Source: Microbacterium hydrocarbonoxydans (GTDB lineage: Bacteria; Actinomycetota; Actinomycetes; Actinomycetales; Microbacteriaceae). Taken from it: a DNA stretch of 64,000 nucleotides. Below, one piece after another: positions 1 to 64,000 of the stretch. Position 1 is the stretch's first letter. Each line of letters opens with the position of its first letter. Under the pieces are notes generated by a model. It worked only from the letters and a program-made list of their open reading frames with translations. It was not told the origin of the DNA and did no database searches. The translations under genes were made by a program, and so were the position numbers. The stretch covers positions 372,001 through 436,000 of the forward strand of contig NZ_FNSQ01000005.1 in assembly GCF_900105205.1 (NCBI RefSeq), read 5' to 3'.

Positions 1-26
1 CTTACCTCTCGGTGGGATAGGTCGGG

Positions 27-40
27 ACGTAAGGTTACGT
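27..40. promoter_or_regulatory. Small palindrome upstream of the giant surface protein
   Basis: ACGTAA-GG-TTACGT is an inverted repeat with 6-base arms, about 75 bases before the GTG start at 113. It could be an operator or part of the promoter region for the DUF11 gene. No clear -35/-10 pair was recognised, and the left edge of the window cuts off the upstream context. Confidence 0.25.
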
Positions 41-112
41 GGGGCATTGTCATAACTGGGAGTCACCTGTCAGCTCGATGGAGCAGGCGGCCACCCGTGA
101 TGAGGGGGAGCT

Positions 113-3100
113 GTGAACAGGACCGAGGACAAAGATGTTCGCCGGAACGCACGACCGTGGAGCGACCGACTCCGCTCGTTGACGGCGGGGATAGCTGCGA
201 GCGTGCTGCTCACCAGCAGTCTCGTCGCTGCCGGTTTCGCGTTCCCGACGGCGGCCCAGGCGGCACCGGGTGATCCGTTCAGCGCTGCGTCCCCCGTCGT
301 CTTCATCGCGCAGGGCACGCCATCGCAGTTGCAGCGGGCCGAGACGACCGGTACGGGAGAGTTCGCGTTCACCCCGGAAGGGGCGCCGGGTCCGGTCAGT
401 TACAACGCGATCGGCTACCGCCCCGCCGACGGCTACCTCTACGGGATGGTGAATGGTGGCGCGACGGCCGCTCTACCGCTCGGATCGCTCGTTCGAGTGG
501 GTCAGGGTGGTGTGGTCACCCGAGTCGGCACTCAGATCTACACCCACCCCGCCACGGGTTCCACTCGGTTCTTCGCCGGTGCCTTCAACCCGGCCAACGG
601 CCTGTACTACATCTCGGACTCGGCACCGAACACGACGGTCCGCGCGGTCAACGCCACCACCGGGGCGATCGTCCAGACCTTCACCATGAACTTTCCGCCC
701 GACGTCCAGGACTTCACGTTCGCGAACGGCTACGCCTGGGGTGCGACCGCCACCGGCGGCATCCGCCGATTCGATTTCGCGGCCGGCACGTACACCACGT
801 ATCCGGCGATCATCCCGCCCGGAGCCAACGGCTTCGGAGGTGCATGGACGTTCGGCAACGGCAATCTCGGCTTCTCCAACAACCTGACCGGTGACGTCAG
901 CCAAGTCCAGGTGACGAACCCCACCGCAGCGATCCCGACCTTCCGGGTGGTCTCCGTCGTGCCTGGCCCGCCGTCCGCCGTCAATGACGGCACCGCGATC
1001 CCCGGCCTTCCGGCAGACCTCGCGATCGTCAAGACGGGGCCGGCGACGTATGAGCCCGGTGGCCGCATCAGCTACTCCGTGACCGTCACGAACAACGGTG
1101 CGGGGACATCGAGCGGATGGACCGTGAGCGACACCCTTCCGGCCGGTCTGAGCAATCCCTCGGTGGCGGGCGACGTCTCCTCGACCATCGTCGGCAGCAC
1201 GGTCACGGCCAGCGGCGGCCGGCTCGACCCCGGCGAGGCCGTCACCTTCACGATCGAGGCCGACACGAGCGCGACCCCCGGTGCCTGTATCGCGAACACC
1301 GCATCGGTCCTCGGCAACGAGGCCGACCCGGTCGCCGGCAACAACCAGTCGACGACGACGGCCTGCGATCTGCAGCTCAGCGTCACCAAGACGTCTGATG
1401 CGACCGCCGACACCAGGGCCGGCGACGTGGTCACCTACACCGTGACGGCCACCAACACGGGCGCGGGCGCCTACACCGCCGCCGACCCGGCGGTGGTCGT
1501 CGACGACCTCACCGGCGTCCTCGACGACGCGACCTACAACGGCGACGTCGCCGCGAGCGCACCCGGTGATCTGGCTTACGCCCAGCCGCTGCTCTCGTGG
1601 GCGGGGGCGTTGGCGCCAGGGGCGACCGTGACCCTCACCTACTCCGTCACTGTGGGCAGCGGCGGGGACGGCGTCGCCCGCAACGTCGCGTGGCAGCCGA
1701 ACGATCCGGAAGACCCGGTCACCCCGGCCTGCGACCCGGCCGTCGGGGGAGTGGATGCCGTGACCGGCGAGCCCTGCGCGGTGGAGCAGTACGTGCTCCC
1801 CCGTCTGACGATCGACAAGTCGGCCGACCGCTCGGACCTGCCGGCCGTCGGCGACACCGTCACCTACACCGTGACCGTCACGAACCCGGGCCCCGGCGCC
1901 TACACCGCTGCGGCGCCGGCCACGGCGACAGACGATCTGTCGGCGGTGCTGGATGACGCGACCTTCGTCGACGCATCGCTCTCGGCGTCGACCGGAACCG
2001 CATCGCGTGCGGGCGACACGGTGTCATGGTCCGGCGCCCTGGCGCCCGGCGCATCCGCGACGATCACCTACTCGGTGACGTACACGGGCGACGGCGATCA
2101 GATCCTCCGCAACTCCGCGTGCGTCCCGGCCGGTGAGACCCTCCCGGGTACGCCGAGCTGCGACATCGTGCGGATCCCGGGCGCCGCGCTCACGCAGTGG
2201 AAGTCGGCGACGCCGTCATCCGATCCGGTGGTCGCGGGCTCGACCATCACCTACACGCTCTACTTCGACAACGACGGACAGACGGCAGCGACGATCGACG
2301 CGGTCGACGACCTGACGTTCGTCCTCGACGACGCGACCGTCACGACCGAGCCGAGCTCGCCGGACGGGCTCACCGCGGTGCGTACCGGAGCCGAGATCAG
2401 CATCACGGGCTCGGTACCGGTGGGGGAGACGTACACGGTCGTGTACACCGTGACCGTGCTGCCGGACGACGAGCGTGCCGACAGCGTCGCGACGAACTTC
2501 CTGCTCGCCCCCGGCGAGGATCCTCCGGCGGACGGCGAATGCACGCCGGTCGACGCGCAGGAGCCGAACTGCACCTCGACCCCCATCACCGGCGTCAGCT
2601 ACTCGAAGGCGGTGGTGGCATCCGACACCCCGGCCCGCACGGGCACCGAGCTGACCTACACGATCACCGTCACCAACACCGGCGCCACTGTCGTCGACGT
2701 GCTGCGGGACGACGACCTGAGCGGCGTTCTCGATGACGCGACCCTGGCGGATGCACCGGCATCCGACACCCCGTCGGTGACGGTCGCAGGACCGACCGGC
2801 GACATCATCAGCCTCGGAGGCACGCTCGCTCCCGGCGCGGTCGCGACGATCACCTACTCGGTGACGGTGAATGCGCTGGGCGACCGTGGCGACAACCGGG
2901 CCACGAACTTCCTCGTGCCCCCCGGCACTCCTCCCGGCGCCGTCTGCGACCCCGCTACCGAGCAGTGCACGAGCACTCCGATCCAGGCGTACACGGTCGC
3001 GAAGAGCGTCGACGTCGCCTCGACCACCCCTGGCGGCGTGGTGACCTACACGGTCGTCGTGACCAATGCCGGTGAGGTCGACTACACGGCCGCGGATCCC

Positions 3101-5746
3101 GCGTCCTTCACCGACGATCTGTCCGGTGTGCTGGATGACGCCGTCTACAACGGCGACATCACCGCCGGCGGAACCGTGGTCGGAGACACGTTGACCTGGT
3201 CGGGTCCCCTGGCGGTCGGAGCGACCACGACGGTGACGTACTCGGTCACGGTCGACGACCCGCCGGCCGGCGACTCTGTGCTCGACAACGCCGTCGTCCC
3301 GACGGCACCAGGGGGCGAGTGCGACCCCGCAGCCGTCTGCGTGACGGAGACCCCGATCGCCTCGTTCACGCTGACCAAGGACGTCGATGTCACCTCGGCG
3401 ATGCCCGGTGACACAGTGACGTACACCGTCACCGTCACGAACACGGGACAGTCGCCGTTCACCACGGCCGCACCGGCATCCTTCGAGGACGACCTCGCCG
3501 GAGTGCTCGACGACGCCGCCTACAACGGCGATGTCTCCGCCGGCGGCTCCGTGACCGGATCGGTACTCACCTGGTCGGGCGCGCTCGCCGTGGGTGCCTC
3601 GGCGACGGTGACCTACTCGGTGACCGTGAACGACCCGATCACCGGCGACCAGGACCTTGCGAACGTCGTCACCCCGACGGCACCGGGAGGCAGCTGCGCG
3701 ATCGCGGCCGACTGCGTCACGAACACGCCCGTCGCCTCCTACACAGTCGCCAAGGAGGCGAGCGCGGCCTCCGCGCTGCCCGGTGACACGGTGACCTACA
3801 CCGTCACCGTCACTAACACCGGCGACGTCGACTACACGGGCGCAGACCCGGCATCCTTCACCGATGACCTCTCCGGCGTCCTCGACGACGCGGTCTACAA
3901 CGATGATGTGAGCGCGGGCGGCACCGTGAGCGGCACCACGCTCACGTGGTCGGGTGCGCTGGCTGCGGGCGACTCGGTGACGGTGACCTACTCGGTGACC
4001 GTCGACGACCCGATCACCGGCGACTTCTCGCTGCTGAACGTGGTCGCCCCGACGGGGCCCGGCGGCAGCTGCGACGACGTCTGCACGACGACGACCCCGC
4101 TCGGATCCTTCCGCATCGTGAAGGAGACCGAGTCCACCACGGTCGTCCCCGGTGACGTCGTGACCTACACGATCACCGTGACCAACGTCGGCGATGCGGC
4201 GTACACGGCGGCCGATCCCGCCTCGTTCACCGACGACCTGTCGGCCGTGCTCGACGATGCGACCTACAACGGTGACGCGACCTCGACCACCGGCACTGGC
4301 GTCGCGTACGCCGCTCCCGTGCTGTCGTGGTCGGGCGAGCTCGCCGTCGGCGCGGTGGTGACCGTCACCTACTCCGTGACGGTGAACAGTCCGGCGACCG
4401 GCGACGCCAGCCTGTCGAACACTGTGGTGACGCCTCCGGGCTCGGGCGGCAACTGCGAGCCCGGATCGACCGACCCTGCCTGCATCGCCAATGTCCCGGC
4501 GGCGGCGTTCACGATCGAGAAGACCGCCGAACCGGCGGTGGCACAGCCCGGTGACGTGGTCACCTACACGGTGACGGTCACGAACACCGGCGGCCTGCCC
4601 TACACGGACGCCGATCCTGCCGCCTTCACAGACGACCTCTCGCGGGTGCTCGACGACTCGTCGTACAACGACGACGTGTCTGTGGGTGGCGATGTCACCG
4701 GCGACACGCTGACCTGGTCGGGTCCGCTCGAGGTCGGTGAGACGCTCCAGGTCACCTATTCGGTCACGGTCGACGACCCGGTGGACGGCGACTTCCTGCT
4801 CCGCAATGTCGTCGCGCCGGCCGCCCCGGGCGGCGAGTGCGTGCCCGACTCCTGCATCACCGAGACGCCGGTGGCGTCGTACCAGGTGCAGAAGCAGGTC
4901 GACGTCCCCGATGCGAATGTCGGCGACGTCGTGACGTACACGGTCACGGTGACCAACACCGGGCGGGTTCCCTACACCGATGCGTTCCCGGCGCTGTTCG
5001 ACGATGACCTCTCGGGTGTCCTCGACGACGCGACGTACAACGACGACGCCAGCGGCGGCGCGTTCGTCGCCGGTGACCTCATGTCGTGGACAGGTGCAGT
5101 CGCCATCGGATCGACGGCGACCGTCACGTACTCGGTGACCGTGAACGATCCACTCACGGGCGACGGACTCCTGCGCAACGCGGTGACCGCCTCGGGGCCG
5201 GGAGGCTCCTGTGACGAGGCTGCGGACTGCATCACCGAGACTCCGATCGCGACCTACCGCGTCGAGAAGGACGTCTCGACCACGCGAGCGTGGGTCGGAG
5301 ACAGGGTCACCTTCACGATCACGGTGACGAACACGGGAGAGGTGCCGTACACCGATGCCAGCCCGGCGTCGTTCACCGACGATCTGAGCTCGGCGCTCGC
5401 TGTCGGACGGTACAACGGCGATGCCAGCAGCGGAGCGACCTACAGTGCTCCGTCCCTCAGCTGGGAGGGTGCGCTCGACGTCGGTGCCACCGTGAAGGTC
5501 ACCTACTCGGTCACGGTCACCGAGCCGGGCGAGATCCTGAACGTGGTGGTCACACCACCCGGGTCCGGTGCGAACTGCTCGACCGGGTCCGGCGATCCCG
5601 ACTGTCGGACGCTCACGACGATCTCTCCGGCCGGCCTGGCCGTCACCGGAGGGACCGTGTGGACGGCCGCCGGACTCGGAGGAATCGCGATGCTGGCACT
5701 GGGACTGATCCTGGCGCGCCGTCGCCGCGGAGCACTGCACGACTGA
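113..5746 (+). CDS. Giant DUF11-repeat cell-wall-anchored surface protein
   Basis: An 1877-residue exported wall protein. The GTG start follows a GAGGGGGAG ribosome site. Residues 1-51 form an Arg-rich N-terminus plus a hydrophobic signal peptide ending near AQA. Residues about 55-300 resemble a DUF6923-type propeller-like head. Twelve tandem DUF11-type beta domains follow; most carry a 'VTYTVTVTNTG' strand and a 'DDLSGVLDDA' loop. The C-terminus has the sorting motif LAVTG, a hydrophobic helix and an RRRR tail. LAxTG is the form usually linked to class E (housekeeping) sortases in actinobacteria, unlike the LPMTG and IPLTG motifs of the pilins downstream. Two hairpins after the stop suggest a separate transcript. 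The role is inferred as a long stalk or adhesin; ligand unknown. Confidence 0.9.
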   Translation: MNRTEDKDVRRNARPWSDRLRSLTAGIAASVLLTSSLVAAGFAFPTAAQAAPGDPFSAASPVVFIAQGTPSQLQRAETTGTGEFAFTPEGAPGPVSYNAIGYRPADGYLYGMVNGGATAALPLGSLVRVGQGGVVTRVGTQIYTHPATGSTRFFAGAFNPANGLYYISDSAPNTTVRAVNATTGAIVQTFTMNFPPDVQDFTFANGYAWGATATGGIRRFDFAAGTYTTYPAIIPPGANGFGGAWTFGNGNLGFSNNLTGDVSQVQVTNPTAAIPTFRVVSVVPGPPSAVNDGTAIPGLPADLAIVKTGPATYEPGGRISYSVTVTNNGAGTSSGWTVSDTLPAGLSNPSVAGDVSSTIVGSTVTASGGRLDPGEAVTFTIEADTSATPGACIANTASVLGNEADPVAGNNQSTTTACDLQLSVTKTSDATADTRAGDVVTYTVTATNTGAGAYTAADPAVVVDDLTGVLDDATYNGDVAASAPGDLAYAQPLLSWAGALAPGATVTLTYSVTVGSGGDGVARNVAWQPNDPEDPVTPACDPAVGGVDAVTGEPCAVEQYVLPRLTIDKSADRSDLPAVGDTVTYTVTVTNPGPGAYTAAAPATATDDLSAVLDDATFVDASLSASTGTASRAGDTVSWSGALAPGASATITYSVTYTGDGDQILRNSACVPAGETLPGTPSCDIVRIPGAALTQWKSATPSSDPVVAGSTITYTLYFDNDGQTAATIDAVDDLTFVLDDATVTTEPSSPDGLTAVRTGAEISITGSVPVGETYTVVYTVTVLPDDERADSVATNFLLAPGEDPPADGECTPVDAQEPNCTSTPITGVSYSKAVVASDTPARTGTELTYTITVTNTGATVVDVLRDDDLSGVLDDATLADAPASDTPSVTVAGPTGDIISLGGTLAPGAVATITYSVTVNALGDRGDNRATNFLVPPGTPPGAVCDPATEQCTSTPIQAYTVAKSVDVASTTPGGVVTYTVVVTNAGEVDYTAADPASFTDDLSGVLDDAVYNGDITAGGTVVGDTLTWSGPLAVGATTTVTYSVTVDDPPAGDSVLDNAVVPTAPGGECDPAAVCVTETPIASFTLTKDVDVTSAMPGDTVTYTVTVTNTGQSPFTTAAPASFEDDLAGVLDDAAYNGDVSAGGSVTGSVLTWSGALAVGASATVTYSVTVNDPITGDQDLANVVTPTAPGGSCAIAADCVTNTPVASYTVAKEASAASALPGDTVTYTVTVTNTGDVDYTGADPASFTDDLSGVLDDAVYNDDVSAGGTVSGTTLTWSGALAAGDSVTVTYSVTVDDPITGDFSLLNVVAPTGPGGSCDDVCTTTTPLGSFRIVKETESTTVVPGDVVTYTITVTNVGDAAYTAADPASFTDDLSAVLDDATYNGDATSTTGTGVAYAAPVLSWSGELAVGAVVTVTYSVTVNSPATGDASLSNTVVTPPGSGGNCEPGSTDPACIANVPAAAFTIEKTAEPAVAQPGDVVTYTVTVTNTGGLPYTDADPAAFTDDLSRVLDDSSYNDDVSVGGDVTGDTLTWSGPLEVGETLQVTYSVTVDDPVDGDFLLRNVVAPAAPGGECVPDSCITETPVASYQVQKQVDVPDANVGDVVTYTVTVTNTGRVPYTDAFPALFDDDLSGVLDDATYNDDASGGAFVAGDLMSWTGAVAIGSTATVTYSVTVNDPLTGDGLLRNAVTASGPGGSCDEAADCITETPIATYRVEKDVSTTRAWVGDRVTFTITVTNTGEVPYTDASPASFTDDLSSALAVGRYNGDASSGATYSAPSLSWEGALDVGATVKVTYSVTVTEPGEILNVVVTPPGSGANCSTGSGDPDCRTLTTISPAGLAVTGGTVWTAAGLGGIAMLALGLILARRRRGALHD
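1370..5560 (+). repeat. Eleven tandem DUF11 repeat units inside the surface protein gene
   Basis: Each unit is roughly 350-390 bases and encodes about 120 residues, starting with a conserved Lys near a domain boundary and containing a 'DDL..VLDDA' core. The last seven units (from about 2985) are the most alike, including shared wording such as 'YNGDVSAGG' and 'LTWSGAL'. This points to recent internal duplication or homogenisation. An earlier, more divergent DUF11 domain precedes them at about 1015-1365. Confidence 0.85.
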
Positions 5747-5761
5747 GGTGCCGTGTGAGAA

Positions 5762-5830
5762 GAGCGGCTGAGTTCTCCTCGGGGAGATGAGGTCGACTCA
5801 GCCGCTCACGGGCACCTCCCCAGGTGCCCG
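5762..5830 (+). terminator. Double hairpin terminator after the DUF11 gene
   Basis: A perfect 12-base stem (GAGCGGCTGAGT with ACTCAGCCGCTC, 5762-5773 and 5796-5807) encloses a smaller TCTCC-TCGG-GGAGA hairpin. It is followed at once by a second stem, CGGGCACCT with AGGTGCCCG (5809-5830, loop CCCC). No T-tract follows, which is common in high-GC actinobacteria. The rest of 5747-6050 has no gene; it holds the pilus operon leader and the 12-mer at 5959. Confidence 0.65.
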
Positions 5831-5958
5831 GTGGCGAGTGCACAGATGCACCCGCACATACCAAGACACCGCGCGGCCGAAATCATGACGCGGATGTCGA
5901 ACCAGAATGTTGCGTGCCCCTGAGAAAGAAACTTGGGCCTATCGCGTCACGATCCGCT

Positions 5959-5970
5959 GATCCCGGTATC
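5959..5970 (+). promoter_or_regulatory. 12-mer GATCCCGGTATC upstream of the pilus operon
   Basis: This exact 12-mer recurs at 14814-14825. Here it ends 80 bases before the shaft pilin start; there it ends 81 bases before the start of a small membrane protein gene. Both copies are preceded by GATCCG within 2-7 bases and have CGCGTCAC nearby. The matched distance suggests a shared promoter or activator site. This is inference only. Confidence 0.35.
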
Positions 5971-6050
5971 CGGTAGGGAGAAGGGGATCACTGTGCGTAC
6001 CGCTGGTGGCCCGAAGACGGCCATAGGGCCATCAGGGACGGAGAGTTCAG

Positions 6051-7571
6051 GTGTCTGAACACAACAACACGCGCCGTGCGTTGTCGCTTCTGGGAGCGAC
6101 CGCACTCGGCCTGGGGGCGATGCTCAGCGCGGGCGCTGCTGCACACGCAGCTCCTCAGGATTTCGGGAACATCGATCCGGACCGCACCGGTTCGCTGACA
6201 GTGCACAAGTATCTGCACCAGGACGGTGCCGTCGAGGGTGACATCAGCGAGGCGCCGGCGCCCGGTGACTTCACCGATCCGGTCGCGGACGTCGTCTTCA
6301 CGGCGTACCCGCTGCTGCAGAACGGCACGCCGCTCGACCTCAACGTGGCGTCGAGCTGGGATGGCCTGAACGCCATCACTCCCGGCGCCGCATGCACGGC
6401 ACCCGCCGGCTACACGCTGGGCGCTCCGGTTGCGCTGCCCGCGACGGATGCCGAGGGTATGGCCACGGTCGCGCTGCCGGTCGGCGCGTACCAGGTGTGC
6501 GAGACCTCGGCTCCGGCGCAGATCGTCGACCGGGCGATCCCGTTCATCCTCACGGTGCCGATGCCGTACCAGAGCGGATGGGTGTATGACGTGCACGCCT
6601 ACCCGAAGAACGGCGAGGGCGTGATCGAGAAGACGATCGACCCCCAGCAGGACACGGGTCTGGGTTCGGTCATCCGATTCCCGGTGACCGTGCCGGTGCC
6701 GACGATGCAGCAGGAGTGGACCGGCTTCGCCATCCGCGACACGCTGGATGACCGACTGGAGCCTGTCGCAGCGGCCGATGTCGTGGTCACCGCAGACGGT
6801 ACTGCTCTCGACCCCGCGCTGTACACGGTGGAGGTCGTCGGCCAGCAGGTGACGATGAACTTCACCGCAGCCGGTATCGCCTGGCTCAACGAGGGTCCCA
6901 ACGACCACGTCGGCACTGAGATCCAGGTCGTCTTCGCCGGAACCGTGGTCAGCGTCGGCAACGGCACGATCACCAACCAGGCCGAGCTGTGGCCGAACAA
7001 CCCGGGCTTCGACCCGGCTGTCCAGCCGCCGCTGCCCTCCAACGAGGTCAAGACCTACTGGGGCAGCCTCGAGGTGCAGAAGCGCGTCGCAGGGACCACC
7101 GGCACGCAGGGCACCCTGAACGGTGCCGTGTTCGAGGTGTACAACGCCGTCGACCCGTACGCGGCCGACTGCTCTGCGGCTGAGCCCACCGGTGCACCGG
7201 TCGTCGTCAACGGCGAGACAGAGTTCACCTCTGCGGGCACCGGTCTCATCACGGTTCCCGGCCTGTTCGTGAGCGACAGCGTGAACCCGGTGATCGACGC
7301 CCAGCAGCGCTGCTACTTGCTCAAGGAGACGGTCGCACCGGCCGGGTTCGTCCTGCCTGCCGACCCGTTCACTGCGGTCGCCGTGCAGATCGGCGCAACG
7401 ACGCCGGCGGACAACGTCGAGATCGAGAACACGCAGCAGACCGTTCCGGCTCTGCCGATGACGGGTGCTGCAGGGCAGATCGCCCTCATCACCGCAGGCA
7501 TCGGCGCGCTGAGCCTGGCCGTCGGACTGCTTCTGGTGAAGCACCGTCGTCGCGTCGAGGCGACGAACTAA
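6051..7571 (+). CDS. Major (shaft) pilin, SpaH/FimA-like, LPMTG anchored
   Basis: A 506-residue sortase-assembled shaft pilin. The GTG start is followed by a signal peptide of about 33 residues ending AHAA. Features typical of Gram-positive shaft pilins are visible: a pilin motif 'WVYDVHAYPKN' with the candidate linking lysine at about residue 186, an E-box 'YLLKETVAPAGF' (Glu about 426) in a Cna-B-type domain, and the sorting signal LPMTG at 468-472 followed by a membrane helix and a KHRRR tail. It is first in the order shaft pilin, sortase, large pilin. A strong hairpin separates it from the sortase gene, which probably favours high pilin-to-sortase expression. Confidence 0.93.
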   Translation: MSEHNNTRRALSLLGATALGLGAMLSAGAAAHAAPQDFGNIDPDRTGSLTVHKYLHQDGAVEGDISEAPAPGDFTDPVADVVFTAYPLLQNGTPLDLNVASSWDGLNAITPGAACTAPAGYTLGAPVALPATDAEGMATVALPVGAYQVCETSAPAQIVDRAIPFILTVPMPYQSGWVYDVHAYPKNGEGVIEKTIDPQQDTGLGSVIRFPVTVPVPTMQQEWTGFAIRDTLDDRLEPVAAADVVVTADGTALDPALYTVEVVGQQVTMNFTAAGIAWLNEGPNDHVGTEIQVVFAGTVVSVGNGTITNQAELWPNNPGFDPAVQPPLPSNEVKTYWGSLEVQKRVAGTTGTQGTLNGAVFEVYNAVDPYAADCSAAEPTGAPVVVNGETEFTSAGTGLITVPGLFVSDSVNPVIDAQQRCYLLKETVAPAGFVLPADPFTAVAVQIGATTPADNVEIENTQQTVPALPMTGAAGQIALITAGIGALSLAVGLLLVKHRRRVEATN

Positions 7572-7580
7572 GAGCACCAC

Positions 7581-7620
7581 CCTGTACCGGACGGATGCGC
7601 AGGCACCCGTCCGGTACAGG
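7581..7620 (+). terminator. Perfect hairpin between shaft pilin and sortase genes
   Basis: CCTGTACCGGACGG (7581-7594) pairs exactly with CCGTCCGGTACAGG (7607-7620) around a 12-base loop. There is no T-run. Its position after the abundant pilin and before the enzyme gene suggests a partial terminator or 3' stabilising structure that sets stoichiometry within the operon. Confidence 0.6.
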
Positions 7621-7657
7621 CCATCGACCATGCGTAGATCCGGGGAGGAACGACGCG

Positions 7658-8683
7658 ATGCTCATGCGTGAAGAAGAGGTGGCGCCGCCAACGGCCGTCG
7701 AGACCGGTGAGGGTGCCGTGACGAGTGCGTCGGGACGCCGGTGGAAGCCGGGCCTGCTCACGATCGCCATCGCCGTGCTGGGCCTCGGAGGCCTCGGCGC
7801 CGGCGTGTATCCGATGACGGCCGCCTGGGTGACGTCGTTCAACCAGTCGCAGGTCATCGAGAACTATGGAGCGGAGATCGAGAACGTGCACCCCGGTGCA
7901 CGTGAGCAGCTCCGCGACGCGCGCGACTACAACGACGCCCTGAGCGCCGGCGCAGTGGTGCTCGGCGAGAACGCCAACCTCCCGGTCGGAGAGGGCACGC
8001 TCTCCGACGAGTCGCTCGACTACGACACGATCCTCAACGCGAACGCCGAGGGCTTGATGGCCCGCGTGAAGATCCCCAGCATCGACGTCGACCTGCCCGT
8101 GTTCCACGGGACCAGCGACGCGGTGCTCACTCGGGGCGCAGGACATCTGGAGGGCTCGCATCTGCCGATCGGCGGAGAGGGCACGCGGTCGGTCATCACG
8201 GCGCACCGCGGCCTCGCGAACGCGACGATGTTCACGAACCTCGATCAGGTGAAGACCGACGATCTGATCATCGTCGAGGTCTTCGGCGAAGTGCTCGCGT
8301 ATCGGGTCCGCGACATCCAGGTCATCGAACCTCAGGCCAACGGCACGATCCGCCCGGAGGTGGGCGAAGACCTCCTCACGTTGATCACCTGCACGCCGCT
8401 GGGCATCAACACTCATCGCATCGTCGTCACCGCTGAACGCGTGACCCCGGTGCCCGACGCCGAGGCATCCGCAGCCGGTAAGCCGCCGACCATCCCGGGG
8501 TTCCCGTGGTGGGCCGTGCTCGGCGGCGGCGGACTGCTGCTCATCGGCGGCTACGTCGTCAGGCAGGGCTTCCAGGATGCTCGCGCATCCGCTGCTCGGC
8601 CGCTGTCCGCACAGGCGGACTCCACAGATCTGAACACACCCCACGGTGACGCCACCGAGGGGCTAGGGGGAAGCAATGAATAG
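7658..8683 (+). CDS. srtC: Class C (pilus-assembly) sortase
   Basis: A 341-residue membrane transpeptidase that would polymerise the neighbouring pilins. The ATG at 7658 is chosen because GGGGAGG lies 9 bases upstream; a longer reading from 7595 would start inside the hairpin. An N-terminal membrane helix (about 27-50) and a second one near residues 280-300 flank the catalytic domain, the class C layout. Catalytic residues are visible: His about 183 in 'SVITAHRGL', Cys about 245 in 'TLITCTP' and Arg about 254 in 'THRIVV'. 'HGTSDAVLTRGAGHLEGS' is the usual class C signature. The 3' end overlaps the next gene by 8 bases, so the two are probably translationally coupled. Confidence 0.95.
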   Translation: MLMREEEVAPPTAVETGEGAVTSASGRRWKPGLLTIAIAVLGLGGLGAGVYPMTAAWVTSFNQSQVIENYGAEIENVHPGAREQLRDARDYNDALSAGAVVLGENANLPVGEGTLSDESLDYDTILNANAEGLMARVKIPSIDVDLPVFHGTSDAVLTRGAGHLEGSHLPIGGEGTRSVITAHRGLANATMFTNLDQVKTDDLIIVEVFGEVLAYRVRDIQVIEPQANGTIRPEVGEDLLTLITCTPLGINTHRIVVTAERVTPVPDAEASAAGKPPTIPGFPWWAVLGGGGLLLIGGYVVRQGFQDARASAARPLSAQADSTDLNTPHGDATEGLGGSNE

Positions 8684-11600
8684 CGATCACCGTTCGACAC
8701 CGGTGACAGGTGGGCGCAAGTCGATCCGTCACGCTGAGAGACGCGCTCGGATCAGAGCCTGGATGCGCAGGGCGGGCTCCGCGTTGCTCGCGGTCGCCGC
8801 CGTGGGCGGCGGGACGCTCGTGCCCGCTGTCGCCGCGCAGGCAGCGACCGTGTATGAGATCGAGGGCGAGTGGCAGGCGCCGGTACCCACAGAGGTCACC
8901 TACGGTGACCCGCTCGTCTCGGTGTGGCGCTTCAACATCAATGACGACAGCCCGGCGCCGACCAACGAGCCCGTCGACAACGTCACCTTGACCTTCACGG
9001 TGCAGAACGCCAGGTTCACCACTGTGCCTGACGTCTGTCTCGCGACCGGAGTCACGCCGGTGTCCTCGATCTCGGCGGACGGCACGACGCTGGTGTGCAA
9101 TGTCGGGACCCGCGACCAGGGCACCGCAGAGCTGATGCTCACGGGGCTCGAGGCGCGAGGGGATTCGGGTACCGCCGTCAGCATCACGGGCTCGCTCGGC
9201 GCCGTGCAGGCTGCACTTCCCGAGATTCCGATCGTGAACGAGTTCGCGATGGACATGAAGTTCGACGGAGGGAAGCCCGACAACACGCAGGCGGGTGCGC
9301 GTCAGCAGATGGCGTTCCCGTGGGCGCTGCGTCATGCGTCGGGTTCGACGCCCGGCCCGAACACGGTCAGCTACAACCTCACCTTCTCGACGACCGGCGG
9401 CGAGACTGTGACGCCGCAAGTGGCGGGGTGCACCGAGCAGAGCATCAAGCAAGCGGGGTATCCGTACTCCGGAACAGGACATGCGGCGAACGAGACCGCG
9501 CCATTTCCTGCCACGTGCACGCTGGTATCAACCGGCACGAATCGGATGCGGCTGACTCTCACAGGAATCGACTACTCCAAGACGGTGCTGCCGTCGCAGG
9601 ACTCCGGGGGTGGGGAGCTGGAACCCGGGTGGGATGTCGTCGCCGCAGGCCTGGTGAACATCCAGTTCACCTACATCAACCGCACGACAGTGACCGTCGT
9701 GTCTAGCGCCCCCGTGTACACGTCGACTGTCGGTGAGACCTCGGCCGATGCTGCTGCCAACAACACCAATGCGCTCGCGGCTACACGGGGCGATTGGACC
9801 GGCGGGTGGGCGCTCGGTTCGCTGAATCCTCCCCAGCCGGGTTCGACCTGGACTGATACCTATCGTGCGATGGCCGGTGGCCCCGCCCGACAGACTGCGG
9901 GCGTTCGGACACCGAACGTGGGCGCGACGCAGAGCACTCAGATCTGCAGCATCGTCGACTCCCGTTACGTCAACGTGGTCGACGCGAAGATGGGGACCGT
10001 GACCGACGGTGTCGTCGCACCGTACGCGGGAATCACGTACTGGTACTACACCGGGACGGGCGTCAGCAATAACATGAACCCCACGCACGCGAACTACGAC
10101 CCGAACACGTTCGTCTGCGATGGAAGCACCGGGTGGACGACTGTCAAGCCCGCCGACATGAGCACCGTCCGTGCGGTGAAGGCGATCGTCTCTCCCGCCG
10201 CGGGTGCCGCCATCGGCGAGAGCATCGCCCGCCTCTACGTCGACTCGACGGTCAAGCCGACTGTCGCAGTGGGCCAGGACATCTGGACCTGGACGTCATA
10301 CAGCGTCAACGGCGGAACGAGCTGGTTCAACCTGAACAGGTCACTGAACGCAGCGGATGTGCCTGCCAACGGCACGGTGACACCGGACTCCCGCTACCCG
10401 TACACGTCTGGCGGGCGTGATGTTCTGCGTATCATCGCGGCCACTCCCGCCATCACGAAGTCCGTGGACCAGCGCGAGACGATTCCTGGGGCGACGGTCA
10501 CGTACACGCTGACGTATCGGGCGAACGCAGCACTGAGTGCGACGGTTCCGTCGGTCGCGGTGAGCGATGTGCTCCCGGCGGGAATGCAGTACGTCGCCGG
10601 CAGCGCATCGGTCGCACCGACGAGCATCTCGGGTCAGACCCTCAACTGGACGTTCGCGAACGTTCAGACGAACACCGACTACGTGATCACGCTGAGTGCC
10701 AGGATCCCCGCCGACGCGGATCCCGGAGACGTGTACGAGAACACGGCGACCACCACGGTCGCCGGGGTGACAGCCACGGCCACCGCCGAGACCAAGATCC
10801 GCGACGGCGGCTACACGATGCTGACGAAGACGGCCGCCGAGGCGAAGGTCCCGCACGTTCAGGGTGTCGCCTCGGACTCGTGGACGGTGCGGATCTCGTC
10901 GCAGGACACGAGGACCCAGACCTTCACCGATGTCGTGGACGTGCTGCCGTACAACGGCGACGGTCGCGGGACTGACTTCTCGGGCAGTTACGCCCTGAGC
11001 GGTCCGGTGACCGCGGTCGCCGGCGCGAAGGTGTACTACACGACTGCGGCCCCGGCCACGCTCGTCGACGACCCGGCCGACGCATCCAACGGAGCGGCGG
11101 GCTCGATCACCGGCAACACCGTGGGCTGGTCGACGACGTTCACCGCGAACGCGACCGGCGTGCGCGTCATCGGGCCGGCCCTGGCGCCGTCCAGCGCCCA
11201 GGAGTTCGTCATCCCGGTCGTCACGAGCGGTGCCACGTTCGAAGACGTCTACGTGAACCGCGCTGAGGCGCGATCCGACCGCACCGAGCTGGTGATGCGC
11301 ACCTCGAGCCGCTTCGAGATCGGTGCCGTGAACTCGGTCGCCCTCAAGAAGTACGTGCAGGATGCCGACGGTGAGTGGCACGACGCGAATGACATCGACG
11401 ACTTCCCGCAGATGCATACCGGTGACACCGTCACCTATCGACTGGTCGTCACCAACACCGGTGACCAGACGCTGCACGACCTCGTGATCACCGACGACAA
11501 GGTCGACCTGGCATCCCTCGACCCGCTTCCTGCGGGACTCGAGCCCGGTGCCATCATCGCTGAGCTCCTGCCCGGCGCCGAGAACGCCGTCACGATCGAG

Positions 11601-12203
11601 TACCAGGTGCCGCTCACGGCGATGCCCGACGGCGGTCAGCTCGTGAACACGGCCTGCGTCGTGCCGGAGGACACCACGCCGCCGGCGCCGGGCGAGCCTG
11701 CGCCGGTCGAGGAGTCGTGCGACCCCGCCGGAATCACGGTTCTGCCGTCGAGCCTGACCTGGGAGAAGATCGCTGAAGGCTCCGAGGTGCCTCTGGCGGG
11801 CTCCGAGTGGCAGCTCACACCGGTCGATGCGAACGATGCGCCCACGGGCGCGGCAATCGATGTCGTCGACTGCGTGGCCGCGAACGCGACCGGATGCACG
11901 GGACGCGATATCGCGCCGGAAGCGGGTGTGCTGACCGTGAATCCGCTGACGGACGGTCGCTACCGCCTGGTCGAGACGAAGGCGCCCGCGGGCTACCAGC
12001 TCGACCCGACGCCGCACTACATCGACGTCGTGGGCGAGACGACGTTCGAGGATCCGATCGAGAACGTCCAGTCCGAGGTGCCCACCATCCCGCTCACGGG
12101 GGGGATGGGAAGCGACCTCTTCTGGATCACGGCGGGAGCGCTGGCGACAGCGGCGATCGGCGGTCTGCTGTGGCAGCGCCGCCGGCGTAGAACGCGCGAC
12201 TAG
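8676..12203 (+). CDS. Large IPLTG-anchored pilin/tip adhesin with DUF11 and SpaA domains
   Basis: An 1175-residue wall protein starting at ATG 8676, inside the end of the sortase gene, with a G-rich ribosome site (8666-8670). A long basic signal peptide runs to about residue 58 (AQA). A large unassigned N-terminal region (60-590), perhaps the adhesive head, is followed by two DUF11-like domains (about 590-710 and 885-1000) and a SpaA/Cna-B domain (about 1025-1130) with the E-box 'YRLVETKAPAGY'. The sorting signal is IPLTG at 1138-1142, then a hydrophobic helix and an RRRRRTRD tail. Size and operon position suggest the tip or ancillary pilin. The ligand is unknown. Confidence 0.88.
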   Translation: MNSDHRSTPVTGGRKSIRHAERRARIRAWMRRAGSALLAVAAVGGGTLVPAVAAQAATVYEIEGEWQAPVPTEVTYGDPLVSVWRFNINDDSPAPTNEPVDNVTLTFTVQNARFTTVPDVCLATGVTPVSSISADGTTLVCNVGTRDQGTAELMLTGLEARGDSGTAVSITGSLGAVQAALPEIPIVNEFAMDMKFDGGKPDNTQAGARQQMAFPWALRHASGSTPGPNTVSYNLTFSTTGGETVTPQVAGCTEQSIKQAGYPYSGTGHAANETAPFPATCTLVSTGTNRMRLTLTGIDYSKTVLPSQDSGGGELEPGWDVVAAGLVNIQFTYINRTTVTVVSSAPVYTSTVGETSADAAANNTNALAATRGDWTGGWALGSLNPPQPGSTWTDTYRAMAGGPARQTAGVRTPNVGATQSTQICSIVDSRYVNVVDAKMGTVTDGVVAPYAGITYWYYTGTGVSNNMNPTHANYDPNTFVCDGSTGWTTVKPADMSTVRAVKAIVSPAAGAAIGESIARLYVDSTVKPTVAVGQDIWTWTSYSVNGGTSWFNLNRSLNAADVPANGTVTPDSRYPYTSGGRDVLRIIAATPAITKSVDQRETIPGATVTYTLTYRANAALSATVPSVAVSDVLPAGMQYVAGSASVAPTSISGQTLNWTFANVQTNTDYVITLSARIPADADPGDVYENTATTTVAGVTATATAETKIRDGGYTMLTKTAAEAKVPHVQGVASDSWTVRISSQDTRTQTFTDVVDVLPYNGDGRGTDFSGSYALSGPVTAVAGAKVYYTTAAPATLVDDPADASNGAAGSITGNTVGWSTTFTANATGVRVIGPALAPSSAQEFVIPVVTSGATFEDVYVNRAEARSDRTELVMRTSSRFEIGAVNSVALKKYVQDADGEWHDANDIDDFPQMHTGDTVTYRLVVTNTGDQTLHDLVITDDKVDLASLDPLPAGLEPGAIIAELLPGAENAVTIEYQVPLTAMPDGGQLVNTACVVPEDTTPPAPGEPAPVEESCDPAGITVLPSSLTWEKIAEGSEVPLAGSEWQLTPVDANDAPTGAAIDVVDCVAANATGCTGRDIAPEAGVLTVNPLTDGRYRLVETKAPAGYQLDPTPHYIDVVGETTFEDPIENVQSEVPTIPLTGGMGSDLFWITAGALATAAIGGLLWQRRRRRTRD

Positions 12204-12327
12204 CGAGACCCGGCATAGCCCGGTCGATGCGCTCTCTCGCGTCGGCCGGGCCATCGCTGCTCGACCAGCGCGAATGCGTTGCGGCCGGGCATCCGTGTGG
12301 TGAAGAATCCTGAGTGAAGGGGAGACC

Positions 12328-14034
12328 TTGTCCGATCATCCAGATGGCTCCGAGGCCCGCTCTGATGACGACCTCGTTCAGCTCGTGCGCAACGGAGACA
12401 CGAAGGCGTACGGGGAACTCTGGAAACGTCATACCGGCCCGGCGTACTCCGTCGCGCGCACGTTCGTCTCGCTGGACGCTGATGACATCGTGTCTGAGGC
12501 GTTCGCTCGGGTGCTGCGTGCGATCCAGGCCGGCGGTGGACCGACAACGGGGTTCCGACCGTATCTGATCATGACGGTGCGCAATGTCGGTCGGCGGTGG
12601 TACGTGCAGCACACCACCATCAACGTCGCCGACCTCGAGTCCGAGGTCGATCCCGATGCTCGTCACGGCGAGGACACGGTCGTCGCGGAGCTCGAGAATG
12701 AGGCCACGCTCACAGCGTTCCGATCTCTGCCGACGCGCTGGCAGGAGGTTCTCTGGTACAGCGAGGTCGACAGCATGAAGCCGCGCGAGATCAGCGTTCT
12801 CCTCGGCCTCGCCCCGAACGCGGTCTCCGCGCTGATCGTCCGTGCGAAGCGCGGCCTGCGTGACGCGTGGATCAGCGCACAGCTGAGTGGGGCCCGCACC
12901 GCGGAATGCGAGGCGGCGATCAAGGACATGGGCGCGTACACCCGCGGCGCGCTCTCGACACGTGCGAACGCGACTCTCGAGCGACACCTCTCGACCTGTC
13001 CGACCTGCCCGAAGTCGCTCGCCGAGGCGCGGAACCTCGCCAACATCGCCGTCGCTCTGCTGCCGGTCGTCGCAGGCACCGCCGGCGCCGCGGGGTACCT
13101 CAGCACGCTGGATGCTCCGCCGATGTCCGCCGCCATGGCGTTGGGCGAGGGACTCGGGGTGTCGTCGGATGCTCCGACGCCCCCTCCCGAGGATCGCAAG
13201 AAGCGTCGGTGGCTGCTCCTCCTCCTGATCGCGCTGCTGGCAGCCGCTCTGGCCGCATCGATCTGGCTGAGCACCCGACCGTCCGATCCGGCGGGGACGG
13301 ACGGCGACGGGGAGGGTGCGTCCGCTCCGACGGATCGAGCGGCCCCGACCGCATCCGCCGATCCGACCGCGACGCCGACACCGGCACCGACGCCAACGGC
13401 CGAGCCTTCACCGGACGCGAGCACGCCCCCGGGCGGCCCGGGCGCGCCGCAGCCCAGCAGCCCGCCCGGTGACTCGCAGAACCCGCCGGTGAACTCACCG
13501 AGCACGCCGCCCCCGGCTCCCGTCGCCTCTGTCGTGCAGCTCAACGGCAGCATGTACCCCCGGATCACTGGAAACGACGCGGCGCCCGGCGCCCGTGTCG
13601 AGGTGCTGGCCGGCGGTTCTGTCCTGGCCTCGACGACGGCGCGCAGCGACGGCTCCTGGTCCGTGCACCTCACCGACGCGGCACCGGGCAGTCATGTCGT
13701 CGCGGCGCGACAGGTCGTCGGAGGTGTCGCGTCGGCATCCGGTGGCGCGCTCTCGTACACAGTGGGCGGCGGTCCCAGCCCGTCCAGCCCTGCGGCCGGG
13801 GCCACGGTCACGGCATCCCGCTTCGCCTTCACGATGACCGCGGCGGCCGGAACGGTTCTCCAGCGCGAGATCGTCGGCGTCACCCCGGTGCAGACCATCC
13901 GCATTCCCTCCAGTGGGGCGTGGAAGGAGTACCTGGCCGTCCCGGCCGGCTCGCACACCATGAAGCTGCGGTATGCCAACCCGTCGACCGGAGACTTCGG
14001 TCCGTGGTCGAGCACGAGCTTCACCGCGCAGTAG
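12328..14034 (+). CDS. ECF sigma factor fused to a zinc anti-sigma-like segment, membrane helix and outer Ig-like domain
   Basis: A 568-residue one-protein sigma/sensor. The TTG start is set by AAGGGGAG at 12317. Residues about 15-95 are sigma-70 region 2 and about 125-190 are region 4 ('PREISVLLGLAPNAVSALIVRAKRG'). Next comes H220-x3-C224-x2-C227, the core of zinc anti-sigma (ZAS) motifs, then a membrane helix at about 294-314 after RKKRRW, a Pro/Ser/Thr-rich linker (320-390), and a C-terminal Ig-like domain ('GSMYPRITGNDAAPGARVEVLAG') extending to the end. No separate anti-sigma gene lies nearby, as expected if the regulator is built in. It sits just after the pilus genes, so their regulation is a reasonable guess. 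ECF groups with C-terminal extensions are known in actinobacteria. Confidence 0.88.
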   Translation: MSDHPDGSEARSDDDLVQLVRNGDTKAYGELWKRHTGPAYSVARTFVSLDADDIVSEAFARVLRAIQAGGGPTTGFRPYLIMTVRNVGRRWYVQHTTINVADLESEVDPDARHGEDTVVAELENEATLTAFRSLPTRWQEVLWYSEVDSMKPREISVLLGLAPNAVSALIVRAKRGLRDAWISAQLSGARTAECEAAIKDMGAYTRGALSTRANATLERHLSTCPTCPKSLAEARNLANIAVALLPVVAGTAGAAGYLSTLDAPPMSAAMALGEGLGVSSDAPTPPPEDRKKRRWLLLLLIALLAAALAASIWLSTRPSDPAGTDGDGEGASAPTDRAAPTASADPTATPTPAPTPTAEPSPDASTPPGGPGAPQPSSPPGDSQNPPVNSPSTPPPAPVASVVQLNGSMYPRITGNDAAPGARVEVLAGGSVLASTTARSDGSWSVHLTDAAPGSHVVAARQVVGGVASASGGALSYTVGGGPSPSSPAAGATVTASRFAFTMTAAAGTVLQREIVGVTPVQTIRIPSSGAWKEYLAVPAGSHTMKLRYANPSTGDFGPWSSTSFTAQ

Positions 14035-14080
14035 GCGCGACGGCTCCGCGGCAATGGCGGCGTCGAAGCAGGAGGGGTTC

Positions 14081-14112
14081 AGGAGGGGGAGCGAGAGGCG
14101 CTCACCCCTCCT
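14081..14112 (+). terminator. Hairpin after the sigma-factor gene
   Basis: AGGAGGGGGAGCG (14081-14093) pairs with CGCTCACCCCTCCT (14099-14112), with one bulge. A second small stem, CACCGG with CCGGTG, follows at 14137-14156. Together they probably end the sigma transcript and separate it from the leftward gene at 14269-14745. Confidence 0.5.
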
Positions 14113-14268
14113 GCCCGGACCGGGTGCCGGGATTCTCACCGGCGGGGAGGCCGGTGTTCTCCGAGTGGGGATCGGAGTAAGGGGTTGGGGCCCCTTTCAT
14201 AAGACCAGATCCCCTCACCCCGTGATCGTGACGGCAGTTCCGAAACATTTCTTGCGAAGTCGCACGGA

Positions 14269-14745
14269 TCACGAGGCACGGCGCAGAGCCGCCCGTGCCC
14301 GGTCCGCCGATTCGGAGGCCACGCAGTAGATCGCGAGGATGAGCGATGTGATCCGCACCGAGTGGTTGAGCCATCCGCGCGCGGCGAGGGTGTTGGTCAC
14401 GACAGTCTGCTCGCCGAGCAGGTCGCCCTGCCCGCGCAGCCCGTCCGACAGCCACTGACGTGCCATCGTCATGTCGGTCTGAGTGATGGCGCCGCCAGGG
14501 GGCACGATCGAACAGCCCTCGGCATCCATCGGGATCGCGTCGATGGTACGCAGCGCGTCGAGGGCTCCCGAGAGCGCGCCGCCGACGAGGTATTGACTGG
14601 TCTCGCCACGCAGGAGCGCAGCCCAGGTGTCGAGCGGGGCGATGTCCTGAAGCCTGAACGACCTGGCGTCCTCGGCGGTGAGGGCGCGCTCCAGTGCGCG
14701 GTAGACGTCACGGTGGTGAGCGGGAGGGGCGATCGTGGTGCTCAT
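14269..14745 (-). CDS. Conserved-looking hypothetical protein, no recognised domain
   Basis: A 158-residue soluble protein, not recognised. The ATG is preceded by AGGA. It is mostly helical and acidic to neutral, with no signal peptide and no clear membrane segment. A hydrophobic stretch lies near residues 128-145 ('VRITSLILAIYCVASES'). It is divergent from the small membrane protein at 14907; the roughly 160-base spacer holds the 12-mer shared with the pilus leader. It converges on the sigma-factor gene. Codon use looks native. Function cannot be assigned. Confidence 0.6.
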   Translation of the reverse strand: MSTTIAPPAHHRDVYRALERALTAEDARSFRLQDIAPLDTWAALLRGETSQYLVGGALSGALDALRTIDAIPMDAEGCSIVPPGGAITQTDMTMARQWLSDGLRGQGDLLGEQTVVTNTLAARGWLNHSVRITSLILAIYCVASESADRARAALRRAS

Positions 14746-14813
14746 GGGGTCCTGACTCTCTCGATGACCTGTGTCATCAGTTACAGACCCGCCAGAACCC
14801 GATCCGTTACGCG

Positions 14814-14825
14814 GATCCCGGTATC
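14814..14825 (+). promoter_or_regulatory. Second copy of 12-mer GATCCCGGTATC
   Basis: Identical to 5959-5970 and at nearly the same distance (81 versus 80 bases) from the next rightward start codon. GATCCG lies 7 bases before it and CGCGTCAC just after. It is a possible common promoter element for the island, conceivably read by the membrane-tethered ECF sigma factor encoded between the two copies. Confidence 0.35.
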
Positions 14826-14906
14826 TCGCGTCACATATCAGCGGGATGCGCGTCTTGCTTGTAGGGCGCAGAAGCGCCGTGAGACCCGCATCCGAGAGGC
14901 ACCTCC

Positions 14907-15245
14907 GTGGTATCGACGCTCAGCATCTGGAACGACCTCGCTCCGCTCTTCGAGTTCCTCGGTGCAGCCGGGTTGATCGTCGCGATGTCGGCGGCTGCCG
15001 TCGCCGGTGTCGCCGCAGGGTTCGACCGGGCGGATGCCGTGGGCGTGAGCACCGGGATCTGGCTGACCGGTGTCCTGTTGAGCGGATGCGCGAGCTATGC
15101 CGGTGGATGGTGGGTGATCGGTGTCGCGCTCGCCGCATACCCGGCGGCGTTGCTCGTCGGGACCCTGGCCAGAGTCGTCGCGCTGAACACAGAGGTGGCG
15201 GCCGCGTGGCGACGCGCGGGAGCAGATCGACGCGTTTCGGGCTAA
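14907..15245 (+). CDS. Small membrane protein, hypothetical
   Basis: A 112-residue protein from a GTG start with GAGAGGC upstream. Three hydrophobic segments are visible at about residues 14-37, 48-70 and 72-92 ('GWWVIGVALAAYPAALLVGTLARVV'), followed by a short Arg-rich cytoplasmic tail. No family was recognised. The 12-mer shared with the pilus operon leader lies 81 bases upstream, so it may be co-regulated with the pili. The segment from 15246 to the next gene at 15396 contains no convincing gene. Confidence 0.5.
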   Translation: MVSTLSIWNDLAPLFEFLGAAGLIVAMSAAAVAGVAAGFDRADAVGVSTGIWLTGVLLSGCASYAGGWWVIGVALAAYPAALLVGTLARVVALNTEVAAAWRRAGADRRVSG

Positions 15246-15395
15246 CCGGATCACGGTTCAGCCGTTTCGTGACGCAGTTCAAAAATGTTCGCGATTCCTA
15301 CGGCGAGTCGCGATTTTCGAGTAGCGGCGGGGGTTGTCGGCCCGCCATTCTGAGCGGCAGCGCGATGAGGCGCTGATGAGTATCGGGGGATTCTT

Positions 15396-15809
15396 GTGAC
15401 TGGTCGATCGATGTGGCGACGTGGTGTCGGTGCGGTGCTGGGTGCGGCGGCGGTGTGGGCGATGGTGCTCGCTCCGCAGGCTGCGCTCGCTGCGATGGAA
15501 CCAGGAGCGCACTCGTCCGCGGCAGTGGTGTCGGTCGACGCAACGACGATGATGACGACGGCGGACGCGAAGGACGCCGACGACGACACGATCCCCGACG
15601 TCGTCGAGCGTGAGGTGTGCGGCACGGCGACGTGTGCGGTGGGCACGGAGGACGAGGATGCCGACGGCATCCCGGACTGGACCGAGGTGCTGTCGTGTGA
15701 CAGCCCCAGGCCGTCCAGCGTGCTGCAGCCCGAGCAGGAGCCGCGGCTGGCATCGCCTCACGAAACGCCAAAGCGGCGGCCTTCAACAAGCGTGCGACGG
15801 CCAGCCTGA
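15396..15809 (+). pseudogene. Head fragment of a secreted RHS/YD-type toxin, frame broken
   Basis: The first ~100 residues look like the start of an exported polymorphic-toxin or surface protein: an Arg-containing signal peptide ('VLGAAAVWAMVLAPQAALA') and two acidic calcium-binding-like motifs ('DADDDTIPD', 'DEDADGIPD'). At about 15700 the reading frame leaves this sequence and enters, out of frame, DNA homologous to the RHS core-tip junction found again at 17500-17650. The remaining ~35 codons are therefore nonsense. This looks like a deletion joining the 5' end of an RHS gene to a distant toxin tip. The GTG start is preceded by GGGGGA. Confidence 0.6.
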
Positions 15810-15847
15810 GTCGAGGGCCGGGAGGCGGCACCTCGGGCTTCAAGCCG

Positions 15848-16471
15848 ATGAGTATCTCGACCGGGCAGCGGGTAAACACTCCATCCGCTCGGACAAGCAC
15901 ATTCGTTTCGGCGACGCACGCGGAATGTGTGTACTTCGATCACGCCTGCCGCGCGACTCTCTCTGGGCCCCCTGTCCGGCTCTCTGCGGAACAGTGGGTC
16001 GGAATGGGACTCGCGGTCCTCGGTGCAGCTGCCATCGTCGCGGGCATGGTATGCATCGCCGCCAGTGGCGGAACGTGCGCCGCGCCGCTCGTCGTTTTCA
16101 CGAACACGGCAGTGACGGCAGGCCGAGGGGCAGTAGTTCTCTCGAGCGTCACGATCACCGTGGGGGCCGCGGCGGGGACGGCCGTCGGAATCGGCGGCGT
16201 CGCCGGGATCACTACCGGCACCGGCGTGCTCTTCAACAAGTCCAACGGGGGAAGCGATGTGCCCGGCTCTCTAAGCCGAGGCGACATGAAGAAGCTCGGG
16301 GACAAGCAGTATGAGAAAGCCATGGGAGAAAGCGCTCATGACTTCAAATGGGATGTTGTCGGTGGACAGGTTTCAAGATGGGACATATATCACGGAAAGG
16401 ACGGTATGCTTTACCTGATAAGCAAAGACGGTCGTGTGATAGTTCCGACGTATAAGCCTTGGAAGGGGTGA
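15848..16471 (+). CDS. Displaced RHS toxin tip (tip A), truncated at its 5' end
   Basis: A 207-codon frame from an internal ATG. The same frame is open back to 15701, where it reads 'RAAARAGAAAGIASRNAKAA', matching the junction of the second RHS fragment. It carries hydrophobic alanine/glycine-rich segments (about residues 50-110) and a polar C-terminal domain of about 70 residues: 'LSRGDMKKLGDKQYEKAMG', then 'HDFKWD' and 'RWDIYHGKDGMLYLISKDG'. The HD.K...(W/Y)DIY..KDG pattern resembles short RNase-like toxin tips (polymorphic toxin type 33 or cytotoxic-RNase style), from memory only. It is followed after 6 bases by a DUF4279 gene, the expected immunity position. The last 150 bases are visibly AT-richer than the chromosome, as is common for mobile tips. 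Confidence 0.6.
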   Translation: MSISTGQRVNTPSARTSTFVSATHAECVYFDHACRATLSGPPVRLSAEQWVGMGLAVLGAAAIVAGMVCIAASGGTCAAPLVVFTNTAVTAGRGAVVLSSVTITVGAAAGTAVGIGGVAGITTGTGVLFNKSNGGSDVPGSLSRGDMKKLGDKQYEKAMGESAHDFKWDVVGGQVSRWDIYHGKDGMLYLISKDGRVIVPTYKPWKG

Positions 16472-16477
16472 AAGCTC

Positions 16478-16897
16478 ATGAATAGCTCGCAACCCGAACT
16501 CACCCACACGAGCCGAGCATATTTTCGGGTCACTAGTTCCTCCATGACGCTGGATGAAATGATTGGAGTGCTCGGCGTTGCTCCGAGCAGCGGTTGGTCG
16601 AATGGCGACCGAGTGACACGAGGGAACGGCAGCTTTGAGCGCGTCATGACGTTTAGTTCCTGGACACTGGAGTCGCCGTTAGGTCTGGACGCACCCATGC
16701 ACGAGAAGCTTGAAAGCCTGTATGAACCCGTCCTTGGCCTTTCGTGGCGGCTCTCAGGACACGATTCTCTTAGATGCACGCTCCAGCTTGTCCAATACTT
16801 TTCCGAGCCGGGAGATCTCGGATTTAATCTTTCGAATAATTGGTTGTCACTCTTGGCCGCAGTTGGCGCTGAGTTTGACGTTGATCAATATCGATAG
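16478..16897 (+). CDS. DUF4279 protein, putative immunity protein for tip A
   Basis: A 139-residue cytosolic protein; the ATG lies about 10 bases after GGAAGGGG. The pattern matches DUF4279: an N-terminal 'RAYFRVTSSSMTLDEMIGVLG' strand-helix, 'SSGWSNGDRVTRG', a central 'WTLESPLG', and a C-terminal 'NNWLSLLAAVGAEFDVDQY'. Members often sit next to polymorphic toxins and are treated as immunity proteins. It begins 6 bases after the tip A stop and ends just before the second RHS fragment. GC content is lower than in neighbouring housekeeping genes, consistent with transfer together with the toxin tip. Confidence 0.75.
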   Translation: MNSSQPELTHTSRAYFRVTSSSMTLDEMIGVLGVAPSSGWSNGDRVTRGNGSFERVMTFSSWTLESPLGLDAPMHEKLESLYEPVLGLSWRLSGHDSLRCTLQLVQYFSEPGDLGFNLSNNWLSLLAAVGAEFDVDQYR

Positions 16898-16904
16898 GTC
16901 TGCT

Positions 16905-18395
16905 ATCACGACGCAAGCGGATGGGCGGTCGACGTCGTATGCGTATGACGGGTTGGATCGCCGCACGGGCGTGACCGACCAGACCCTGCACGGGACGGAC
17001 ACGACCACCACGGCGTGGGACGGGTTCGAGCCCGCCGCGACCGACAGTGACCTGCACGGGGTGACGAGCCTGTTCCGCGACCCCCTCGGCGCCGTCGCCT
17101 ACCAGGCCGGTGCGTCCGGAGGCGAGTGGGTGCTCGGTGACCAGCGCAACGTGACCGCAACCGCGGGCGCGAATGGGCAGATCACCGACCTGGTGAACTA
17201 TGCGGACTTCGGTGGTGCGGAGTATGAGTCCACCGGGTGGGCATCCCTCGTCGGCAACGACCAGCAGCCTGGTGACCCCACCCTCGGCCTGGACAACTAC
17301 TACGCCCGTGACTACGACCCCACGACCGGGTCCTGGGTGCAACCGGATGACTGGCGCGGGTTGTTGGTGCGCCCGCAGTCATTGAACCGGTACTCGTACA
17401 TCGAGAACACCCCGGTGTCGTTCAGTGACGACCTCGGGTACGTCAGAAGCTATATGAGGGCCAGCGGTGGTGGGAATCGTCCGAGTGTGGTCAAGCGTGC
17501 AGCGGCGAAGGCAGGTGCTGCAGCCGGTGTCGCAGCACGGAACGCCAAAGCAGCGGCCGTGCGGACACGGGCCATGGCCAGCCTGACCCGTGGACCCGGC
17601 GGAGGAGTCTCCGGCTTCAAGTCCACGAGCATCTCCCCGCGACACCGTGTCAGCACGCCCATGGCGCGCTCCGCCGGGCTCCTGCCGACGAGGCACCTGC
17701 TCACACCGACCGGCTGCGACCGCATGGACAAGAACTGCGGAGGCAACGGCAACCTCTTCGGCTGGAGCGACGACATCTGGCGCACGATCGGTGCAACTGC
17801 CGTTGGCGTGCTGGTCGGCATCGTTGTAACCGCGGGCGCTATCGCGGCGGCGGGATGCGTCGTGGCCACGCTCGGCGCTTGCGCTGGGGTCATCGCCGCC
17901 GCAGCCATCATTGGTGGCGCCGCGGGCGGATTGGCGTCCTACCTCTTCGCCACGCCAGCGAGGGAGCGAACGCCATCAGAGATGGTCCTTTCGACCTTGG
18001 TCGGCGCCGCAGGCGGAGCGATTGGTTCCATTGCCGGTGCGCTGATCAGCCGCGTCATCGCGGGCACTGTCGCGGGAGTTGGATCCAAATCAGGATCGGC
18101 GTTGGGAGGAGCTCAAGTCGGAACAACGCTGAGTCGCTCCCAACTGAACCCAACTCAGCTAGCGGATCTGAACCGATACACGAAGAGACTGCCAAAGGGT
18201 GCAGGTGAAACGACGATTACGCAGGGAGCAGACGGGACCCTGAAGTTCTCGGCGGTAGTGCCCGGGATTGTTCCCGGTTCCTCTGCGATATACACCAAAG
18301 TCGTCGACGCTTCGGGCAAAACGATTGGATACTTTAAGACTACGGTTACCCCAGACGGCTCTATCGCCCATATCAAGGATAAATTCGTCAAATGA
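16905..18395 (+). CDS. RHS core C-terminal fragment with toxin tip B (headless)
   Basis: About 497 codons of RHS sequence begin abruptly at 'TTQADGRSTSYAYDGLDRRTG' with no upstream RHS repeats. The frame is open upstream only through unrelated DNA under the DUF4279 gene. The diagnostic RHS core end is present ('GLDNYYARDYDPTTGSW', 'SLNRYSYIENTPVSFSDDLGY'), after which the variable tip starts. The tip has an Arg/Ala-rich linker, long hydrophobic stretches (about 17800-18080) and a C-terminal domain of about 95 residues ('KRLPKGAGETTITQGADG', 'YFKTTVTPDGSIAHIKDKF'), probably a toxin. A putative immunity gene overlaps its stop by 4 bases. Without a head or secretion signal it is probably an orphan cassette kept for recombination, or a relic. 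Confidence 0.65.
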   Translation: MTTQADGRSTSYAYDGLDRRTGVTDQTLHGTDTTTTAWDGFEPAATDSDLHGVTSLFRDPLGAVAYQAGASGGEWVLGDQRNVTATAGANGQITDLVNYADFGGAEYESTGWASLVGNDQQPGDPTLGLDNYYARDYDPTTGSWVQPDDWRGLLVRPQSLNRYSYIENTPVSFSDDLGYVRSYMRASGGGNRPSVVKRAAAKAGAAAGVAARNAKAAAVRTRAMASLTRGPGGGVSGFKSTSISPRHRVSTPMARSAGLLPTRHLLTPTGCDRMDKNCGGNGNLFGWSDDIWRTIGATAVGVLVGIVVTAGAIAAAGCVVATLGACAGVIAAAAIIGGAAGGLASYLFATPARERTPSEMVLSTLVGAAGGAIGSIAGALISRVIAGTVAGVGSKSGSALGGAQVGTTLSRSQLNPTQLADLNRYTKRLPKGAGETTITQGADGTLKFSAVVPGIVPGSSAIYTKVVDASGKTIGYFKTTVTPDGSIAHIKDKFVK

Positions 18396-18745
18396 ATCGA
18401 AAGCGAGCAAGACTGACGTTGCTGCGAGCACTCGTGACCTGGGACGGAGACCCTGCCCAACTCACGCGCGAGCTTCTGTCATCTCCGCCTTTCGTTCGTT
18501 CGGGGCTGGTCGTCTTGCGTCTTCAAGATATCGATGCTGCAATCCGGCGCTTCGTCAGCGGAAGGGCTAGTGCGGAGGATCTGGCCGATTGGGCAGAGTG
18601 CGTCCACACAGTTGAAGACATTGACTTGGATGATGCGGCTCGCGACCTTATTGCACAGGCGCTTTTCGAGCTCTCCACCCCCGAACTGTTTGGCTCTATG
18701 GAAGACATCTCGACCTCACTGCTTCGCCGAATCAGCTCCAGTTGA
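18392..18745 (+). CDS. Putative immunity protein for tip B
   Basis: A 117-residue helical protein whose ATG overlaps the stop of the tip B frame (ATGA), a strong sign of co-translation. Its middle and C-terminal part are acidic ('LQDIDAAIRRFVSGRASAED', 'WAECVHTVEDIDLDDAARDL'). The family name is not recognised. The assignment as immunity rests on position, small size, acidity and coupling to the toxin tip. Early codons are AT-richer than the window average. Confidence 0.6.
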   Translation: MNRKRARLTLLRALVTWDGDPAQLTRELLSSPPFVRSGLVVLRLQDIDAAIRRFVSGRASAEDLADWAECVHTVEDIDLDDAARDLIAQALFELSTPELFGSMEDISTSLLRRISSS

Positions 18746-19184
18746 GCTGGAGACGCCCGCGCCGGCAAACGCTGCGAGGCGCATCGACAGTTTCGGATGC
18801 GCTTGGCAACATCTCAGTCGCTAGCGGGGATTCGCTTGTCGTGGGAGGTGACAATCCCGGCCTGATCACGACTACGGATGAGCCTCCCCACTTGGAGCAC
18901 GGATACCACTACTACGTGCAGCTCAACGAGGAAGAGGGAATCGTGTCCTCTGCTCGTTACTCGATTCCACCAGCGGGGCTCGGAAAGGGCGAGTCGTTGA
19001 CCTCGCACGGTGACGTCCGTACGACTGCGTGCGAGTGGCCCGATCGAACTGGGACAGTAACCGCACCGCGTGGGCGGTCACCGGTGCAGAAGCGGGCGAT
19101 TCTGCCCTGACGGCGACGTTCAACCCGGCGGGCCAGCTCACGGGGACGACAACCACGGTCTACATAGGTGGCGATTTCTCACCG
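18746..19184 (+). pseudogene. Decayed coding debris after the RHS cassettes
   Basis: No intact gene. One frame (18742-19110) reads protein-like sequence ('GDSLVVGGDNPGLITTTDEP', 'YHYYVQLNEEEGIVSSARYS') that degenerates near 19000. Another frame (about 19040-19180) reads 'TAWAVTGAEAGDSALTATFN' and 'GQLTGTTTTVYIGGDF'. This looks like remnants of at least two former genes, perhaps more toxin-locus parts, but no family could be named. Confidence 0.4.
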
Positions 19185-19204
19185 CGGAGACGATCGGAGC
19201 GCAG

Positions 19205-19444
19205 ATGCGGCATCCCTACGAGGTGACGGCTTTCGTCGAGCGAGGCTGGTGGCTGGTGCACGCCGTCGACGTCGGCGCACAGGTGCGGGTCAGCACGCTC
19301 GCGGAAGTCGAATCTGCGGCCCGCGAGCTCTATGCGCGGCGTCTCGGCATGAAGCTGGCCGACGTCGCGGTCACCATCCAGGTGTACCGGTCGACTCCTG
19401 CAGCGGTCATCCGCGCCCGCTGGATCGGGCGCGTACGCCGCTGA
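19205..19444 (+). CDS. Small HicB-like domain protein
   Basis: A 79-residue protein from ATG 19205 with GGAG 5 bases upstream. The fold pattern 'YEVTAFVERGWWLVHAVDVG..VRVSTLAEVESAARELYARRLG' resembles the partial RNase H fold of HicB-type antitoxin domains: a beta strand, a WW-containing strand, then a helix. No HicA partner or DNA-binding domain is seen beside it, so a toxin-antitoxin role is not supported. It ends 6 bases before the convergent DUF808 gene. Function unknown. Confidence 0.5.
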   Translation: MRHPYEVTAFVERGWWLVHAVDVGAQVRVSTLAEVESAARELYARRLGMKLADVAVTIQVYRSTPAAVIRARWIGRVRR

Positions 19445-19450
19445 CCGGCG

Positions 19451-20368
19451 TCACACGTGGACGTCTGCCGGCGACTCCTCGCCCTCGTGGAAGCTGGGCT
19501 TCTTGCCGATCAGGCGGCCGATGCCGAGGATGACACCGACGACGATCAGACCGGCGACGAGACCGGCGATGGCGGAGAACAGGGTGTCGCCGATCCAGAC
19601 GATGACGCCGCCGGCAGGCTCCAGGAAGTGCTCGATGGCGTGCAGGATGTCGGCGCCGAAGTGCACGCCCACCTCGCCGAGGTTCACCAGCAGCAGGTGG
19701 CCGCCGACCCACAGCATCGCCACGGTGCCGAGGATGCTGATGAAGCGGAAGACGGCCGGCATCGACCGGACGATCCTGGTGCCGGTGTGACGAACCCGCT
19801 TCGAGGGGTTCTTCGCCATCTTCAGGCCGATGTCGTCGATCTTCACCAGCAGCGCGACGGCCCCGTAGACGACGCCGGTCATGAGCAGGGCGATCACCGC
19901 GAGGATCGCCAGGGTGGTCCAGATGTCGAGGCCAGCCTCGAGGTTCGCGAGCGAGATCAGCATGATCTCCGTCGAGAGGATCAGGTCGGTGCGCACCGCA
20001 CCCCACACGAGCTTGTTCTCGTTGCGGGCGCTCTCATCGGCGTGGCCGTGCTGCACGCCGAACCACTCGAGCACCTTCTCGGCACCCTCGAAGCACAGAT
20101 ACGCGCCACCGAGGATCAGCAGGTAGGGCAGCACCCACGGCGCGAAGGCCGTCAGCAGCAGCGCGATGGGGATGATGATGAGGAACTTGTTGGCCAGCGA
20201 TCCGACGGCGATCTTCGCGACCACCGGCAGCTCGCGAGCGGGCGTGATGCCCTGCACGTACTGCGGGGTGACGGCGGCGTCGTCGATCACGACGCCGGCG
20301 GCCTTGGCCGAGGCCTTCATCGCCGCGCTGAGGATGTCATCGACGACGGCGAGCAGTCCAACCGACAT
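19451..20368 (-). CDS. DUF808 (YedI-like) inner-membrane protein
   Basis: A 305-residue multi-spanning membrane protein. The start 'MSVGLLAVVDDILSAAMKAS' is chosen because AGGGAG lies just upstream and it matches the usual family N-terminus; a longer frame adds 12 unlikely residues. Several hydrophobic helices are clear, for example 'FLIIIPIALLLTAFAPWVLP', two in the middle and two near the C-terminus. The DUF808 hallmark 'GGAYLCFEGAEKVLEWF' is present. Molecular function is undefined for the family. The gene stands alone, divergent from msrB. Confidence 0.88.
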   Translation of the reverse strand: MSVGLLAVVDDILSAAMKASAKAAGVVIDDAAVTPQYVQGITPARELPVVAKIAVGSLANKFLIIIPIALLLTAFAPWVLPYLLILGGAYLCFEGAEKVLEWFGVQHGHADESARNENKLVWGAVRTDLILSTEIMLISLANLEAGLDIWTTLAILAVIALLMTGVVYGAVALLVKIDDIGLKMAKNPSKRVRHTGTRIVRSMPAVFRFISILGTVAMLWVGGHLLLVNLGEVGVHFGADILHAIEHFLEPAGGVIVWIGDTLFSAIAGLVAGLIVVGVILGIGRLIGKKPSFHEGEESPADVHV

Positions 20369-20523
20369 GTGCGTCTCCCTGGGGGTATGTGTCCGGCTGA
20401 GCAACTCTATCGACTGCTTTCGAACTCACAGCGCGCTCACAGTTCCGCGGGACCAAATCGGGCCTCCGCCTGGTTCTCCTCTATGACGCTGCAGCCAGCC
20501 GCGTCAGACAAAGGAGACAGACC

Positions 20524-21012
20524 ATGTCGAACGAGTACGGCAAGACCCCGCAGGCGGTCAGCGACCTCACGCACCTGCAGTACGAGGTGACGCAGGAGGA
20601 TGCCACCGAGCCGCCCTTCCGCAACGCCTACTGGAACAACCACGACGACGGCATCTACGTCGACGTCGTCTCGGGCCAGCCGCTGTTCGCGTCGACCGAC
20701 AAGTTCGACAGCGGCACCGGATGGCCGAGCTTCACCAAGCCGATCGAGCCGGATGCGGTCACCACCCGCACCGATCGCACCCTGTGGATGAAGCGCACCG
20801 AGGCCCGCTCCAGCGGCGCCGACAGCCACCTCGGGCACGTCTTCGACGACGGACCGAGGGATGCCGGTGGCCTCCGCTACTGCATGAACTCCGCCGCCCT
20901 GCGCTTCATCCCGGCTGACAGCCTGGAAGATGAGGGGTACGGTCGCTACCGTCACCTCTTCGCCGGCTCCGACGCCGACACCACCGCATCCACCTCTGAG
21001 GAGCAGTCATGA
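20524..21012 (+). CDS. msrB: Peptide-methionine (R)-S-oxide reductase MsrB
   Basis: A 162-residue enzyme that reduces the R epimer of methionine sulfoxide in oxidised proteins. Motifs present: '[11 protein letters not shown]', '[10 protein letters not shown]' and '[13 protein letters not shown]', whose Cys is the expected catalytic residue. The pairs of CxxC zinc ligands of the zinc-binding MsrB type are not present: the region after 'GIYVD' reads VVSG. This is therefore a zinc-free form. ATG follows AAAGGAGA. The stop overlaps the msrA start by 4 bases (ATGA), giving a two-gene repair operon. Confidence 0.95.
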
Positions 21013-21554
21013 CCGACACCGGAACCATCACCCGCACCCCCGGGACCGAGACCGCCGTGCTCGCCGGCGGTTGTTTCTGGGGCATGGAAGACCTGATCCG
21101 CCGCCAGCCCGGCGTGCTCGACACCCGTGTCGGCTACACCGGCGGCAGCAACGATCACGCGACCTACCGCAACCACCCCGGCCACGCCGAGGCTGTGGAG
21201 ATCGTCTTCGATCCCACGAAGACGACGTACCGCGACATCCTCGCGTTCTTCTTCCAGATCCACGACCCGTCGACAAAGGACCGTCAGGGAAACGACATCG
21301 GCTCGAGCTACCGCTCGGCGATCTTCCCGCTCACCCCCGAGCAGGAGGCCGTCGCCCGTGACACCATCGCGGACGTCGACGCCTCCGGCCTGTGGCCGGG
21401 CAAGGCCGTGACCACGATCGAGCCCGCTGGCCCGTTCTGGCAGGCCGAGGAGGAGCACCAGGACTACCTGATCAAGTACCCGAACGGCTACACGTGCCAC
21501 TTCCCGCGTGCAGGATGGGTGCTGCCCCAGCGCGAGCAGAGCGCCACGGTCTGA
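21009..21554 (+). CDS. msrA: Peptide-methionine (S)-S-oxide reductase MsrA
   Basis: A 181-residue enzyme acting on the S epimer of methionine sulfoxide. The catalytic motif '[13 protein letters not shown]' is near residues 17-29. Other family blocks are '[20 protein letters not shown]', 'FFQIHDPST' and '[14 protein letters not shown]'. It is translationally coupled to msrB through an ATGA overlap. With the nearby Fur-katA pair it forms an oxidative-stress neighbourhood, though the two are transcribed separately. A hairpin follows the stop. Confidence 0.96.
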
Positions 21555-21564
21555 CGGACGCACC

Positions 21565-21598
21565 GAGAGCCCTTCGTCCTGACGGACGGGGGGCTCTT
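21565..21598 (+). terminator. Hairpin after msrA
   Basis: GAGAGCCC pairs with GGGCTCTT, and inside it GTCC pairs with GGAC around a TGAC loop, giving an extended imperfect stem 10 bases past the msrA stop. It probably ends the msrBA transcript. The following ~100 bases hold a short imperfect direct repeat (GTCAGTGCAT..GCGTCGGTG at about 21631 and 21661) and no gene. Confidence 0.6.
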
Positions 21599-21710
21599 GT
21601 CGTGCTGGTGCGTGTCGGAGTTCGCTGGATGTGTCAGTGCATGCGCGTCGGTGCAGCGCCGTCAGTGCATATGCGTCGGTGGCCGGCTCTGGCCGCGGAA
21701 CGGGCGATGG

Positions 21711-22520
21711 TCAGGCCTCGGAGAGGAAGGCCAACGCCGCCTCCTTGAAGGCGCGCGAACCCGGGGCGTTGAAGTGGTTGCGATCCGGGATCTCGAAGAA
21801 CCTCCCCTGAGGGGCGGCGGACGCCAAAGCCTTCGAACCCTCGATGATCGCATCCTTCGACCCGGTGGCGAACAGGATGGGCCCCGCCGGAGCATTCGAC
21901 GGGTCGGGGTCGATGGTCCGTGACGACCGCATCCCCTCGGCCAGGGCGACGAGCGCCGCGAGGTCGTTGCCCGGCACTCGCTCGGTCAGCGTGATGTAGT
22001 TCTGCGTCGTCGCATCGCTCACCGGGGTGCCGTCGGCCAGGTACGCACGCACCTGGTCGAGATCCAGGCGGGCGAGCGGGATGCCGTCCGGCACGCCGCC
22101 GAGCACGGCACGACCGATCCGGTGCGGCAGGTCGCGGACGACCTCCCATCCGACGCGGGCGCCGAGTGAATAGCCGACGTAGAAGGCGTCGTCGACGAGA
22201 TACGCGTCCATGACCGTCTCGACGTCGGTCGCCAGGGTGCGGATGCCGTACGCATCGGGCTGATGCGGCTTCTGGCTGAGGCCGTGGCCGCGCTGATCGA
22301 GGGCCAGCACGCGGTATCCGGCCTTGGTGAGCTCGCGCACCCACCCCGTGAGCACCCAGGTGTCGCGGGCGCTCGAGGCGAAACCGTGCACGATCACCAC
22401 CACCGGAGCGTCGAGCTCGCCCCACGTGTACGTCGCGAGGCGTGTGCCGTCAGCGGCGTACACCTGCTGAGGTTCGGGCATGTTGGTCAGGTCGGAGAGA
22501 GGGACAGCCACGGCATCCAT
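21711..22520 (-). CDS. Alpha/beta hydrolase
   Basis: A roughly 269-residue cytosolic alpha/beta-hydrolase, substrate unknown. Visible elements: the oxyanion segment 'VVVIVHGFASSARDTW', 'LDQRGHGLS', the nucleophile elbow 'VGYSLGARVGWE' (Ser in GYSLG), and a late 'GSKDAIIEGSKAL' plus 'DRNHFNAPGSRAF', supplying the likely Asp and His. AGGAGG sits directly before ATGATG; the second ATG (22520) leaves a 3-base gap and a GTG at 22511 leaves 12, so the exact start is uncertain. It lies downstream of the katA terminator and is probably a separate unit. Confidence 0.88.
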   Translation of the reverse strand: MDAVAVPLSDLTNMPEPQQVYAADGTRLATYTWGELDAPVVVIVHGFASSARDTWVLTGWVRELTKAGYRVLALDQRGHGLSQKPHQPDAYGIRTLATDVETVMDAYLVDDAFYVGYSLGARVGWEVVRDLPHRIGRAVLGGVPDGIPLARLDLDQVRAYLADGTPVSDATTQNYITLTERVPGNDLAALVALAEGMRSSRTIDPDPSNAPAGPILFATGSKDAIIEGSKALASAAPQGRFFEIPDRNHFNAPGSRAFKEAALAFLSEA

Positions 22521-22564
22521 CATCCTCCTGCTCCGTGGTCGGTCGCATCGCGCGGCGGGCGGCA

Positions 22565-22613
22565 CCCGAAACCCGGCCCCGAAACCCGGCCCCGAAAACC
22601 CGTCCCCGAAAAC
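22565..22613. repeat. Short tandem repeat CCCGAAACCCGGCC
   Basis: About three and a half imperfect 13-14-base units lie between the hydrolase start and the katA terminator, with the last unit altered to CCGAAAACCCGTCC. It is non-coding. It resembles other heptamer-derived simple repeats in this window (see 32899-32981, reading CGGTTCC) and is probably slippage-generated. Confidence 0.6.
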
Positions 22614-22618
22614 AGGAA

Positions 22619-22671
22619 GAACGCCCGAGGTCAGGAGAATCCGGTGGGATTCGTCCTGATCTCGGGCGTTC
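22619..22671 (-). terminator. Strong terminator downstream of katA
   Basis: GAACGCCCGAG-G-TCAGGA on the left pairs with TCCTGAT-CTCGGGCGTTC on the right and extends through GAATCC/GGATTC, giving a stem of about 24 base pairs with one mismatch and one bulge. It lies 50 bases past the katA stop and probably terminates the fur-katA transcript. Confidence 0.75.
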
Positions 22672-22721
22672 GTCCTGCGCTCAGCAGGATGCTGCGCGGC
22701 AGAAGGCAGAGCGGATGCGGC

Positions 22722-24191
22722 TCAGAAGCGCGCGCGCAGAGCCTCACCGAGCGATGCGTCGACGTTCGTCCAGTACTGGAAGAACCGCTCGCGGATCGCG
22801 TCGATCGTGATGCCCTGGCCCTGGCCGGTCAGGGTGTCGAGGAAGCGCGCCCGCTGCTCGTCGTCGAAGACCGTGCGGTACAGCGTGCCCGCCTGGCCGA
22901 AGTCGTCGTCGTCCAGGTGCAGGGTCGCCGCGGCGCGGATCAGCTCGCCGTCCGACTCCCAGCTCGCCTCGACGCCGGCGGCCGGGTCGGCCGTGGGCCC
23001 ACCGGCCGCACCGTAGGAGTTCGGCGTGTAGACGCGGTGCTCGGCCGGGTTGAACTTGTACTGCATCTGGCCCTCGTGCATGTAGTTGCGCACTTCGGCC
23101 GCGTGCGGCTGGTTGACCGGCAGCTGGTTGTAGTTCGCACCGATGCGGTAGCGCTGAGCATCCGAATAGGCGAACACGCGAGCCATGAGCATCTTGTCGG
23201 GCGAGATGCCCGTGCCGGGAACCTGGTTGCCGGGCGAGAAGGCGGCCTGCTCGATCTCGGCGAAGAAGTTCTGCGGGTTGCGGTCGAGCGTGAACGTGCC
23301 GACCTTGATGCGCGGGTAGTCCTTCTTCGACCAGGTCTTGGTGAGGTCGAACGGGTTGAAGCGGTAGGTCTTGCCCTCTTCATACGGCATGACCTGCACG
23401 TAGACATCCCACGAGGGGGCGTCGCCGCTCGCGATCGCGTCGAACAGGTCGCGACGGTAGTAGTCGGCATCCGATCCGGCGAGCTTCTCGGCCTCTTCGG
23501 CGCTCATCGCCTCGACGCCCTGCTTCGAGAGGAAGTGGTACTGCACCCAGAAGCGCTCGCCGGCGGCGTTGACCCACTGGTAGGTGTGCGATCCGTAGCC
23601 GTTCATGTGGCGCCAGCTGCGCGGCAGGCCACGGTCGCCCATGAGGTACGTGACCTGGTGGGCGGACTCGGGGGAGAGGGTCCAGAAGTCCCACTGCATG
23701 TCGGCGTCGCGCAGACCGGAGTCGCCGAGGCGCTTCTGCGAGTGGATGAAGTCCGGGAACTTCATGGCGTCGCGCAGGAAGAAGGTCGGGGTGTTGTTGC
23801 CGACGATGTCGAGGTTGCCCTCGGACGTGTAGAAGCGCAGCGCGAAGCCGCGGACGTCGCGCCACGTGTCGGGGGAGCCCTGCTCGCCAGCGACCGACGA
23901 GAAGCGCAGCAGCGTCTCGCTCTGAGCGCCCGGCTGGAAGGCCGCGGCACGGGTGTAGGCCGAGACGTCCTCGGTCACGGTGAACGTACCGAAGGCTCCG
24001 CCGCCCTTGGCGTGCGGGTTGCGCTCCGGCACGCGCTCGCGGTTGAACGACGCGAGCTTCTCGACGAGGTAGCGGTCGTGCAGAACGGTGGGGCCGTCTG
24101 CTCCGACGGTGAGCGAGTGGGCATCGCTCGCGACGGGGGTACCCGTCTGGGTGGTGGTCGCCGGGGTCGGCGTGGTCGATGGGTCGGTCAT
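22722..24191 (-). CDS. katA: Catalase, monofunctional small-subunit heme type
   Basis: A 489-residue heme catalase that splits hydrogen peroxide. Key parts: the active-site His in '[16 protein letters not shown]' (about residue 62), the Asn-containing distal pocket further on ('[20 protein letters not shown]'), and the proximal heme Tyr in '[14 protein letters not shown]'. The Thr/Pro-rich first 25 residues are variable in the family. It follows the Fur-type regulator after 64 bases on the same strand, so both genes are likely controlled from the palindrome at 24692. A strong terminator lies after the stop. Confidence 0.97.
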
Positions 24192-24255
24192 GTTCTTCTC
24201 CTTCTGCGCGCAGGCACGACGACGATGCTCCCGGGGTCGGGAGAGGCGGCGGATG

Positions 24256-24678
24256 CTACTGCGCGGCGTTCTGGCAACTGGGGCACAGGCCCCAGAAGGT
24301 CACTTCGGCTGTCTGGACGGTGAATCCCCCCGCCGAAGACGGGGTGAGGCACGGCGCTTCGCCGACGACGCAGTCCACATCGCCGACCGCACCGCATCGG
24401 GTGCAGACGACGTGATGGTGGTTGTCGCCGATGCGCCGTTCGTAGAGCGCCGCGGAGCCTGCCGGTTCGATCCGGCGGAGCAGCCCCGCCGTCGTCAGGT
24501 CCGCGAGGATGTTGTGCACCGACTGGATCGACGTCGTCGGCAGCACCTCGGACACGGCGCGGTAGACCCGCTCCGCATCCGTGTGGGCCATGGACTCCAT
24601 GACCTCGAGCACCGCGACGCGGCCGGCGGTCGCCCGCAGCCCCGCCTCATGCAGTGCGGAGTCGAAGTCGGTGTCCAT
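24256..24678 (-). CDS. furA: Fur/PerR-family regulator of the catalase gene
   Basis: A 140-residue metal-dependent repressor. The N-terminal winged helix ('[20 protein letters not shown]', '[20 protein letters not shown]') is followed by a dimer domain with the metal-site string '[19 protein letters not shown]' and a C-terminal 'CPSC' pair for structural zinc. It lies upstream of katA in the same direction, the furA-kat arrangement known in actinobacteria, so peroxide-responsive (PerR-like) control is the best guess. A perfect 12-base-arm palindrome lies 14 bases before the start codon, which suggests autoregulation. Confidence 0.92.
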
Positions 24679-24691
24679 GCCTCCACCGTAT

Positions 24692-24720
24692 CCGTTCTTT
24701 TGAATTACTCAAAAGAACGG
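24692..24720. promoter_or_regulatory. Perfect Fur/PerR-type palindrome upstream of furA-katA
   Basis: CCGTTCTTTTGA and TCAAAAGAACGG flank the 5-base centre ATTAC, a 29-base inverted repeat with no mismatch and an AT-rich core in otherwise high-GC DNA. It sits 14 bases upstream of the furA start codon, where repressor binding would block transcription. It is the most likely operator for the furA-katA operon. Confidence 0.75.
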
Positions 24721-24746
24721 CGTGTCGGGCGCGGCGTGCGGGAAGA

Positions 24747-25397
24747 TCAGGACTCCGACGGCGCAAGGGGCAGCTCGAGGCCGTAATTCCAGGTCAGGAT
24801 CGCCGGCTGCTCGCGATAGAAGCTCAGCACAGACACCGATCCGGCATCCAGGGTGATCTGCGCACCGAATCGCGGAGCGAGGCGCAGGTAGACCGCGGTG
24901 AGGATGCGGAGGAAGTGGCCGTGCGCGACCAGTGCCACATCTCCGTCGACGAGTGCGGGCAGAACCCGGGTGAGCACGCGCGATGCCCGCGCTGCCACCT
25001 CCTCGACGGTCTCGCCGGGCGTCTTGCCCCGGATCACACCGTGGGTGAAGGCGCTCCAGTCGTAGCCGAGCTCCTCGCGGATGTCCTTCGTCGTGCGCCC
25101 CTCGTACCCGCCGTAGTCCCACTCGACGAGGAGCGGATCGACCTCGGCGTGCAGCCCGGCGAGCTCGGCCGTCCGGCGGGCGCGTTCCAGGGGCGAGCAC
25201 AGCACGAGGGAGAAGTCGTAGTCCGCGACCAGCTGTCCCGCACCACGGGCGAGATCCTCGCCGCGGGGCGTGAGGGGGATGTCGGTGAGCCCGGTGTGGA
25301 ATCCCGCCTTCGACCACTCCGTCTCGCCATGGCGCAGTAGCACCAGCTTGCCGGTCGGGTTGTCGGGCGAGGGGTGGTCGGGCAGCGGATCGTTCAT
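24747..25397 (-). CDS. Histidine phosphatase (phosphoglycerate mutase-like)
   Basis: A 216-residue member of the histidine phosphatase superfamily. The start 'MNDPLPDHPS' at 25397 is chosen for its GGAGTG ribosome site; a longer frame upstream reads Arg/Cys-rich noise. The catalytic 'VLLRHGETEWSKAGFHTGLTDIPLT' holds the RHG nucleophile at about residues 21-23. 'LCSPLERARRTAEL', 'EWDYGGYEG' and 'ALVAHGHFLRILTAVYL' (second His) complete the active site. Substrate not predictable. A monocistronic gene. Confidence 0.92.
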   Translation of the reverse strand: MNDPLPDHPSPDNPTGKLVLLRHGETEWSKAGFHTGLTDIPLTPRGEDLARGAGQLVADYDFSLVLCSPLERARRTAELAGLHAEVDPLLVEWDYGGYEGRTTKDIREELGYDWSAFTHGVIRGKTPGETVEEVAARASRVLTRVLPALVDGDVALVAHGHFLRILTAVYLRLAPRFGAQITLDAGSVSVLSFYREQPAILTWNYGLELPLAPSES

Positions 25398-25467
25398 GGT
25401 CACTCCGTCACCGTAGTCCGAACGCATCCCGGGCGGACACCCCTGCGTGACACGCCCACCACAGGAC

Positions 25468-27510
25468 TCACCGCGTGATCGTGAAGCCTCCGCCGCGCAC
25501 GCGCACCTTCCCGCCCTGCACGGCCTGACCGCGTGACGACCCCTCGGCGTCGTATGCGTGTCCTGACCCCGCAGCGAGGGGCGCGACCCGCTGATCGCGC
25601 CGCGTCCCGTTCGCATACAGCACGGCGGAACCGGATGTCGTGGCATACACGGCGTTCACCACAGCCGGCTGGATCACGAGGGCGTCGAGTCGCACATCAC
25701 CGCGGCTCGTGCAGCGCACGGTGACCGGCTCCGCAGGCAGATCGCCGCCGAGCAGCTGCGGAACGAGCATGCCGTCGGCCTCGGTCAGGCCGCGGTCGCC
25801 GGTCCCGCCCGCAGGGATACGACTGCTCCACAGGCGTCGGCGCCCACGGAACACCTCCCACACGGCATCTCCGGCATCCGCCTTCTGCCTCCAGATCAGG
25901 CCGTGCAGGATGCCGCCCGCCTCGGTCACGTCGAACTCGACCGACTCGCCCGCGGGAACCCGCACGTACGCTCCGCCTGACAGGTTGCCCTCGCCGGTCC
26001 ATGCGCCGCCCTCGGGACGAATCACTTCGCATCCGGCCGAGAGCCGCGCGTTCTCCGCGTCGATCACCCGCAGCCCCGAGAACGACGAGAGCCCCGTGAT
26101 CGAGGTCGCGATGCGGGCGATGTCGCGGTTCGCGTCGAGCAGCAGCATCGTCAGCAGCCCGTGGATCGTCGATTCAGCGCCGGAGTTGCGATTCACGCGC
26201 CCATCCGTCTCGATGCCGTCGAATGTGACGCCGGTGGCCGGGTCGTAGACGGGGATGCCGGCCGTGTTGGCGCCGAAGAACCAGCCGGCCACGAGCCCGG
26301 CGAGCACTCGCAATCCCTCGCCGCCGACGGTGGCAGCCTGTACCGCACCGGCCACGCGACCGTGCGCGCCGTACGCGATCTGCGCTTCGGCGGGCAGTGG
26401 CGCCCAGGCATTGTGCGGTCCGCCGGAGGCGAGCACCTGAGGCGTGAAGCTCCCGGCATCCGACACTGCGGCGGCGGTCCAGGCTCGCTGCCGCAGCAGG
26501 GCACCGGCCCGAGCCAGAGCCTCCGGCGCGGCGGCGCCCCACGCGTGCCAGAACCCGAGTGAGCCGGTCCAGGGCAGGACAGCGCCGAACGGCCAGCCCT
26601 TCGCCGGGTCGGTCGCCATCGCGGCGACACCCTCGCCGTAGGTCTGCAGGGCGCGGCGACTGCGCGTGTCGCCCGCCTCGGTGGCCGCGGCGAGCCCGAG
26701 CATGGCCTCTGCCGTGGCATCCGCTCCGCCGGCGATCAACCAGGCAGGCAGCCGCCGGCCATCGCTGCGCACCCACTGTCCGGCTCGGGCGAGCGATTCT
26801 CGCTCGAGCGCGTCGAGGCACGAGTGCAGCCGCTCGAGCAGGAACGCCGCGAACGCCCGATCCTCGCGACGGAATGCCGCGTACCCCTCGCCGAACGCCC
26901 ACACCGTGCGCGCCAGCCAGTACGACTCCGCCGAGTCCGACGGGTCGGGCAGCTCGACGGGGATCGCGCTGGGGGTGAGCGTGCCGTCCTCCTGCTGCCA
27001 CAGCACCACCCGTCCGGCGTTCTCGCCGCTCGCCGTCTGCAGGAACGCCAGCGATCTCAGCACCTCACGCGCCTCCTCGCGGGCCTGCGCGTCGCCCGTG
27101 GCCTTCCACTCCCGCAGGAACACGACGGCGGCCCGGGCGATGTCATCCGCGTTGTAGGCACCCTGCGACCAGTAGCCGCTCGTCGGATCCTTCGTGCCCC
27201 CGCCGACCGGGCGGTATCCGCCGGCGCCATCGGTGTCGGCATACGTCCACGGTGCGAGCACGGTCGGCGAGGCGTCGATGTCGTACGTCGTGTGGGTGGC
27301 GGTCGCCGTGATCGGCACCTCGGCGAGCAGGAAACGCAGGTGAGCGAGGTTCGTCAGCCGCGCGCCTCGAGCTGACCCGGTCGGCAGGGTGCCGAGCGGC
27401 ACGCGAGAAGCGGATGCCGAGGCCTGAGCTCCGGCCGGATCGAGGGGCAGCAGCGCCAGCGCCGAGGTGGCGGCAGCCGCACTCAGGAAGGTCCGTCGGG
27501 AGATGGCCAT
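25468..27510 (-). CDS. Tat-exported (alpha/alpha)6-type carbohydrate-active protein
   Basis: A 680-residue exported protein starting 'MAISRRTFLSAAAATSALAL', a twin-arginine signal. The body (about 50-480) is rich in helices and Trp/aromatic clusters in the style of (alpha/alpha)6 glycan-active enzymes ('SYWLARTVWAFGEGYAAFRR', 'GFWHAWGAAAPEALARAGAL'). The last 150 residues look like beta-sandwich modules ('AYVRVPAGESVEFDVTEAG'). No catalytic pair could be fixed by eye. It starts 4 bases after the GH130 stop as the last gene of the LacI-controlled sugar operon, so it probably acts on the same glycan outside the cell. The specific reaction is unknown. Confidence 0.75.
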   Translation of the reverse strand: MAISRRTFLSAAAATSALALLPLDPAGAQASASASRVPLGTLPTGSARGARLTNLAHLRFLLAEVPITATATHTTYDIDASPTVLAPWTYADTDGAGGYRPVGGGTKDPTSGYWSQGAYNADDIARAAVVFLREWKATGDAQAREEAREVLRSLAFLQTASGENAGRVVLWQQEDGTLTPSAIPVELPDPSDSAESYWLARTVWAFGEGYAAFRREDRAFAAFLLERLHSCLDALERESLARAGQWVRSDGRRLPAWLIAGGADATAEAMLGLAAATEAGDTRSRRALQTYGEGVAAMATDPAKGWPFGAVLPWTGSLGFWHAWGAAAPEALARAGALLRQRAWTAAAVSDAGSFTPQVLASGGPHNAWAPLPAEAQIAYGAHGRVAGAVQAATVGGEGLRVLAGLVAGWFFGANTAGIPVYDPATGVTFDGIETDGRVNRNSGAESTIHGLLTMLLLDANRDIARIATSITGLSSFSGLRVIDAENARLSAGCEVIRPEGGAWTGEGNLSGGAYVRVPAGESVEFDVTEAGGILHGLIWRQKADAGDAVWEVFRGRRRLWSSRIPAGGTGDRGLTEADGMLVPQLLGGDLPAEPVTVRCTSRGDVRLDALVIQPAVVNAVYATTSGSAVLYANGTRRDQRVAPLAAGSGHAYDAEGSSRGQAVQGGKVRVRGGGFTITR

Positions 27511-27514
27511 GGTC

Positions 27515-28543
27515 TCATTCCTCGCTCGTGCTCGCGCTCGTGCTCGTGCTCGTGTCGTCGCCCTCGCTGTCGCCTTCGCGGAGGGCGCGACCCCACGGCT
27601 GGGCGGGGTCGTGGATGGCGACGGCCAGTGTTGTATCGGACTGTCCGTAGTACGCGAACCACCGGCCCTGGAACTTCACGAGCCCCTCGACGAATGTCAC
27701 GTTCGACACCAGACCGTGCATGTCCTCGAACGTCTGCGGGCGCAGCCACGGCTCCTGCAGACGGGCGATGACCTTCGTCGGCTCGTCGGGGTCGATCGCG
27801 ATCTGTCCGCAGCGGTAGTCGACGTCGACCGAGCCGTCGTCGTGCACGGTGCGGGTCGCGCCGTTCGTGAGGAACACGAGCAGTCCGTTGTCGGCGAGCA
27901 CGGGCGAGGTGCCGATCTCGACGAGCGCCTCGTCCCAGGTGCCCGGGGTCGGCGAGTACATCGGTTCGGTGTCGGCCGTCCCCGGCGTCCAGTGGATTAG
28001 GTCGTCGCTGGTCGCCCAGTAGATCGCCCCCTCGCCGAAGTACATCCACCACTTGCCGTGCATCTTCTGCGGCACGATGACGCCGGCCTTCGACCAGTTG
28101 AACCCACGCGGATCCATGGTCTTGAACGTGTCGAAGTCGTCGAACAGCGGACCGTGCTTCGTCCAGGTGCGCAGATCCGTCGAGGTGGCGAGGCAGAGCT
28201 GCGCGCTGCGCCGATCCCACCCGGTGTAGGTCAGGTAGTAGGTGCCGTCGATCAGCGCGATGCGCGGATCCTCGCATCCGTAGCGCTCGTAGTCCTCCGA
28301 CGGCGAGAGGATGGGGGCGTCCTCGCGCGTGAAGTTCACGCCGTCGCGGGACCGGGCGATGCCGATGTGCGAGACGATGTCGTCGGCGTGCGCGCGGTAC
28401 AGCAGCACGACCTCGTCGCCGTCGACGAGCGCGGCCGGGTTGTAGAGGTTCGCGGACTCCCAGCTGTCGCCCTTCGGACGCAGGATGGGGTTGCCCTCGT
28501 AGGGGGTGAAAGGGCCGAGGGGGAAGGATGCTCCGGTGAACAT
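27515..28543 (-). CDS. Glycoside hydrolase family 130 (mannoside phosphorylase or hydrolase)
   Basis: A 342-residue five-bladed propeller enzyme of the GH130 type. It starts at ATG 28543 after AGAAAGG. Signature blocks: 'EGNPILRP', 'NLYNPAALVDGDEVVLLYRA', 'YERYGCEDPRIALIDGTYYL' (the catalytic Asp region) and 'TYTGWDRRSAQLC'. Family members cleave or phosphorolyse beta-mannosides; which, and which linkage, cannot be told here. No signal peptide, so it acts in the cytosol on imported oligosaccharide. The C-terminus ends in an odd Ser/Thr tail ('DDTSTSTSASTSEE') encoded by a GCTCGT-type hexamer repeat, also seen at the end of the LacI gene. Confidence 0.88.
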   Translation of the reverse strand: MFTGASFPLGPFTPYEGNPILRPKGDSWESANLYNPAALVDGDEVVLLYRAHADDIVSHIGIARSRDGVNFTREDAPILSPSEDYERYGCEDPRIALIDGTYYLTYTGWDRRSAQLCLATSTDLRTWTKHGPLFDDFDTFKTMDPRGFNWSKAGVIVPQKMHGKWWMYFGEGAIYWATSDDLIHWTPGTADTEPMYSPTPGTWDEALVEIGTSPVLADNGLLVFLTNGATRTVHDDGSVDVDYRCGQIAIDPDEPTKVIARLQEPWLRPQTFEDMHGLVSNVTFVEGLVKFQGRWFAYYGQSDTTLAVAIHDPAQPWGRALREGDSEGDDTSTSTSASTSEE

Positions 28544-28557
28544 GGATGCCTTTCTGG

Positions 28558-29403
28558 CTAGCCTTTGACGGCCGCGCCGAGGTCGGTGGCTCGGAAGAAG
28601 CGCTGGAACACGATGAAGAGGATCACGACGGGGAACGCCAGGGCGGTCGCGCCGGCGAGGATCGCACCGTTGGGGTTGGCCGTCGACTGCGCGACGTTGG
28701 AGATGTAGTTCGCGAGCGACACCGCCAGCGGCTGCAGCGACGCATCCTTCGTGATGAGGAAGGGCCAGAGGAACTCGTTCCATGGACCGATGAAGGTCAC
28801 GAGCACGACGGTCACCAGGACCGGTCGGATGAGCGGGATCGCGACGGAGATCAGCAGTCGGATCTCGCCGGCGCCGTCGATGCGGGCGGCCTCGAAGATC
28901 TCCACCGGCAGCGCCTTGAAGAACTGGGTGAAGATGAACACCGCCGTGGTGTTGATGAGGAACGGCAGGATCATGCCCAGGTACGAGTCGCCGAGGCCGT
29001 AGCTGCGCGTGATCTGCACGTAGAGCGGGATCATCAGCAGCTGGAACGGCACCATCTGCACGAGGAGCATCAGCACCCAGATCACGCCGCGACCGCGGAA
29101 GTCGAGTCGGGCGATCGCGTACCCGGCCAGCAGCCCGAACACGACGGTGCCCAGCAGCACGCCCGCGGTGAAGATCAGCGAGTTGAGCAGGGAGCCCGCA
29201 AGATCGATGCGGGAGTCGATCGCGAGGAAGTTGTCGACCGTCCATCCGCCGGTCGGGAAGAGCTCGCTGGGCGAGTTCGTCGGATTCTCCTGGAAGGCCC
29301 CGACCAGCATGAAGTAGAACGGGAAGGCGAAGCCGATGGCCGCGACCGTGAGCAGGATGAGGCTCAGGATGCGGGGCAGTGAACGCGTGCGTCTCATGGT
29401 CAT
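28558..29403 (-). CDS. ABC sugar transporter permease, MalG type
   Basis: About 281 residues with six membrane helices and the EAA-loop signature 'EAARIDGAGEIRLLISVAIPL', which contacts the ATPase. Two ATG codons are possible: 29403 overlaps the upstream permease stop (ATGA), and 29397 has a better 8-base gap from GGGAG. It follows the MalF-type gene and precedes GH130 by 14 bases, firmly within the oligosaccharide operon. No ATP-binding gene is present in the window, so a shared MsiK-like ATPase elsewhere is likely. Confidence 0.94.
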   Translation of the reverse strand: MTMRRTRSLPRILSLILLTVAAIGFAFPFYFMLVGAFQENPTNSPSELFPTGGWTVDNFLAIDSRIDLAGSLLNSLIFTAGVLLGTVVFGLLAGYAIARLDFRGRGVIWVLMLLVQMVPFQLLMIPLYVQITRSYGLGDSYLGMILPFLINTTAVFIFTQFFKALPVEIFEAARIDGAGEIRLLISVAIPLIRPVLVTVVLVTFIGPWNEFLWPFLITKDASLQPLAVSLANYISNVAQSTANPNGAILAGATALAFPVVILFIVFQRFFRATDLGAAVKG

Positions 29404-30365
29404 CGCTCCCTGGTTGCGCGGTTGGCGGCGAGCGACAGCATCCCGACCAGGACCACGAGGATCATGCCGATGGCGGCCGCGGTGTCGGGGTTCTGCTGCT
29501 GGATGCCCAACTGGTAGATGAGCAGCACCGGCGTCGAGGAGGCGCCGTCGGGGCCGCCGCCGTTCGTCAGCAGGTACGGCTCGGTGAAGAGGTTCGCTCC
29601 CGTGATGATCGACAGGATGAGCACGAGCGTGGTGGCGCTGCGGACCCCGGGAACCGTGACGTTCCAGAAGCGCGAGAATGCTCCGGCGCCGTCGGTCTCG
29701 GCCGACTCGTAGAGCTCCTTCGGCACGTTCTGCAGCGCAGCGAGGTAGAGCAGGATGTAGAACCCGAGCTGCTTCCACGTCACGTAGAGCGCGATCATCG
29801 GCATCGCCAGGCCGCTGTTCACCAGCCACGACGGATCGGGGGCGAGCGGGCCGAGGATCGTGTTGATCAGACCGTTGCCCGAGAAGAGCAGCATCCACAC
29901 GCCGACGAGCGAGACGCTGGCCGTCAGATACGGCACGTAGAACGCCACGCGGTAGGCGGCGACCCAGCGGATGCCGGTGTTCAGCGCCGCGGCCAGCACG
30001 AGGGAGAGCACGGCTGTCAGCGGCACGTTGATGACGAGGAAGATCAGGGTGTTGCGGAACGAGCCGAGGACCCGTGGATCCGTGAGCACGGTGACGAAGT
30101 TGTCGAAGCCCACGAAAGGGCGCTCGACCTCGACGTTCGGGGCGGTGAAGAAGTAGTCGTGGAAGGCGATGTAGACCGCGAACCCCAGGGGATACGCGAA
30201 GATCGCGATCACGAAGATGAAGTACGGCAGCGCGAAGAGGCCGCCGAGCGGTTGGGCACCCAGCAGGCGCGTGCGCAACCGCGCCTTCTGTGGTCGCCCC
30301 GTGGACGGGGCCGGGGCGGCAGTGCCCCCGGCCGCGTCCGCGACGGCGTCGTCTCGGAGCGTCAT
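29400..30365 (-). CDS. ABC sugar transporter permease, MalF type
   Basis: A 321-residue inner-membrane permease with a Pro/Ala-rich cytoplasmic N-terminus, then 'GGLFALPYFIFVIAIFAYPL' as first helix and five more helices. The EAA-like loop reads 'ESAETDGAGAFSRFWNVTVPG'. It starts 10 bases after the binding-protein stop and its own stop overlaps the next permease start. Together the two permeases form the membrane channel for the sugar bound by the upstream lipoprotein. Confidence 0.94.
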   Translation of the reverse strand: MTLRDDAVADAAGGTAAPAPSTGRPQKARLRTRLLGAQPLGGLFALPYFIFVIAIFAYPLGFAVYIAFHDYFFTAPNVEVERPFVGFDNFVTVLTDPRVLGSFRNTLIFLVINVPLTAVLSLVLAAALNTGIRWVAAYRVAFYVPYLTASVSLVGVWMLLFSGNGLINTILGPLAPDPSWLVNSGLAMPMIALYVTWKQLGFYILLYLAALQNVPKELYESAETDGAGAFSRFWNVTVPGVRSATTLVLILSIITGANLFTEPYLLTNGGGPDGASSTPVLLIYQLGIQQQNPDTAAAIGMILVVLVGMLSLAANRATRER

Positions 30366-30375
30366 CGCAGGCTCA

Positions 30376-31647
30376 TCACTCGGCGACGAGGTCGTCGATC
30401 TTGGTCGTGGCGTTCTTCAGGAAGTCGTCGACCGACTCCTTGCCGAAGATGACCGCGGCGGAGTACTCGTCGCGGAATGCCTGCCAGGCCTCCACCGAGT
30501 TCGGGATGCTGGGCACATCGGCGGTCGCCTCGGCCTGCTCGGCGAACGCCACATAGTTCGGGTTCGCGTCGAAGTAGTCGGCGTACGTCTCGGTGAGATC
30601 GGTGCGCATCGGCATCTGACCGGTCGCCTCGAGGAGCTGTCCGTCGCTGTCGACGCTCGTCGAGAACTTCAGGAACTCCCATGCGGTGCCCTGGTTCTCG
30701 CACGCGGTGAACATCGAGACGCTCTTCGAGTCGGCGAAAGTCGTCGGGTTCTCGCGGCCGTCGCTGGTCGGGACGGGCATGAACCCGACGTCGACCGTCT
30801 CGGCGTACGACGGGATGGCCCAGGGCCCTGCGAGCTGCATGGCGGTGGTGCCGGCGGACATCGCATCGTCGGTCGAGGCCTCGTTCGGCGAAAGCTTCTC
30901 GTCGTAGAAGGTCTTCCAGAACTCGGCGACCTCGCGTCCGGCATCCGAGTCGACCGTCGCCTTGCCGTCTTCGACGAGCATGGTGCCGTCTGTCTCGGCG
31001 AGGTAGAGCGGGTAGAAGTCGAACCAGGGCTGGTAGAACTCGCTCGTCGGCGCCGGCCAGATCGCGCTCTGCACGCCGGATTCGACGATCGCCCGCGACC
31101 CCTCGAGGAACGCGTCGTACGTATTCATCTGCGGGTCCTCGGGATCGATGCCCGCGGCTTCGAACAGCGCCTTGTTGTACATGACCATCACCGGGTTCGA
31201 CTTCCACGGCAGCTGATAGAAGCTGCCGTCGGTGGCGTACGACTCGACGTCTCCACCGCGCTCGGTGATGTAGTCGCTGCCGCCCTCCATCGTGCTGAGG
31301 TCGACGAGTCCGCCCTGCTTGACCCAGCCCGAGACGGCGGCCGGGGCCACGTTGTAGACGAGGCAGGGCGCGGTGCCGGCGGTGATCGCGGCGGTGATGG
31401 CCTCCTCCGACGACGAGCCCGCAGGGATCTCCTGGGCGTTGACCTTCTCGTCGGGGTGCTCGGCGTTCCAGGCGTCGACGACGGCAGTGCCCCAGGCGAC
31501 CTCCTGCTCGTTGTTCGACAGCCAGATGTCGATGGGGCCGGTGGCGCCGGCGGACTCCTCGCCGCCCCCGCCTCCTCCGGCCGAGCATCCGGTGACGATG
31601 AGAGCGGTGACTCCCAGGAGCGCAGCTGCGCGGATCTTCTTCTTCAT
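30376..31647 (-). CDS. Sugar-binding lipoprotein of the ABC transporter (family 1)
   Basis: A 423-residue extracellular solute-binding protein. A short lipoprotein signal ends in the lipobox 'IVTGCSAG' (lipidated Cys about 21), followed by a Gly-rich linker. 'GPIDIWLSNNEQEVAWGTAV' and 'KVNAQEIPAGSSSEEAITAA' fit the type 1 sugar-binding fold. First structural gene after the LacI regulator (37-base gap), and probably the most expressed of the set. The ligand is likely a mannose-containing oligosaccharide, inferred from the linked GH130. Confidence 0.94.
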   Translation of the reverse strand: MKKKIRAAALLGVTALIVTGCSAGGGGGGEESAGATGPIDIWLSNNEQEVAWGTAVVDAWNAEHPDEKVNAQEIPAGSSSEEAITAAITAGTAPCLVYNVAPAAVSGWVKQGGLVDLSTMEGGSDYITERGGDVESYATDGSFYQLPWKSNPVMVMYNKALFEAAGIDPEDPQMNTYDAFLEGSRAIVESGVQSAIWPAPTSEFYQPWFDFYPLYLAETDGTMLVEDGKATVDSDAGREVAEFWKTFYDEKLSPNEASTDDAMSAGTTAMQLAGPWAIPSYAETVDVGFMPVPTSDGRENPTTFADSKSVSMFTACENQGTAWEFLKFSTSVDSDGQLLEATGQMPMRTDLTETYADYFDANPNYVAFAEQAEATADVPSIPNSVEAWQAFRDEYSAAVIFGKESVDDFLKNATTKIDDLVAE

Positions 31648-31683
31648 GGTGTCCTCCTTGACGCGATGTTTTCGGGTGATCGT

Positions 31684-32763
31684 CTAGCGGGTCGTGCTCT
31701 CCGTGCTCGTGCTCGTGCCCGTGCTCGTGCTCGTGCTCTGGCTGCTCGTGGTCGTGCTCTGGCTGCTCGTGGTCGTGCTCGTGCTCTCGCGGAAGTGCAC
31801 GACGTTGCAGTCGACGACCTCGGTGCGCGGGTCGGAGCCGAGGATGTCGGCCTGCAGCAGTCGGGCTGCCGCACGTCCGCGTGCGGCGGGCCCCGACGAG
31901 ACGCTCGTCAGGGCGGGGGAGAGGTGGGCGGAGAGGTGGTCGTCGTCGAAGCCGGCGATGGCGAGGTCTCGGGGGATGCTCAGGCCGTTCGACCGGGCGT
32001 ACGACAGCCCGGCGATCGCCATGGTGTCGTTCGAGTAGAGGACGGCGGTCGGGCGGTCGGCGAGCTCGAGGAGCTCTGCCGTGCGGGCACGTCCGCTCGC
32101 CGCGGTGAAGTCGCCTTCTCGCAGCAGGGCATCGGTTCCGACCGCGTCGGTGTAGGCATCCGCGCGGACTCGCGAGTGCACGTACTCGAGTGGGCCCGAG
32201 ACGTGGGCGATGCGCTCGTGACCCTGAGCGCGCAGGTGGGCGATGATCTCGCGCACCGGCTCGGCGTCGTCGGTGCGGACGCAGGAGAACCGGGTGGGCT
32301 GTTCGTAGGCTCCGACCAGGACGGCCGGCAGGCCGAGCTCCTCGAGCAGCGGCACGCGCCAGTCGTCGGTGCGCAGGTCGAGCAGCAGGGCGCCGTCGGC
32401 GCGACCGTGGCTGAGTGCGCGGTAGGTGCGCTCCTCGGCGGCGCGGTCGGGCACGACCTGCAGGATCAGCGCCGTCTCGGTCTCGGCGAGCACCGATTCG
32501 ACGCCGGCGATGAAAGCAGGGAAGAACGAGTCGTTGGCGATGACCTCGGGGTCGCGGGCCAGGACCACGGCGATCGCGTTGGCGGTCTGCGTCGCCAGGG
32601 AACGGGCACTCTGACTGGGCACCCAGTTCAGCCTCTCGGCGGCCGCGAGGACCTTGGCCCTGGTGTCGTCGGAGATGGGCCGCTTGCCGCTCATGGCGTG
32701 CGAGACGGTGGCCTTGGTGACGCCGGCCTCGCGGGCGACGTCGGCGATCGTCGTGCGGCTCAT
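31684..32763 (-). CDS. LacI-family repressor of the sugar operon
   Basis: A 359-residue regulator with the classic N-terminal helix-turn-helix 'TTIADVAREAGVTKATVSHA' and hinge, then a periplasmic-binding-like effector domain (about 60-330). The C-terminus is unusual: about 30 residues of Ser/Thr/Gln repeats ('STSTTTSSQSTTTSSQSTST') encoded by degenerate GTGCTC/GCTCGT hexamers with a duplicated 21-base block. LacI proteins normally lack such a tail. Two AACCGGTT palindromes upstream are the likely operators. First gene of the leftward operon. Confidence 0.93.
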   Translation of the reverse strand: MSRTTIADVAREAGVTKATVSHAMSGKRPISDDTRAKVLAAAERLNWVPSQSARSLATQTANAIAVVLARDPEVIANDSFFPAFIAGVESVLAETETALILQVVPDRAAEERTYRALSHGRADGALLLDLRTDDWRVPLLEELGLPAVLVGAYEQPTRFSCVRTDDAEPVREIIAHLRAQGHERIAHVSGPLEYVHSRVRADAYTDAVGTDALLREGDFTAASGRARTAELLELADRPTAVLYSNDTMAIAGLSYARSNGLSIPRDLAIAGFDDDHLSAHLSPALTSVSSGPAARGRAAARLLQADILGSDPRTEVVDCNVVHFRESTSTTTSSQSTTTSSQSTSTSTGTSTSTESTTR

Positions 32764-32806
32764 GCCACCTCCTCGTGGTGTAGGCCCTCGGCATCCGGTC
32801 GTGCAT

Positions 32807-32854
32807 CTAACCGGTTTGACGAATGCGGGTGAGGCGAGTGTAAACCGGTTTGAC
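32807..32854. promoter_or_regulatory. Two LacI-type operators AACCGGTT
   Basis: CTAACCGGTTTGAC (core 32809-32816) and TAAACCGGTTTGAC (core 32843-32850) contain the same palindrome with a shared TTTGAC flank, 34 bases apart, or about three helical turns. AACCGGTT-type centres with CG in the middle are typical of LacI-family sites. They lie 46-87 bases before the regulator start and probably control the whole operon, including the regulator. Confidence 0.75.
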
Positions 32855-32898
32855 GATCGGGGTCAAGGGGTCCTGTGTCGATCCCTTGCCCGTTGTTC

Positions 32899-32981
32899 CG
32901 GTTCCCGGTTCCCGGTTTCCGGTCCCCGGTCCCCGGTTTCCGGTCCCCGGTTTCCGGTTCCCGGTTCCGGTTCCCGGTCCC
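32899..32981. repeat. Heptanucleotide tandem repeat CGGTTCC, about 12 units
   Basis: Twelve consecutive units read CGGTTCC, CGGTTTC or CGGTCCC, with one 6-base unit at 32962-32967. It lies in the gene-free 717-base interval 32764-33480, between the LacI operators and the first dispersed hairpin. Similar CGGTTTCCGGTCCC pieces precede the second and third hairpins, so the array appears to be part of a larger repeating block. Confidence 0.85.
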
Positions 32982-32986
32982 AGATC

Positions 32987-33438
32987 GCGGAGGTTGCCCC
33001 GATCTGCACAGGAAAACGCCGAATGGGTCCGCGAATCGGGACAACCTCCGCTGATCGGGACAAGCCGGAGAAGGGCCGGGACAGGCGAGACAGCGAGCCG
33101 GATGCCGGGATACGGCCGGGAGAGGACAGGCCTTTCCGCGGTCCGGGTCCCTGTTCCTGGTTCTCGGTCCCGGATTGCGGAGGTTGCCCCGATCTGCACA
33201 CGGAATCGCCGCAAGGGTCCGCGAATCGGGACAACCTCCGCAGAACGGGACAGGCGAAGACGGGAGCGGCAGAGGCGGGGCCAGCGGGTCGACCGCCGGG
33301 GAGAGGGCCGAAGAGCGCAGAGGCCTTTCCGCGGTCCGGCTCCCTTTTCCCGGTTTCCGGTCCCGAATCGCGGAGGTTGCCCCGATCTGCACACGAAAAC
33401 GCCGAATGGGTCCGCGAATCGGGACAACCTCCGCTGAT
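32987..33438. repeat. Three dispersed hairpin elements spaced about 190 bases apart
   Basis: Copies start at about 32987, 33177 and 33370 (spacing 190 and 193). Each begins GCGGAGGTTGCCCCGAT and ends ATCGGGACAACCTCCGC, which pair over 17 bases with one mismatch around a ~31-base loop (CTGCACA..GAAAACGCCG..GGGTCCGCGA). Copies two and three are preceded by AGGCCTTTCCGCGGTCCGG and a CGGTTCC-like tract. Stems and loops are well conserved while the intervening DNA is not. No gene is seen in this interval. Open frames crossing it change frame from copy to copy and look accidental. Confidence 0.8.
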
Positions 33439-33480
33439 CGGGACAGATCGAAGACGGGAGGGACGCGGGAAGCCGGGGCG

Positions 33481-34410
33481 TCAGACGAAGGTGACGGTCT
33501 GCTGCAGGCGGGTGCGGATGTCGAACAGCTCGTTGCCGCCGATCGCCCTGGCACCGGCAACGCCCTGGCGCAGCACCATCGCGAGCGCACTGCGTCGCAC
33601 CACCACGACCGGGACGCCGCGGCTGCTGCCGAGGGGCGTGACAGCCTGGGCCAGGTCGTCGTCGGGAAGGACGACGATCACCCCTCCGAACTTCACGCGG
33701 GCGGCCTTGGCGACGGAGCGCATGCGCGCGAGTGCCGCGGTGACGGGCGCTCGGGTTCCGAGGCTCGGGCCGGTGATCTCGCCGCGGCGGAACCCGACGA
33801 CCCCGCCGAAGTCCTCGGACATCACGGCATAGAGCCCGGACGGACTGAGCACCACGTGGTCGAGCTTGTCGTCGGCATCCCGGCCGGTCGCGACGTCGTG
33901 CCACACGGTGAACCCCATGCCCAGGGCGCTCACGGTGCGGGCGGTCGCCTCTTCGGCGAGGGCGTCGGCGAGCAGGCGACGCAGATCACGCGGCGCCGAG
34001 CGCACGAGCGCGGGGTCATAAGGGTCGGGAACCTCGACACCGCGGCCCGCCCATTCGCGGATGAGGGTCAGATAACGCTCGCGCCGCCAGCCGCCGGGGT
34101 GTCCGTAGGAGCGAGCCCGCGGACGGGTGTCGGTGCGGGTCGCCGCTTGAGGGCGCCAGCCGTTCCACTCGGGCTCTGCCGGGATGCCGGGGTGCGCCCC
34201 CGAGCGCCGGTCGTACGCCGCGCGGTCCTCCGGCGTGCCGATCAGCTCCCAGGCGCGCTGCACCTGGATGAACACGGCCGCATCCCCGCCGGTGTCCGGA
34301 TGCGTCTGGCGGAGGCGCAGCCGGTAGGCGCGACGCAGCTCGACGTCATCGACGGCGGGATCCACCCCGAGGACCTCATACGCCGACGCGGAGAGCGGGC
34401 TGTCGAACAT
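33481..34410 (-). CDS. J-domain protein with C-terminal NERD-like domain
   Basis: A 309-residue soluble protein. Residues 1-70 are a J-domain ('SAYEVLGVDPAVDDVELRRA', 'QTHPDTGGDAAVFIQVQRAW') with the essential HPD motif, so it should stimulate an Hsp70 partner. After a linker (70-140), residues about 160-260 resemble a NERD nuclease-like fold ('DKLDHVVLSPSGLYAVMSED', 'KFGGVIVVLPDDD'), although the Lys expected in a nuclease E-x-K is not evident. The combination is unusual, and the chromosomal dnaJ role is unlikely given the lack of Gly/Phe and zinc domains. It directly abuts the hairpin-repeat patch. ATG start with GGAGAG upstream. Confidence 0.75.
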   Translation of the reverse strand: MFDSPLSASAYEVLGVDPAVDDVELRRAYRLRLRQTHPDTGGDAAVFIQVQRAWELIGTPEDRAAYDRRSGAHPGIPAEPEWNGWRPQAATRTDTRPRARSYGHPGGWRRERYLTLIREWAGRGVEVPDPYDPALVRSAPRDLRRLLADALAEEATARTVSALGMGFTVWHDVATGRDADDKLDHVVLSPSGLYAVMSEDFGGVVGFRRGEITGPSLGTRAPVTAALARMRSVAKAARVKFGGVIVVLPDDDLAQAVTPLGSSRGVPVVVVRRSALAMVLRQGVAGARAIGGNELFDIRTRLQQTVTFV

Positions 34411-34461
34411 CGCTCTCCTTCCGAGATCGCGGCATCCAGGATATCCGGGCGCTGTTGTGGA

Positions 34462-35136
34462 TCAGCCCGACGATGACGGAGGACCGGCGGGCACGTCGAC
34501 GATGCGCTCCTCGCCCGTCACCGGCACGACGGAACCAGCGGATGCCGCGGCGAGGCCATCGGCGAGTTCGGTCACCTGTCCCGCGGGCACCCACGCCTCG
34601 AGGGTCACCGCTGCTGCGTACCGAGGTTCGCCGAGCGTGGCCCTGTGACGCGACACCCACTCGCGCAGGAGGTTGTCGTAGCGGCCGGCCTCGGCGTGCG
34701 GAACCTCGAGCATCACCTGCGTGAGCGACTCCCGCCGCAGCAGCGATGCGAGGTCGAGGGCCTCCGACACGGCCGAGGAGTAGGCGCGCACGAGCCCTCC
34801 GGCACCGAGCTTCACTCCGCCGAAGTATCGCGTCACCACGGCGACGACATCGGTCAGTTCGCGCCGCCTCAGCACCTCGAGCATCGGCACTCCTGCGGTG
34901 CCGGACGGCTCACCGTCGTCCGACGAACGCGCCTGATCGCCGAGGAGCCCGGTCACCATCGCGCTGCAGTTGTGTCGGGCGTCCCACCACCGCTTGCGGA
35001 GGCGGGCGATCACGGCATCCGCGTCCTCGACCGATCCGACGGGTTCGACGGTCGCGATGAACCGCGACTTCTTGACCACCAGCTCGTGCTCCACCGGCGC
35101 GGCGATCGTGGCCGGGTAGCTGCGGGGCGGGGTCAT
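34462..35136 (-). CDS. YigZ/IMPACT family protein
   Basis: A 224-residue protein of the UPF0029/IMPACT family. The start 'MTPPRSYPATIA' is at ATG 35136. Hallmarks are 'KKSRFIATVEPV', 'RHNCSAMVTG', 'SSDDGEPSGTAGVPMLEVL' and 'VVAVVTRYFGGVKLGAGGLV'. The C-terminal third is the usual DUF1949-like domain. The bacterial role is unclear (a translation-related function has been proposed for eukaryotic homologues). Single gene between the J-domain gene and an aldo/keto reductase. Confidence 0.9.
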   Translation of the reverse strand: MTPPRSYPATIAAPVEHELVVKKSRFIATVEPVGSVEDADAVIARLRKRWWDARHNCSAMVTGLLGDQARSSDDGEPSGTAGVPMLEVLRRRELTDVVAVVTRYFGGVKLGAGGLVRAYSSAVSEALDLASLLRRESLTQVMLEVPHAEAGRYDNLLREWVSRHRATLGEPRYAAAVTLEAWVPAGQVTELADGLAAASAGSVVPVTGEERIVDVPAGPPSSSG

Positions 35137-35167
35137 CCGCCTCAGACTACCCAGCGCACGCGCCGGC

Positions 35168-37799
<2,632 letters not shown>

Positions 37800-37945
37800 C
37801 GATCGAACCTCCGGTGTTCCTGGCCGCGAGCCGTCGCGGCATCCTTCCGACCGTACTTGCCGATCGTGGATGGTGAAGAACCGAATCGATTCGATATCCT
37901 TGTTCGACCCCCGATCATCCCCCAGTACTGCGAGCCGCTTCCCTC

Positions 37946-39418
37946 ATGGCCACCTCCCTCACCACGGGCCGTCCGTGGCGTGTCATCCTGTCGTTCTCCA
38001 TCCCGCTGCTCCTCGGCAACGTCGTCCAGCAGCTCTACCAGTTCGCCGACGCCGTCGTCGTCGGACGCCACCTCGGCGTCGAGTCGCTCGCCGCGGTCGG
38101 CGCCACCGGCAGCCTGCTCTTCCTGCTGATCGGCTTCGCCTGGGGCCTCACCAGCGGTTTCGCCATCCCGATCGCGCAGGCCTTCGGCGCCGGCGACGGC
38201 GCGGCGGTGCGCAGATCGGTCGCGACCGGCGTGATCCTGACCGGCATCACGAGCGTGGTGCTCACGGTGGTCGCGCCGCTCATCGCCGCACCCACGCTCG
38301 CGCTCCTGCAGACTCCTCCCGAGCTCATGGCGGAGGCGACGACCTTCACGCAGATCAGCTTCCTCGGCGCGAGCGCGACCATGTTCTTCAACTACCTCTC
38401 GGCGATCATCCGCGCGATCGGCGACTCCCGCACGCCGCTGATCTTCCTCACCGTCTCGTGCGCCCTGAACGTCGGTCTCGTGATCCTGATGGTCGGCCCG
38501 CTCGAGTGGGGCGTCGGCGGGGCGGCTCTCGCCACGGTCGTCGCGCAGGCGGTGTCCGTGGCGCTGTGCCTTGAGTTCGTCCGCCGCCGCCTGCCGATGC
38601 TGCACCTGCGCCGCGTGGACTGGCAGGTCACCGGCGACGACATCCGCGAGCACCTGCGCCTCGGCCTGCCGATGGGATTCCAGGCTTCGATCATCGCGAT
38701 CGGCACGCTCACCGTGCAGGTCGCGTTGAACACGCTCGGCTCGGAGGCGGTCGCCGCCTACACGACGGCCTCGCGAGTCGACGGACTGGCGGTGGCGTTC
38801 CTGTCGTCGCTGGGGCTGGCGTCGTCGATGTATGCCGCGCAGAACCTCGGCGGTCGTCGGCCCGACCGCATCCGCCGCGGCGTGGTCGAGGGAACCTGGA
38901 TGGCCGTCGCCGCCGGCATCGCCCTCGGCGTGATCATCATCGCGTTCGGCACGCCCATGGTGCGCCTGTTCGTGGGCGAGGGGTCGGACGAGGTCGTCAG
39001 GCTCGCCCACCTCATGCTCATCATCAACGGATGCGGCTACTGGGCGCTCGGCGTGCTCTTCGTGCTCCGCGGCGCGCTGCAGGGCCTCGGCCACACCCTC
39101 GTCCCGACGGTCACCGGTGTGATCGAGCTGGTGATGCGCGTGGGCGCGGCGCTCGTGCTCGGGGCGTTGACCGGATTCGAGGGCGTCGCGCTGAGCAATC
39201 CGCTAGCCTGGCTCGGAGCGATCGTGCTGCTGGTGCCCGCGTACGTCCGCGCCCATCGCTCTCTCGCCCGTCTGCCCGTCGACCCGGTGGAGAGCACGGA
39301 GACCTCTGCCATGGCGATCGTCGGCCCGACCGACGGCTCGATGGTGGTCGATGCAGTGGTCACGCAGCCACTGCGGGTGGTGCGCGGCTCGCGTTTCGGG
39401 TGGTTGAAGCGCCGCTGA
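37946..39418 (+). CDS. MATE-family multidrug/toxin efflux protein
   Basis: A 490-residue multi-spanning exporter. 'RVILSFSIPLLLGNVVQQLY' starts helix 1, and 'LYQFADAVVVGRHLGVESLA' is the MATE signature around the cation site. The two-fold repeat of the family is visible ('GLPMGFQASIIAIGTLTVQV' opens the second half). Up to 12 helices, then a polar tail of about 55 residues. The ATG lacks a strong ribosome site, so a slightly different start cannot be excluded. Substrate unknown. Confidence 0.92.
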   Translation: MATSLTTGRPWRVILSFSIPLLLGNVVQQLYQFADAVVVGRHLGVESLAAVGATGSLLFLLIGFAWGLTSGFAIPIAQAFGAGDGAAVRRSVATGVILTGITSVVLTVVAPLIAAPTLALLQTPPELMAEATTFTQISFLGASATMFFNYLSAIIRAIGDSRTPLIFLTVSCALNVGLVILMVGPLEWGVGGAALATVVAQAVSVALCLEFVRRRLPMLHLRRVDWQVTGDDIREHLRLGLPMGFQASIIAIGTLTVQVALNTLGSEAVAAYTTASRVDGLAVAFLSSLGLASSMYAAQNLGGRRPDRIRRGVVEGTWMAVAAGIALGVIIIAFGTPMVRLFVGEGSDEVVRLAHLMLIINGCGYWALGVLFVLRGALQGLGHTLVPTVTGVIELVMRVGAALVLGALTGFEGVALSNPLAWLGAIVLLVPAYVRAHRSLARLPVDPVESTETSAMAIVGPTDGSMVVDAVVTQPLRVVRGSRFGWLKRR

Positions 39419-39520
39419 ACGGCACGACACGATTTCAGAACATCATCCTTGAGATGGATGCCCCGCATACCGACACTTCGTAATGTTGGTTGTACGGAGG
39501 GTCCGTCGACCGGGGGGGTC

Positions 39521-39931
39521 ATGATGACGTCATCAAGGGTGGCAAACGAACTGGCATCGATTCTGGTGCCGATCGGAACTGTGGGAGCGGTGCTCGCCGC
39601 GATCTGCGCGATCGTCGCCGGCATCGCGATCATGCGCGGCGCGGCGGGGTTGGTCGGTGGAGCGGTCGGACTCTGGATTCCGAGCGCCATGCTGAGCTCC
39701 ACCGCCTCATTCGCCAGCCAGTGGCTGCCACTGGTGATCGCGGGAGCGTCGCTCGTCGCGATGCTGATCATCGGTGCGATCGGTCGCGGGGCGCTGGGCG
39801 CAGGTGCGCCGGCGCGGGAGGCCGCGCGTACCGCACGTGCACAGGCACTCGCCGATGCGCCGGAGACGGTGACGGCGCCACGCGTAACCGTGGCGCCGAG
39901 CACGGGCAGTCAGCCCGCGCTCGCCGGCTGA
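39521..39931 (+). CDS. Small membrane protein, hypothetical
   Basis: A 136-residue protein starting at tandem ATG codons (39521/39524) after a G-rich stretch. Three hydrophobic segments span about residues 14-43 ('TVGAVLAAICAIVAGIAIMR'), 45-65 and 70-92. The C-terminal ~40 residues are Ala/Pro-rich and cytoplasmic-like. Not recognised. It stands between the MATE gene and the convergent Lrp-type regulator. Confidence 0.6.
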   Translation: MMTSSRVANELASILVPIGTVGAVLAAICAIVAGIAIMRGAAGLVGGAVGLWIPSAMLSSTASFASQWLPLVIAGASLVAMLIIGAIGRGALGAGAPAREAARTARAQALADAPETVTAPRVTVAPSTGSQPALAG

Positions 39932-39957
39932 CGTCTCCGCGACGCCGGGCGCCCGCG

Positions 39958-40425
39958 TCACCGACCGAGCAGGCCGGTGCCGTCGCGCAGCTCGAACACC
40001 AGCTGCGTCTCCGTTCCGCGGACGACGGGGTGGATCGTGATGTGCTCGAGAACGATGTCGCGCAGCGCCGTGGCATCCTGCACGGCCACGTGCACGAGGA
40101 AGTCGTCGACCCCGGCCACGTGGAACACCTGCAGCACGCGCGGGATGCCGGCGAGGGCGTCGAAGAGCGCGGTGACCGTCGGCCCCGTGTGATTGGCGAG
40201 CCGCACCTTAATCATGGCCTGCAGCGGGTAGCCCAGTGCAGCCTCGTCGACCCTGACCCTGGTGTCGCGGATCACGCCGCGCTCGCGCAGCGCGCGGACG
40301 CGATGCGCGCAGGTCGACTCGGCGAGACCCAGCGAGTGCGCGAGCGCCTTGTTGGTGATCTCGGCGTCGCGGGTGAGGGCGGCGAGGATCTCGAGGTCGA
40401 CCTCATCGAGTTGTGCTTTCGTCAA
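39958..40425 (-). CDS. Lrp/AsnC-family regulator
   Basis: A 155-residue amino-acid-responsive regulator. The TTG start is firmly set by AAGGAGG 8 bases upstream. The N-terminal helix-turn-helix ('NKALAHSLGLAESTCAHRVR') is followed by the RAM ligand domain ('QVFHVAGVDDFLVHVAVQDA'). It is divergent from the Cys/Met PLP enzyme at 40538 with a 112-base shared region, the normal arrangement for a dedicated regulator, so it probably controls that gene in response to an amino acid such as methionine or cysteine. Confidence 0.92.
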   Translation of the reverse strand: MTKAQLDEVDLEILAALTRDAEITNKALAHSLGLAESTCAHRVRALRERGVIRDTRVRVDEAALGYPLQAMIKVRLANHTGPTVTALFDALAGIPRVLQVFHVAGVDDFLVHVAVQDATALRDIVLEHITIHPVVRGTETQLVFELRDGTGLLGR

Positions 40426-40537
40426 CGTCCGCGCCTCCTTCGGCGAGTAATCGACTCAGAATAGCGGGATCGGCGCAAAGAGTGACGGATCCTGTCGAAT
40501 CGACGCGCGACCACCGCGTTTCGGGCAACGTGAGGGG

Positions 40538-41776
40538 ATGACTGCACCGTGGCATCCCGACACCCTCGCTGTGCGCAGCGGCCGCTCCGACCTCGAAGGC
40601 CTCGGCGTGCATGCGCTCCCCATCGACCTGTCGACGACCAACCCGCTCCCGGACATCGAGCGCGGCGGCGACTCCTACGAGGCGATGGCCATGGGCGGCC
40701 GTCCTCCCGCCGACGGCAGCATGGTCTACGCGCGGCTCTGGAACCCGACGGTCGCGCGATTCGAGGATGCGCTCGCCGAGCTCGAGCACGCCGAGGCCTC
40801 GGTCGCCTTCTCGTCGGGGATGGCCGCGATGACCGCCGTCATCCTGGCGCACGGCCCCGCTGCCGGCAAGAGTCACGTGGTCGCGGTGCGGCCGCTGTAC
40901 GGCGGCACGGACCATCTGCTGGGCTCTGGACTCCTGGGGGTGCAGACGACGTACTGCGACCCGACGGAGGTGGCGTCCGCGATCCGTCCCGACACCGGCC
41001 TGGTCGTCGTCGAGACGCCGGCCAATCCCACCCTCGACATCGCCGACATCGCTGCGGTGGTCGCACAGGCCGGGACCGTGCCGGTGGTCGTCGACAACAC
41101 CTTCGCCACGCCGGTGCTGCAGAATCCGATCGCACTCGGGGCGGCGATGTCGCTGCACAGTGCCACGAAGTATCTCGGTGGGCACGGCGATGTCATCGCC
41201 GGGGTCGTCGCGTGCAGCGAGGACACGGCCGAGGCGCTGCGCCGAGTGCGCGCGGTGACCGGCGGGCTGCTGCATCCGCTGGGCGCGTACCTCCTGCACC
41301 GCGGATTGACGACCCTCCCGGTGCGCATGCGCGCCCAGCAGGAGAGCGCGCGGCGCGTCGTCGAGTGGCTGCTCGATCGCCCCGAGGTCGCCGAGGTGTT
41401 CTATCCCGGAGTCGACGGCGACCCGCAGGGCATCCTCGGTCGGCAGATGCGCGGGACGGGCGCGATGATCGCGATGCGGATGCGCGGCGGGTACTCCGCG
41501 GCATCCGCCGTCGTGACGTCCACCGCGCTGTTCACGCACGCGGTCTCGCTCGGCGGCGTGGATTCGCTGATCCAGCATCCCGCTGCTCTCACGCATCGGC
41601 CCGTGCCTGCGGATGCGCGGCCGGACTCGGACGTGCTGCGTCTGTCGATCGGCCTCGAGAACGCCGACGACCTGATCGCGGATCTTGCGGGAGCCTTCTC
41701 CACTCTCCCGCCTGCGGCGGACCCGATGAAGGACCGGTTTGTGGATCAGCTACAAGGAACTGAGTCTCAAGTCTGA
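40538..41776 (+). CDS. Cys/Met-metabolism PLP enzyme (cystathionine synthase/lyase or methionine gamma-lyase type)
   Basis: A 412-residue fold-type I PLP enzyme. 'FSSGMAAMTAVILAH' and 'VVAVRPLYGGTDHLL' bind the cofactor phosphate, 'PTLDIADIAAVVAQAGTVPV' and 'VVVDNTFATPVLQNP' hold the Asp, and 'HSATKYLGGHGDVIAG' contains the Schiff-base Lys. The late 'HAVSLGGVDSLIQHPAALTH' is the family's substrate-side signature. Whether it makes cystathionine or cleaves methionine or cystathionine cannot be decided. Regulation by the divergent Lrp-type gene suggests a role in sulfur amino-acid breakdown or balance. Confidence 0.92.
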   Translation: MTAPWHPDTLAVRSGRSDLEGLGVHALPIDLSTTNPLPDIERGGDSYEAMAMGGRPPADGSMVYARLWNPTVARFEDALAELEHAEASVAFSSGMAAMTAVILAHGPAAGKSHVVAVRPLYGGTDHLLGSGLLGVQTTYCDPTEVASAIRPDTGLVVVETPANPTLDIADIAAVVAQAGTVPVVVDNTFATPVLQNPIALGAAMSLHSATKYLGGHGDVIAGVVACSEDTAEALRRVRAVTGGLLHPLGAYLLHRGLTTLPVRMRAQQESARRVVEWLLDRPEVAEVFYPGVDGDPQGILGRQMRGTGAMIAMRMRGGYSAASAVVTSTALFTHAVSLGGVDSLIQHPAALTHRPVPADARPDSDVLRLSIGLENADDLIADLAGAFSTLPPAADPMKDRFVDQLQGTESQV

Positions 41777-41873
41777 CGGGATCTGGTTCCACGGCGCAAA
41801 CCTGTGCAGCACCTGAGAGCACGCCCATACACTCGCCGGTGGCAACGACGCCACTGACCCCCGGGAGTTCTCA

Positions 41874-43307
41874 ATGACGAGTGCAAAGCCCCACGCGCAC
41901 GGAATCGGCATGCGCATCGCCGTGATCGTGCTGAGCCTGCTATTGGCCGCGATGGTGATCCTGTTCTTCCTGACCACGGGCAAGATCGCGGCCGGTGCTG
42001 CCGAGCTCGCAGACGGAACGACCACCGCGAGGGACGGATCGGCGGATCTCGCGGCAGGTGCCGGTGATCTCTCGGCCGGCGTGGATGAACTCGCCGCCGG
42101 AAGCGAGAAGCTGGCCGCTGGAGCCGACAGCGCGCACACCGGGTCGGAGAAGGTGGCAGCCGGAGCGCAGAGCGCGTCGACGGGTGCCGCGGCTCTCGCC
42201 ATCGGTGCCGACACACTCGCCGTTGGCGCCTCGAACGCTGCGGACGGAGCTGCTCGGCTCAGTGCCGGCACGACGTCGGCGCTCTCGGGCGCGCAGCGGC
42301 TCGACTCGGGTGCCGCGGATCTGGATGCCGGAGCGCAGCGCCTCGTCGACGGCGCGACCACACTCTCCGCGGGAGTGAACGGTGCCCACCAGGTCGCGAA
42401 CAAGCTGCTCGTCGGAGCGAACGACTTCAAGACCAAGGTCGACGCCGCGGTCCCGGCCGCCGCCATCCCGCAGCTTCAGGCCCTTGCAGACCCCACGGCG
42501 GCGGCCGCCATCAAGGGTGCGGCAGGGGGTGCGCCGGTGAACTCGCAGAAGCTCGCCGACGCCCTGAAGCAGCTGGCCGCCAGCGACGGAGCCGAGGGCA
42601 CTCAGCTCGACCAGCTCGCGATGCTCGCCGCCGGTCTGGATCAGCAGGTCGACGGCATCGCCGGTGCCGCCGCAGCGGCACCCGGGCTCGCCGGGGGGAC
42701 CCTCGCTACGGTCGACGCCTCGAAGAAGTTGGCCGCGGGTGCGAACGCCCTCGTGAACGGCGATGCCACCCAGGGGTGGCCGGGCACCGTCGCGCTCGTG
42801 TCTCCGCGGGGCGCGCCCGCGCTCGTCGCCGGAGCGCAGGAGCTCAAGGCGGGTACCGGCACGCTCGCCGCCGGCACGGGCTCGCTGCTCACGGGGCTGG
42901 AGTCGCTGGCATCCGGCGCGACCTCGCTGCATGACGGATCCGTGCGTCTCAGCTCGGGTGCCGCTGACCTCGACGCCGGGGCCACCGCGCTCGCGCAGGG
43001 TGCGGAGACGCTGAGGGTCGGCGCCTTCGACCTCAGTACGGGTGTCGGGGATCTGTCCGACGGTGCGGCGACCGTGGCCGCCGGCTCCGGAGAGCTGGCC
43101 GCGGGCGGAGACAGGCTGGAGGTCGGCGCGGCCGACCTCGCCGAGGGCAACGGCCTCATCGCCGATGGCTCCGGCACGCTCGCGACGGCCACAGCCGGTG
43201 CGGCGCCGTCGATGCTGCCGTGGATGCTCGTCGTCGCACTGGCGGGACTCATCGCGGTCGGGTTCTGGGTCGGTCATCGCGTCAGCCACCGCCGCGCCGT
43301 GGCCTGA
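41874..43307 (+). CDS. Heptad-repeat membrane protein (YhgE/Pip-like coil)
   Basis: A 477-residue protein with a membrane helix at about 13-35 ('IAVIVLSLLLAAMVILFFLT'), a long extracytoplasmic region of degenerate seven-residue repeats (pattern A-x-G-A-x-x-L, for example 'DLAAGAGDLSAGVDELAAGS'), and a C-terminal helix ('LPWMLVVALAGLIAVGFWVG') plus a basic tail. The coil has two blocks (about 38-170 and 300-440) separated by a non-repetitive region. Similar coils occur in YhgE/Pip and some RND-associated proteins, where a spacer or envelope role is proposed. GGGAG precedes the ATG. No operon partner. Confidence 0.8.
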   Translation: MTSAKPHAHGIGMRIAVIVLSLLLAAMVILFFLTTGKIAAGAAELADGTTTARDGSADLAAGAGDLSAGVDELAAGSEKLAAGADSAHTGSEKVAAGAQSASTGAAALAIGADTLAVGASNAADGAARLSAGTTSALSGAQRLDSGAADLDAGAQRLVDGATTLSAGVNGAHQVANKLLVGANDFKTKVDAAVPAAAIPQLQALADPTAAAAIKGAAGGAPVNSQKLADALKQLAASDGAEGTQLDQLAMLAAGLDQQVDGIAGAAAAAPGLAGGTLATVDASKKLAAGANALVNGDATQGWPGTVALVSPRGAPALVAGAQELKAGTGTLAAGTGSLLTGLESLASGATSLHDGSVRLSSGAADLDAGATALAQGAETLRVGAFDLSTGVGDLSDGAATVAAGSGELAAGGDRLEVGAADLAEGNGLIADGSGTLATATAGAAPSMLPWMLVVALAGLIAVGFWVGHRVSHRRAVA

Positions 43308-43317
43308 GGCGCGGCCC

Positions 43318-43480
43318 GGCACCCGCTGTCCCGGCATCCGCTGTCCCGGCATCCGCTCGCTGCGAAGGAGATCTCTCGCTCCGAAGGAGTCGATTCCCAC
43401 TCGGGTCCTTCGCTGGATGAGTTCTCCTTCGCAAGGGATACAGGGGATGCAAAGGATGCAGGGGATGCAGGGGATGCCGA
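43318..43480. repeat. Two short tandem repeats in the gap before the thioesterase
   Basis: CGCTGTCCCGGCATC is repeated about 2.5 times near 43324-43360. The stretch near 43440-43482 reads GGGGATGCAAAGGATGCAGGG and further 10-base units of AGGGGATGC. Between them CGCTNCGAAGGAG occurs twice (about 43360 and 43380), with a related CTTCGCAAGG at 43427. The interval is non-coding and convergent, and these look like slippage products. Confidence 0.6.
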
Positions 43481-43502
43481 CCATCCGCCTTCCGGCCCCA
43501 CG

Positions 43503-43970
43503 CTACGGAAGGCGGATGGTCCCCGTGGCCAGCCGCTCGGTCGGCATCCGATCCCGGTTGTAGGTGATCTCGCTGTATCCGTGCGGGGTGGGGGCGCCGT
43601 CCTCGTCGAGGCTCACGAAGACGATCTTCTCGATCGTGAGGATGCGCTTGCGGGTGATCATGTTGCGCGCGACGGCGCGCATGGTGAGTGACGTGGTGCC
43701 GAAATGGGTCGCCTGCAGGCCGATCTCGATCAGGTCGCCCTGCACCGCGGAGGCCTCGAAGTTGATCTCGGAGATGTGCTTGGTGACCGCGCGGTAGTTC
43801 CCGAGCTGCACGATCGCGTAGATCGCCGCCTCCTCGTCGATCCACTTCAGGAGGCTGCCGCCGAACAGCGAGCCGTTCGCGTTGAGATCCTCCGGACGCA
43901 CCCATTTGCGGGTGCGGAAGTTGATGCCGTCCTCGGACCACTGCCACTCGGGTGCCTTCTTCTTCGCCAT
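43503..43970 (-). CDS. Acyl-CoA thioesterase, hot-dog fold
   Basis: A 155-residue single hot-dog domain enzyme. Start 'MAKKKAPEWQWSED' at ATG 43970. 'NANGSLFGGSLLKWIDEEAA' matches the YciA/BFIT-type thioesterase signature, with Asn and Asp/Glu near the active site. 'GDLIEIGLQATHFGTTSLTM' is the second conserved block. It is expected to hydrolyse acyl-CoA esters as a hexamer or tetramer. Convergent with the heptad-repeat gene and divergent from the ClpP-like pair. Confidence 0.88.
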   Translation of the reverse strand: MAKKKAPEWQWSEDGINFRTRKWVRPEDLNANGSLFGGSLLKWIDEEAAIYAIVQLGNYRAVTKHISEINFEASAVQGDLIEIGLQATHFGTTSLTMRAVARNMITRKRILTIEKIVFVSLDEDGAPTPHGYSEITYNRDRMPTERLATGTIRLP

Positions 43971-44108
43971 GCCTCGAGGGTAGGAGTGCCGTGAGTCGCG
44001 GGTGTTACGCGGGGGTTCCGAGGGCTGCATCCTCTCCTTCTGCCGTGGGCTGATCCGCCTCGGGCAGAGACCGTCCCGATCGCGTTCATGGCGGCGGATG
44101 CTGGGGGC

Positions 44109-44723
44109 ATGAGCGAAGACACCCCCATCCCGCGGTTCGGACCCGATGCCAGGCGCGCGCTGTTCCACGAGCGCATCCTCGTGCTCGACGGCGCCCTCGA
44201 CGACGACAACGGCACCCTGCTGATGACGCAGCTGCTGACCCTCTCGGCCGAGGATCCGACCGCCGAGATCGCCCTGTGGATCCACTCGCCCGGCGGTTCG
44301 GTGCCGTCGATGCTGGCCATCCGCGACCTCATGACCCTGGTGCCGAACGACGTGTCGACCCTCGCCCTCGGCCTCGCGTGCAGCGCCGGGCAGTTCCTGC
44401 TCTCGGCCGGCACGAAGGGCAAGCGCCGGGCACTGCCGCACGCGCGCATCCTCATGCATCAGGGGTCGGCCGGCATCGGCGGCTCCGCGGTCGAGATCGA
44501 GACGCAGGCCGACGACCTGCGCCACATGCGCGACACCGTGCTCGGGCTCATCGCGGAGGACACCGGTCAGCCCAGGGAGCGCATCTTCGAGGATTCGCTG
44601 CACGACCGCTGGTACACCGCGGAACAGGCGAGGGAGTACGGGTTCATCGACGAGATCGTCGACTCGGCGGCCCATCTGCTGCCACGACGCCGGGCGAGGG
44701 TCGGATTGGGGGCCGGCGCATGA
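44109..44723 (+). CDS. clpP: ClpP-like protease subunit with intact catalytic triad
   Basis: A 204-residue ClpP-family serine peptidase. The start at ATG 44109 ('MSEDTPIPRF') is preferred to an ATG 21 bases earlier. The triad can be placed by alignment to canonical motifs: Ser92 in 'GLACSAGQFLLSAG', His117 in 'RILMHQGSAG' and Asp162 in 'FEDSLHDRW'. Usual blocks 'WIHSPGGSVPSMLAIRDLM' and 'YTAEQAREYGFIDEIVD' are present. It overlaps the next ClpP-like gene by 4 bases (ATGA). The pair appears to be a second, non-housekeeping set, comparable in layout to clpP3-clpP4 of Streptomyces. Confidence 0.92.
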   Translation: MSEDTPIPRFGPDARRALFHERILVLDGALDDDNGTLLMTQLLTLSAEDPTAEIALWIHSPGGSVPSMLAIRDLMTLVPNDVSTLALGLACSAGQFLLSAGTKGKRRALPHARILMHQGSAGIGGSAVEIETQADDLRHMRDTVLGLIAEDTGQPRERIFEDSLHDRWYTAEQAREYGFIDEIVDSAAHLLPRRRARVGLGAGA

Positions 44724-45313
44724 GCGGCTACACGATCCCGAACGTCATCGCGCAGCATCCGCGGGGTGAGCGGGTCATGGACGTCTACTCCCACCTGCTC
44801 GCCGAGCGGGTCATCTATCTCGGCACCGGGATCGACGCGGGGGTGGCGAACGCGCTCATCGCGCAGCTGCTGCACCTGGATGCCGACAGCCAGGATTCCG
44901 GCATCCAGTTCTACATCAACAGCGAGGGTGGGGATCCGGGAGCCGCGCTGGCGATCTACGACACGATGCAGCACGTTCGTCCTGCGATCGCGACGACGTG
45001 CGTGGGGCAGGCGATCGGGCCAGCGGCGCTGCTGGTCGCGGCAGGTGCCCCGGGTCAGCGGGCGGCGTTGGCGCACGCGCGCATCGTGCTGCACCAGCCG
45101 GCCGGGCAGTCTCGCGGGGCGATCCCCGACCTCATCCTCGCGGCCGACGAGGTCGTGCGCGTCCGCGCCGATATGGAGGCGATCCTCGCCAGGCACAGCG
45201 GACGTTCCCTCGCAGAGCTGCGCGCCGACACCGACCGGGACCGCGTCTTCACGGCATCCGCCGCCCTCGACTACGGCCTGATCGATACCGTGCTGGGCGA
45301 GCGGGTGGTGTGA
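44720..45313 (+). CDS. ClpP-like subunit lacking the catalytic serine
   Basis: A 197-residue ClpP homologue translated from the ATGA overlap. The nucleophile motif reads 'TTCVGQAIGPAALLVAAG', so the serine of the usual GQAAS is Gly100, followed by Pro. His125 ('RIVLHQPAG') and the late Asp (about 170, 'RADTDRDRVF') are kept. It should therefore be proteolytically dead but able to assemble, like ClpR-type or regulatory ring subunits, presumably with the intact partner encoded just upstream. The downstream convergent regulator of ClgR/PopR type supports a dedicated Clp unit. Confidence 0.9.
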   Translation: MSGYTIPNVIAQHPRGERVMDVYSHLLAERVIYLGTGIDAGVANALIAQLLHLDADSQDSGIQFYINSEGGDPGAALAIYDTMQHVRPAIATTCVGQAIGPAALLVAAGAPGQRAALAHARIVLHQPAGQSRGAIPDLILAADEVVRVRADMEAILARHSGRSLAELRADTDRDRVFTASAALDYGLIDTVLGERVV

Positions 45314-45433
45314 GCCGGCGGTGCCGCCGCCCGCTCGGACGCAGGACGACAGCGCGGAGGCAGGACGATGTGGCCGATTTGGTCCTGCATCCGCGCTGAA
45401 GTCCTGCATTCGGACGGGGGCAGCGGGTGAGCG

Positions 45434-45817
45434 TCAGGCGGCGAGGGCGAAAGCGCCCCGCACCGAAACCGACACCGTCGACGACATCGAAGCGGACATC
45501 GAAGCGGATGCCGGAGCCGTCGCCGCCTGGCGCAGCTCGTCGGACACGGCACTCGTGAGCTCGATCAGTGACGTGTCGAGGGCTCCGGCGATCGCGGCGA
45601 TCATCTCGCTCGACGGCTCCTTGAGGCCTCGCTCGACCTCCGAAAGGTACTGGGGGGAGACACCGGCCTTCTCGGCCGTCTCGGTGAGCGTCTCGTCGCG
45701 GTCGTGTCGTCGGCGTCGCAGCTGATCGCCCAGCAGCTGACGCCACAGGGGTTCGGGATCGCTGCGCCGGTGCCGAGCAGGACGAGGTGTGCGGGGGAAC
45801 GGGACGAGGTCGGCCAT
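45434..45817 (-). CDS. PopR/ClgR-like XRE regulator of clp genes
   Basis: A 127-residue helix-turn-helix regulator. Residues about 25-90 ('TLTETAEKAGVSPQYLSEVE', 'RGLKEPSSEMIAAIAGALDT') match the ClgR/PopR pattern known to control clpP operons in actinobacteria. The C-terminus ends ALAA after a low-complexity Ser/Met stretch; an Ala-Ala end is the degradation tag described for these regulators and resembles SsrA. It converges on the ClpP-like pair, so an autoregulated loop (protease level sets regulator stability) is a reasonable inference. Confidence 0.85.
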   Translation of the reverse strand: MADLVPFPRTPRPARHRRSDPEPLWRQLLGDQLRRRRHDRDETLTETAEKAGVSPQYLSEVERGLKEPSSEMIAAIAGALDTSLIELTSAVSDELRQAATAPASASMSASMSSTVSVSVRGAFALAA

Positions 45818-45912
45818 GCCTCACGATAATCCGCACCGTCGGCCCGGTTCGAGGCGTTCTGCTCAGAGCAGAACGAGCGGGCGGGTGGCGGTGCCGGGGG
45901 TCTGACTCGAGG

Positions 45913-46800
45913 TCACGCCTCGGTGCGCTCCGCGGCAGCTGCAGGAGTCGCGGCAGCATCCGTCGCCGCCCAGCTGGCGAGCATCCGCAGCTTCTCCTCC
46001 GATGCAGACCCCGGCTCCGTCGTGTACGTCGACATCTGCAGGCCGGGATCGGCCGGCAGCTCGAACGCCTCGTAGGTCAGCTCCATCTCGCCCACGATCG
46101 GATGGTTGATCTTCTTGACTCCGCTGCGGTGGAAGCGCACGTTGTGCGCCGCCCACAGAGTGCGGAAGCGCTCGCTGCGGGTCGACAGCTCGCCCACGAG
46201 ATCGGTGAGCTTGCGGTCGAACGGATTGCGGCCGGCTTCGCCGCGCATCGCCGCCACGAGTTCCTGGGTGTTGCGCTCCCATTCGGGGTAGAACTCCTTC
46301 GCGGTCGGGTCGAGGAACGCGAATCGCGCGCTGTTCGGTGCCGGAACCGTGAAGACGGGGGAGTAGAGCGCCCGGCCGAGCGCATTGGCGGCCAGATAGT
46401 CGAAGTAGTTGTTGCGCACGATCGCGGGCGCCTCCGTCATCGCGTCGAGCAGGCGCAGGATGCTGGGGCGCAGCGTGCCCGTCTTCTTGCGCGCAGTGCG
46501 CACGACGGGCGACGCGTTGGCCGTACGAGCGAGGTCGAACAGGTGCGCGGTCTCGGCCTCGTCGAGCTGCAGTGCGCGGGCGAGCGCGTCGAGGACGCCG
46601 TCGGACACGCCGGACAGATCGCCCCGCTCGAGGCGGGTGTAGTAGTCGACGCTGACGCCGGCGAGCAGCGACACCTCTTCGCGACGCAGGCCGGGCACCC
46701 GCCGTTGCGCACCGCCGAACGCGGGAAGGCCGGCCTGGTCCGGGGTGATGCGGTCGCGCCTCGATGTGAGGAATTCGCGCACCTCGCTGCGAGTGTCCAT
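45913..46800 (-). CDS. XRE-family regulator with MmyB-like ligand domain
   Basis: A 295-residue regulator. The N-terminal helix-turn-helix 'RREEVSLLAGVSVDYYTRLE' has the 'VSVDYYTRLERG' signature of the MmyB subgroup, and residues about 110-270 are the MmyB ligand-binding domain ('NNYFDYLAANALGRALYSPV', 'RFRTLWAAHNVRFHRSGVKK'). Start at ATG 46800. Divergent from an aldo/keto reductase, with 87 bases between the start codons. In actinobacteria this arrangement usually means the regulator controls the adjacent oxidoreductase. Confidence 0.9.
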   Translation of the reverse strand: MDTRSEVREFLTSRRDRITPDQAGLPAFGGAQRRVPGLRREEVSLLAGVSVDYYTRLERGDLSGVSDGVLDALARALQLDEAETAHLFDLARTANASPVVRTARKKTGTLRPSILRLLDAMTEAPAIVRNNYFDYLAANALGRALYSPVFTVPAPNSARFAFLDPTAKEFYPEWERNTQELVAAMRGEAGRNPFDRKLTDLVGELSTRSERFRTLWAAHNVRFHRSGVKKINHPIVGEMELTYEAFELPADPGLQMSTYTTEPGSASEEKLRMLASWAATDAAATPAAAAERTEA

Positions 46801-46887
46801 ACCTTCGACGGTACGCCCGTCTCCCCGATCGAGGGAGGTACTGATGGACTCTCCCTCGTGCAGGAGCGTCAGCCGCACACTGAAGAC

Positions 46888-47766
46888 ATGGTCATCAACA
46901 TCACCCTCAACAACGGCATCGAGATGCCGGCCCTCGGCTTCGGGGTCTTCCAGACCGCACCGGACGAGACGGTCGATGCCGTCAGCGCCGCACTCGAGAC
47001 GGGCTACCGCCTCATCGACACCGCCGCCGCCTACGGCAACGAGCGCGAGGTCGGCGAGGCGATACGCCGCACCGGCATCCCGCGCGACGAGGTCTTCATC
47101 GAGACCAAGGTCTGGATCAGCGACTTCGGCTACGACGAGACACTGCACGCGTTCGAGAAGTCGACCGGCAAGCTCGGTGTCGACCAGCTCGACCTGCTGA
47201 TCCTGCACCAGGCGCTGCCGACGCGCTTCGACCTCACGCTCGGCGCCTACAAGGCACTCGAGACCCTGCTCGCCGACGGCCGGGTGCGCGCCATCGGCGT
47301 CAGCAACTTCATGGTGGAGCACCTCGAGGAGCTGGCGGCCGAGACGAGCATCGTCCCGGCGATCAACCAGATCGAGGTGCACCCGTACTTCCAGCAGCGT
47401 GAGGTGCAGCAGGCGGACGCCGCGGTCGGCACCGTCACGCAGGCCTGGTCGCCGATCGGCGGCATCACGGCGTACCGCCCCACCGGCGCATCCGTCTTCG
47501 ACGACGAGGCCCTCACCGCCATCGCTGCCGAGCACGGCAAGTCGCCCGCTCAGGTGATGCTGCGCTGGCACCTGCAGCAGGGACGCTCCGCGCTTCCGAA
47601 GTCGGTGCGGCCCGCCCGGATCGCCGAGAACTTCGATGTGTTCGACTTCGAGCTCACCGCCGATCAGCTCAGTGCGATCGATGCTCTCGACACCGGGGTG
47701 CGCCGCGGACCCGAGCCCGAAGACGTGACGCTCGAGACCTTCGGACGGGAGATTCCGGAGGCCTGA
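46888..47766 (+). CDS. Aldo/keto reductase (AKR5-like)
   Basis: A 292-residue NADPH-dependent reductase. Start 'MVINITLNNGIEMPALGFGV' at ATG 46888; a much longer open frame upstream is spurious. The tetrad can be read: Asp and Tyr in 'LIDTAAAYGNEREVG', Lys in 'FIETKVWISDFGYDE', His in 'LLILHQALP'. 'NQIEVHPYFQQREVQQ' and 'ALPKSVRPARIAENFDVFDF' are the cofactor-binding C-terminal blocks. Probably induced through the divergent MmyB-type regulator. Confidence 0.94.
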   Translation: MVINITLNNGIEMPALGFGVFQTAPDETVDAVSAALETGYRLIDTAAAYGNEREVGEAIRRTGIPRDEVFIETKVWISDFGYDETLHAFEKSTGKLGVDQLDLLILHQALPTRFDLTLGAYKALETLLADGRVRAIGVSNFMVEHLEELAAETSIVPAINQIEVHPYFQQREVQQADAAVGTVTQAWSPIGGITAYRPTGASVFDDEALTAIAAEHGKSPAQVMLRWHLQQGRSALPKSVRPARIAENFDVFDFELTADQLSAIDALDTGVRRGPEPEDVTLETFGREIPEA

Positions 47767-47767
47767 G

Positions 47768-48226
47768 TCAGAGAGCGGCGGCGACTCCGGGCGTCAACTT
47801 CGCGAGGATCGCGCCCAACTGCTCCCGCTCGGCGTCCGTGAGCGGATCGAGGATCAGCGCACGGATCTGCGCCACGTGCACCGGGGCAGCAGTGCGGAGC
47901 AGCTCGCGACCGGCCTCGGTGAGCGCAGCGGTCAGTGTGCGCCGGTCGCTGCTGCACGACGTCCGGGTCACCCAGCCTCGCTCCTCCAGCGAGTCGATCG
48001 CGTGGCTGAGTCGCGACCGGCTGAGGCCAGCGATCTGCGCGAGCTCGGTCATCGGGATCGCGCGATCGCCCTGGCCCGCGAGCGTCACGAGGATCGCGTA
48101 GTGCGAGTGCTTGAGACCCGTCTCGGCTTTCAGGGTGCGGTCGAGCACCTGCGGCAGCAGCTGTACGAAGCGGATGGTCGGCAGCCACGTCGCCATCTCG
48201 GAGTCATCCAGTCGGCGATCGCTCAT
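47768..48226 (-). CDS. MarR-family regulator
   Basis: A 152-residue winged-helix regulator. The start 'MSDRRLDDSEMATW' at 48226 has GGAAGTG upstream. 'HYAILVTLAGQGDRAIPMTE' and 'LAQIAGLSRSRLSHAIDSLE' give the DNA-recognition helix, and 'TRTSCSSDRRTLTAALTEAG' the wing. It lies 23 bases after ribA on the same strand and its stop is one base from the convergent reductase stop. Ligand unknown. Confidence 0.92.
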   Translation of the reverse strand: MSDRRLDDSEMATWLPTIRFVQLLPQVLDRTLKAETGLKHSHYAILVTLAGQGDRAIPMTELAQIAGLSRSRLSHAIDSLEERGWVTRTSCSSDRRTLTAALTEAGRELLRTAAPVHVAQIRALILDPLTDAEREQLGAILAKLTPGVAAAL

Positions 48227-48249
48227 GATGTCACTTCCGGTCGCGGCCC

Positions 48250-48909
48250 TCACGCGGCGGACAGGTCGAGCGTGTGCGAGGTGTGGTCGCGCTTGGCCTC
48301 GAGGTAACGGTGGTTCGCCGCCGAGAGGTGCACGCCCGTGCGGATCTGCTCGGTGACGCGGATGCCGAGCGATTCGAGCTGCGCCGCCTTGTCGGGGTTA
48401 TTGCTCAGGAGCCGGATGTCGGAGGCGCCCACTGTGCGCAGCATCTGCGCTGCGACCGTGTAGTCGCGCTCGTCCTCGCCACGGCCGAGAGCGACATTCG
48501 CCTCGTAGGTGTCGAGCCCTGCGTCCTGCAGCGCATAGGCGTCGAGCTTGGCGTAGAGGCCGATGCCCCGTCCTTCCTGGCGCAGATAGAGGAGGAATCC
48601 GCCTTCCTCGGCGATGCGCTCGACGGCTTCCCGCAGCTGCGGACCGCAGTCGCAGCGCTCGGATCCGAAGACATCGCCGGTCAGGCATTCGCTGTGCGGG
48701 CGCACGAGAGGCGCATCCCCGCCGTCGGCTGCGCGCTCCAGCGCGCCCTTCCAATCGCCGAGTCCGAGCAGCAGGTGCTCGCGGCCGTCGACGAGACCGT
48801 CGAACGTGACGACATCCGCAGTGGTCGAGAACCCGTCGGCGAAGCGCATCGGGACGCGCACCCGCGTCCGCTCGGTCGCGACCGGAACGACGGTTGAAGT
48901 TTCAATCAT
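48250..48909 (-). CDS. ribA: GTP cyclohydrolase II
   Basis: A 219-residue stand-alone GTP cyclohydrolase II, first step of riboflavin synthesis. Zinc ligands appear in 'HSECLTGDVFGSERCDCGPQ' (three Cys), GTP-binding 'YLRQEGRGIGLYAKL' follows, and 'LLSNNPDKAAQLESLGI' is the usual C-terminal block. No DHBP synthase domain is fused. No other riboflavin genes are nearby, so this is an isolated copy in an apparent two-gene unit with marR. The ATG start at 48909 is divergent from the alcohol dehydrogenase, sharing about 115 bases. Confidence 0.93.
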   Translation of the reverse strand: MIETSTVVPVATERTRVRVPMRFADGFSTTADVVTFDGLVDGREHLLLGLGDWKGALERAADGGDAPLVRPHSECLTGDVFGSERCDCGPQLREAVERIAEEGGFLLYLRQEGRGIGLYAKLDAYALQDAGLDTYEANVALGRGEDERDYTVAAQMLRTVGASDIRLLSNNPDKAAQLESLGIRVTEQIRTGVHLSAANHRYLEAKRDHTSHTLDLSAA

Positions 48910-49025
48910 GTCGAGTGAAACGCGACGGACGCTGCGGTATTCCCGAAAGGGGTGCTCTGTCAGTACCTCCCGCTCCCGGCGGATGTGGCGTCTACTGGAG
49001 GGACGAGACCGAAGGAGCACCACTC

Positions 49026-50045
49026 ATGCGTGGAGTAGTCATGTACGCACCCGGCGACGTTCGCGTCGAGGACCGCGAGAAGCCGACCATCACCCGGCCG
49101 ACGGATGCCGTGATCCGCATCGCCGCGACCTGCATCTGCGGATCGGACCTGTGGCCCTACCGCGGCGCGAACGACGTCGACCACGACCCGATGGGTCACG
49201 AGTACGTCGGCGTCGTCGAGGAGATCGGCGCCGAGGTGAAGACCGTGAAGGTCGGCGACTTCGTCGTCGGATCGTTCATGGCCTCCGACAACACCTGCGA
49301 GATCTGCCAGGCCGGCTACCAGTCCCGCTGCGTGCACGTCGTGCCGATGGGGATGTTCGGAACCCAGGCCGAGTACTCGCTCATCCCGCACGCGGACGGG
49401 ACGCTCGTCGCGACGCCGGGGCAGCCCGACGCCGATCTGATCCCGTCGCTGCTCGCGGCATCCGACGTGCTGGGCACCGGCTGGTTCGCCGCGGTCGCCG
49501 CGGAGGTCGGCCCGGGCAAGACGGTCGCCGTGGTCGGAGACGGAGCGGTGGGTCTGCTCGGCATCCTCGCCGCACGCGAACTCGGCGCCGAGCGGATCAT
49601 CGCGATGAGCCGTCATGCCGACCGCCAGGCACTGGCGAGGGAGTTCGGGGCGACCGACATCGTGGAGGAGCGCGGCGACGAGGGCGTGGCCCGCATCAAG
49701 GAGCTCACGAACGGGCTCGGCGCGCACTCGGTGATCGAGGCCGTCGGCACGCAGGAGTCGATGATGCAGGCCATCCGCGCGACCCGCCCCGGCGGTCACG
49801 TCGGGTACGTCGGCGTCTCGCACGACGTCGCGCTGCCCGGTGAGGAGCTCTTCTTCTCGGGCGTGCACCTGCACGGCGGTCCGGCGCCGGTACGCCGCTT
49901 CCTGCCGGAGCTGATCCAGCTCATCTGGGACCGCAAGATCGACCCCGGCAAGGTGTTCGACCTCACGCTTCCGCTCGAGGATGCCGCCGAGGGCTATCGC
50001 GCCATGGACGAGCGTCGCGCCACCAAGGTGCTGCTCACGGTCTGA
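49026..50045 (+). CDS. Zinc-dependent alcohol dehydrogenase (MDR family)
   Basis: A 339-residue medium-chain dehydrogenase. Start ATG 49026 with AAGGAG upstream. Catalytic zinc ligands appear in 'ATCICGSDLWPYRG' and 'PMGHEYVGVVEE'. The structural-zinc loop is reduced ('NTCEICQAGYQSRC' keeps three Cys). The NAD(P) site is 'TVAVVGDGAVGLLG'. Subgroup resembles the glutathione-independent, threonine-type dehydrogenases often annotated as IMP-dehydrogenase-like ADHs; substrate uncertain. A cupin gene follows after 41 bases in the same direction. Confidence 0.92.
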   Translation: MRGVVMYAPGDVRVEDREKPTITRPTDAVIRIAATCICGSDLWPYRGANDVDHDPMGHEYVGVVEEIGAEVKTVKVGDFVVGSFMASDNTCEICQAGYQSRCVHVVPMGMFGTQAEYSLIPHADGTLVATPGQPDADLIPSLLAASDVLGTGWFAAVAAEVGPGKTVAVVGDGAVGLLGILAARELGAERIIAMSRHADRQALAREFGATDIVEERGDEGVARIKELTNGLGAHSVIEAVGTQESMMQAIRATRPGGHVGYVGVSHDVALPGEELFFSGVHLHGGPAPVRRFLPELIQLIWDRKIDPGKVFDLTLPLEDAAEGYRAMDERRATKVLLTV

Positions 50046-50086
50046 CCCGGCCGGCGACAGCTCGATCTCGCGACAGGAGACAAGAC

Positions 50087-50488
50087 ATGCACATCGAGGA
50101 ACGCATCCCGACCGTGAAGAACCCGCCCGAATGGTTCACGGGCGACGTCTGGCTCGACCCGATCATCGCCCCGCATGATGCGGACCAGCGGATGTCGGGA
50201 GGGCTCGTCCGGTTCGCGCCCGGAGCCCGCACGGCGTGGCATTCGCACGCGCGCGGGCAGTACCTGCGCGTCACCGAGGGCACCGCACTGTGCGGCACAC
50301 GTGACGGAACGGTCGTCGAGGCCCGGCCTGGCGAGACGATCTACACACCGCCGGGGGAGGAGCACTGGCACGGCGCCGACGAGGACTGCTTCATGCAGCA
50401 CCTTGCGCTCCTCGAGGGTGCCGACGACCCGAGGGACACCACGACGTGGCTCGAGCACGTGACCGACGAGGACTACCGCCGCCGCTGA
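50087..50488 (+). CDS. Cupin-domain protein
   Basis: A 133-residue single cupin of the carboxymuconolactone-associated (R)-mandelonitrile-lyase-like type. 'GARTAWHSHARGQYLRVTEG' supplies His/His/Gln metal ligands and 'PPGEEHWHGADEDCFMQHLA' the second cupin motif with another His. Preceded by GACAGGAGAC. Immediately downstream of the alcohol dehydrogenase, so probably co-transcribed. The reaction is unknown. Confidence 0.88.
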   Translation: MHIEERIPTVKNPPEWFTGDVWLDPIIAPHDADQRMSGGLVRFAPGARTAWHSHARGQYLRVTEGTALCGTRDGTVVEARPGETIYTPPGEEHWHGADEDCFMQHLALLEGADDPRDTTTWLEHVTDEDYRRR

Positions 50489-50527
50489 GCCGCTGAGCCG
50501 ATCCCGGTGCCGGGGTCGGAGCCGGTC

Positions 50528-51427
50528 CTACTCCGCGGCCGGTGCCTCGTCCCGGCGGCGCACGAGCCGGAGCTCACTGGCCAGGATGCCGAGCACGACG
50601 AGTGCGCCGCCGATCAGCGCGGTGACGGGCAGGCGCTCCCCGGCGATGCGGCCGATCGCGGCCGCCCACACCGGCTCGCCCGCGTAGATGATCGTGGCGC
50701 GGGTCGGCGAGATCGACTTCTGCGCCCAGTTCATCGTGAGCTGGATGATGCAGCTCGCCGCCCCGAGCCCGACCGCGCATCCGACCCAGATCCAGGAGAA
50801 CTCCGGAACCCCCTCTCCGACGACCGGCATCGTCAGGAGTCCGAGCACTCCCGCAGTGAGGAGCTGGACGATCGTGATCCGGCCGAGGTCGATCCGGCCG
50901 GCGAACACGCTGATGAGGATGATCTCGGCCGCGATAGGCAGCGTGCTGATCATGGTGAGGATCTCGCCCGATCCCAGCGTGAGCGCGAACGCGTCAGGAC
51001 CCGCGATGAGGATCAGGCCGAGGAAGGCGAGTCCTGCACCCACGAACGCCATGGCCGGTGGGCGCTTGCGGAACACCGCCCACTGGGCCAGGGGCACGAG
51101 GGGGATGTACATCGCGGTGATGAAGGCCGACGTGCTCGAGTCGATGGTCTGCAGCCCGACGGTCTGCAGGCCGTAGCCGAGATAGATCATGACGCCGATC
51201 GCGATGCCAGCGCCGATGTCACGCCAGCGGATGCCGCGCAGCGCGCTGCGGAAGATCACGATACTGATGATGCCGGCCACCAGAAATCGGATGCCGACGA
51301 AGAACCACGGACCCGAATGCTGCATCGCCCAGTGCACGAGAAGGAAGGTGCTGCCCCAGACCGCCGTGACGGCGATGAGCGCGACCTCCTGCCGACGCAG
51401 GCTCATCCAGCGGAATCGGGTGGACAT
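50528..51427 (-). CDS. EamA/DMT-family transporter
   Basis: A 299-residue membrane exporter with ten helices in two EamA repeats. 'VALIAVTAVWGSTFLLVHWA' is helix 1 with the family's W-G-S-T/N-F pattern. The second repeat ends 'LPVTALIGGALVVLGILASE', as usual. Substrate unknown (often amino acids or metabolites). Start at ATG 51427. Convergent with the cupin gene. Confidence 0.93.
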   Translation of the reverse strand: MSTRFRWMSLRRQEVALIAVTAVWGSTFLLVHWAMQHSGPWFFVGIRFLVAGIISIVIFRSALRGIRWRDIGAGIAIGVMIYLGYGLQTVGLQTIDSSTSAFITAMYIPLVPLAQWAVFRKRPPAMAFVGAGLAFLGLILIAGPDAFALTLGSGEILTMISTLPIAAEIILISVFAGRIDLGRITIVQLLTAGVLGLLTMPVVGEGVPEFSWIWVGCAVGLGAASCIIQLTMNWAQKSISPTRATIIYAGEPVWAAAIGRIAGERLPVTALIGGALVVLGILASELRLVRRRDEAPAAE

Positions 51428-51585
51428 CCGGTCCTTTCTCGGCGCGGCCCGGCGGTCCCTTCTCGGCGCGGCCCGGTCGAGCCTAGCGGCGCCCCGGCAT
51501 CCGCCTCGAATCGTGCGAATCGGCGATGTGACCCCCGGATGGGGTCCGGTGGGCGATTCCGACGTCGTCTCGATAGCCTCGCATC

Positions 51586-52422
51586 ATGAGCAACTTCGTA
51601 AGCGTCGAGGAACTGGTCGAACTGCGCGCATCCGGCGGACCGATCCGAGTGATCGACGTGCGATGGCGACTCGATCGGCCCGACGGCCACGCGGACTATC
51701 TGGCGGGGCACATTCCGGGAGCGGTGTTCGTTCCGCTCCACACCGAGCTCGCGACGCACGGGGAGCCGTCAGACGGCCGGCATCCGCTCCCGACGACCGC
51801 GACGCTTCAGGAGGCCGCGCGACGCTGGGGAGTGCGGAGCGGCGACACGGTGGTGGCGTACGACGACGCCAAGGGGCTCGCGGCCGCGCGCGCGTGGTGG
51901 CTGCTGCGTCAGGCGGGCGTGAAGATCCGCGTGCTCGACGGCGGGCTGAGCGCCTGGGGCGCCGCCGGTCTTCCGCTCGAGACCGACGACGTGCACCCTG
52001 AGCCGGGCGACGTGGAGCTCGAGGAGATCGGGGCCGAGGCCATCTCGATCGACGAGGCCGCGGCGTTCCCGGCCGGCGGGGTCCTGCTCGACGTGCGCGC
52101 GGCCGATCGGTATCGCGGAGAGCATGAGCCGCTGGACCCGGTCGCCGGACACATTCCCGGTGCGCGCAACGTGCCGATGGCGGCGCACCTCGACGTCGAC
52201 GGCAAGATCCTCGACACGCACACGCTCCAGGCGACCTTCGCCGCGGTCGGCGTGACAAACGGCACTCCGGTCGCGGCGTACTGCGGGTCCGGTGTCACGG
52301 CGGCGCATACGGCATTGGTCCTCGACGAGATCGGGATCGAAGCCAAGGTGTTCCCCGGCTCGTGGAGCCAGTGGTCGAACACGCCGGGTCGTCCGGTGGC
52401 GCTGGGCGATCAGCCCGGCTGA
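51586..52422 (+). CDS. Thiosulfate/mercaptopyruvate sulfurtransferase (tandem rhodanese)
   Basis: A 278-residue protein of two rhodanese domains. The first (1-135) is inactive-like ('VIDVRWRLDRPDGHADYLAG'). The second (145-275) has the catalytic loop 'AAYCGSGVTAAHTALVLDEI', whose CGSGVTA form fits the mercaptopyruvate type as much as thiosulfate. Transfers sulfane sulfur to cyanide or thiols. Single gene, with its stop 4 bases from the convergent XRE gene. Confidence 0.94.
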   Translation: MSNFVSVEELVELRASGGPIRVIDVRWRLDRPDGHADYLAGHIPGAVFVPLHTELATHGEPSDGRHPLPTTATLQEAARRWGVRSGDTVVAYDDAKGLAAARAWWLLRQAGVKIRVLDGGLSAWGAAGLPLETDDVHPEPGDVELEEIGAEAISIDEAAAFPAGGVLLDVRAADRYRGEHEPLDPVAGHIPGARNVPMAAHLDVDGKILDTHTLQATFAAVGVTNGTPVAAYCGSGVTAAHTALVLDEIGIEAKVFPGSWSQWSNTPGRPVALGDQPG

Positions 52423-52425
52423 CGC

Positions 52426-53334
52426 TCAGCGTCCGTCGGCGTAGCTCCAGCTGACGCCGAGGGCGCCCGGTCCGAACGCGCGGCGCACCTGGTGCACCGA
52501 GGTGCGGCCGTCCAGCGACAGCTCTGTCGTCTTGGCGCCGTCCGGCGTCTCGACGCGCTCTTCGAGCCGGTCGGGCAGGGCGTCGGGGTGGAACCTCGTC
52601 CACACCAGCAGCTCCCGGCACTGTCGAGCGACGGCGTGCCCCGTCTCGCGCTGCGGCGGGTAGTCGGCGGGGTACTCGACCGACCACTCGACCATCGCGG
52701 TGCTCGGAGCGGCCAACGGCACCTCCAGTTCGAAGAGGACGCCGTGCACCTCCCCGTTCGGGTGCGAATAGCGGGCGGAGATTCGGCCGCCGGACACGGC
52801 CGAGATGAGCGGTGGCGGAGTGCTGATGCCCGGCGTCATCTCGAGGAACGGGATCGAGGCGACGGTGCCGACCGTCGACTGGACGATGCTGCGGGTGATC
52901 GAATACGAGACGTTGCCGGCGGCGTCGACATCGGTGACGGAATGCGTCGTCAGCTCGCGGGATGTGTCGGGGTATTCGGCGCCGAGTGCGGCGAAGGCAT
53001 CCTTCACCGCCTCCTCGAGTTCGCGCTCGTCGAGGGGGAAGAGGTTGGGGCCGAGCGGTCCGGTGCGATTCGTCGTGCCGAGCAGGGCGGTGAGGGAGCC
53101 GGGCTCGAGGTGCAGCAGCTGCTCGATGTCGGTGAGCGCGGCCATCGATTGCGCGCCCTCCGGGCGGCGGGCACCGGACCTCCAGTAGCTGAGGGTGGCC
53201 ATCGAGACGCTGTTGCCGCGCGCTCGAAGCTGCTCGTGCAGTCGGGCCAAAGTCAATCCACGCGCATTGATCGCGTCGCGGAGGGACGCCGCGAACGCGT
53301 CGGCGTACCGGCGGATGCCACTTTCCATACTCAT
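52426..53334 (-). CDS. Helix-turn-helix protein with large C-terminal domain
   Basis: A 302-residue protein. The first ~80 residues look like an XRE/lambda-repressor-type DNA-binding domain ('LTLARLHEQLRARGNSVSMA', 'TLSYWRSGARRPEGAQSMAA'). The remaining ~220 residues are beta-rich and unassigned. They read 'YPDTSRELTTHSVTDVDAAG' and 'VLFELEVPLAAPSTAMVEWS', possibly a sensor domain. ATG 53334 is used; a GTG one codon earlier (53337) has a closer fit to GGAGGGG. Target unknown. Confidence 0.75.
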   Translation of the reverse strand: MSMESGIRRYADAFAASLRDAINARGLTLARLHEQLRARGNSVSMATLSYWRSGARRPEGAQSMAALTDIEQLLHLEPGSLTALLGTTNRTGPLGPNLFPLDERELEEAVKDAFAALGAEYPDTSRELTTHSVTDVDAAGNVSYSITRSIVQSTVGTVASIPFLEMTPGISTPPPLISAVSGGRISARYSHPNGEVHGVLFELEVPLAAPSTAMVEWSVEYPADYPPQRETGHAVARQCRELLVWTRFHPDALPDRLEERVETPDGAKTTELSLDGRTSVHQVRRAFGPGALGVSWSYADGR

Positions 53335-53512
53335 CACAGCACCCCCTCCGGTATGTGAAGAATCGAACTCTAGAGTGAGCTTACGACCACACCGGCATCG
53401 CGTAGGGGACGAGGTGCTATTTCTGGGGTCTGTGGGTTGAACAGTCGTGAGCAGGGTGCCCGACCTCACGATCGTTCGACCTGACGCAGTGTCGCCCCCG
53501 TCGCTGCGTACT

Positions 53513-53561
53513 TTCGCGGGGCCTGACGATCGATCTGGGGAGATCCGTCCGGCCCCGCGAA
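53513..53561. other. Inverted repeat in the 53335-53642 gap
   Basis: TTCGCGGGGCC (53513-53523) and GGCCCCGCGAA (53551-53561) match perfectly over 11 bases around a 27-base loop. The roughly 308-base gap between the divergent genes has no further gene. A promoter for the regulator probably lies near 53340-53400. The repeat could be an RNA hairpin in the 5' leader of the membrane gene at 53643 or an operator; it is about 80 bases before that start. Confidence 0.45.
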
Positions 53562-53642
53562 GAACCTCCGTCCGCGGGCGCCGCGCCCACTCCGCGCTCC
53601 CGCGTAGACTGGGATGAATACCCCGGAGGACTCTGGATCGTC

Positions 53643-54293
53643 ATGTCTGCCCCTGCTCGCGCGTTCACCGCGCGCCACGTACAACTGCTGCGCGCGCTCT
53701 TCGCCGCGGCCGCGGCTGTGATGATCACCTTCTCACCCGATCACTCGGCGGCCGTCGGGCTCTCGGTGTTCAGCGGCTTCGTCCTGACCACCGCGCTCGT
53801 GTTGATCCTCGCCGCGTGGCTCGTCTTTCCGGCAGGACAGCGCTGGCCCTCCGTGGTCCTCGCCCTGGTGGGCTTCGTCGCGGGCATGGCAGCCGGTGTC
53901 CCAGCTTGGCGCACGGATGATGTCTTCTTCGTCGTGGTGACCGCGTGGGCCGCCGCGACCGGGACGGTCGAACTCGTCGTCGGACTGCGCGCACGCCGCG
54001 CGGGCGATCCGGCAGCCAGGGACTCCATCACCCTCGGAGCCTTCGGCTTGCTGCTCGCGGTGCTGCTGCTCGCGATCCCCGCCGGATTCGTTCAGCCGTA
54101 TGCGATCGACGGTGCCGGGGAGTTCGAACTCACCGGCATCATCCTGGGCGTGGGGATGTTCGGGGGCTACGCCGCGATCGTCGCCGTCTTCCTCGCCATC
54201 GCCGGCCTGACGCCGCAGAGAGCGGATGCGGTGGCCACCGCCCCGGCATCCGGCAACGACCCGGCTCCTGCCGGGCATGGAGGAGAGCGATGA
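53643..54293 (+). CDS. Integral membrane protein, hypothetical (HdeD/DUF308-like)
   Basis: A 216-residue protein with six hydrophobic segments, from 'LLRALFAAAAAVMITFSPDH' to 'LTGIILGVGMFGGYAAIVAV'. The hairpin layout resembles DUF308/HdeD-type membrane proteins, though family membership is unsure. The C-terminus is Pro/Ala-rich and cytoplasmic. Its stop overlaps the next small membrane gene (ATGA), so the two are a coupled pair of unknown role. Confidence 0.7.
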   Translation: MSAPARAFTARHVQLLRALFAAAAAVMITFSPDHSAAVGLSVFSGFVLTTALVLILAAWLVFPAGQRWPSVVLALVGFVAGMAAGVPAWRTDDVFFVVVTAWAAATGTVELVVGLRARRAGDPAARDSITLGAFGLLLAVLLLAIPAGFVQPYAIDGAGEFELTGIILGVGMFGGYAAIVAVFLAIAGLTPQRADAVATAPASGNDPAPAGHGGER

Positions 54294-54655
54294 GCGACGA
54301 GAAGCCGACCCGACGCGACATCCTGCGCCCCCTGCACCTGCTGGCGATCGCCTTGGCGTGCGGCATCTTCGCCGCAGTCGTGACGCTCGTGTCGACGGGC
54401 GCCTTCACTGCTCGCGTCAACTCGGCGATCGCGAACGGGACCTACGAGGGCCTGACCCCGATCGCTCTCGGGCTCGTCGTCGGCGGCGGTGCGTTCATCG
54501 TCACGCTGCTCTTCCTCGCGATGCTCATCCTCGTCGTCGACCCCGCTGAGGTCACCAAGACGGTCGATCGTCCCGTGCTGTACGACCGGGATGCCTCCGA
54601 CGGCGCGGGCGACACCGACAGCACCGACGAGACCGGTCGCGACGCGTCCTCCTGA
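54290..54655 (+). CDS. Small two-helix membrane protein, hypothetical
   Basis: A 121-residue protein translated from an ATGA overlap after GGAGGAGAG. Two membrane helices at about 14-40 ('LHLLAIALACGIFAAVVTLV') and 55-82 are followed by an acidic tail with a Ser/Thr/Asp-rich end ('DRDASDGAGDTDSTDETGRD'). Not recognised; probably works with the membrane protein encoded just upstream. Confidence 0.75.
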   Translation: MSDEKPTRRDILRPLHLLAIALACGIFAAVVTLVSTGAFTARVNSAIANGTYEGLTPIALGLVVGGGAFIVTLLFLAMLILVVDPAEVTKTVDRPVLYDRDASDGAGDTDSTDETGRDASS

Positions 54656-54721
54656 TCGCGGGTTCGTCGGCTTCCGGCATCCGTTCGGAATAGTCCCGGC
54701 CGTGTGCGGCTTGTCCCTGTA

Positions 54722-56154
54722 GTGACTGCCTCGATCGACCGCGCCTCCATCGGACTCCGGTCGGAGCGCGGGCCGGTGCTCGGCGCCCTGATGCTGGCGA
54801 CCGGTCTGATCGCGATCGATGCGACGATCCTGGCGACGGCGGTGCCCAGCATCGTCCGCGACCTCGGCAGCTACCAGCAGTTCCCGTGGCTGTTCTCGGT
54901 GTATCTGCTCGCCCAGGCGGTGAGCGTGCCGATCTACTCGCGCTTCGCCGACACCGTCGGGCGCAAGCCGATCATCCTGCTCGGGATCGCCCTGTTCCTC
55001 CTCGGCTCGGTGCTGTCCGGCTTCGCCTGGAGCATGACGGCTCTGATCGTCTTCCGCATCGTGCAGGGGCTCGGCGCCGGTGCGGTGGCCCCCATGTCGA
55101 TGACGATCGTCGGCGATATCTACACGGTCGCCGAGCGAGCGAAGGTGCAGGGCTACATCGCCTCGGTGTGGGCCATCTCGTCGGTGGTCGGACCCGCACT
55201 CGGGGGATCTTCGCCCAGCTCGACGCCTGGCGGTGGATCTTCTGGGTCAACATCCCCCTGTGCCTGGTGGCGGCATGGATGCTGCTGCGGCGCTACCACG
55301 AGCAGAAGCAGACGCAGCGGCACCGTATCGACTACGCCGGAGCCGTGCTGCTCACGATCGGGCTCACCGGACTCATCCTCGGGATGCTCGAGGGCGGCAA
55401 CGCCTGGGACTGGATCTCCGTGCCGAGCGCCGTCTGCTTCGGCCTCGGCGCTGCGGCCCTCGTCGCCTTCGGCGTCGTCGAGCGGCGCGCCGCCGAGCCA
55501 ATCGTCGACCTCCGCCTCGCGGCGCGCCCGTTGATCCTGACCACGACGATCGTCTCGCTGGGCATCGGCGCGCTCATGACTGGCGTGACGAGCTTCGCCC
55601 CCGCCTACCTCGAGGGCTCGATCGGCATCGCGCCGCTGCTGTCGGGGCTGGCGGTCGCTGCGTTGACGCTCGGGTGGCCGCTCGCAGCGGCGAACGCGGG
55701 GCGGCTGTATCTGCGGATCGGGTTCCGACGCACCGCGCTGACCGGGATGTCGATCACGGCCGTCGCGACCATCGCCCTCGCCGTCGTGTCGCCGTGGCCG
55801 AACCCCTTCGTGATCGCGGGCGTCGCCTTCGTCCTCGGCTTCGGCCTCGGCTGGAGCGCGGCTCCCACCCTCATCGCGGCCCAGGCGTCGGTCGGCTGGG
55901 GTGAGCGGGGCGCTGTCACCGGCATGAACGCCTTCGCCCGGTCCGCCGGCAGCGCGCTCGGGGTGGCGGTGTTCGGGGCGATCTCGAACTCGGTCATCGC
56001 GCAGGGCGCGGGGCCCGACGACCCGGCGACCATCATCTCGGCATCCGTCTGGGTGTTCATCGGCGCTGCCGTGGTGGCGGTGCTGACCCTGCTCGCCGCA
56101 GCTTTCATGCCGCGAGATTCCGCAGGCGCGCTCTCCGGCGAGCCGCGGGCCTAG
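54722..56154 (+). pseudogene. MFS (DHA2/EmrB-type) exporter, frameshifted
   Basis: The N-terminal part (to about 55200) reads a DHA2-type 14-helix exporter ('IDATILATAVPSIVRDLGSY', 'RFADTVGRKPIILLGIALFL'). At the homopolymer 55202-55206 (GGGGG) the frame is lost, and the other frame resumes exactly where homology predicts ('GIFAQLDAWRWIFWVNIPLC') and runs to 56154. One G is missing: six would restore 'GPALGGIFAQ'. Everything else looks intact, so this is either a very recent inactivation or a sequencing error in a G-run. GTG 54722 is the likeliest start. The gene is followed by a repeat patch. Confidence 0.85.
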
Positions 56155-56240
56155 TCCCTCGCGGAGCGCGTCGAGTCTCGCGCTCCGCCGCTCCCCTCCG
56201 GTGCGGGGTCAATTTCGCATCGGAGTCGTCGGTTTGGAAT

Positions 56241-56330
56241 GCACTTTTGGCCCCGCAGTGCGCGGGCGGCGCGCTTTTGGCCCCGCAGCGCACGGGCGGC
56301 GCGCTTTTGGCCCCGCAGCGCACGGCGCGC
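56241..56330. repeat. Three 30-base tandem repeats downstream of purB
   Basis: Units at 56241-56270, 56271-56300 and 56301-56330 read GCGCTTTTGGCCCCGCAGCG followed by CACGGGCGGC, with 1-4 differences; the third is altered at its end. The TTTTGGCCCCGC core is identical in all three. The patch lies in the 231-base gap between the MFS stop and the purB stop and has no gene. The minus-strand frame would encode a 10-residue repeat but lacks gene context. Confidence 0.8.
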
Positions 56331-56385
56331 GGGCAGGCGCGTCCGCGACGCCGCAGCCAGCAACGCCGCGAGCCGGCCCGGAAGA

Positions 56386-57768
56386 CTACTTCGCGAGCTG
56401 CTCCGCGATGCCCGTGTAGCTCGCGGGGGTCAGCGCGAGCAGACGCTGCTTCGCCGCATCCCCGATCTCGAGCCCCTCGACGAACGCGGCGAGGTCAGCT
56501 GCGCCCACCCGGTGTCCGCGCGTGAGCTCCTTGAGGAGCGCGTAGGGGTCGGTGATCGACGAGCGGCCGGCCACCACCTCGGCCCGGATGACGGTCTGGA
56601 TGGCCTCGGCGAGCACCTCCCAGTTGACGTCGAGATCGGCGAGCAGCACGTCGCGGGACAGCGAGATCGCTCCCAGGCCGCGCCGCAGGTTGTCGATCGC
56701 GAGCAGCGAGTGGCCGAAGGCGACGCCGATGTTGCGCTGCGTCGTCGAGTCTGTCAGGTCGCGCTGCAGGCGGCTGGTGACCAGCGTCTGCCCGAGCGAG
56801 GCGAGCAGTGCGCCGGAGATCTCGAGGTTCGCCTCGGCGTTCTCGAAGCGGATCGGGTTGATCTTGTGCGGCATGGTCGACGAGCCCGTCGCGCCGGCCA
56901 CGGGGATCTGCGCGAAGTATCCGAGCGAGATGTACGTCCAGATGTCGGTGGCGAGGTTGTGCAGGATGCCGCCGGCGTGACGCACGCGGTCGTACAGCTC
57001 GACCTGCCAGTCGTGCGACTCGATCTGCGTGGTCAGCAGGTTGAAGCCGAGGCCGAGGCCCTCGATGTACTCACGGGAGATCGTCGGCCAGTCGGCGTCG
57101 GGGTCGGCCGAGAGGTGCGCCGACCAGGTGCCGGTCGCGCCCGAGAACTTGGCGAGGTAGTCGGATGCCGCGATCTGCGAGCGGACGCGCTCGAGGCGCC
57201 ATGCGAAGACCGCGAGCTCCTTGCCCATGGTCGACGGGGTGGCGGGCTGTCCGTGGGTGCGGGAGAGCATCGCGGCGTCGGCGTGCTCCGCGGCGAGCTC
57301 GCGCAGCTTGGCGATGACGACGTCGAGAGCCGGGAGCCAGACCTCCTCGACCGCGCGCTTCACGGTCAGGGCGTACGAGGCGGAGTTGATGTCCTCGCTG
57401 GTGCAGGCGAAGTGCGTGAGTTCGGCGATCGCGTCCAGACCGAGGGAGGACAGACGGTCGCGCACCAGGTACTCGATCGCCTTCACGTCGTGCTGGGTGA
57501 CGGCTTCCTTCTCGGCGAGCCAGTCGATCTCGGCCTGTCCGAAGTCGCGGTAGAGGGAGCGCAGGCGCTCCTTGTCGTCATCCGACAGCGGGCTGGTCTC
57601 GAACAGCGACCGGTCGGTGAGGGCGATCAGCCATTCGACCTCGACCTCGACCCTGGCGCGGTTCAGGCCGGCCTCGGAGAGGAAGTCGGCGAGGCCCGTG
57701 ACGGCGCCGCGATAGCGACCGTCGAGAGGGCTGAGGGGCTGCGGCGGGAGCGAAGGCTGGAAAGTCAG
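56386..57768 (-). CDS. purB: Adenylosuccinate lyase, apparently starting at CTG
   Basis: A 460-residue enzyme with two steps in purine synthesis (SAICAR and adenylosuccinate cleavage). The usual N-terminus 'PLSPLDGRYRGAVTGL' can be read, but between the in-frame region upstream and residue 95 there is no ATG, GTG or TTG. AGGAGG (57780-57775) lies 6 bases before CTG 57768, and that CTG overlaps the phosphatase stop as CTGA. A CTG start is therefore by far the best fit; starting at the internal GTG 57486 would remove the conserved first 94 residues. Catalytic blocks: 'TSEDINSASYAL', 'SRTHGQPATPSTMGKEL' and the flexible loop 'GSSTMPHKINPIRFENAEAN'. Confidence 0.93.
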   Translation of the reverse strand: MTFQPSLPPQPLSPLDGRYRGAVTGLADFLSEAGLNRARVEVEVEWLIALTDRSLFETSPLSDDDKERLRSLYRDFGQAEIDWLAEKEAVTQHDVKAIEYLVRDRLSSLGLDAIAELTHFACTSEDINSASYALTVKRAVEEVWLPALDVVIAKLRELAAEHADAAMLSRTHGQPATPSTMGKELAVFAWRLERVRSQIAASDYLAKFSGATGTWSAHLSADPDADWPTISREYIEGLGLGFNLLTTQIESHDWQVELYDRVRHAGGILHNLATDIWTYISLGYFAQIPVAGATGSSTMPHKINPIRFENAEANLEISGALLASLGQTLVTSRLQRDLTDSTTQRNIGVAFGHSLLAIDNLRRGLGAISLSRDVLLADLDVNWEVLAEAIQTVIRAEVVAGRSSITDPYALLKELTRGHRVGAADLAAFVEGLEIGDAAKQRLLALTPASYTGIAEQLAK

Positions 57769-58304
57769 GGGAGTCCTCCTGATCGGGCCCCAGGGCGGCG
57801 GGGCGTGCGGGGCTGGCGAAGAGCCGGCTCGAGCTGGCGGAAAAGCCCGCGAGTCGCCGTCTCAATCATACCGAGCACCGAATCGAACATCTCGGCGCCG
57901 GCGTAGTACGGGTCGGGGACGTCCTGGCTCGCGGCATCGGGGTCGAAGGCGAGCAGCAGGGTGACCTTGCCCTCCTCGTCCTCGTTGCCCGCCCACTCGC
58001 GCAGGATGCGCTCGTGCGTGCGGTCGAGGGCCACGACCAGGTCGTTCTCGGCGAAGGATCCGAAGGTGAACTGCTTGGCACGGTGCTGGGAGCCGTCGTA
58101 CCCGCGCCGGGCGAGGGAGTCGAGCGTGCGGTGATCGGCGCGCTCGCCGAGATGCCAGTCGCCGGTGCCGGCGCTGCGCGAGATGATGCGCGACCCCAGT
58201 CCCTGCCGTTCGGCGAGATCGCGGAAGACGACCTCCGCCATCGGAGAGCGGCAGATGTTCCCCGTGCACACGAAGATCACGCGGAAGGGATCCGGGGATG
58301 TCAC
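57765..58304 (-). CDS. Low-molecular-weight protein tyrosine phosphatase
   Basis: A 179-residue LMW phosphatase. Start GTG 58304 gives 'MTSPDPFRVIFVCTGNICRS'; the P-loop 'CTGNICRS' holds the nucleophile Cys and Arg. 'DPYYAGAEMFDSVLGMIETA' carries the general-acid Asp (DPY). Dephosphorylates tyrosine-phosphorylated proteins, or may act in envelope polysaccharide control. It is the first gene of a two-gene unit; its stop overlaps the purB CTG start. Confidence 0.93.
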   Translation of the reverse strand: MTSPDPFRVIFVCTGNICRSPMAEVVFRDLAERQGLGSRIISRSAGTGDWHLGERADHRTLDSLARRGYDGSQHRAKQFTFGSFAENDLVVALDRTHERILREWAGNEDEEGKVTLLLAFDPDAASQDVPDPYYAGAEMFDSVLGMIETATRGLFRQLEPALRQPRTPRRPGARSGGLP

Positions 58305-58472
58305 CGTCCTATTCTGCCGGTCGAGGACGGATCGCGCGACGCCCGCGTGCTGCGCGACGGCGGCGACCGTCTCTTTCTGCACGGATGACGGTGGCGACGG
58401 GCTGCTCACGATCCCTGCGATCGCGGGCCTTTTCGGCCTCCGCAGGCGGCACGGATCGCGGATGCTGAGCGC

Positions 58473-58736
58473 ATGTACTCCATTGCACTCCCACAGACCG
58501 GCTCCGCCGACGGCGCGTGGGCGAAAGCCCAGGCCGTCGCCGCGCTCGGCACCGCTGTCGATGCGCTCGACGATGTCGGCGCGTCGCTCGCCGTCCTCGC
58601 CTCCGACACCGACTGGCATTCCGACGGAGTGCGCGCGATGCAGGAGTCACTCGATGACCTGCGCGTGCGGACCCGTGTCGAGGTCTCCGAGACGCGTAGC
58701 CGGGAATTCGAGGCAGAGGGAGCGGACTTCTCGTGA
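58473..58736 (+). CDS. Small helical WXG100-like partner protein
   Basis: An 87-residue, nearly all-helical protein with an acidic C-terminus ('LDDLRVRTRVEVSETRSREF'). A single Trp at about residue 50 ('SDTDWHSDGVRAMQ') lies between two helices, the WXG100 geometry, although the exact W-x-G is not present. Its stop overlaps the start of the lipase-like gene by 4 bases (GTGA). By position it is a candidate chaperone or co-secreted partner. No ESX secretion genes are in the window. Confidence 0.6.
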   Translation: MYSIALPQTGSADGAWAKAQAVAALGTAVDALDDVGASLAVLASDTDWHSDGVRAMQESLDDLRVRTRVEVSETRSREFEAEGADFS

Positions 58737-60010
58737 CAGGGCTGACCATCGACCACGGCGGGGCCATCGCGGTCGACCCCGACGCACTCCGAGACGTCGC
58801 TCGTCGAATCGAGGGCGTCGCCTCGCGCTACGACGACGCGCGCTCCGCGCTCCTGCGCGCCCAACGGGTCATCCTCGACACCCCGGGCTTCAGCGCCCAG
58901 GTCGACACGGTCGAGCTGTGGTCGTCGGGGCAACGCCTGGCCCGCCTCCATTCGGATTGCCAGGACACCGCCACCTCCGCGCTCCTCATGGCCGATACCT
59001 ACGAGTACGTCGAGCTGCGGGCCGAGGCCGAGATGCTGTCGCTCACCGACCCGAGCACGGCGCAGCGACTCATGCGAAGTGCCGATCGGCTGGCGGCATC
59101 CGATGATCGCATCGCCGGTCTGGCCGAGGAGCTCGAAACCCAGTGGCGGGCGGAGCGGTTCGAAGGGCTGATCGGCAACATCGTGACGCCCGATATCTAC
59201 GATGATGCGTTCCGAATCGCAGCACTGGTGGGCATCACCTCGGGTTTCGGCAAGGTACACCCCGGCGAGACGCTGAAGGGCACGACCGATCGCGTCTCGG
59301 TCACACCGGTGAAGACCTCGTCGCCCAGCGGTGCACCGTCGGGCATTGCGGGCGCTCTGAAACGTATGCCGGTCACCGCGGGGGCGCAGATCGCAGTCGA
59401 GAAGTACTCCTTCGCGGATGGCAGCACGAAGTACGTCGCCTATCTGAAAGGGACGCAGAGCGTCGGATGGAGCGGAAAGGAGCCGTGGGACAGCGAGTCC
59501 AACTTCGAGCTGTACACCGAGCATGACTCGGCGTCGTATCAGGCCACGCTCGAGGCTCTCGATGCGGCGGGAGCCCAGCCCGGTGACGAGGTCGACGTCG
59601 TCGCGCACTCGCAATCCGGGATGATCGCCGCGCACCTCGGGATGGAGAGCGTGTACGACGTGCAGATGCAGATCACCGCGGGCAGCCCTGTCGAACCCAC
59701 CCTCGACGATGACCAGACGATCATCCAACTCGTGCACACCGATGACCCGGTCCCTGGTTTCCGAGGCGGCGGATCGCCAGAGGGCACGGGATCGGCCGAC
59801 AGCATGGTCATCACGACCCAGGGCAACCCGCTCGACTCACCCGAGGACTGGCTTGTCGACGCGCACCACCTTGACACGTATATCGAGACTGCGGAGGAAG
59901 CTGATGCCTCGAGTGACCCTCGCGTCGACGCCGCGGGCGAGTTCTGGCGTGACCTCGACACGGCGGAGGTGATCGAGCGCACCGAGTACCAGGCGCAGCG
60001 GGTCGGATGA
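58733..60010 (+). CDS. Two-part protein: N-terminal helical domain plus C-terminal lipase-like alpha/beta hydrolase
   Basis: A 425-residue protein. Residues 1-140 are helical with coiled segments ('DVARRIEGVASRYDDARSAL', 'RLMRSADRLAASDDRIAGLA'), as in LXG/WXG-type effector N-termini. Residues about 200-400 are an alpha/beta hydrolase: nucleophile elbow 'VVAHSQSGMIAAH' (Ser about 293), acid in 'VHTDDPVPG' and likely His in 'DAHHLDTYIE'. No signal peptide. The GTG start overlaps the small helical gene, so the two are co-translated. A secreted lipase or esterase effector is plausible; immunity or secretion genes are not seen beside it. Confidence 0.7.
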   Translation: MTGLTIDHGGAIAVDPDALRDVARRIEGVASRYDDARSALLRAQRVILDTPGFSAQVDTVELWSSGQRLARLHSDCQDTATSALLMADTYEYVELRAEAEMLSLTDPSTAQRLMRSADRLAASDDRIAGLAEELETQWRAERFEGLIGNIVTPDIYDDAFRIAALVGITSGFGKVHPGETLKGTTDRVSVTPVKTSSPSGAPSGIAGALKRMPVTAGAQIAVEKYSFADGSTKYVAYLKGTQSVGWSGKEPWDSESNFELYTEHDSASYQATLEALDAAGAQPGDEVDVVAHSQSGMIAAHLGMESVYDVQMQITAGSPVEPTLDDDQTIIQLVHTDDPVPGFRGGGSPEGTGSADSMVITTQGNPLDSPEDWLVDAHHLDTYIETAEEADASSDPRVDAAGEFWRDLDTAEVIERTEYQAQRVG

Positions 60011-60033
60011 TCGCCCGCGGTCAGGCTGGACGC

Positions 60034-60438
60034 TCAATCGCGACGGGACCGCTTGCTCTGGGGGCGCAGGATGAAGCCGAAGACGCCGTTGATCAGCGAG
60101 ATGATGAGCGCAGCGAGCACTCCCCACCAGAAGCTGCCGACGGTCAGGCCCCAGCCGAAGCCGCTCGTGATCCAGGCGGTCAGCCAGAGCAGGAACCCGT
60201 TGATCACGAATCCGATGAGGCCGAGCGTGAGGATGTAGAGCGGGAAGGCGACGATCTTGACGACGGTGCCGATGATGGTGTTCACCAGGGCGAAGATCGC
60301 GGCGACCGCCAGCAGGGTCAGCACCAGCTGCAGCGTCTCGCCCGGCGCGAAGGCCTTGATCTGCACCTGCAGTGCGGGGATCAGCGTCACAACCCAGAGG
60401 GCGAACGCGTTGACGACGACTCGGATGATGAAGCGCAT
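60034..60438 (-). CDS. Four-helix holin-family membrane protein
   Basis: A 134-residue protein with four membrane helices ('VVVNAFALWVVTLIPALQVQ', 'AAIFALVNTIIGTVVKIVAF', 'YILTLGLIGFVINGFLLWLT', 'GSFWWGVLAALIISLINGVF') and a basic tail. The pattern is the 'phage holin family' (superfamily IV) protein that is chromosomal and common in actinobacteria, not evidence of a prophage. Start at ATG 60438. Role uncertain. Confidence 0.9.
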   Translation of the reverse strand: MRFIIRVVVNAFALWVVTLIPALQVQIKAFAPGETLQLVLTLLAVAAIFALVNTIIGTVVKIVAFPLYILTLGLIGFVINGFLLWLTAWITSGFGWGLTVGSFWWGVLAALIISLINGVFGFILRPQSKRSRRD

Positions 60439-60494
60439 AGTCCGATCAGTCTCCCATGCGAGTCACTCGATGTCAGTCGAGACTCCTGCGGTAG

Positions 60495-60857
60495 TCAACG
60501 GGTGTGCGCTCGGAGCGCCGCAGCGATTTCGTCGAGCGAAGTCTTGCTTTGTGCGGTGCTCAGCACCAGATCGAATGCCGCATCGAGACCCATGTCGACG
60601 AGGACGCCGTTCAGCTCGAGGAACGTCATGGTCATGATCCACGAGAACCTCTTGTTTCCATCGAAGAGGGGATGGTTCTGGCTCAGTGAGGACAGGAGCG
60701 AGGCTGCCTTCACCTCGATGGTGGGGTACGCCTCGACGCCGAACATCGAACTCGACGGACGAGCCAGCGCCGAAGAGAGAAGGCCGATGTCACGGATGTG
60801 GAGACCCAGATCCTCGAGGATCCCGACAGCCTGCGGGAGCTCGAGGTACCGGGTCAC
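60495..60857 (-). CDS. doc: Doc-type Fic toxin
   Basis: A 120-residue Fic/Doc protein. The core '[19 protein letters not shown]' gives H-P-L-F-D-G-N-K-R, the Doc version of the Fic motif, and '[20 protein letters not shown]' is the usual upstream segment. Doc phosphorylates EF-Tu to stop translation; that is established for the family, not shown here. The GTG start overlaps the antitoxin stop by 4 bases, completing a toxin-antitoxin operon. Confidence 0.92.
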
Positions 60858-61060
60858 GCGTCTTCCAGCTTCTTGAGCAGCTCGGAGTACCGGTCTGCCA
60901 CCCCCCGCGCGATCGTCACGGCCTGCTCGGTCGTGACCTCTTCGCGAAGGAAGCGATCAGCGGCCTCGATCAGAAGGGCGTGCTTCGACGTGTGCCGCCG
61001 CTCGGCGAGCGCAGTGAGCTGCGCATCGAGTTCTTCCGGGAGTCGCACAGTCATCGCCAT
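60854..61060 (-). CDS. Antitoxin partner of Doc (ribbon-helix-helix type)
   Basis: A 68-residue protein starting '[20 protein letters not shown]', a ribbon-helix-helix (CopG/Arc-like) beginning, with a helical C-terminal tail ('[10 protein letters not shown]') that would cover the toxin. It precedes and overlaps doc. A palindrome, TACCAAAATGGTA, covers the start region at 61060-61072, a likely autoregulatory operator. Confidence 0.88.
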
Positions 61061-61072
61061 ACCAAAATGGTA
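61060..61072. promoter_or_regulatory. Palindrome at the antitoxin start
   Basis: TACCA-AAA-TGGTA is a perfect inverted repeat of 5-base arms directly upstream of the antitoxin ATG, in a short AT-rich stretch. Antitoxins of this kind usually repress their own operon by binding such a site. hisC starts divergently 52 bases further right, so the region serves both. Confidence 0.45.
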
Positions 61073-61123
61073 CTACTCCACTCACTTCGTCGCCAGGATG
61101 CCGCGGAATCTAGACTCATCACT

Positions 61124-62191
61124 GTGACCGACCCGATCCTGCCGCGCATCCGCCCCGCCATCGCCGCCCTCGCGCCGTACCGCCAGGGGAAGCAGGCCGG
61201 CCCCGACGCCTACAAGCTGTCGAGCAACGAGAACCCGTTCGAGCCGCTCCCCTCGGTCGCGGCGGCCCTGCAGCACACCACGCCGATCAACCGCTACCCG
61301 GACGCGACCGCAGGCCGCCTGCGTGCCCGGCTCGGAGCGCGCTACGCCGTGGAACCCGATCAGGTGCACGTCGCCGCCGGCAGTGTGTCGATCCTGCACC
61401 AGCTCATCCTCGCCACCGCCTCCGTCGGCGACGAGGTCGTCTACGCCTGGCGCTCCTTCGAGGCCTACCCGAGCCTCCCGCTCGTCGCCGGCGCGACGGG
61501 CGTGCAGGTGCCGCTGACGGCGGACGCCCGCCACGACCTCGATGCCATGGCGGATGCCGTGACCGAGCGCACTCGCGCGGTCATCCTCTGCACCCCCAAC
61601 AACCCGACGGGGCCGATCATCACGAGCGACGAGTTCGCCACGTTCGTCGAGCGCGTCCCCACCGACGTGCTGATCATCCTCGACGAGGCCTACGCCGAGT
61701 TCGTCACCGCGCCCGGCGCCGTGGACGGACTCGCGGAACGGGTCTTCGAGCGGCATCCGAACGTCGTCGTGCTGCGCACGTTCTCGAAGGCCTACGGCCT
61801 GGCTGGACTTCGCATCGGCTATGCGATCGGGAACGAGAAAGTGCTGGATGCGGCGCGGACCACCGGCATCCCCCTGTCCGTCACCTCAGCGGCCGAGAAT
61901 GCCGCGATCGCCAGCCTCGACGCCGAGGCAGAACTGCTCGAGCGTGTCGCGGTCATCGTCGAGCGGCGCACCCGCCTGGTGCAGGGCCTGCGCGCGCAGG
62001 GCTGGGACGTGCCCGATTCGCAGGCCAACTTCATCTGGCTGCCCACCGGCGAGCGCACCGACGACGTCGCGGCAGCGTTCGTCGCGGCGGACCTCATCGT
62101 GCGCCCGTTCTCCGGCGACGGCATCCGCATCTCCGTCGGCGAGGAGGCAGCGGTCGACCGCGTTCTGGAGGTCGCCTCGACCCTGCGGTGA
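61124..62191 (+). CDS. hisC: Histidinol-phosphate (or aromatic) aminotransferase
   Basis: A 355-residue fold-type I PLP aminotransferase, HisC/Pat group. Start GTG 61124 gives '[20 protein letters not shown]'. Family blocks '[17 protein letters not shown]', '[20 protein letters not shown]', '[20 protein letters not shown]' and 'DEAYAEFV', then '[18 protein letters not shown]' with the PLP Lys, are all present. The short, non-operonic context (no other his genes here) fits the actinobacterial second copy (HisC2/Pat) that also uses aromatic keto acids. Confidence 0.9.
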
Positions 62192-62287
62192 GCGCCGCGA
62201 TCCCGCCTGTTCTCCGGGTTCCCGGCAGTTACGAGGACGTCCTAGGTATGCGTGACCGGGCATGCGCGCGCGGGTAGCGTGGGGGTC

Positions 62288-63415
62288 GTGACCTCGTCAG
62301 AGACTGAACTCGTCCGCGTCCTGGATAAGGACGGCCGCTTCGCGCCCAGTGCGTCCGCCGAGCAGTACCTGCCGTTGATCGAGGCGATCAGCGACGCCGA
62401 GCTCGAGCAGTTCTACCGCGACATGGTGGTCATCCGTGCCATCGATGTCCAGGCGACCAACCTGCAGCGTCAGGGCCAGCTCGCCCTGTGGCCGCCGAGC
62501 AGGGGACAGGAGGCCGCCCAGGTCGGCTCGGCCCGGGCCGCCCGTGCCCAGGACACGATCTTCCCCTCGTACCGTGAGCACGCCGTGACCCGCATCCGCG
62601 GCGTCGACCCGCTCGACATCATCAAGCTCATGCGCGGTGTCTCGCACGGCGGTTGGGATCCGACCGACCCCAAGAACGGCAACACGCGCCTCTACACGCT
62701 CGTGCTCGGCTCGCAGACCCTGCACGCCGCGGGCTTCGCGATGGGCCTCAACTTCGACGGTCGCTCCGGCACCGGCGACCCCGAGCGTGACGAGGCCGTG
62801 ATCGTCTACTACGGCGACGGAGCCTCGAGCCAGGGCGACGTGCATGAGGCGATGGTGTTCGCCGCGAGCTACCAGGCGCCCACCGTCTTCTTCCTGCAGA
62901 ACAATCACTGGGCGATCTCGGTGCCCGTCTCGACCCAGTCGAGAGTGCCCCTCGTCGAGCGCAGCGCCGGCTACGGCATCCCCAGCGTCCGCGTCGACGG
63001 CAACGACGTGCTCGCCAGCTACGCGGTCTCGCGCACGGCGCTCGAGGAGGCGCGCAGCGGCGGGGGACCGCGGGCGATCGAGGCCGTGACCTACCGACTC
63101 GGCGCTCACACGACGAGCGACGACCCGACGAAGTACCGCGGGTCCGACGAGGAGCAGTCGTGGGCGGAGCGCGACCCGATCGACCGCATGCGCGCGTTCC
63201 TGGAGAACCGCGGCGCGGCAGGGCAGTTCTTCGCGGACGTGGATGCCGAGGCGGCCGACGCCGCCGAGGACCTGCGCGCCCGCACGGTCGAGCTCGGGCC
63301 GCCGACCGCCGACAAGATCTTCGATCACGTGTACAGCGACCCTCATCCACTCATCGCGGAGCAGAAGGCCTGGCGCGAGCGGTATGAGGCGTCGTTCGAA
63401 GGAGGCGGCCGGTGA
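62288..63415 (+). CDS. 2-oxoacid dehydrogenase E1 alpha subunit (pyruvate or branched-chain)
   Basis: A 375-residue thiamine-diphosphate enzyme subunit. Start GTG 62288 is used; an in-frame ATG at 62252 adds 12 residues. The ThDP motif is 'YYGDGASSQGDVHEAMVFAA', ending 'FFLQNNHWAIS'. 'PSRGQEAAQVGSARAARAQD' and 'DPTKYRGSDEEQSWAERDPI' are the usual E1-alpha blocks. It is coupled to the beta subunit by a 4-base GTGA overlap. The E2 gene would be expected beyond the right edge. Confidence 0.93.
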   Translation: MTSSETELVRVLDKDGRFAPSASAEQYLPLIEAISDAELEQFYRDMVVIRAIDVQATNLQRQGQLALWPPSRGQEAAQVGSARAARAQDTIFPSYREHAVTRIRGVDPLDIIKLMRGVSHGGWDPTDPKNGNTRLYTLVLGSQTLHAAGFAMGLNFDGRSGTGDPERDEAVIVYYGDGASSQGDVHEAMVFAASYQAPTVFFLQNNHWAISVPVSTQSRVPLVERSAGYGIPSVRVDGNDVLASYAVSRTALEEARSGGGPRAIEAVTYRLGAHTTSDDPTKYRGSDEEQSWAERDPIDRMRAFLENRGAAGQFFADVDAEAADAAEDLRARTVELGPPTADKIFDHVYSDPHPLIAEQKAWRERYEASFEGGGR

Positions 63416-64000
63416 CTCTCGAGACGATGCCTTTCAGCAAGGCACTCAACGCCGGTCTGCGGGCGGCGATGGAAGCCGACTCCAAGGTCCTGCTCATGGG
63501 CGAGGACATCGGAAAGCTCGGCGGCGTGTTCCGGGTCACCGAGCACCTGCAGCGTGACTTCGGCGACCGTCGGGTGCTCGACACCCCGCTGGCCGAGTCC
63601 GGAATCGTCGGCACCGCGATCGGTCTGGCGATGACCGGGTTCCGGCCCGTCATCGAGATCCAGTTCGACGGCTTCGTCTTCCCCGCATTCGACCAGATCA
63701 CCACGCAGCTGGCGAAGCTCACGAACCGTCACGAGGGCAAGCTGAGTCTGCCCATCGTCATCCGCATCCCGTACGGCGGCCACATCGGCGCCGTCGAGCA
63801 CCACCAGGAGAGCCCCGAGGCGTACTTCGCGCACACCCCGGGCCTGCGGGTGGTCTCGCCCTCGACTCCCAACGACGCGTTCTGGATGATCCAGGAGGCC
63901 ATCGCATCGAACGACCCCGTGATCTTCATGGAGCCGAAGAGCCGCTACTGGACCAAGGGCGAGGTCGACCTCGACGGATCCGCGGTCTCCCTGCACGCCT
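63412..64000 (+). CDS. 2-oxoacid dehydrogenase E1 beta subunit, cut by window end
   Basis: The first 196 codons of the beta subunit, from GTG 63412 overlapping the alpha stop, with GGAGGCGG upstream. 'VLLMGEDIGKLGGVFRVTEH', 'RRVLDTPLAESGIVGTAIGL', 'RPVIEIQFDGFVFPAFDQIT' and 'YGGHIGAVEHHQESPEAYFA' match E1 beta. The reading frame is open to the end of the window; about 130 further residues are expected outside. It forms an alpha2-beta2 E1 with its neighbour. Confidence 0.93.
   Translation, partial: MTLETMPFSKALNAGLRAAMEADSKVLLMGEDIGKLGGVFRVTEHLQRDFGDRRVLDTPLAESGIVGTAIGLAMTGFRPVIEIQFDGFVFPAFDQITTQLAKLTNRHEGKLSLPIVIRIPYGGHIGAVEHHQESPEAYFAHTPGLRVVSPSTPNDAFWMIQEAIASNDPVIFMEPKSRYWTKGEVDLDGSAVSLHA

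Follow-up and report, generated by a model that had tools for sequence, protein, structure and literature searches.

A membrane-tethered ECF sigma factor encoded behind a sortase-pilus operon, and its recurrent pairing with sortase pili in Microbacteriaceae

To our knowledge, little is known about how Gram-positive sortase pili signal their own assembly to the genome. The locus described here raises the question of whether a sigma factor that spans the membrane, encoded directly behind a sortase-pilus operon in Microbacterium hydrocarbonoxydans, could link the cell surface to transcription of that operon, or whether the two are neighbors without a functional tie. Membrane-fused ECF sigma factors have hardly been studied (PMC5826349). 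The window, i.e. the whole stretch of DNA analyzed, comprises 64,000 nucleotides, and the features on which the argument depends are as follows, with the evidence for each in parentheses.

113 to 5746, plus strand: giant DUF7927/DUF11 surface protein with LAVTG tail (profile matches, sequence)
5944 to 5973, plus strand: candidate pilus-operon promoter, -35 GCGTCAC at 5944–5950, 16-bp spacer, -10 TATCCGG at 5967–5973 (conservation)
6051 to 7571, plus strand: SpaH/EbpB-family major pilin, LPMTG (NF033902, sequence)
7595 to 8683, plus strand: class C (pilus-polymerising) sortase (NF033745)
8676 to 12203, plus strand: large sorted SpaA/DUF11 protein, probable tip pilin, IPLTG (profiles, sequence)
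12218 to 12251, plus strand: GC-rich hairpin in the gap from tip gene to sigma gene, a possible terminator (short of significance in the window)
12328 to 14034, plus strand: membrane-tethered ECF sigma factor, 568 aa (ORF, translation, Pfam, same-length homologue, AlphaFold2)
12418 to 12603, plus strand: sigma region 2, aa 31–92 (Pfam PF04542 Sigma70_r2, above cut-off)
12706 to 12852, plus strand: sigma region 4, aa 127–175 (Pfam PF08281 Sigma70_r4_2, above cut-off)
12907 to 13008, plus strand: zf-HC2/ZAS anti-sigma-like zinc motif H-x3-C-x2-C, aa 194–227 (PF13490, above cut-off)
13198 to 13269, plus strand: single membrane helix, aa 291–314 (AlphaFold2, sequence)
13273 to 13509, plus strand: Pro/Ser/Thr-rich stalk, aa 316–394 (sequence, low pLDDT)
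13510 to 14031, plus strand: two Ig-like outer domains, aa 395–480 and 481–568 (Pfam, AlphaFold2, Foldseek/VIA)

The sigma gene is an uninterrupted open reading frame of 568 codons beginning with TTG. In fold, the N-terminal half of the protein resembles ECF sigma factors, sigma-E among them, and TIGR02937 also scores above its cut-off. Zinc ligands C194, H220, C224, and C227, that is, the upstream ligand and those of H-x3-C-x2-C, are invariant across 32 aligned rows, and the zinc segment weakly resembles 3hug_B in sequence (E 0.0016), an entry that we take to be an anti-sigma protein. A basic RKKRR stretch immediately precedes the membrane helix. Pfam and AlphaFold2 agree with the first-pass annotation, which had placed sigma regions 2 and 4, the H-x3-C-x2-C motif, the helix, and the stalk in one 568-residue protein; its Ig-like outer domain stands as a fold but not as a single domain, since AlphaFold2 places two beta domains at ∼395–480 and 481–568, with a mean pLDDT of 89 at residues 391–400 and 94–98 per ten-residue block thereafter. 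Foldseek/VIA matches to the outer part are tandem Ig/Fn3-like repeats, the bacterial ones including Bap and SiiE. At E ≤ 0.1, Pfam reports for this part Ig-like Big_6 (residues 395–456), Big_3_5, and Big_13, all below their cut-offs, together with a chance-level HpiC1-like match and no carbohydrate-binding family, and a recognizable ligand site is absent from the Ig-like domains. The C-terminus lacks a sorting signal, and the protein was accordingly rejected as a sortase substrate. A frameshift or missed stop, named beforehand as the artefact that might have produced the fusion of sigma, helix, and Ig-like domains, is ruled out because homologues of full length exist elsewhere, one of 568 aa at 98% identity and one of 552 aa at 85%.

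This layout alone is not new, because ECF48, ECF52, and ECF53 share the plan of sigma factor, zinc finger, membrane helix, and extension and are thought to be released by proteolysis (PMC8999054, PMC5826349); the first-pass annotation was right that extended ECF groups had been described. Like the ECF52 protein SCO4117 of Streptomyces coelicolor, the first member of its group to be characterized (PMC5826349), and like ECF53 and ECF48, all of them from Actinobacteria, the protein combines an ECF domain, a PF13490 zinc finger, a helix, a proline-rich stalk, and an outer domain (PMC8999054, PMC5826349). The likeness to ECF52/53 is one of domain layout, the ECF52 traits found here being the zinc finger, the helix, and the proline-rich stalk. 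Unlike ECF52, the protein carries Ig-like outer domains and has no carbohydrate-binding match; unlike ECF52, ECF53, and ECF48, its gene adjoins a sortase-pilus operon, some of its relatives are fused to pilin, and a promoter signature is found at pilus genes. The published SCO4117 motif, CSGYN-17-SRHA (PMC5826349), also differs from the GCGTCAC-N16 signature described below. In IutY (ECF243) of Pseudomonas putida, sigma and anti-sigma are likewise fused in one membrane protein, from which Prc and RseP cleavage frees the sigma factor, but IutY belongs to another lineage and to iron signaling, and the available part of the source names no pilus or sortase link for it (PMC8999054). No description of a sigma/pilus pairing or of a sigma-pilin was found in the literature searched, which left most subscription papers outside its coverage; relative to that literature the pairing of a membrane ECF sigma factor with pili is new.

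The sigma gene begins 124 bp downstream of the tip-pilin gene (8676–12203), directly after the sortase-pilus operon as had been noted, and Pfam finds no anti-sigma family in the ten downstream ORFs (14269–21554) or the four upstream genes, in line with the earlier remark that a partner anti-sigma is missing nearby. The hairpin in the gap is not clearly better than shuffles in the window (z −1.7) and beats them at related loci (L118, −4.1; L036, −3.3; L037, −4.5; L038, −6.1). The GCGTCAC-N16 signature is missing from the 124 bp upstream of the sigma gene; as the gene thus follows the hairpin and lacks the signature, its expression may be separate from that of the operon under its putative control. 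A sigma-70 consensus scan of 5600–14800 returned no promoter and one terminator-like site, below the shuffle mean of 2.0, and Rfam gave no match in window positions 1–16000. Downstream of the sigma gene, 14900–18400 contains an Rhs-core match (16710–18395), a DUF4279 protein (16478–16897), and a weak Ntox33 match below its cut-off (15848–16471), and has the appearance of a locus of polymorphic-toxin type, or of what is left of one.

Association with pili was surveyed in 299 Microbacteriaceae genomes. Class C sortase matches came from 52 of them and amounted to 77 genes at 70 loci, all retrieved; sigma family members were sought in those same 52 genomes, and gene maps and sorting-signal calls were made with a simple ORF scorer and a loose pattern. 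A family member lies within 8 kb of the sortase-C locus in 11 of 70 cases, against 0.71 expected from per-genome densities (P ∼1e-11), an enrichment of ∼15-fold. At most 26 candidates per genome were scored and all 26 from genome G060 matched, which makes 26 a minimum there and the expectation of 0.71 too low; the figure obtained without G060, 9 of 68 loci against 0.48 expected, is unaffected. The 11 linked loci include one with weak or ordinary ECF matches only (L199), one whose sigma protein has no helix (L183), and two in which genes intervene (L222, L166). The remaining 59 sortase-C loci have no family member nearby, and only 35 of the 70 lie in genomes having any sigma family match.

Linkage is closest among the nearest relatives. 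In 119 Microbacterium genomes, six homologue genes were found in five genomes at E 1e-90, four directly 3′ of a tip-pilin homologue and two directly 3′ of a homologue of the DUF7927 giant protein, and M. paraoxydans (L037) provides a fifth pilus-linked close homologue. All five close homologues whose loci were located and surroundings inspected (our own, G020, G547 = L036, G575, and L037) are pilus-linked; co-occurrence with pilus genes, which the first-pass annotation had proposed as its test, is therefore found both here and in the locus survey. M. oxydans and M. paraoxydans carry a homologue of the DUF7927/DUF11 giant protein downstream of the sigma gene. The M. hydrocarbonoxydans genome itself contains another, divergent pilus operon with two family members in tandem behind it (L117, 7843–17602), as well as an unlinked core-clade member. 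In the similarity-selected set L036–L115, a sorted or pilin gene is the immediate neighbor for 8 of 78 members, and most of the core clade has no link to surface genes. Over all loci, a sorted or pilin gene lies directly upstream on the same strand of 36/155 sigma genes, a set that over-represents loci picked for pili, versus 77/1401 other genes of the same loci. For many family members the gene immediately ahead encodes a sorted surface protein other than a pilin: in G060, 17 of the 25 distinct members (18 of 26 with a duplicate locus counted) directly follow a same-strand ORF longer than ∼766 aa, and 16 of those 17 ORFs end in a sorting-like tail by the loose pattern.

On a tree of 103 family members, made by a quick method and having long branches, the label "linked" (a pilin or sortase gene at most three genes away) requires 8 changes, compared with a shuffled mean of 20.2, and at least five of the changes are forced by starred branches; unlinked similarity-selected loci were sampled at random, about 3 in 10. 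Since the label needs 8 changes, the pairing has switched state repeatedly. The recurrent pairing of this membrane sigma family with sortase pili is real.

As a separate observation, G060 (L281–L298) has its membrane-sigma genes, at least 26 in number, mostly right behind giant sorted surface proteins, and one of its loci (L286) holds three tandem pairs of membrane-sigma genes.

In Leucobacter the two systems meet in one protein. At loci L174 and L179, a pilin domain and a sorting signal continue the chain after sigma, zinc segment, and helix, and a database search yielded 14 protein clusters composed of sigma, zinc-type segment, helix, and pilin C-terminal domain; the six named clusters are all Leucobacter. 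Every one of the nine sigma-pilin loci examined lies inside a pilus operon, with the order sigma-pilin, tip, pilin, sortase in 7/7 loci of one genus-level group and sigma-pilin, pilin, sortase in the remaining two. NF033902 (SpaH/EbpB pilin) matches all six fusions scanned over profile positions ∼341–540 of 540; against its whole-protein cut-off of 95 bits P0003 passes (100.6) and the five others fall below (52–91 bits). Pfam SpaA (PF17802) exceeds its cut-off in two of the nine fusions searched with it. By both sequence and fold the best PDB match to the pilin part is 3qdh (FimA), followed by SpaD in sequence and EbpB in fold. The outer part of the fusions is thus a C-terminal domain of SpaH/EbpB-type pilins (FimA, SpaD, EbpB); unlike those pilins, the fusions have sigma in place of the N-terminal pilin domains and a sorting motif without proline. 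The SpaA-type pilin features they show are a D3 domain with a K/E/N triad and a sorting-signal tail.

Residues K419, E502, and N539 of D3 do not vary among the 14 sigma-pilins, nor does N384, the asparagine of the last D2 strand; all four presumably have an isopeptide role, after CnaB/SpaA domains. In the true pilin P0018 the equivalent asparagine is residue 316, within a K2N isopeptide domain match at 197–320. All 14 sigma-pilins read L[SAV]xTG at the sorting motif, the proline always being replaced, so that the LPxTG motif for class C sortase occurs in 0/14, and the pilins and tips of the nine fusion loci have LP[LMF]TG in 16/16. LAXTG is the substrate motif of class E sortase (PMC5148588). 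The nine fusion D3 domains form one clade within the Leucobacter pilin D3s, at 44–51% identity to the pilin of the same locus, and therefore derive from a single fusion event. The AlphaFold model of the sigma-pilin is poor (mean pLDDT 51.5), with D3 blocks mostly at ∼80–90 and dips to 47, and with the D2 strand at ∼40; because the model is poor overall, the fold matches rest on D3. Separately, a TAGNAT-like -10 lies a few bases upstream of several sigma-pilin starts (L261, L264, L267, L174, and L179), which suggests a leaderless housekeeping transcript.

A promoter-like signature recurs at these loci. All four Microbacterium loci share an unchanged 10-base block, TCGCGTCACG, upstream of the pilin gene, and GCGTCAC-N16 is followed by TATCCGG in three and by GGTCCGG in one (L036). 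In M. oxydans (L038), GCGTCAC-N16-AATCGGG precedes a gene for a sorted LANTG protein and then another family member, and in all nine Leucobacter fusion loci GCGTCAC-N16-[GCT]CTCT lies between the sigma-pilin and the next gene. In 22 genomes of two Leucobacter groups there are 23 distinct GCGTCACAT-N12-18-CTCT sites versus 6 for the reversed pattern; the nine fusion genomes hold 12 of these, nine at the fusion. The extra sites lie in G177 before a second tip-pilin operon (sigma gene absent in the 7 kb read), in G108 before a pilin remnant, and in G459 within ORFs elsewhere. Leucobacter genomes with a non-fused relative have 2 (G481), 2 (G466), 1 (G071), 0 (G458), 0 (G463), 1 (G264), and 1 (G347) sites, and six without a match at E ≤ 1e-40 have 0, 2, 1, 0, 0, and 1.

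Core-clade members have a related signature upstream of their own genes. GCGT[ACG]A[CT]-N16-CGTCTC occurs within 600 bp 5′ of the sigma gene in 61 of 81 loci (44 forward, toward the sigma gene, and 39 reverse). The 81, mostly but not entirely core clade, are the similarity-selected loci numbered L039 and higher, L048 and L054 excepted, together with core loci of the M. hydrocarbonoxydans genus; spacers of 12–15 and 17–20 give 0 or 1 each, and 807 control regions give 3 forward and 5 reverse. Divergent GCGTNAT-N16-CGTCTC sites were also often seen 5′ of the sigma gene at L116 and core-clade loci of L039–L115, which makes autoregulation of the core membrane ECF of Microbacteriaceae probable. GCGTCAC lies upstream of 21/69 surface genes near sigma, 14/167 surface genes not near sigma, and 124/1657 other genes, counts in which related loci are non-independent. 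No such signature was seen at four other pilus-linked loci (L117, L211, L200, and L183), and no strong shared motif or promoter was found for the surface-protein/sigma pairs of G060. A genome-wide search for GCGTCACG-N15-TATCCGG with 3 mismatches gave 222 sites versus 125 reversed and is too loose for a census, missing even a one-mismatch site at 15246–15275. That site, GCGTCAC-N16-GATCCGG on the minus strand, points to lower coordinates and has no clear target gene. The window contains 7 matches at up to 3 mismatches to the pilus promoter, no excess over the 5.95 expected by chance, and of the 7 only the exact site at 5944 is supported by conservation. The similar -35, together with a spacer of exactly 16 bp, connects the pilus promoters with the membrane sigma family; because the -10 element differs between clades, the assignment of sigma to target promoter is one that we infer. 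The tie to pili first proposed from this locus is upheld by recurrent linkage, pilin-fused relatives, and a shared promoter signature, but a strictly pilus-only reading is not, given the 8/78 count, the non-pilin neighbors, and the 59/70 sortase-C loci lacking a family member.

The computed anatomy, recurrent pairing, pilin-fused relatives, and promoter signature lead us to propose, with a probability of roughly 0.6, that the protein is a self-inhibited, membrane-held ECF sigma factor that is freed by a surface signal and switches on the adjacent pilus operon; zinc inhibition, the signal, proteolytic release, and use of 5944–5973 by this sigma rather than a paralogue are the steps that we infer. 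The ZAS-like zinc segment would hold sigma2/sigma4 inactive at the membrane while the two Ig-like domains would project outside on the stalk. The signal would most likely be the state of the pilus or of sorted proteins encoded alongside, an adhesin or the wall being other candidates, and regulated proteolysis, the route suggested for ECF52/53, would then probably free the sigma part. Once free, it would recognize GCGTCAC-N16-TATCCGG (5944–5973), as conservation of the site supports, and transcribe the pilin-sortase-tip operon. A more specific version, which we put forward tentatively and consider somewhat unlikely, is that the outer part mimics a pilin or adhesin and is bound or processed by sortase or pilin subunits, so that assembly or sorting state gates pilus transcription, the 12328–14034 protein being the Ig-domain version of the same loop. 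The Leucobacter sigma-pilin would fit such mimicry through its non-LPxTG motif and an orphan last D2 strand, with its isopeptide-type asparagine (14/14), ahead of a complete D3; the orphan strand could dock on pilin subunits.

As an alternative, the sigma factor might activate the pilus operon while sensing wall, sugar, or surface contact through its Ig-like domains rather than the pilus. ECF52 SCO4117 has a carbohydrate-binding domain (PMC5826349), the outer domains here resemble general Ig/Fn3 repeats, and some family members adjoin sorted non-pilin proteins; this is possible, and we hold it somewhat doubtful given that the Leucobacter outer part is a pilin domain and that 36 of 155 sigma genes lie directly 3′ of a same-strand sorted or pilin gene. 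The pilin-like end of the Leucobacter fusions might instead serve as wall anchor only, through a housekeeping sortase signal, with no sensor role, as the replacement of LPxTG by L[SAV]xTG in 14/14 and the use of LAXTG by class E sortases (PMC5148588) would allow; retention of a whole pilin domain with K419, E502, and N539 in 14/14, beyond what anchoring needs, makes this rather unlikely.

It is improbable that the core paralogue (C5:2827419) is the factor that reads GCGTCAC-N16-TATCCGG, the 12328–14034 protein only modulating or being redundant: core-clade loci do have a like -35 and the same spacer 5′ of their own sigma genes, but their -10 is CGTCTC rather than TATCCGG. Least probable of all, in our judgment, is a chance or passive neighborhood around a general ECF52-like regulator of envelope or development with targets elsewhere. 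The known ECF52 controls development (PMC5826349), core-clade members mostly lack a link to surface genes, and most sortase-C loci (59/70) are without a family member; set against these are the ∼15-fold enrichment, at least five changes of linkage on the tree, the location of all nine pilin fusions in pilus operons, and the promoter signature.

Returning to the proposed membrane-held sigma factor that answers a surface signal, the sigma-pilin, the recurrent surface-protein/sigma pair (17 in G060), and a specific promoter prediction open its function to direct tests and together suggest functions for many unannotated genes.
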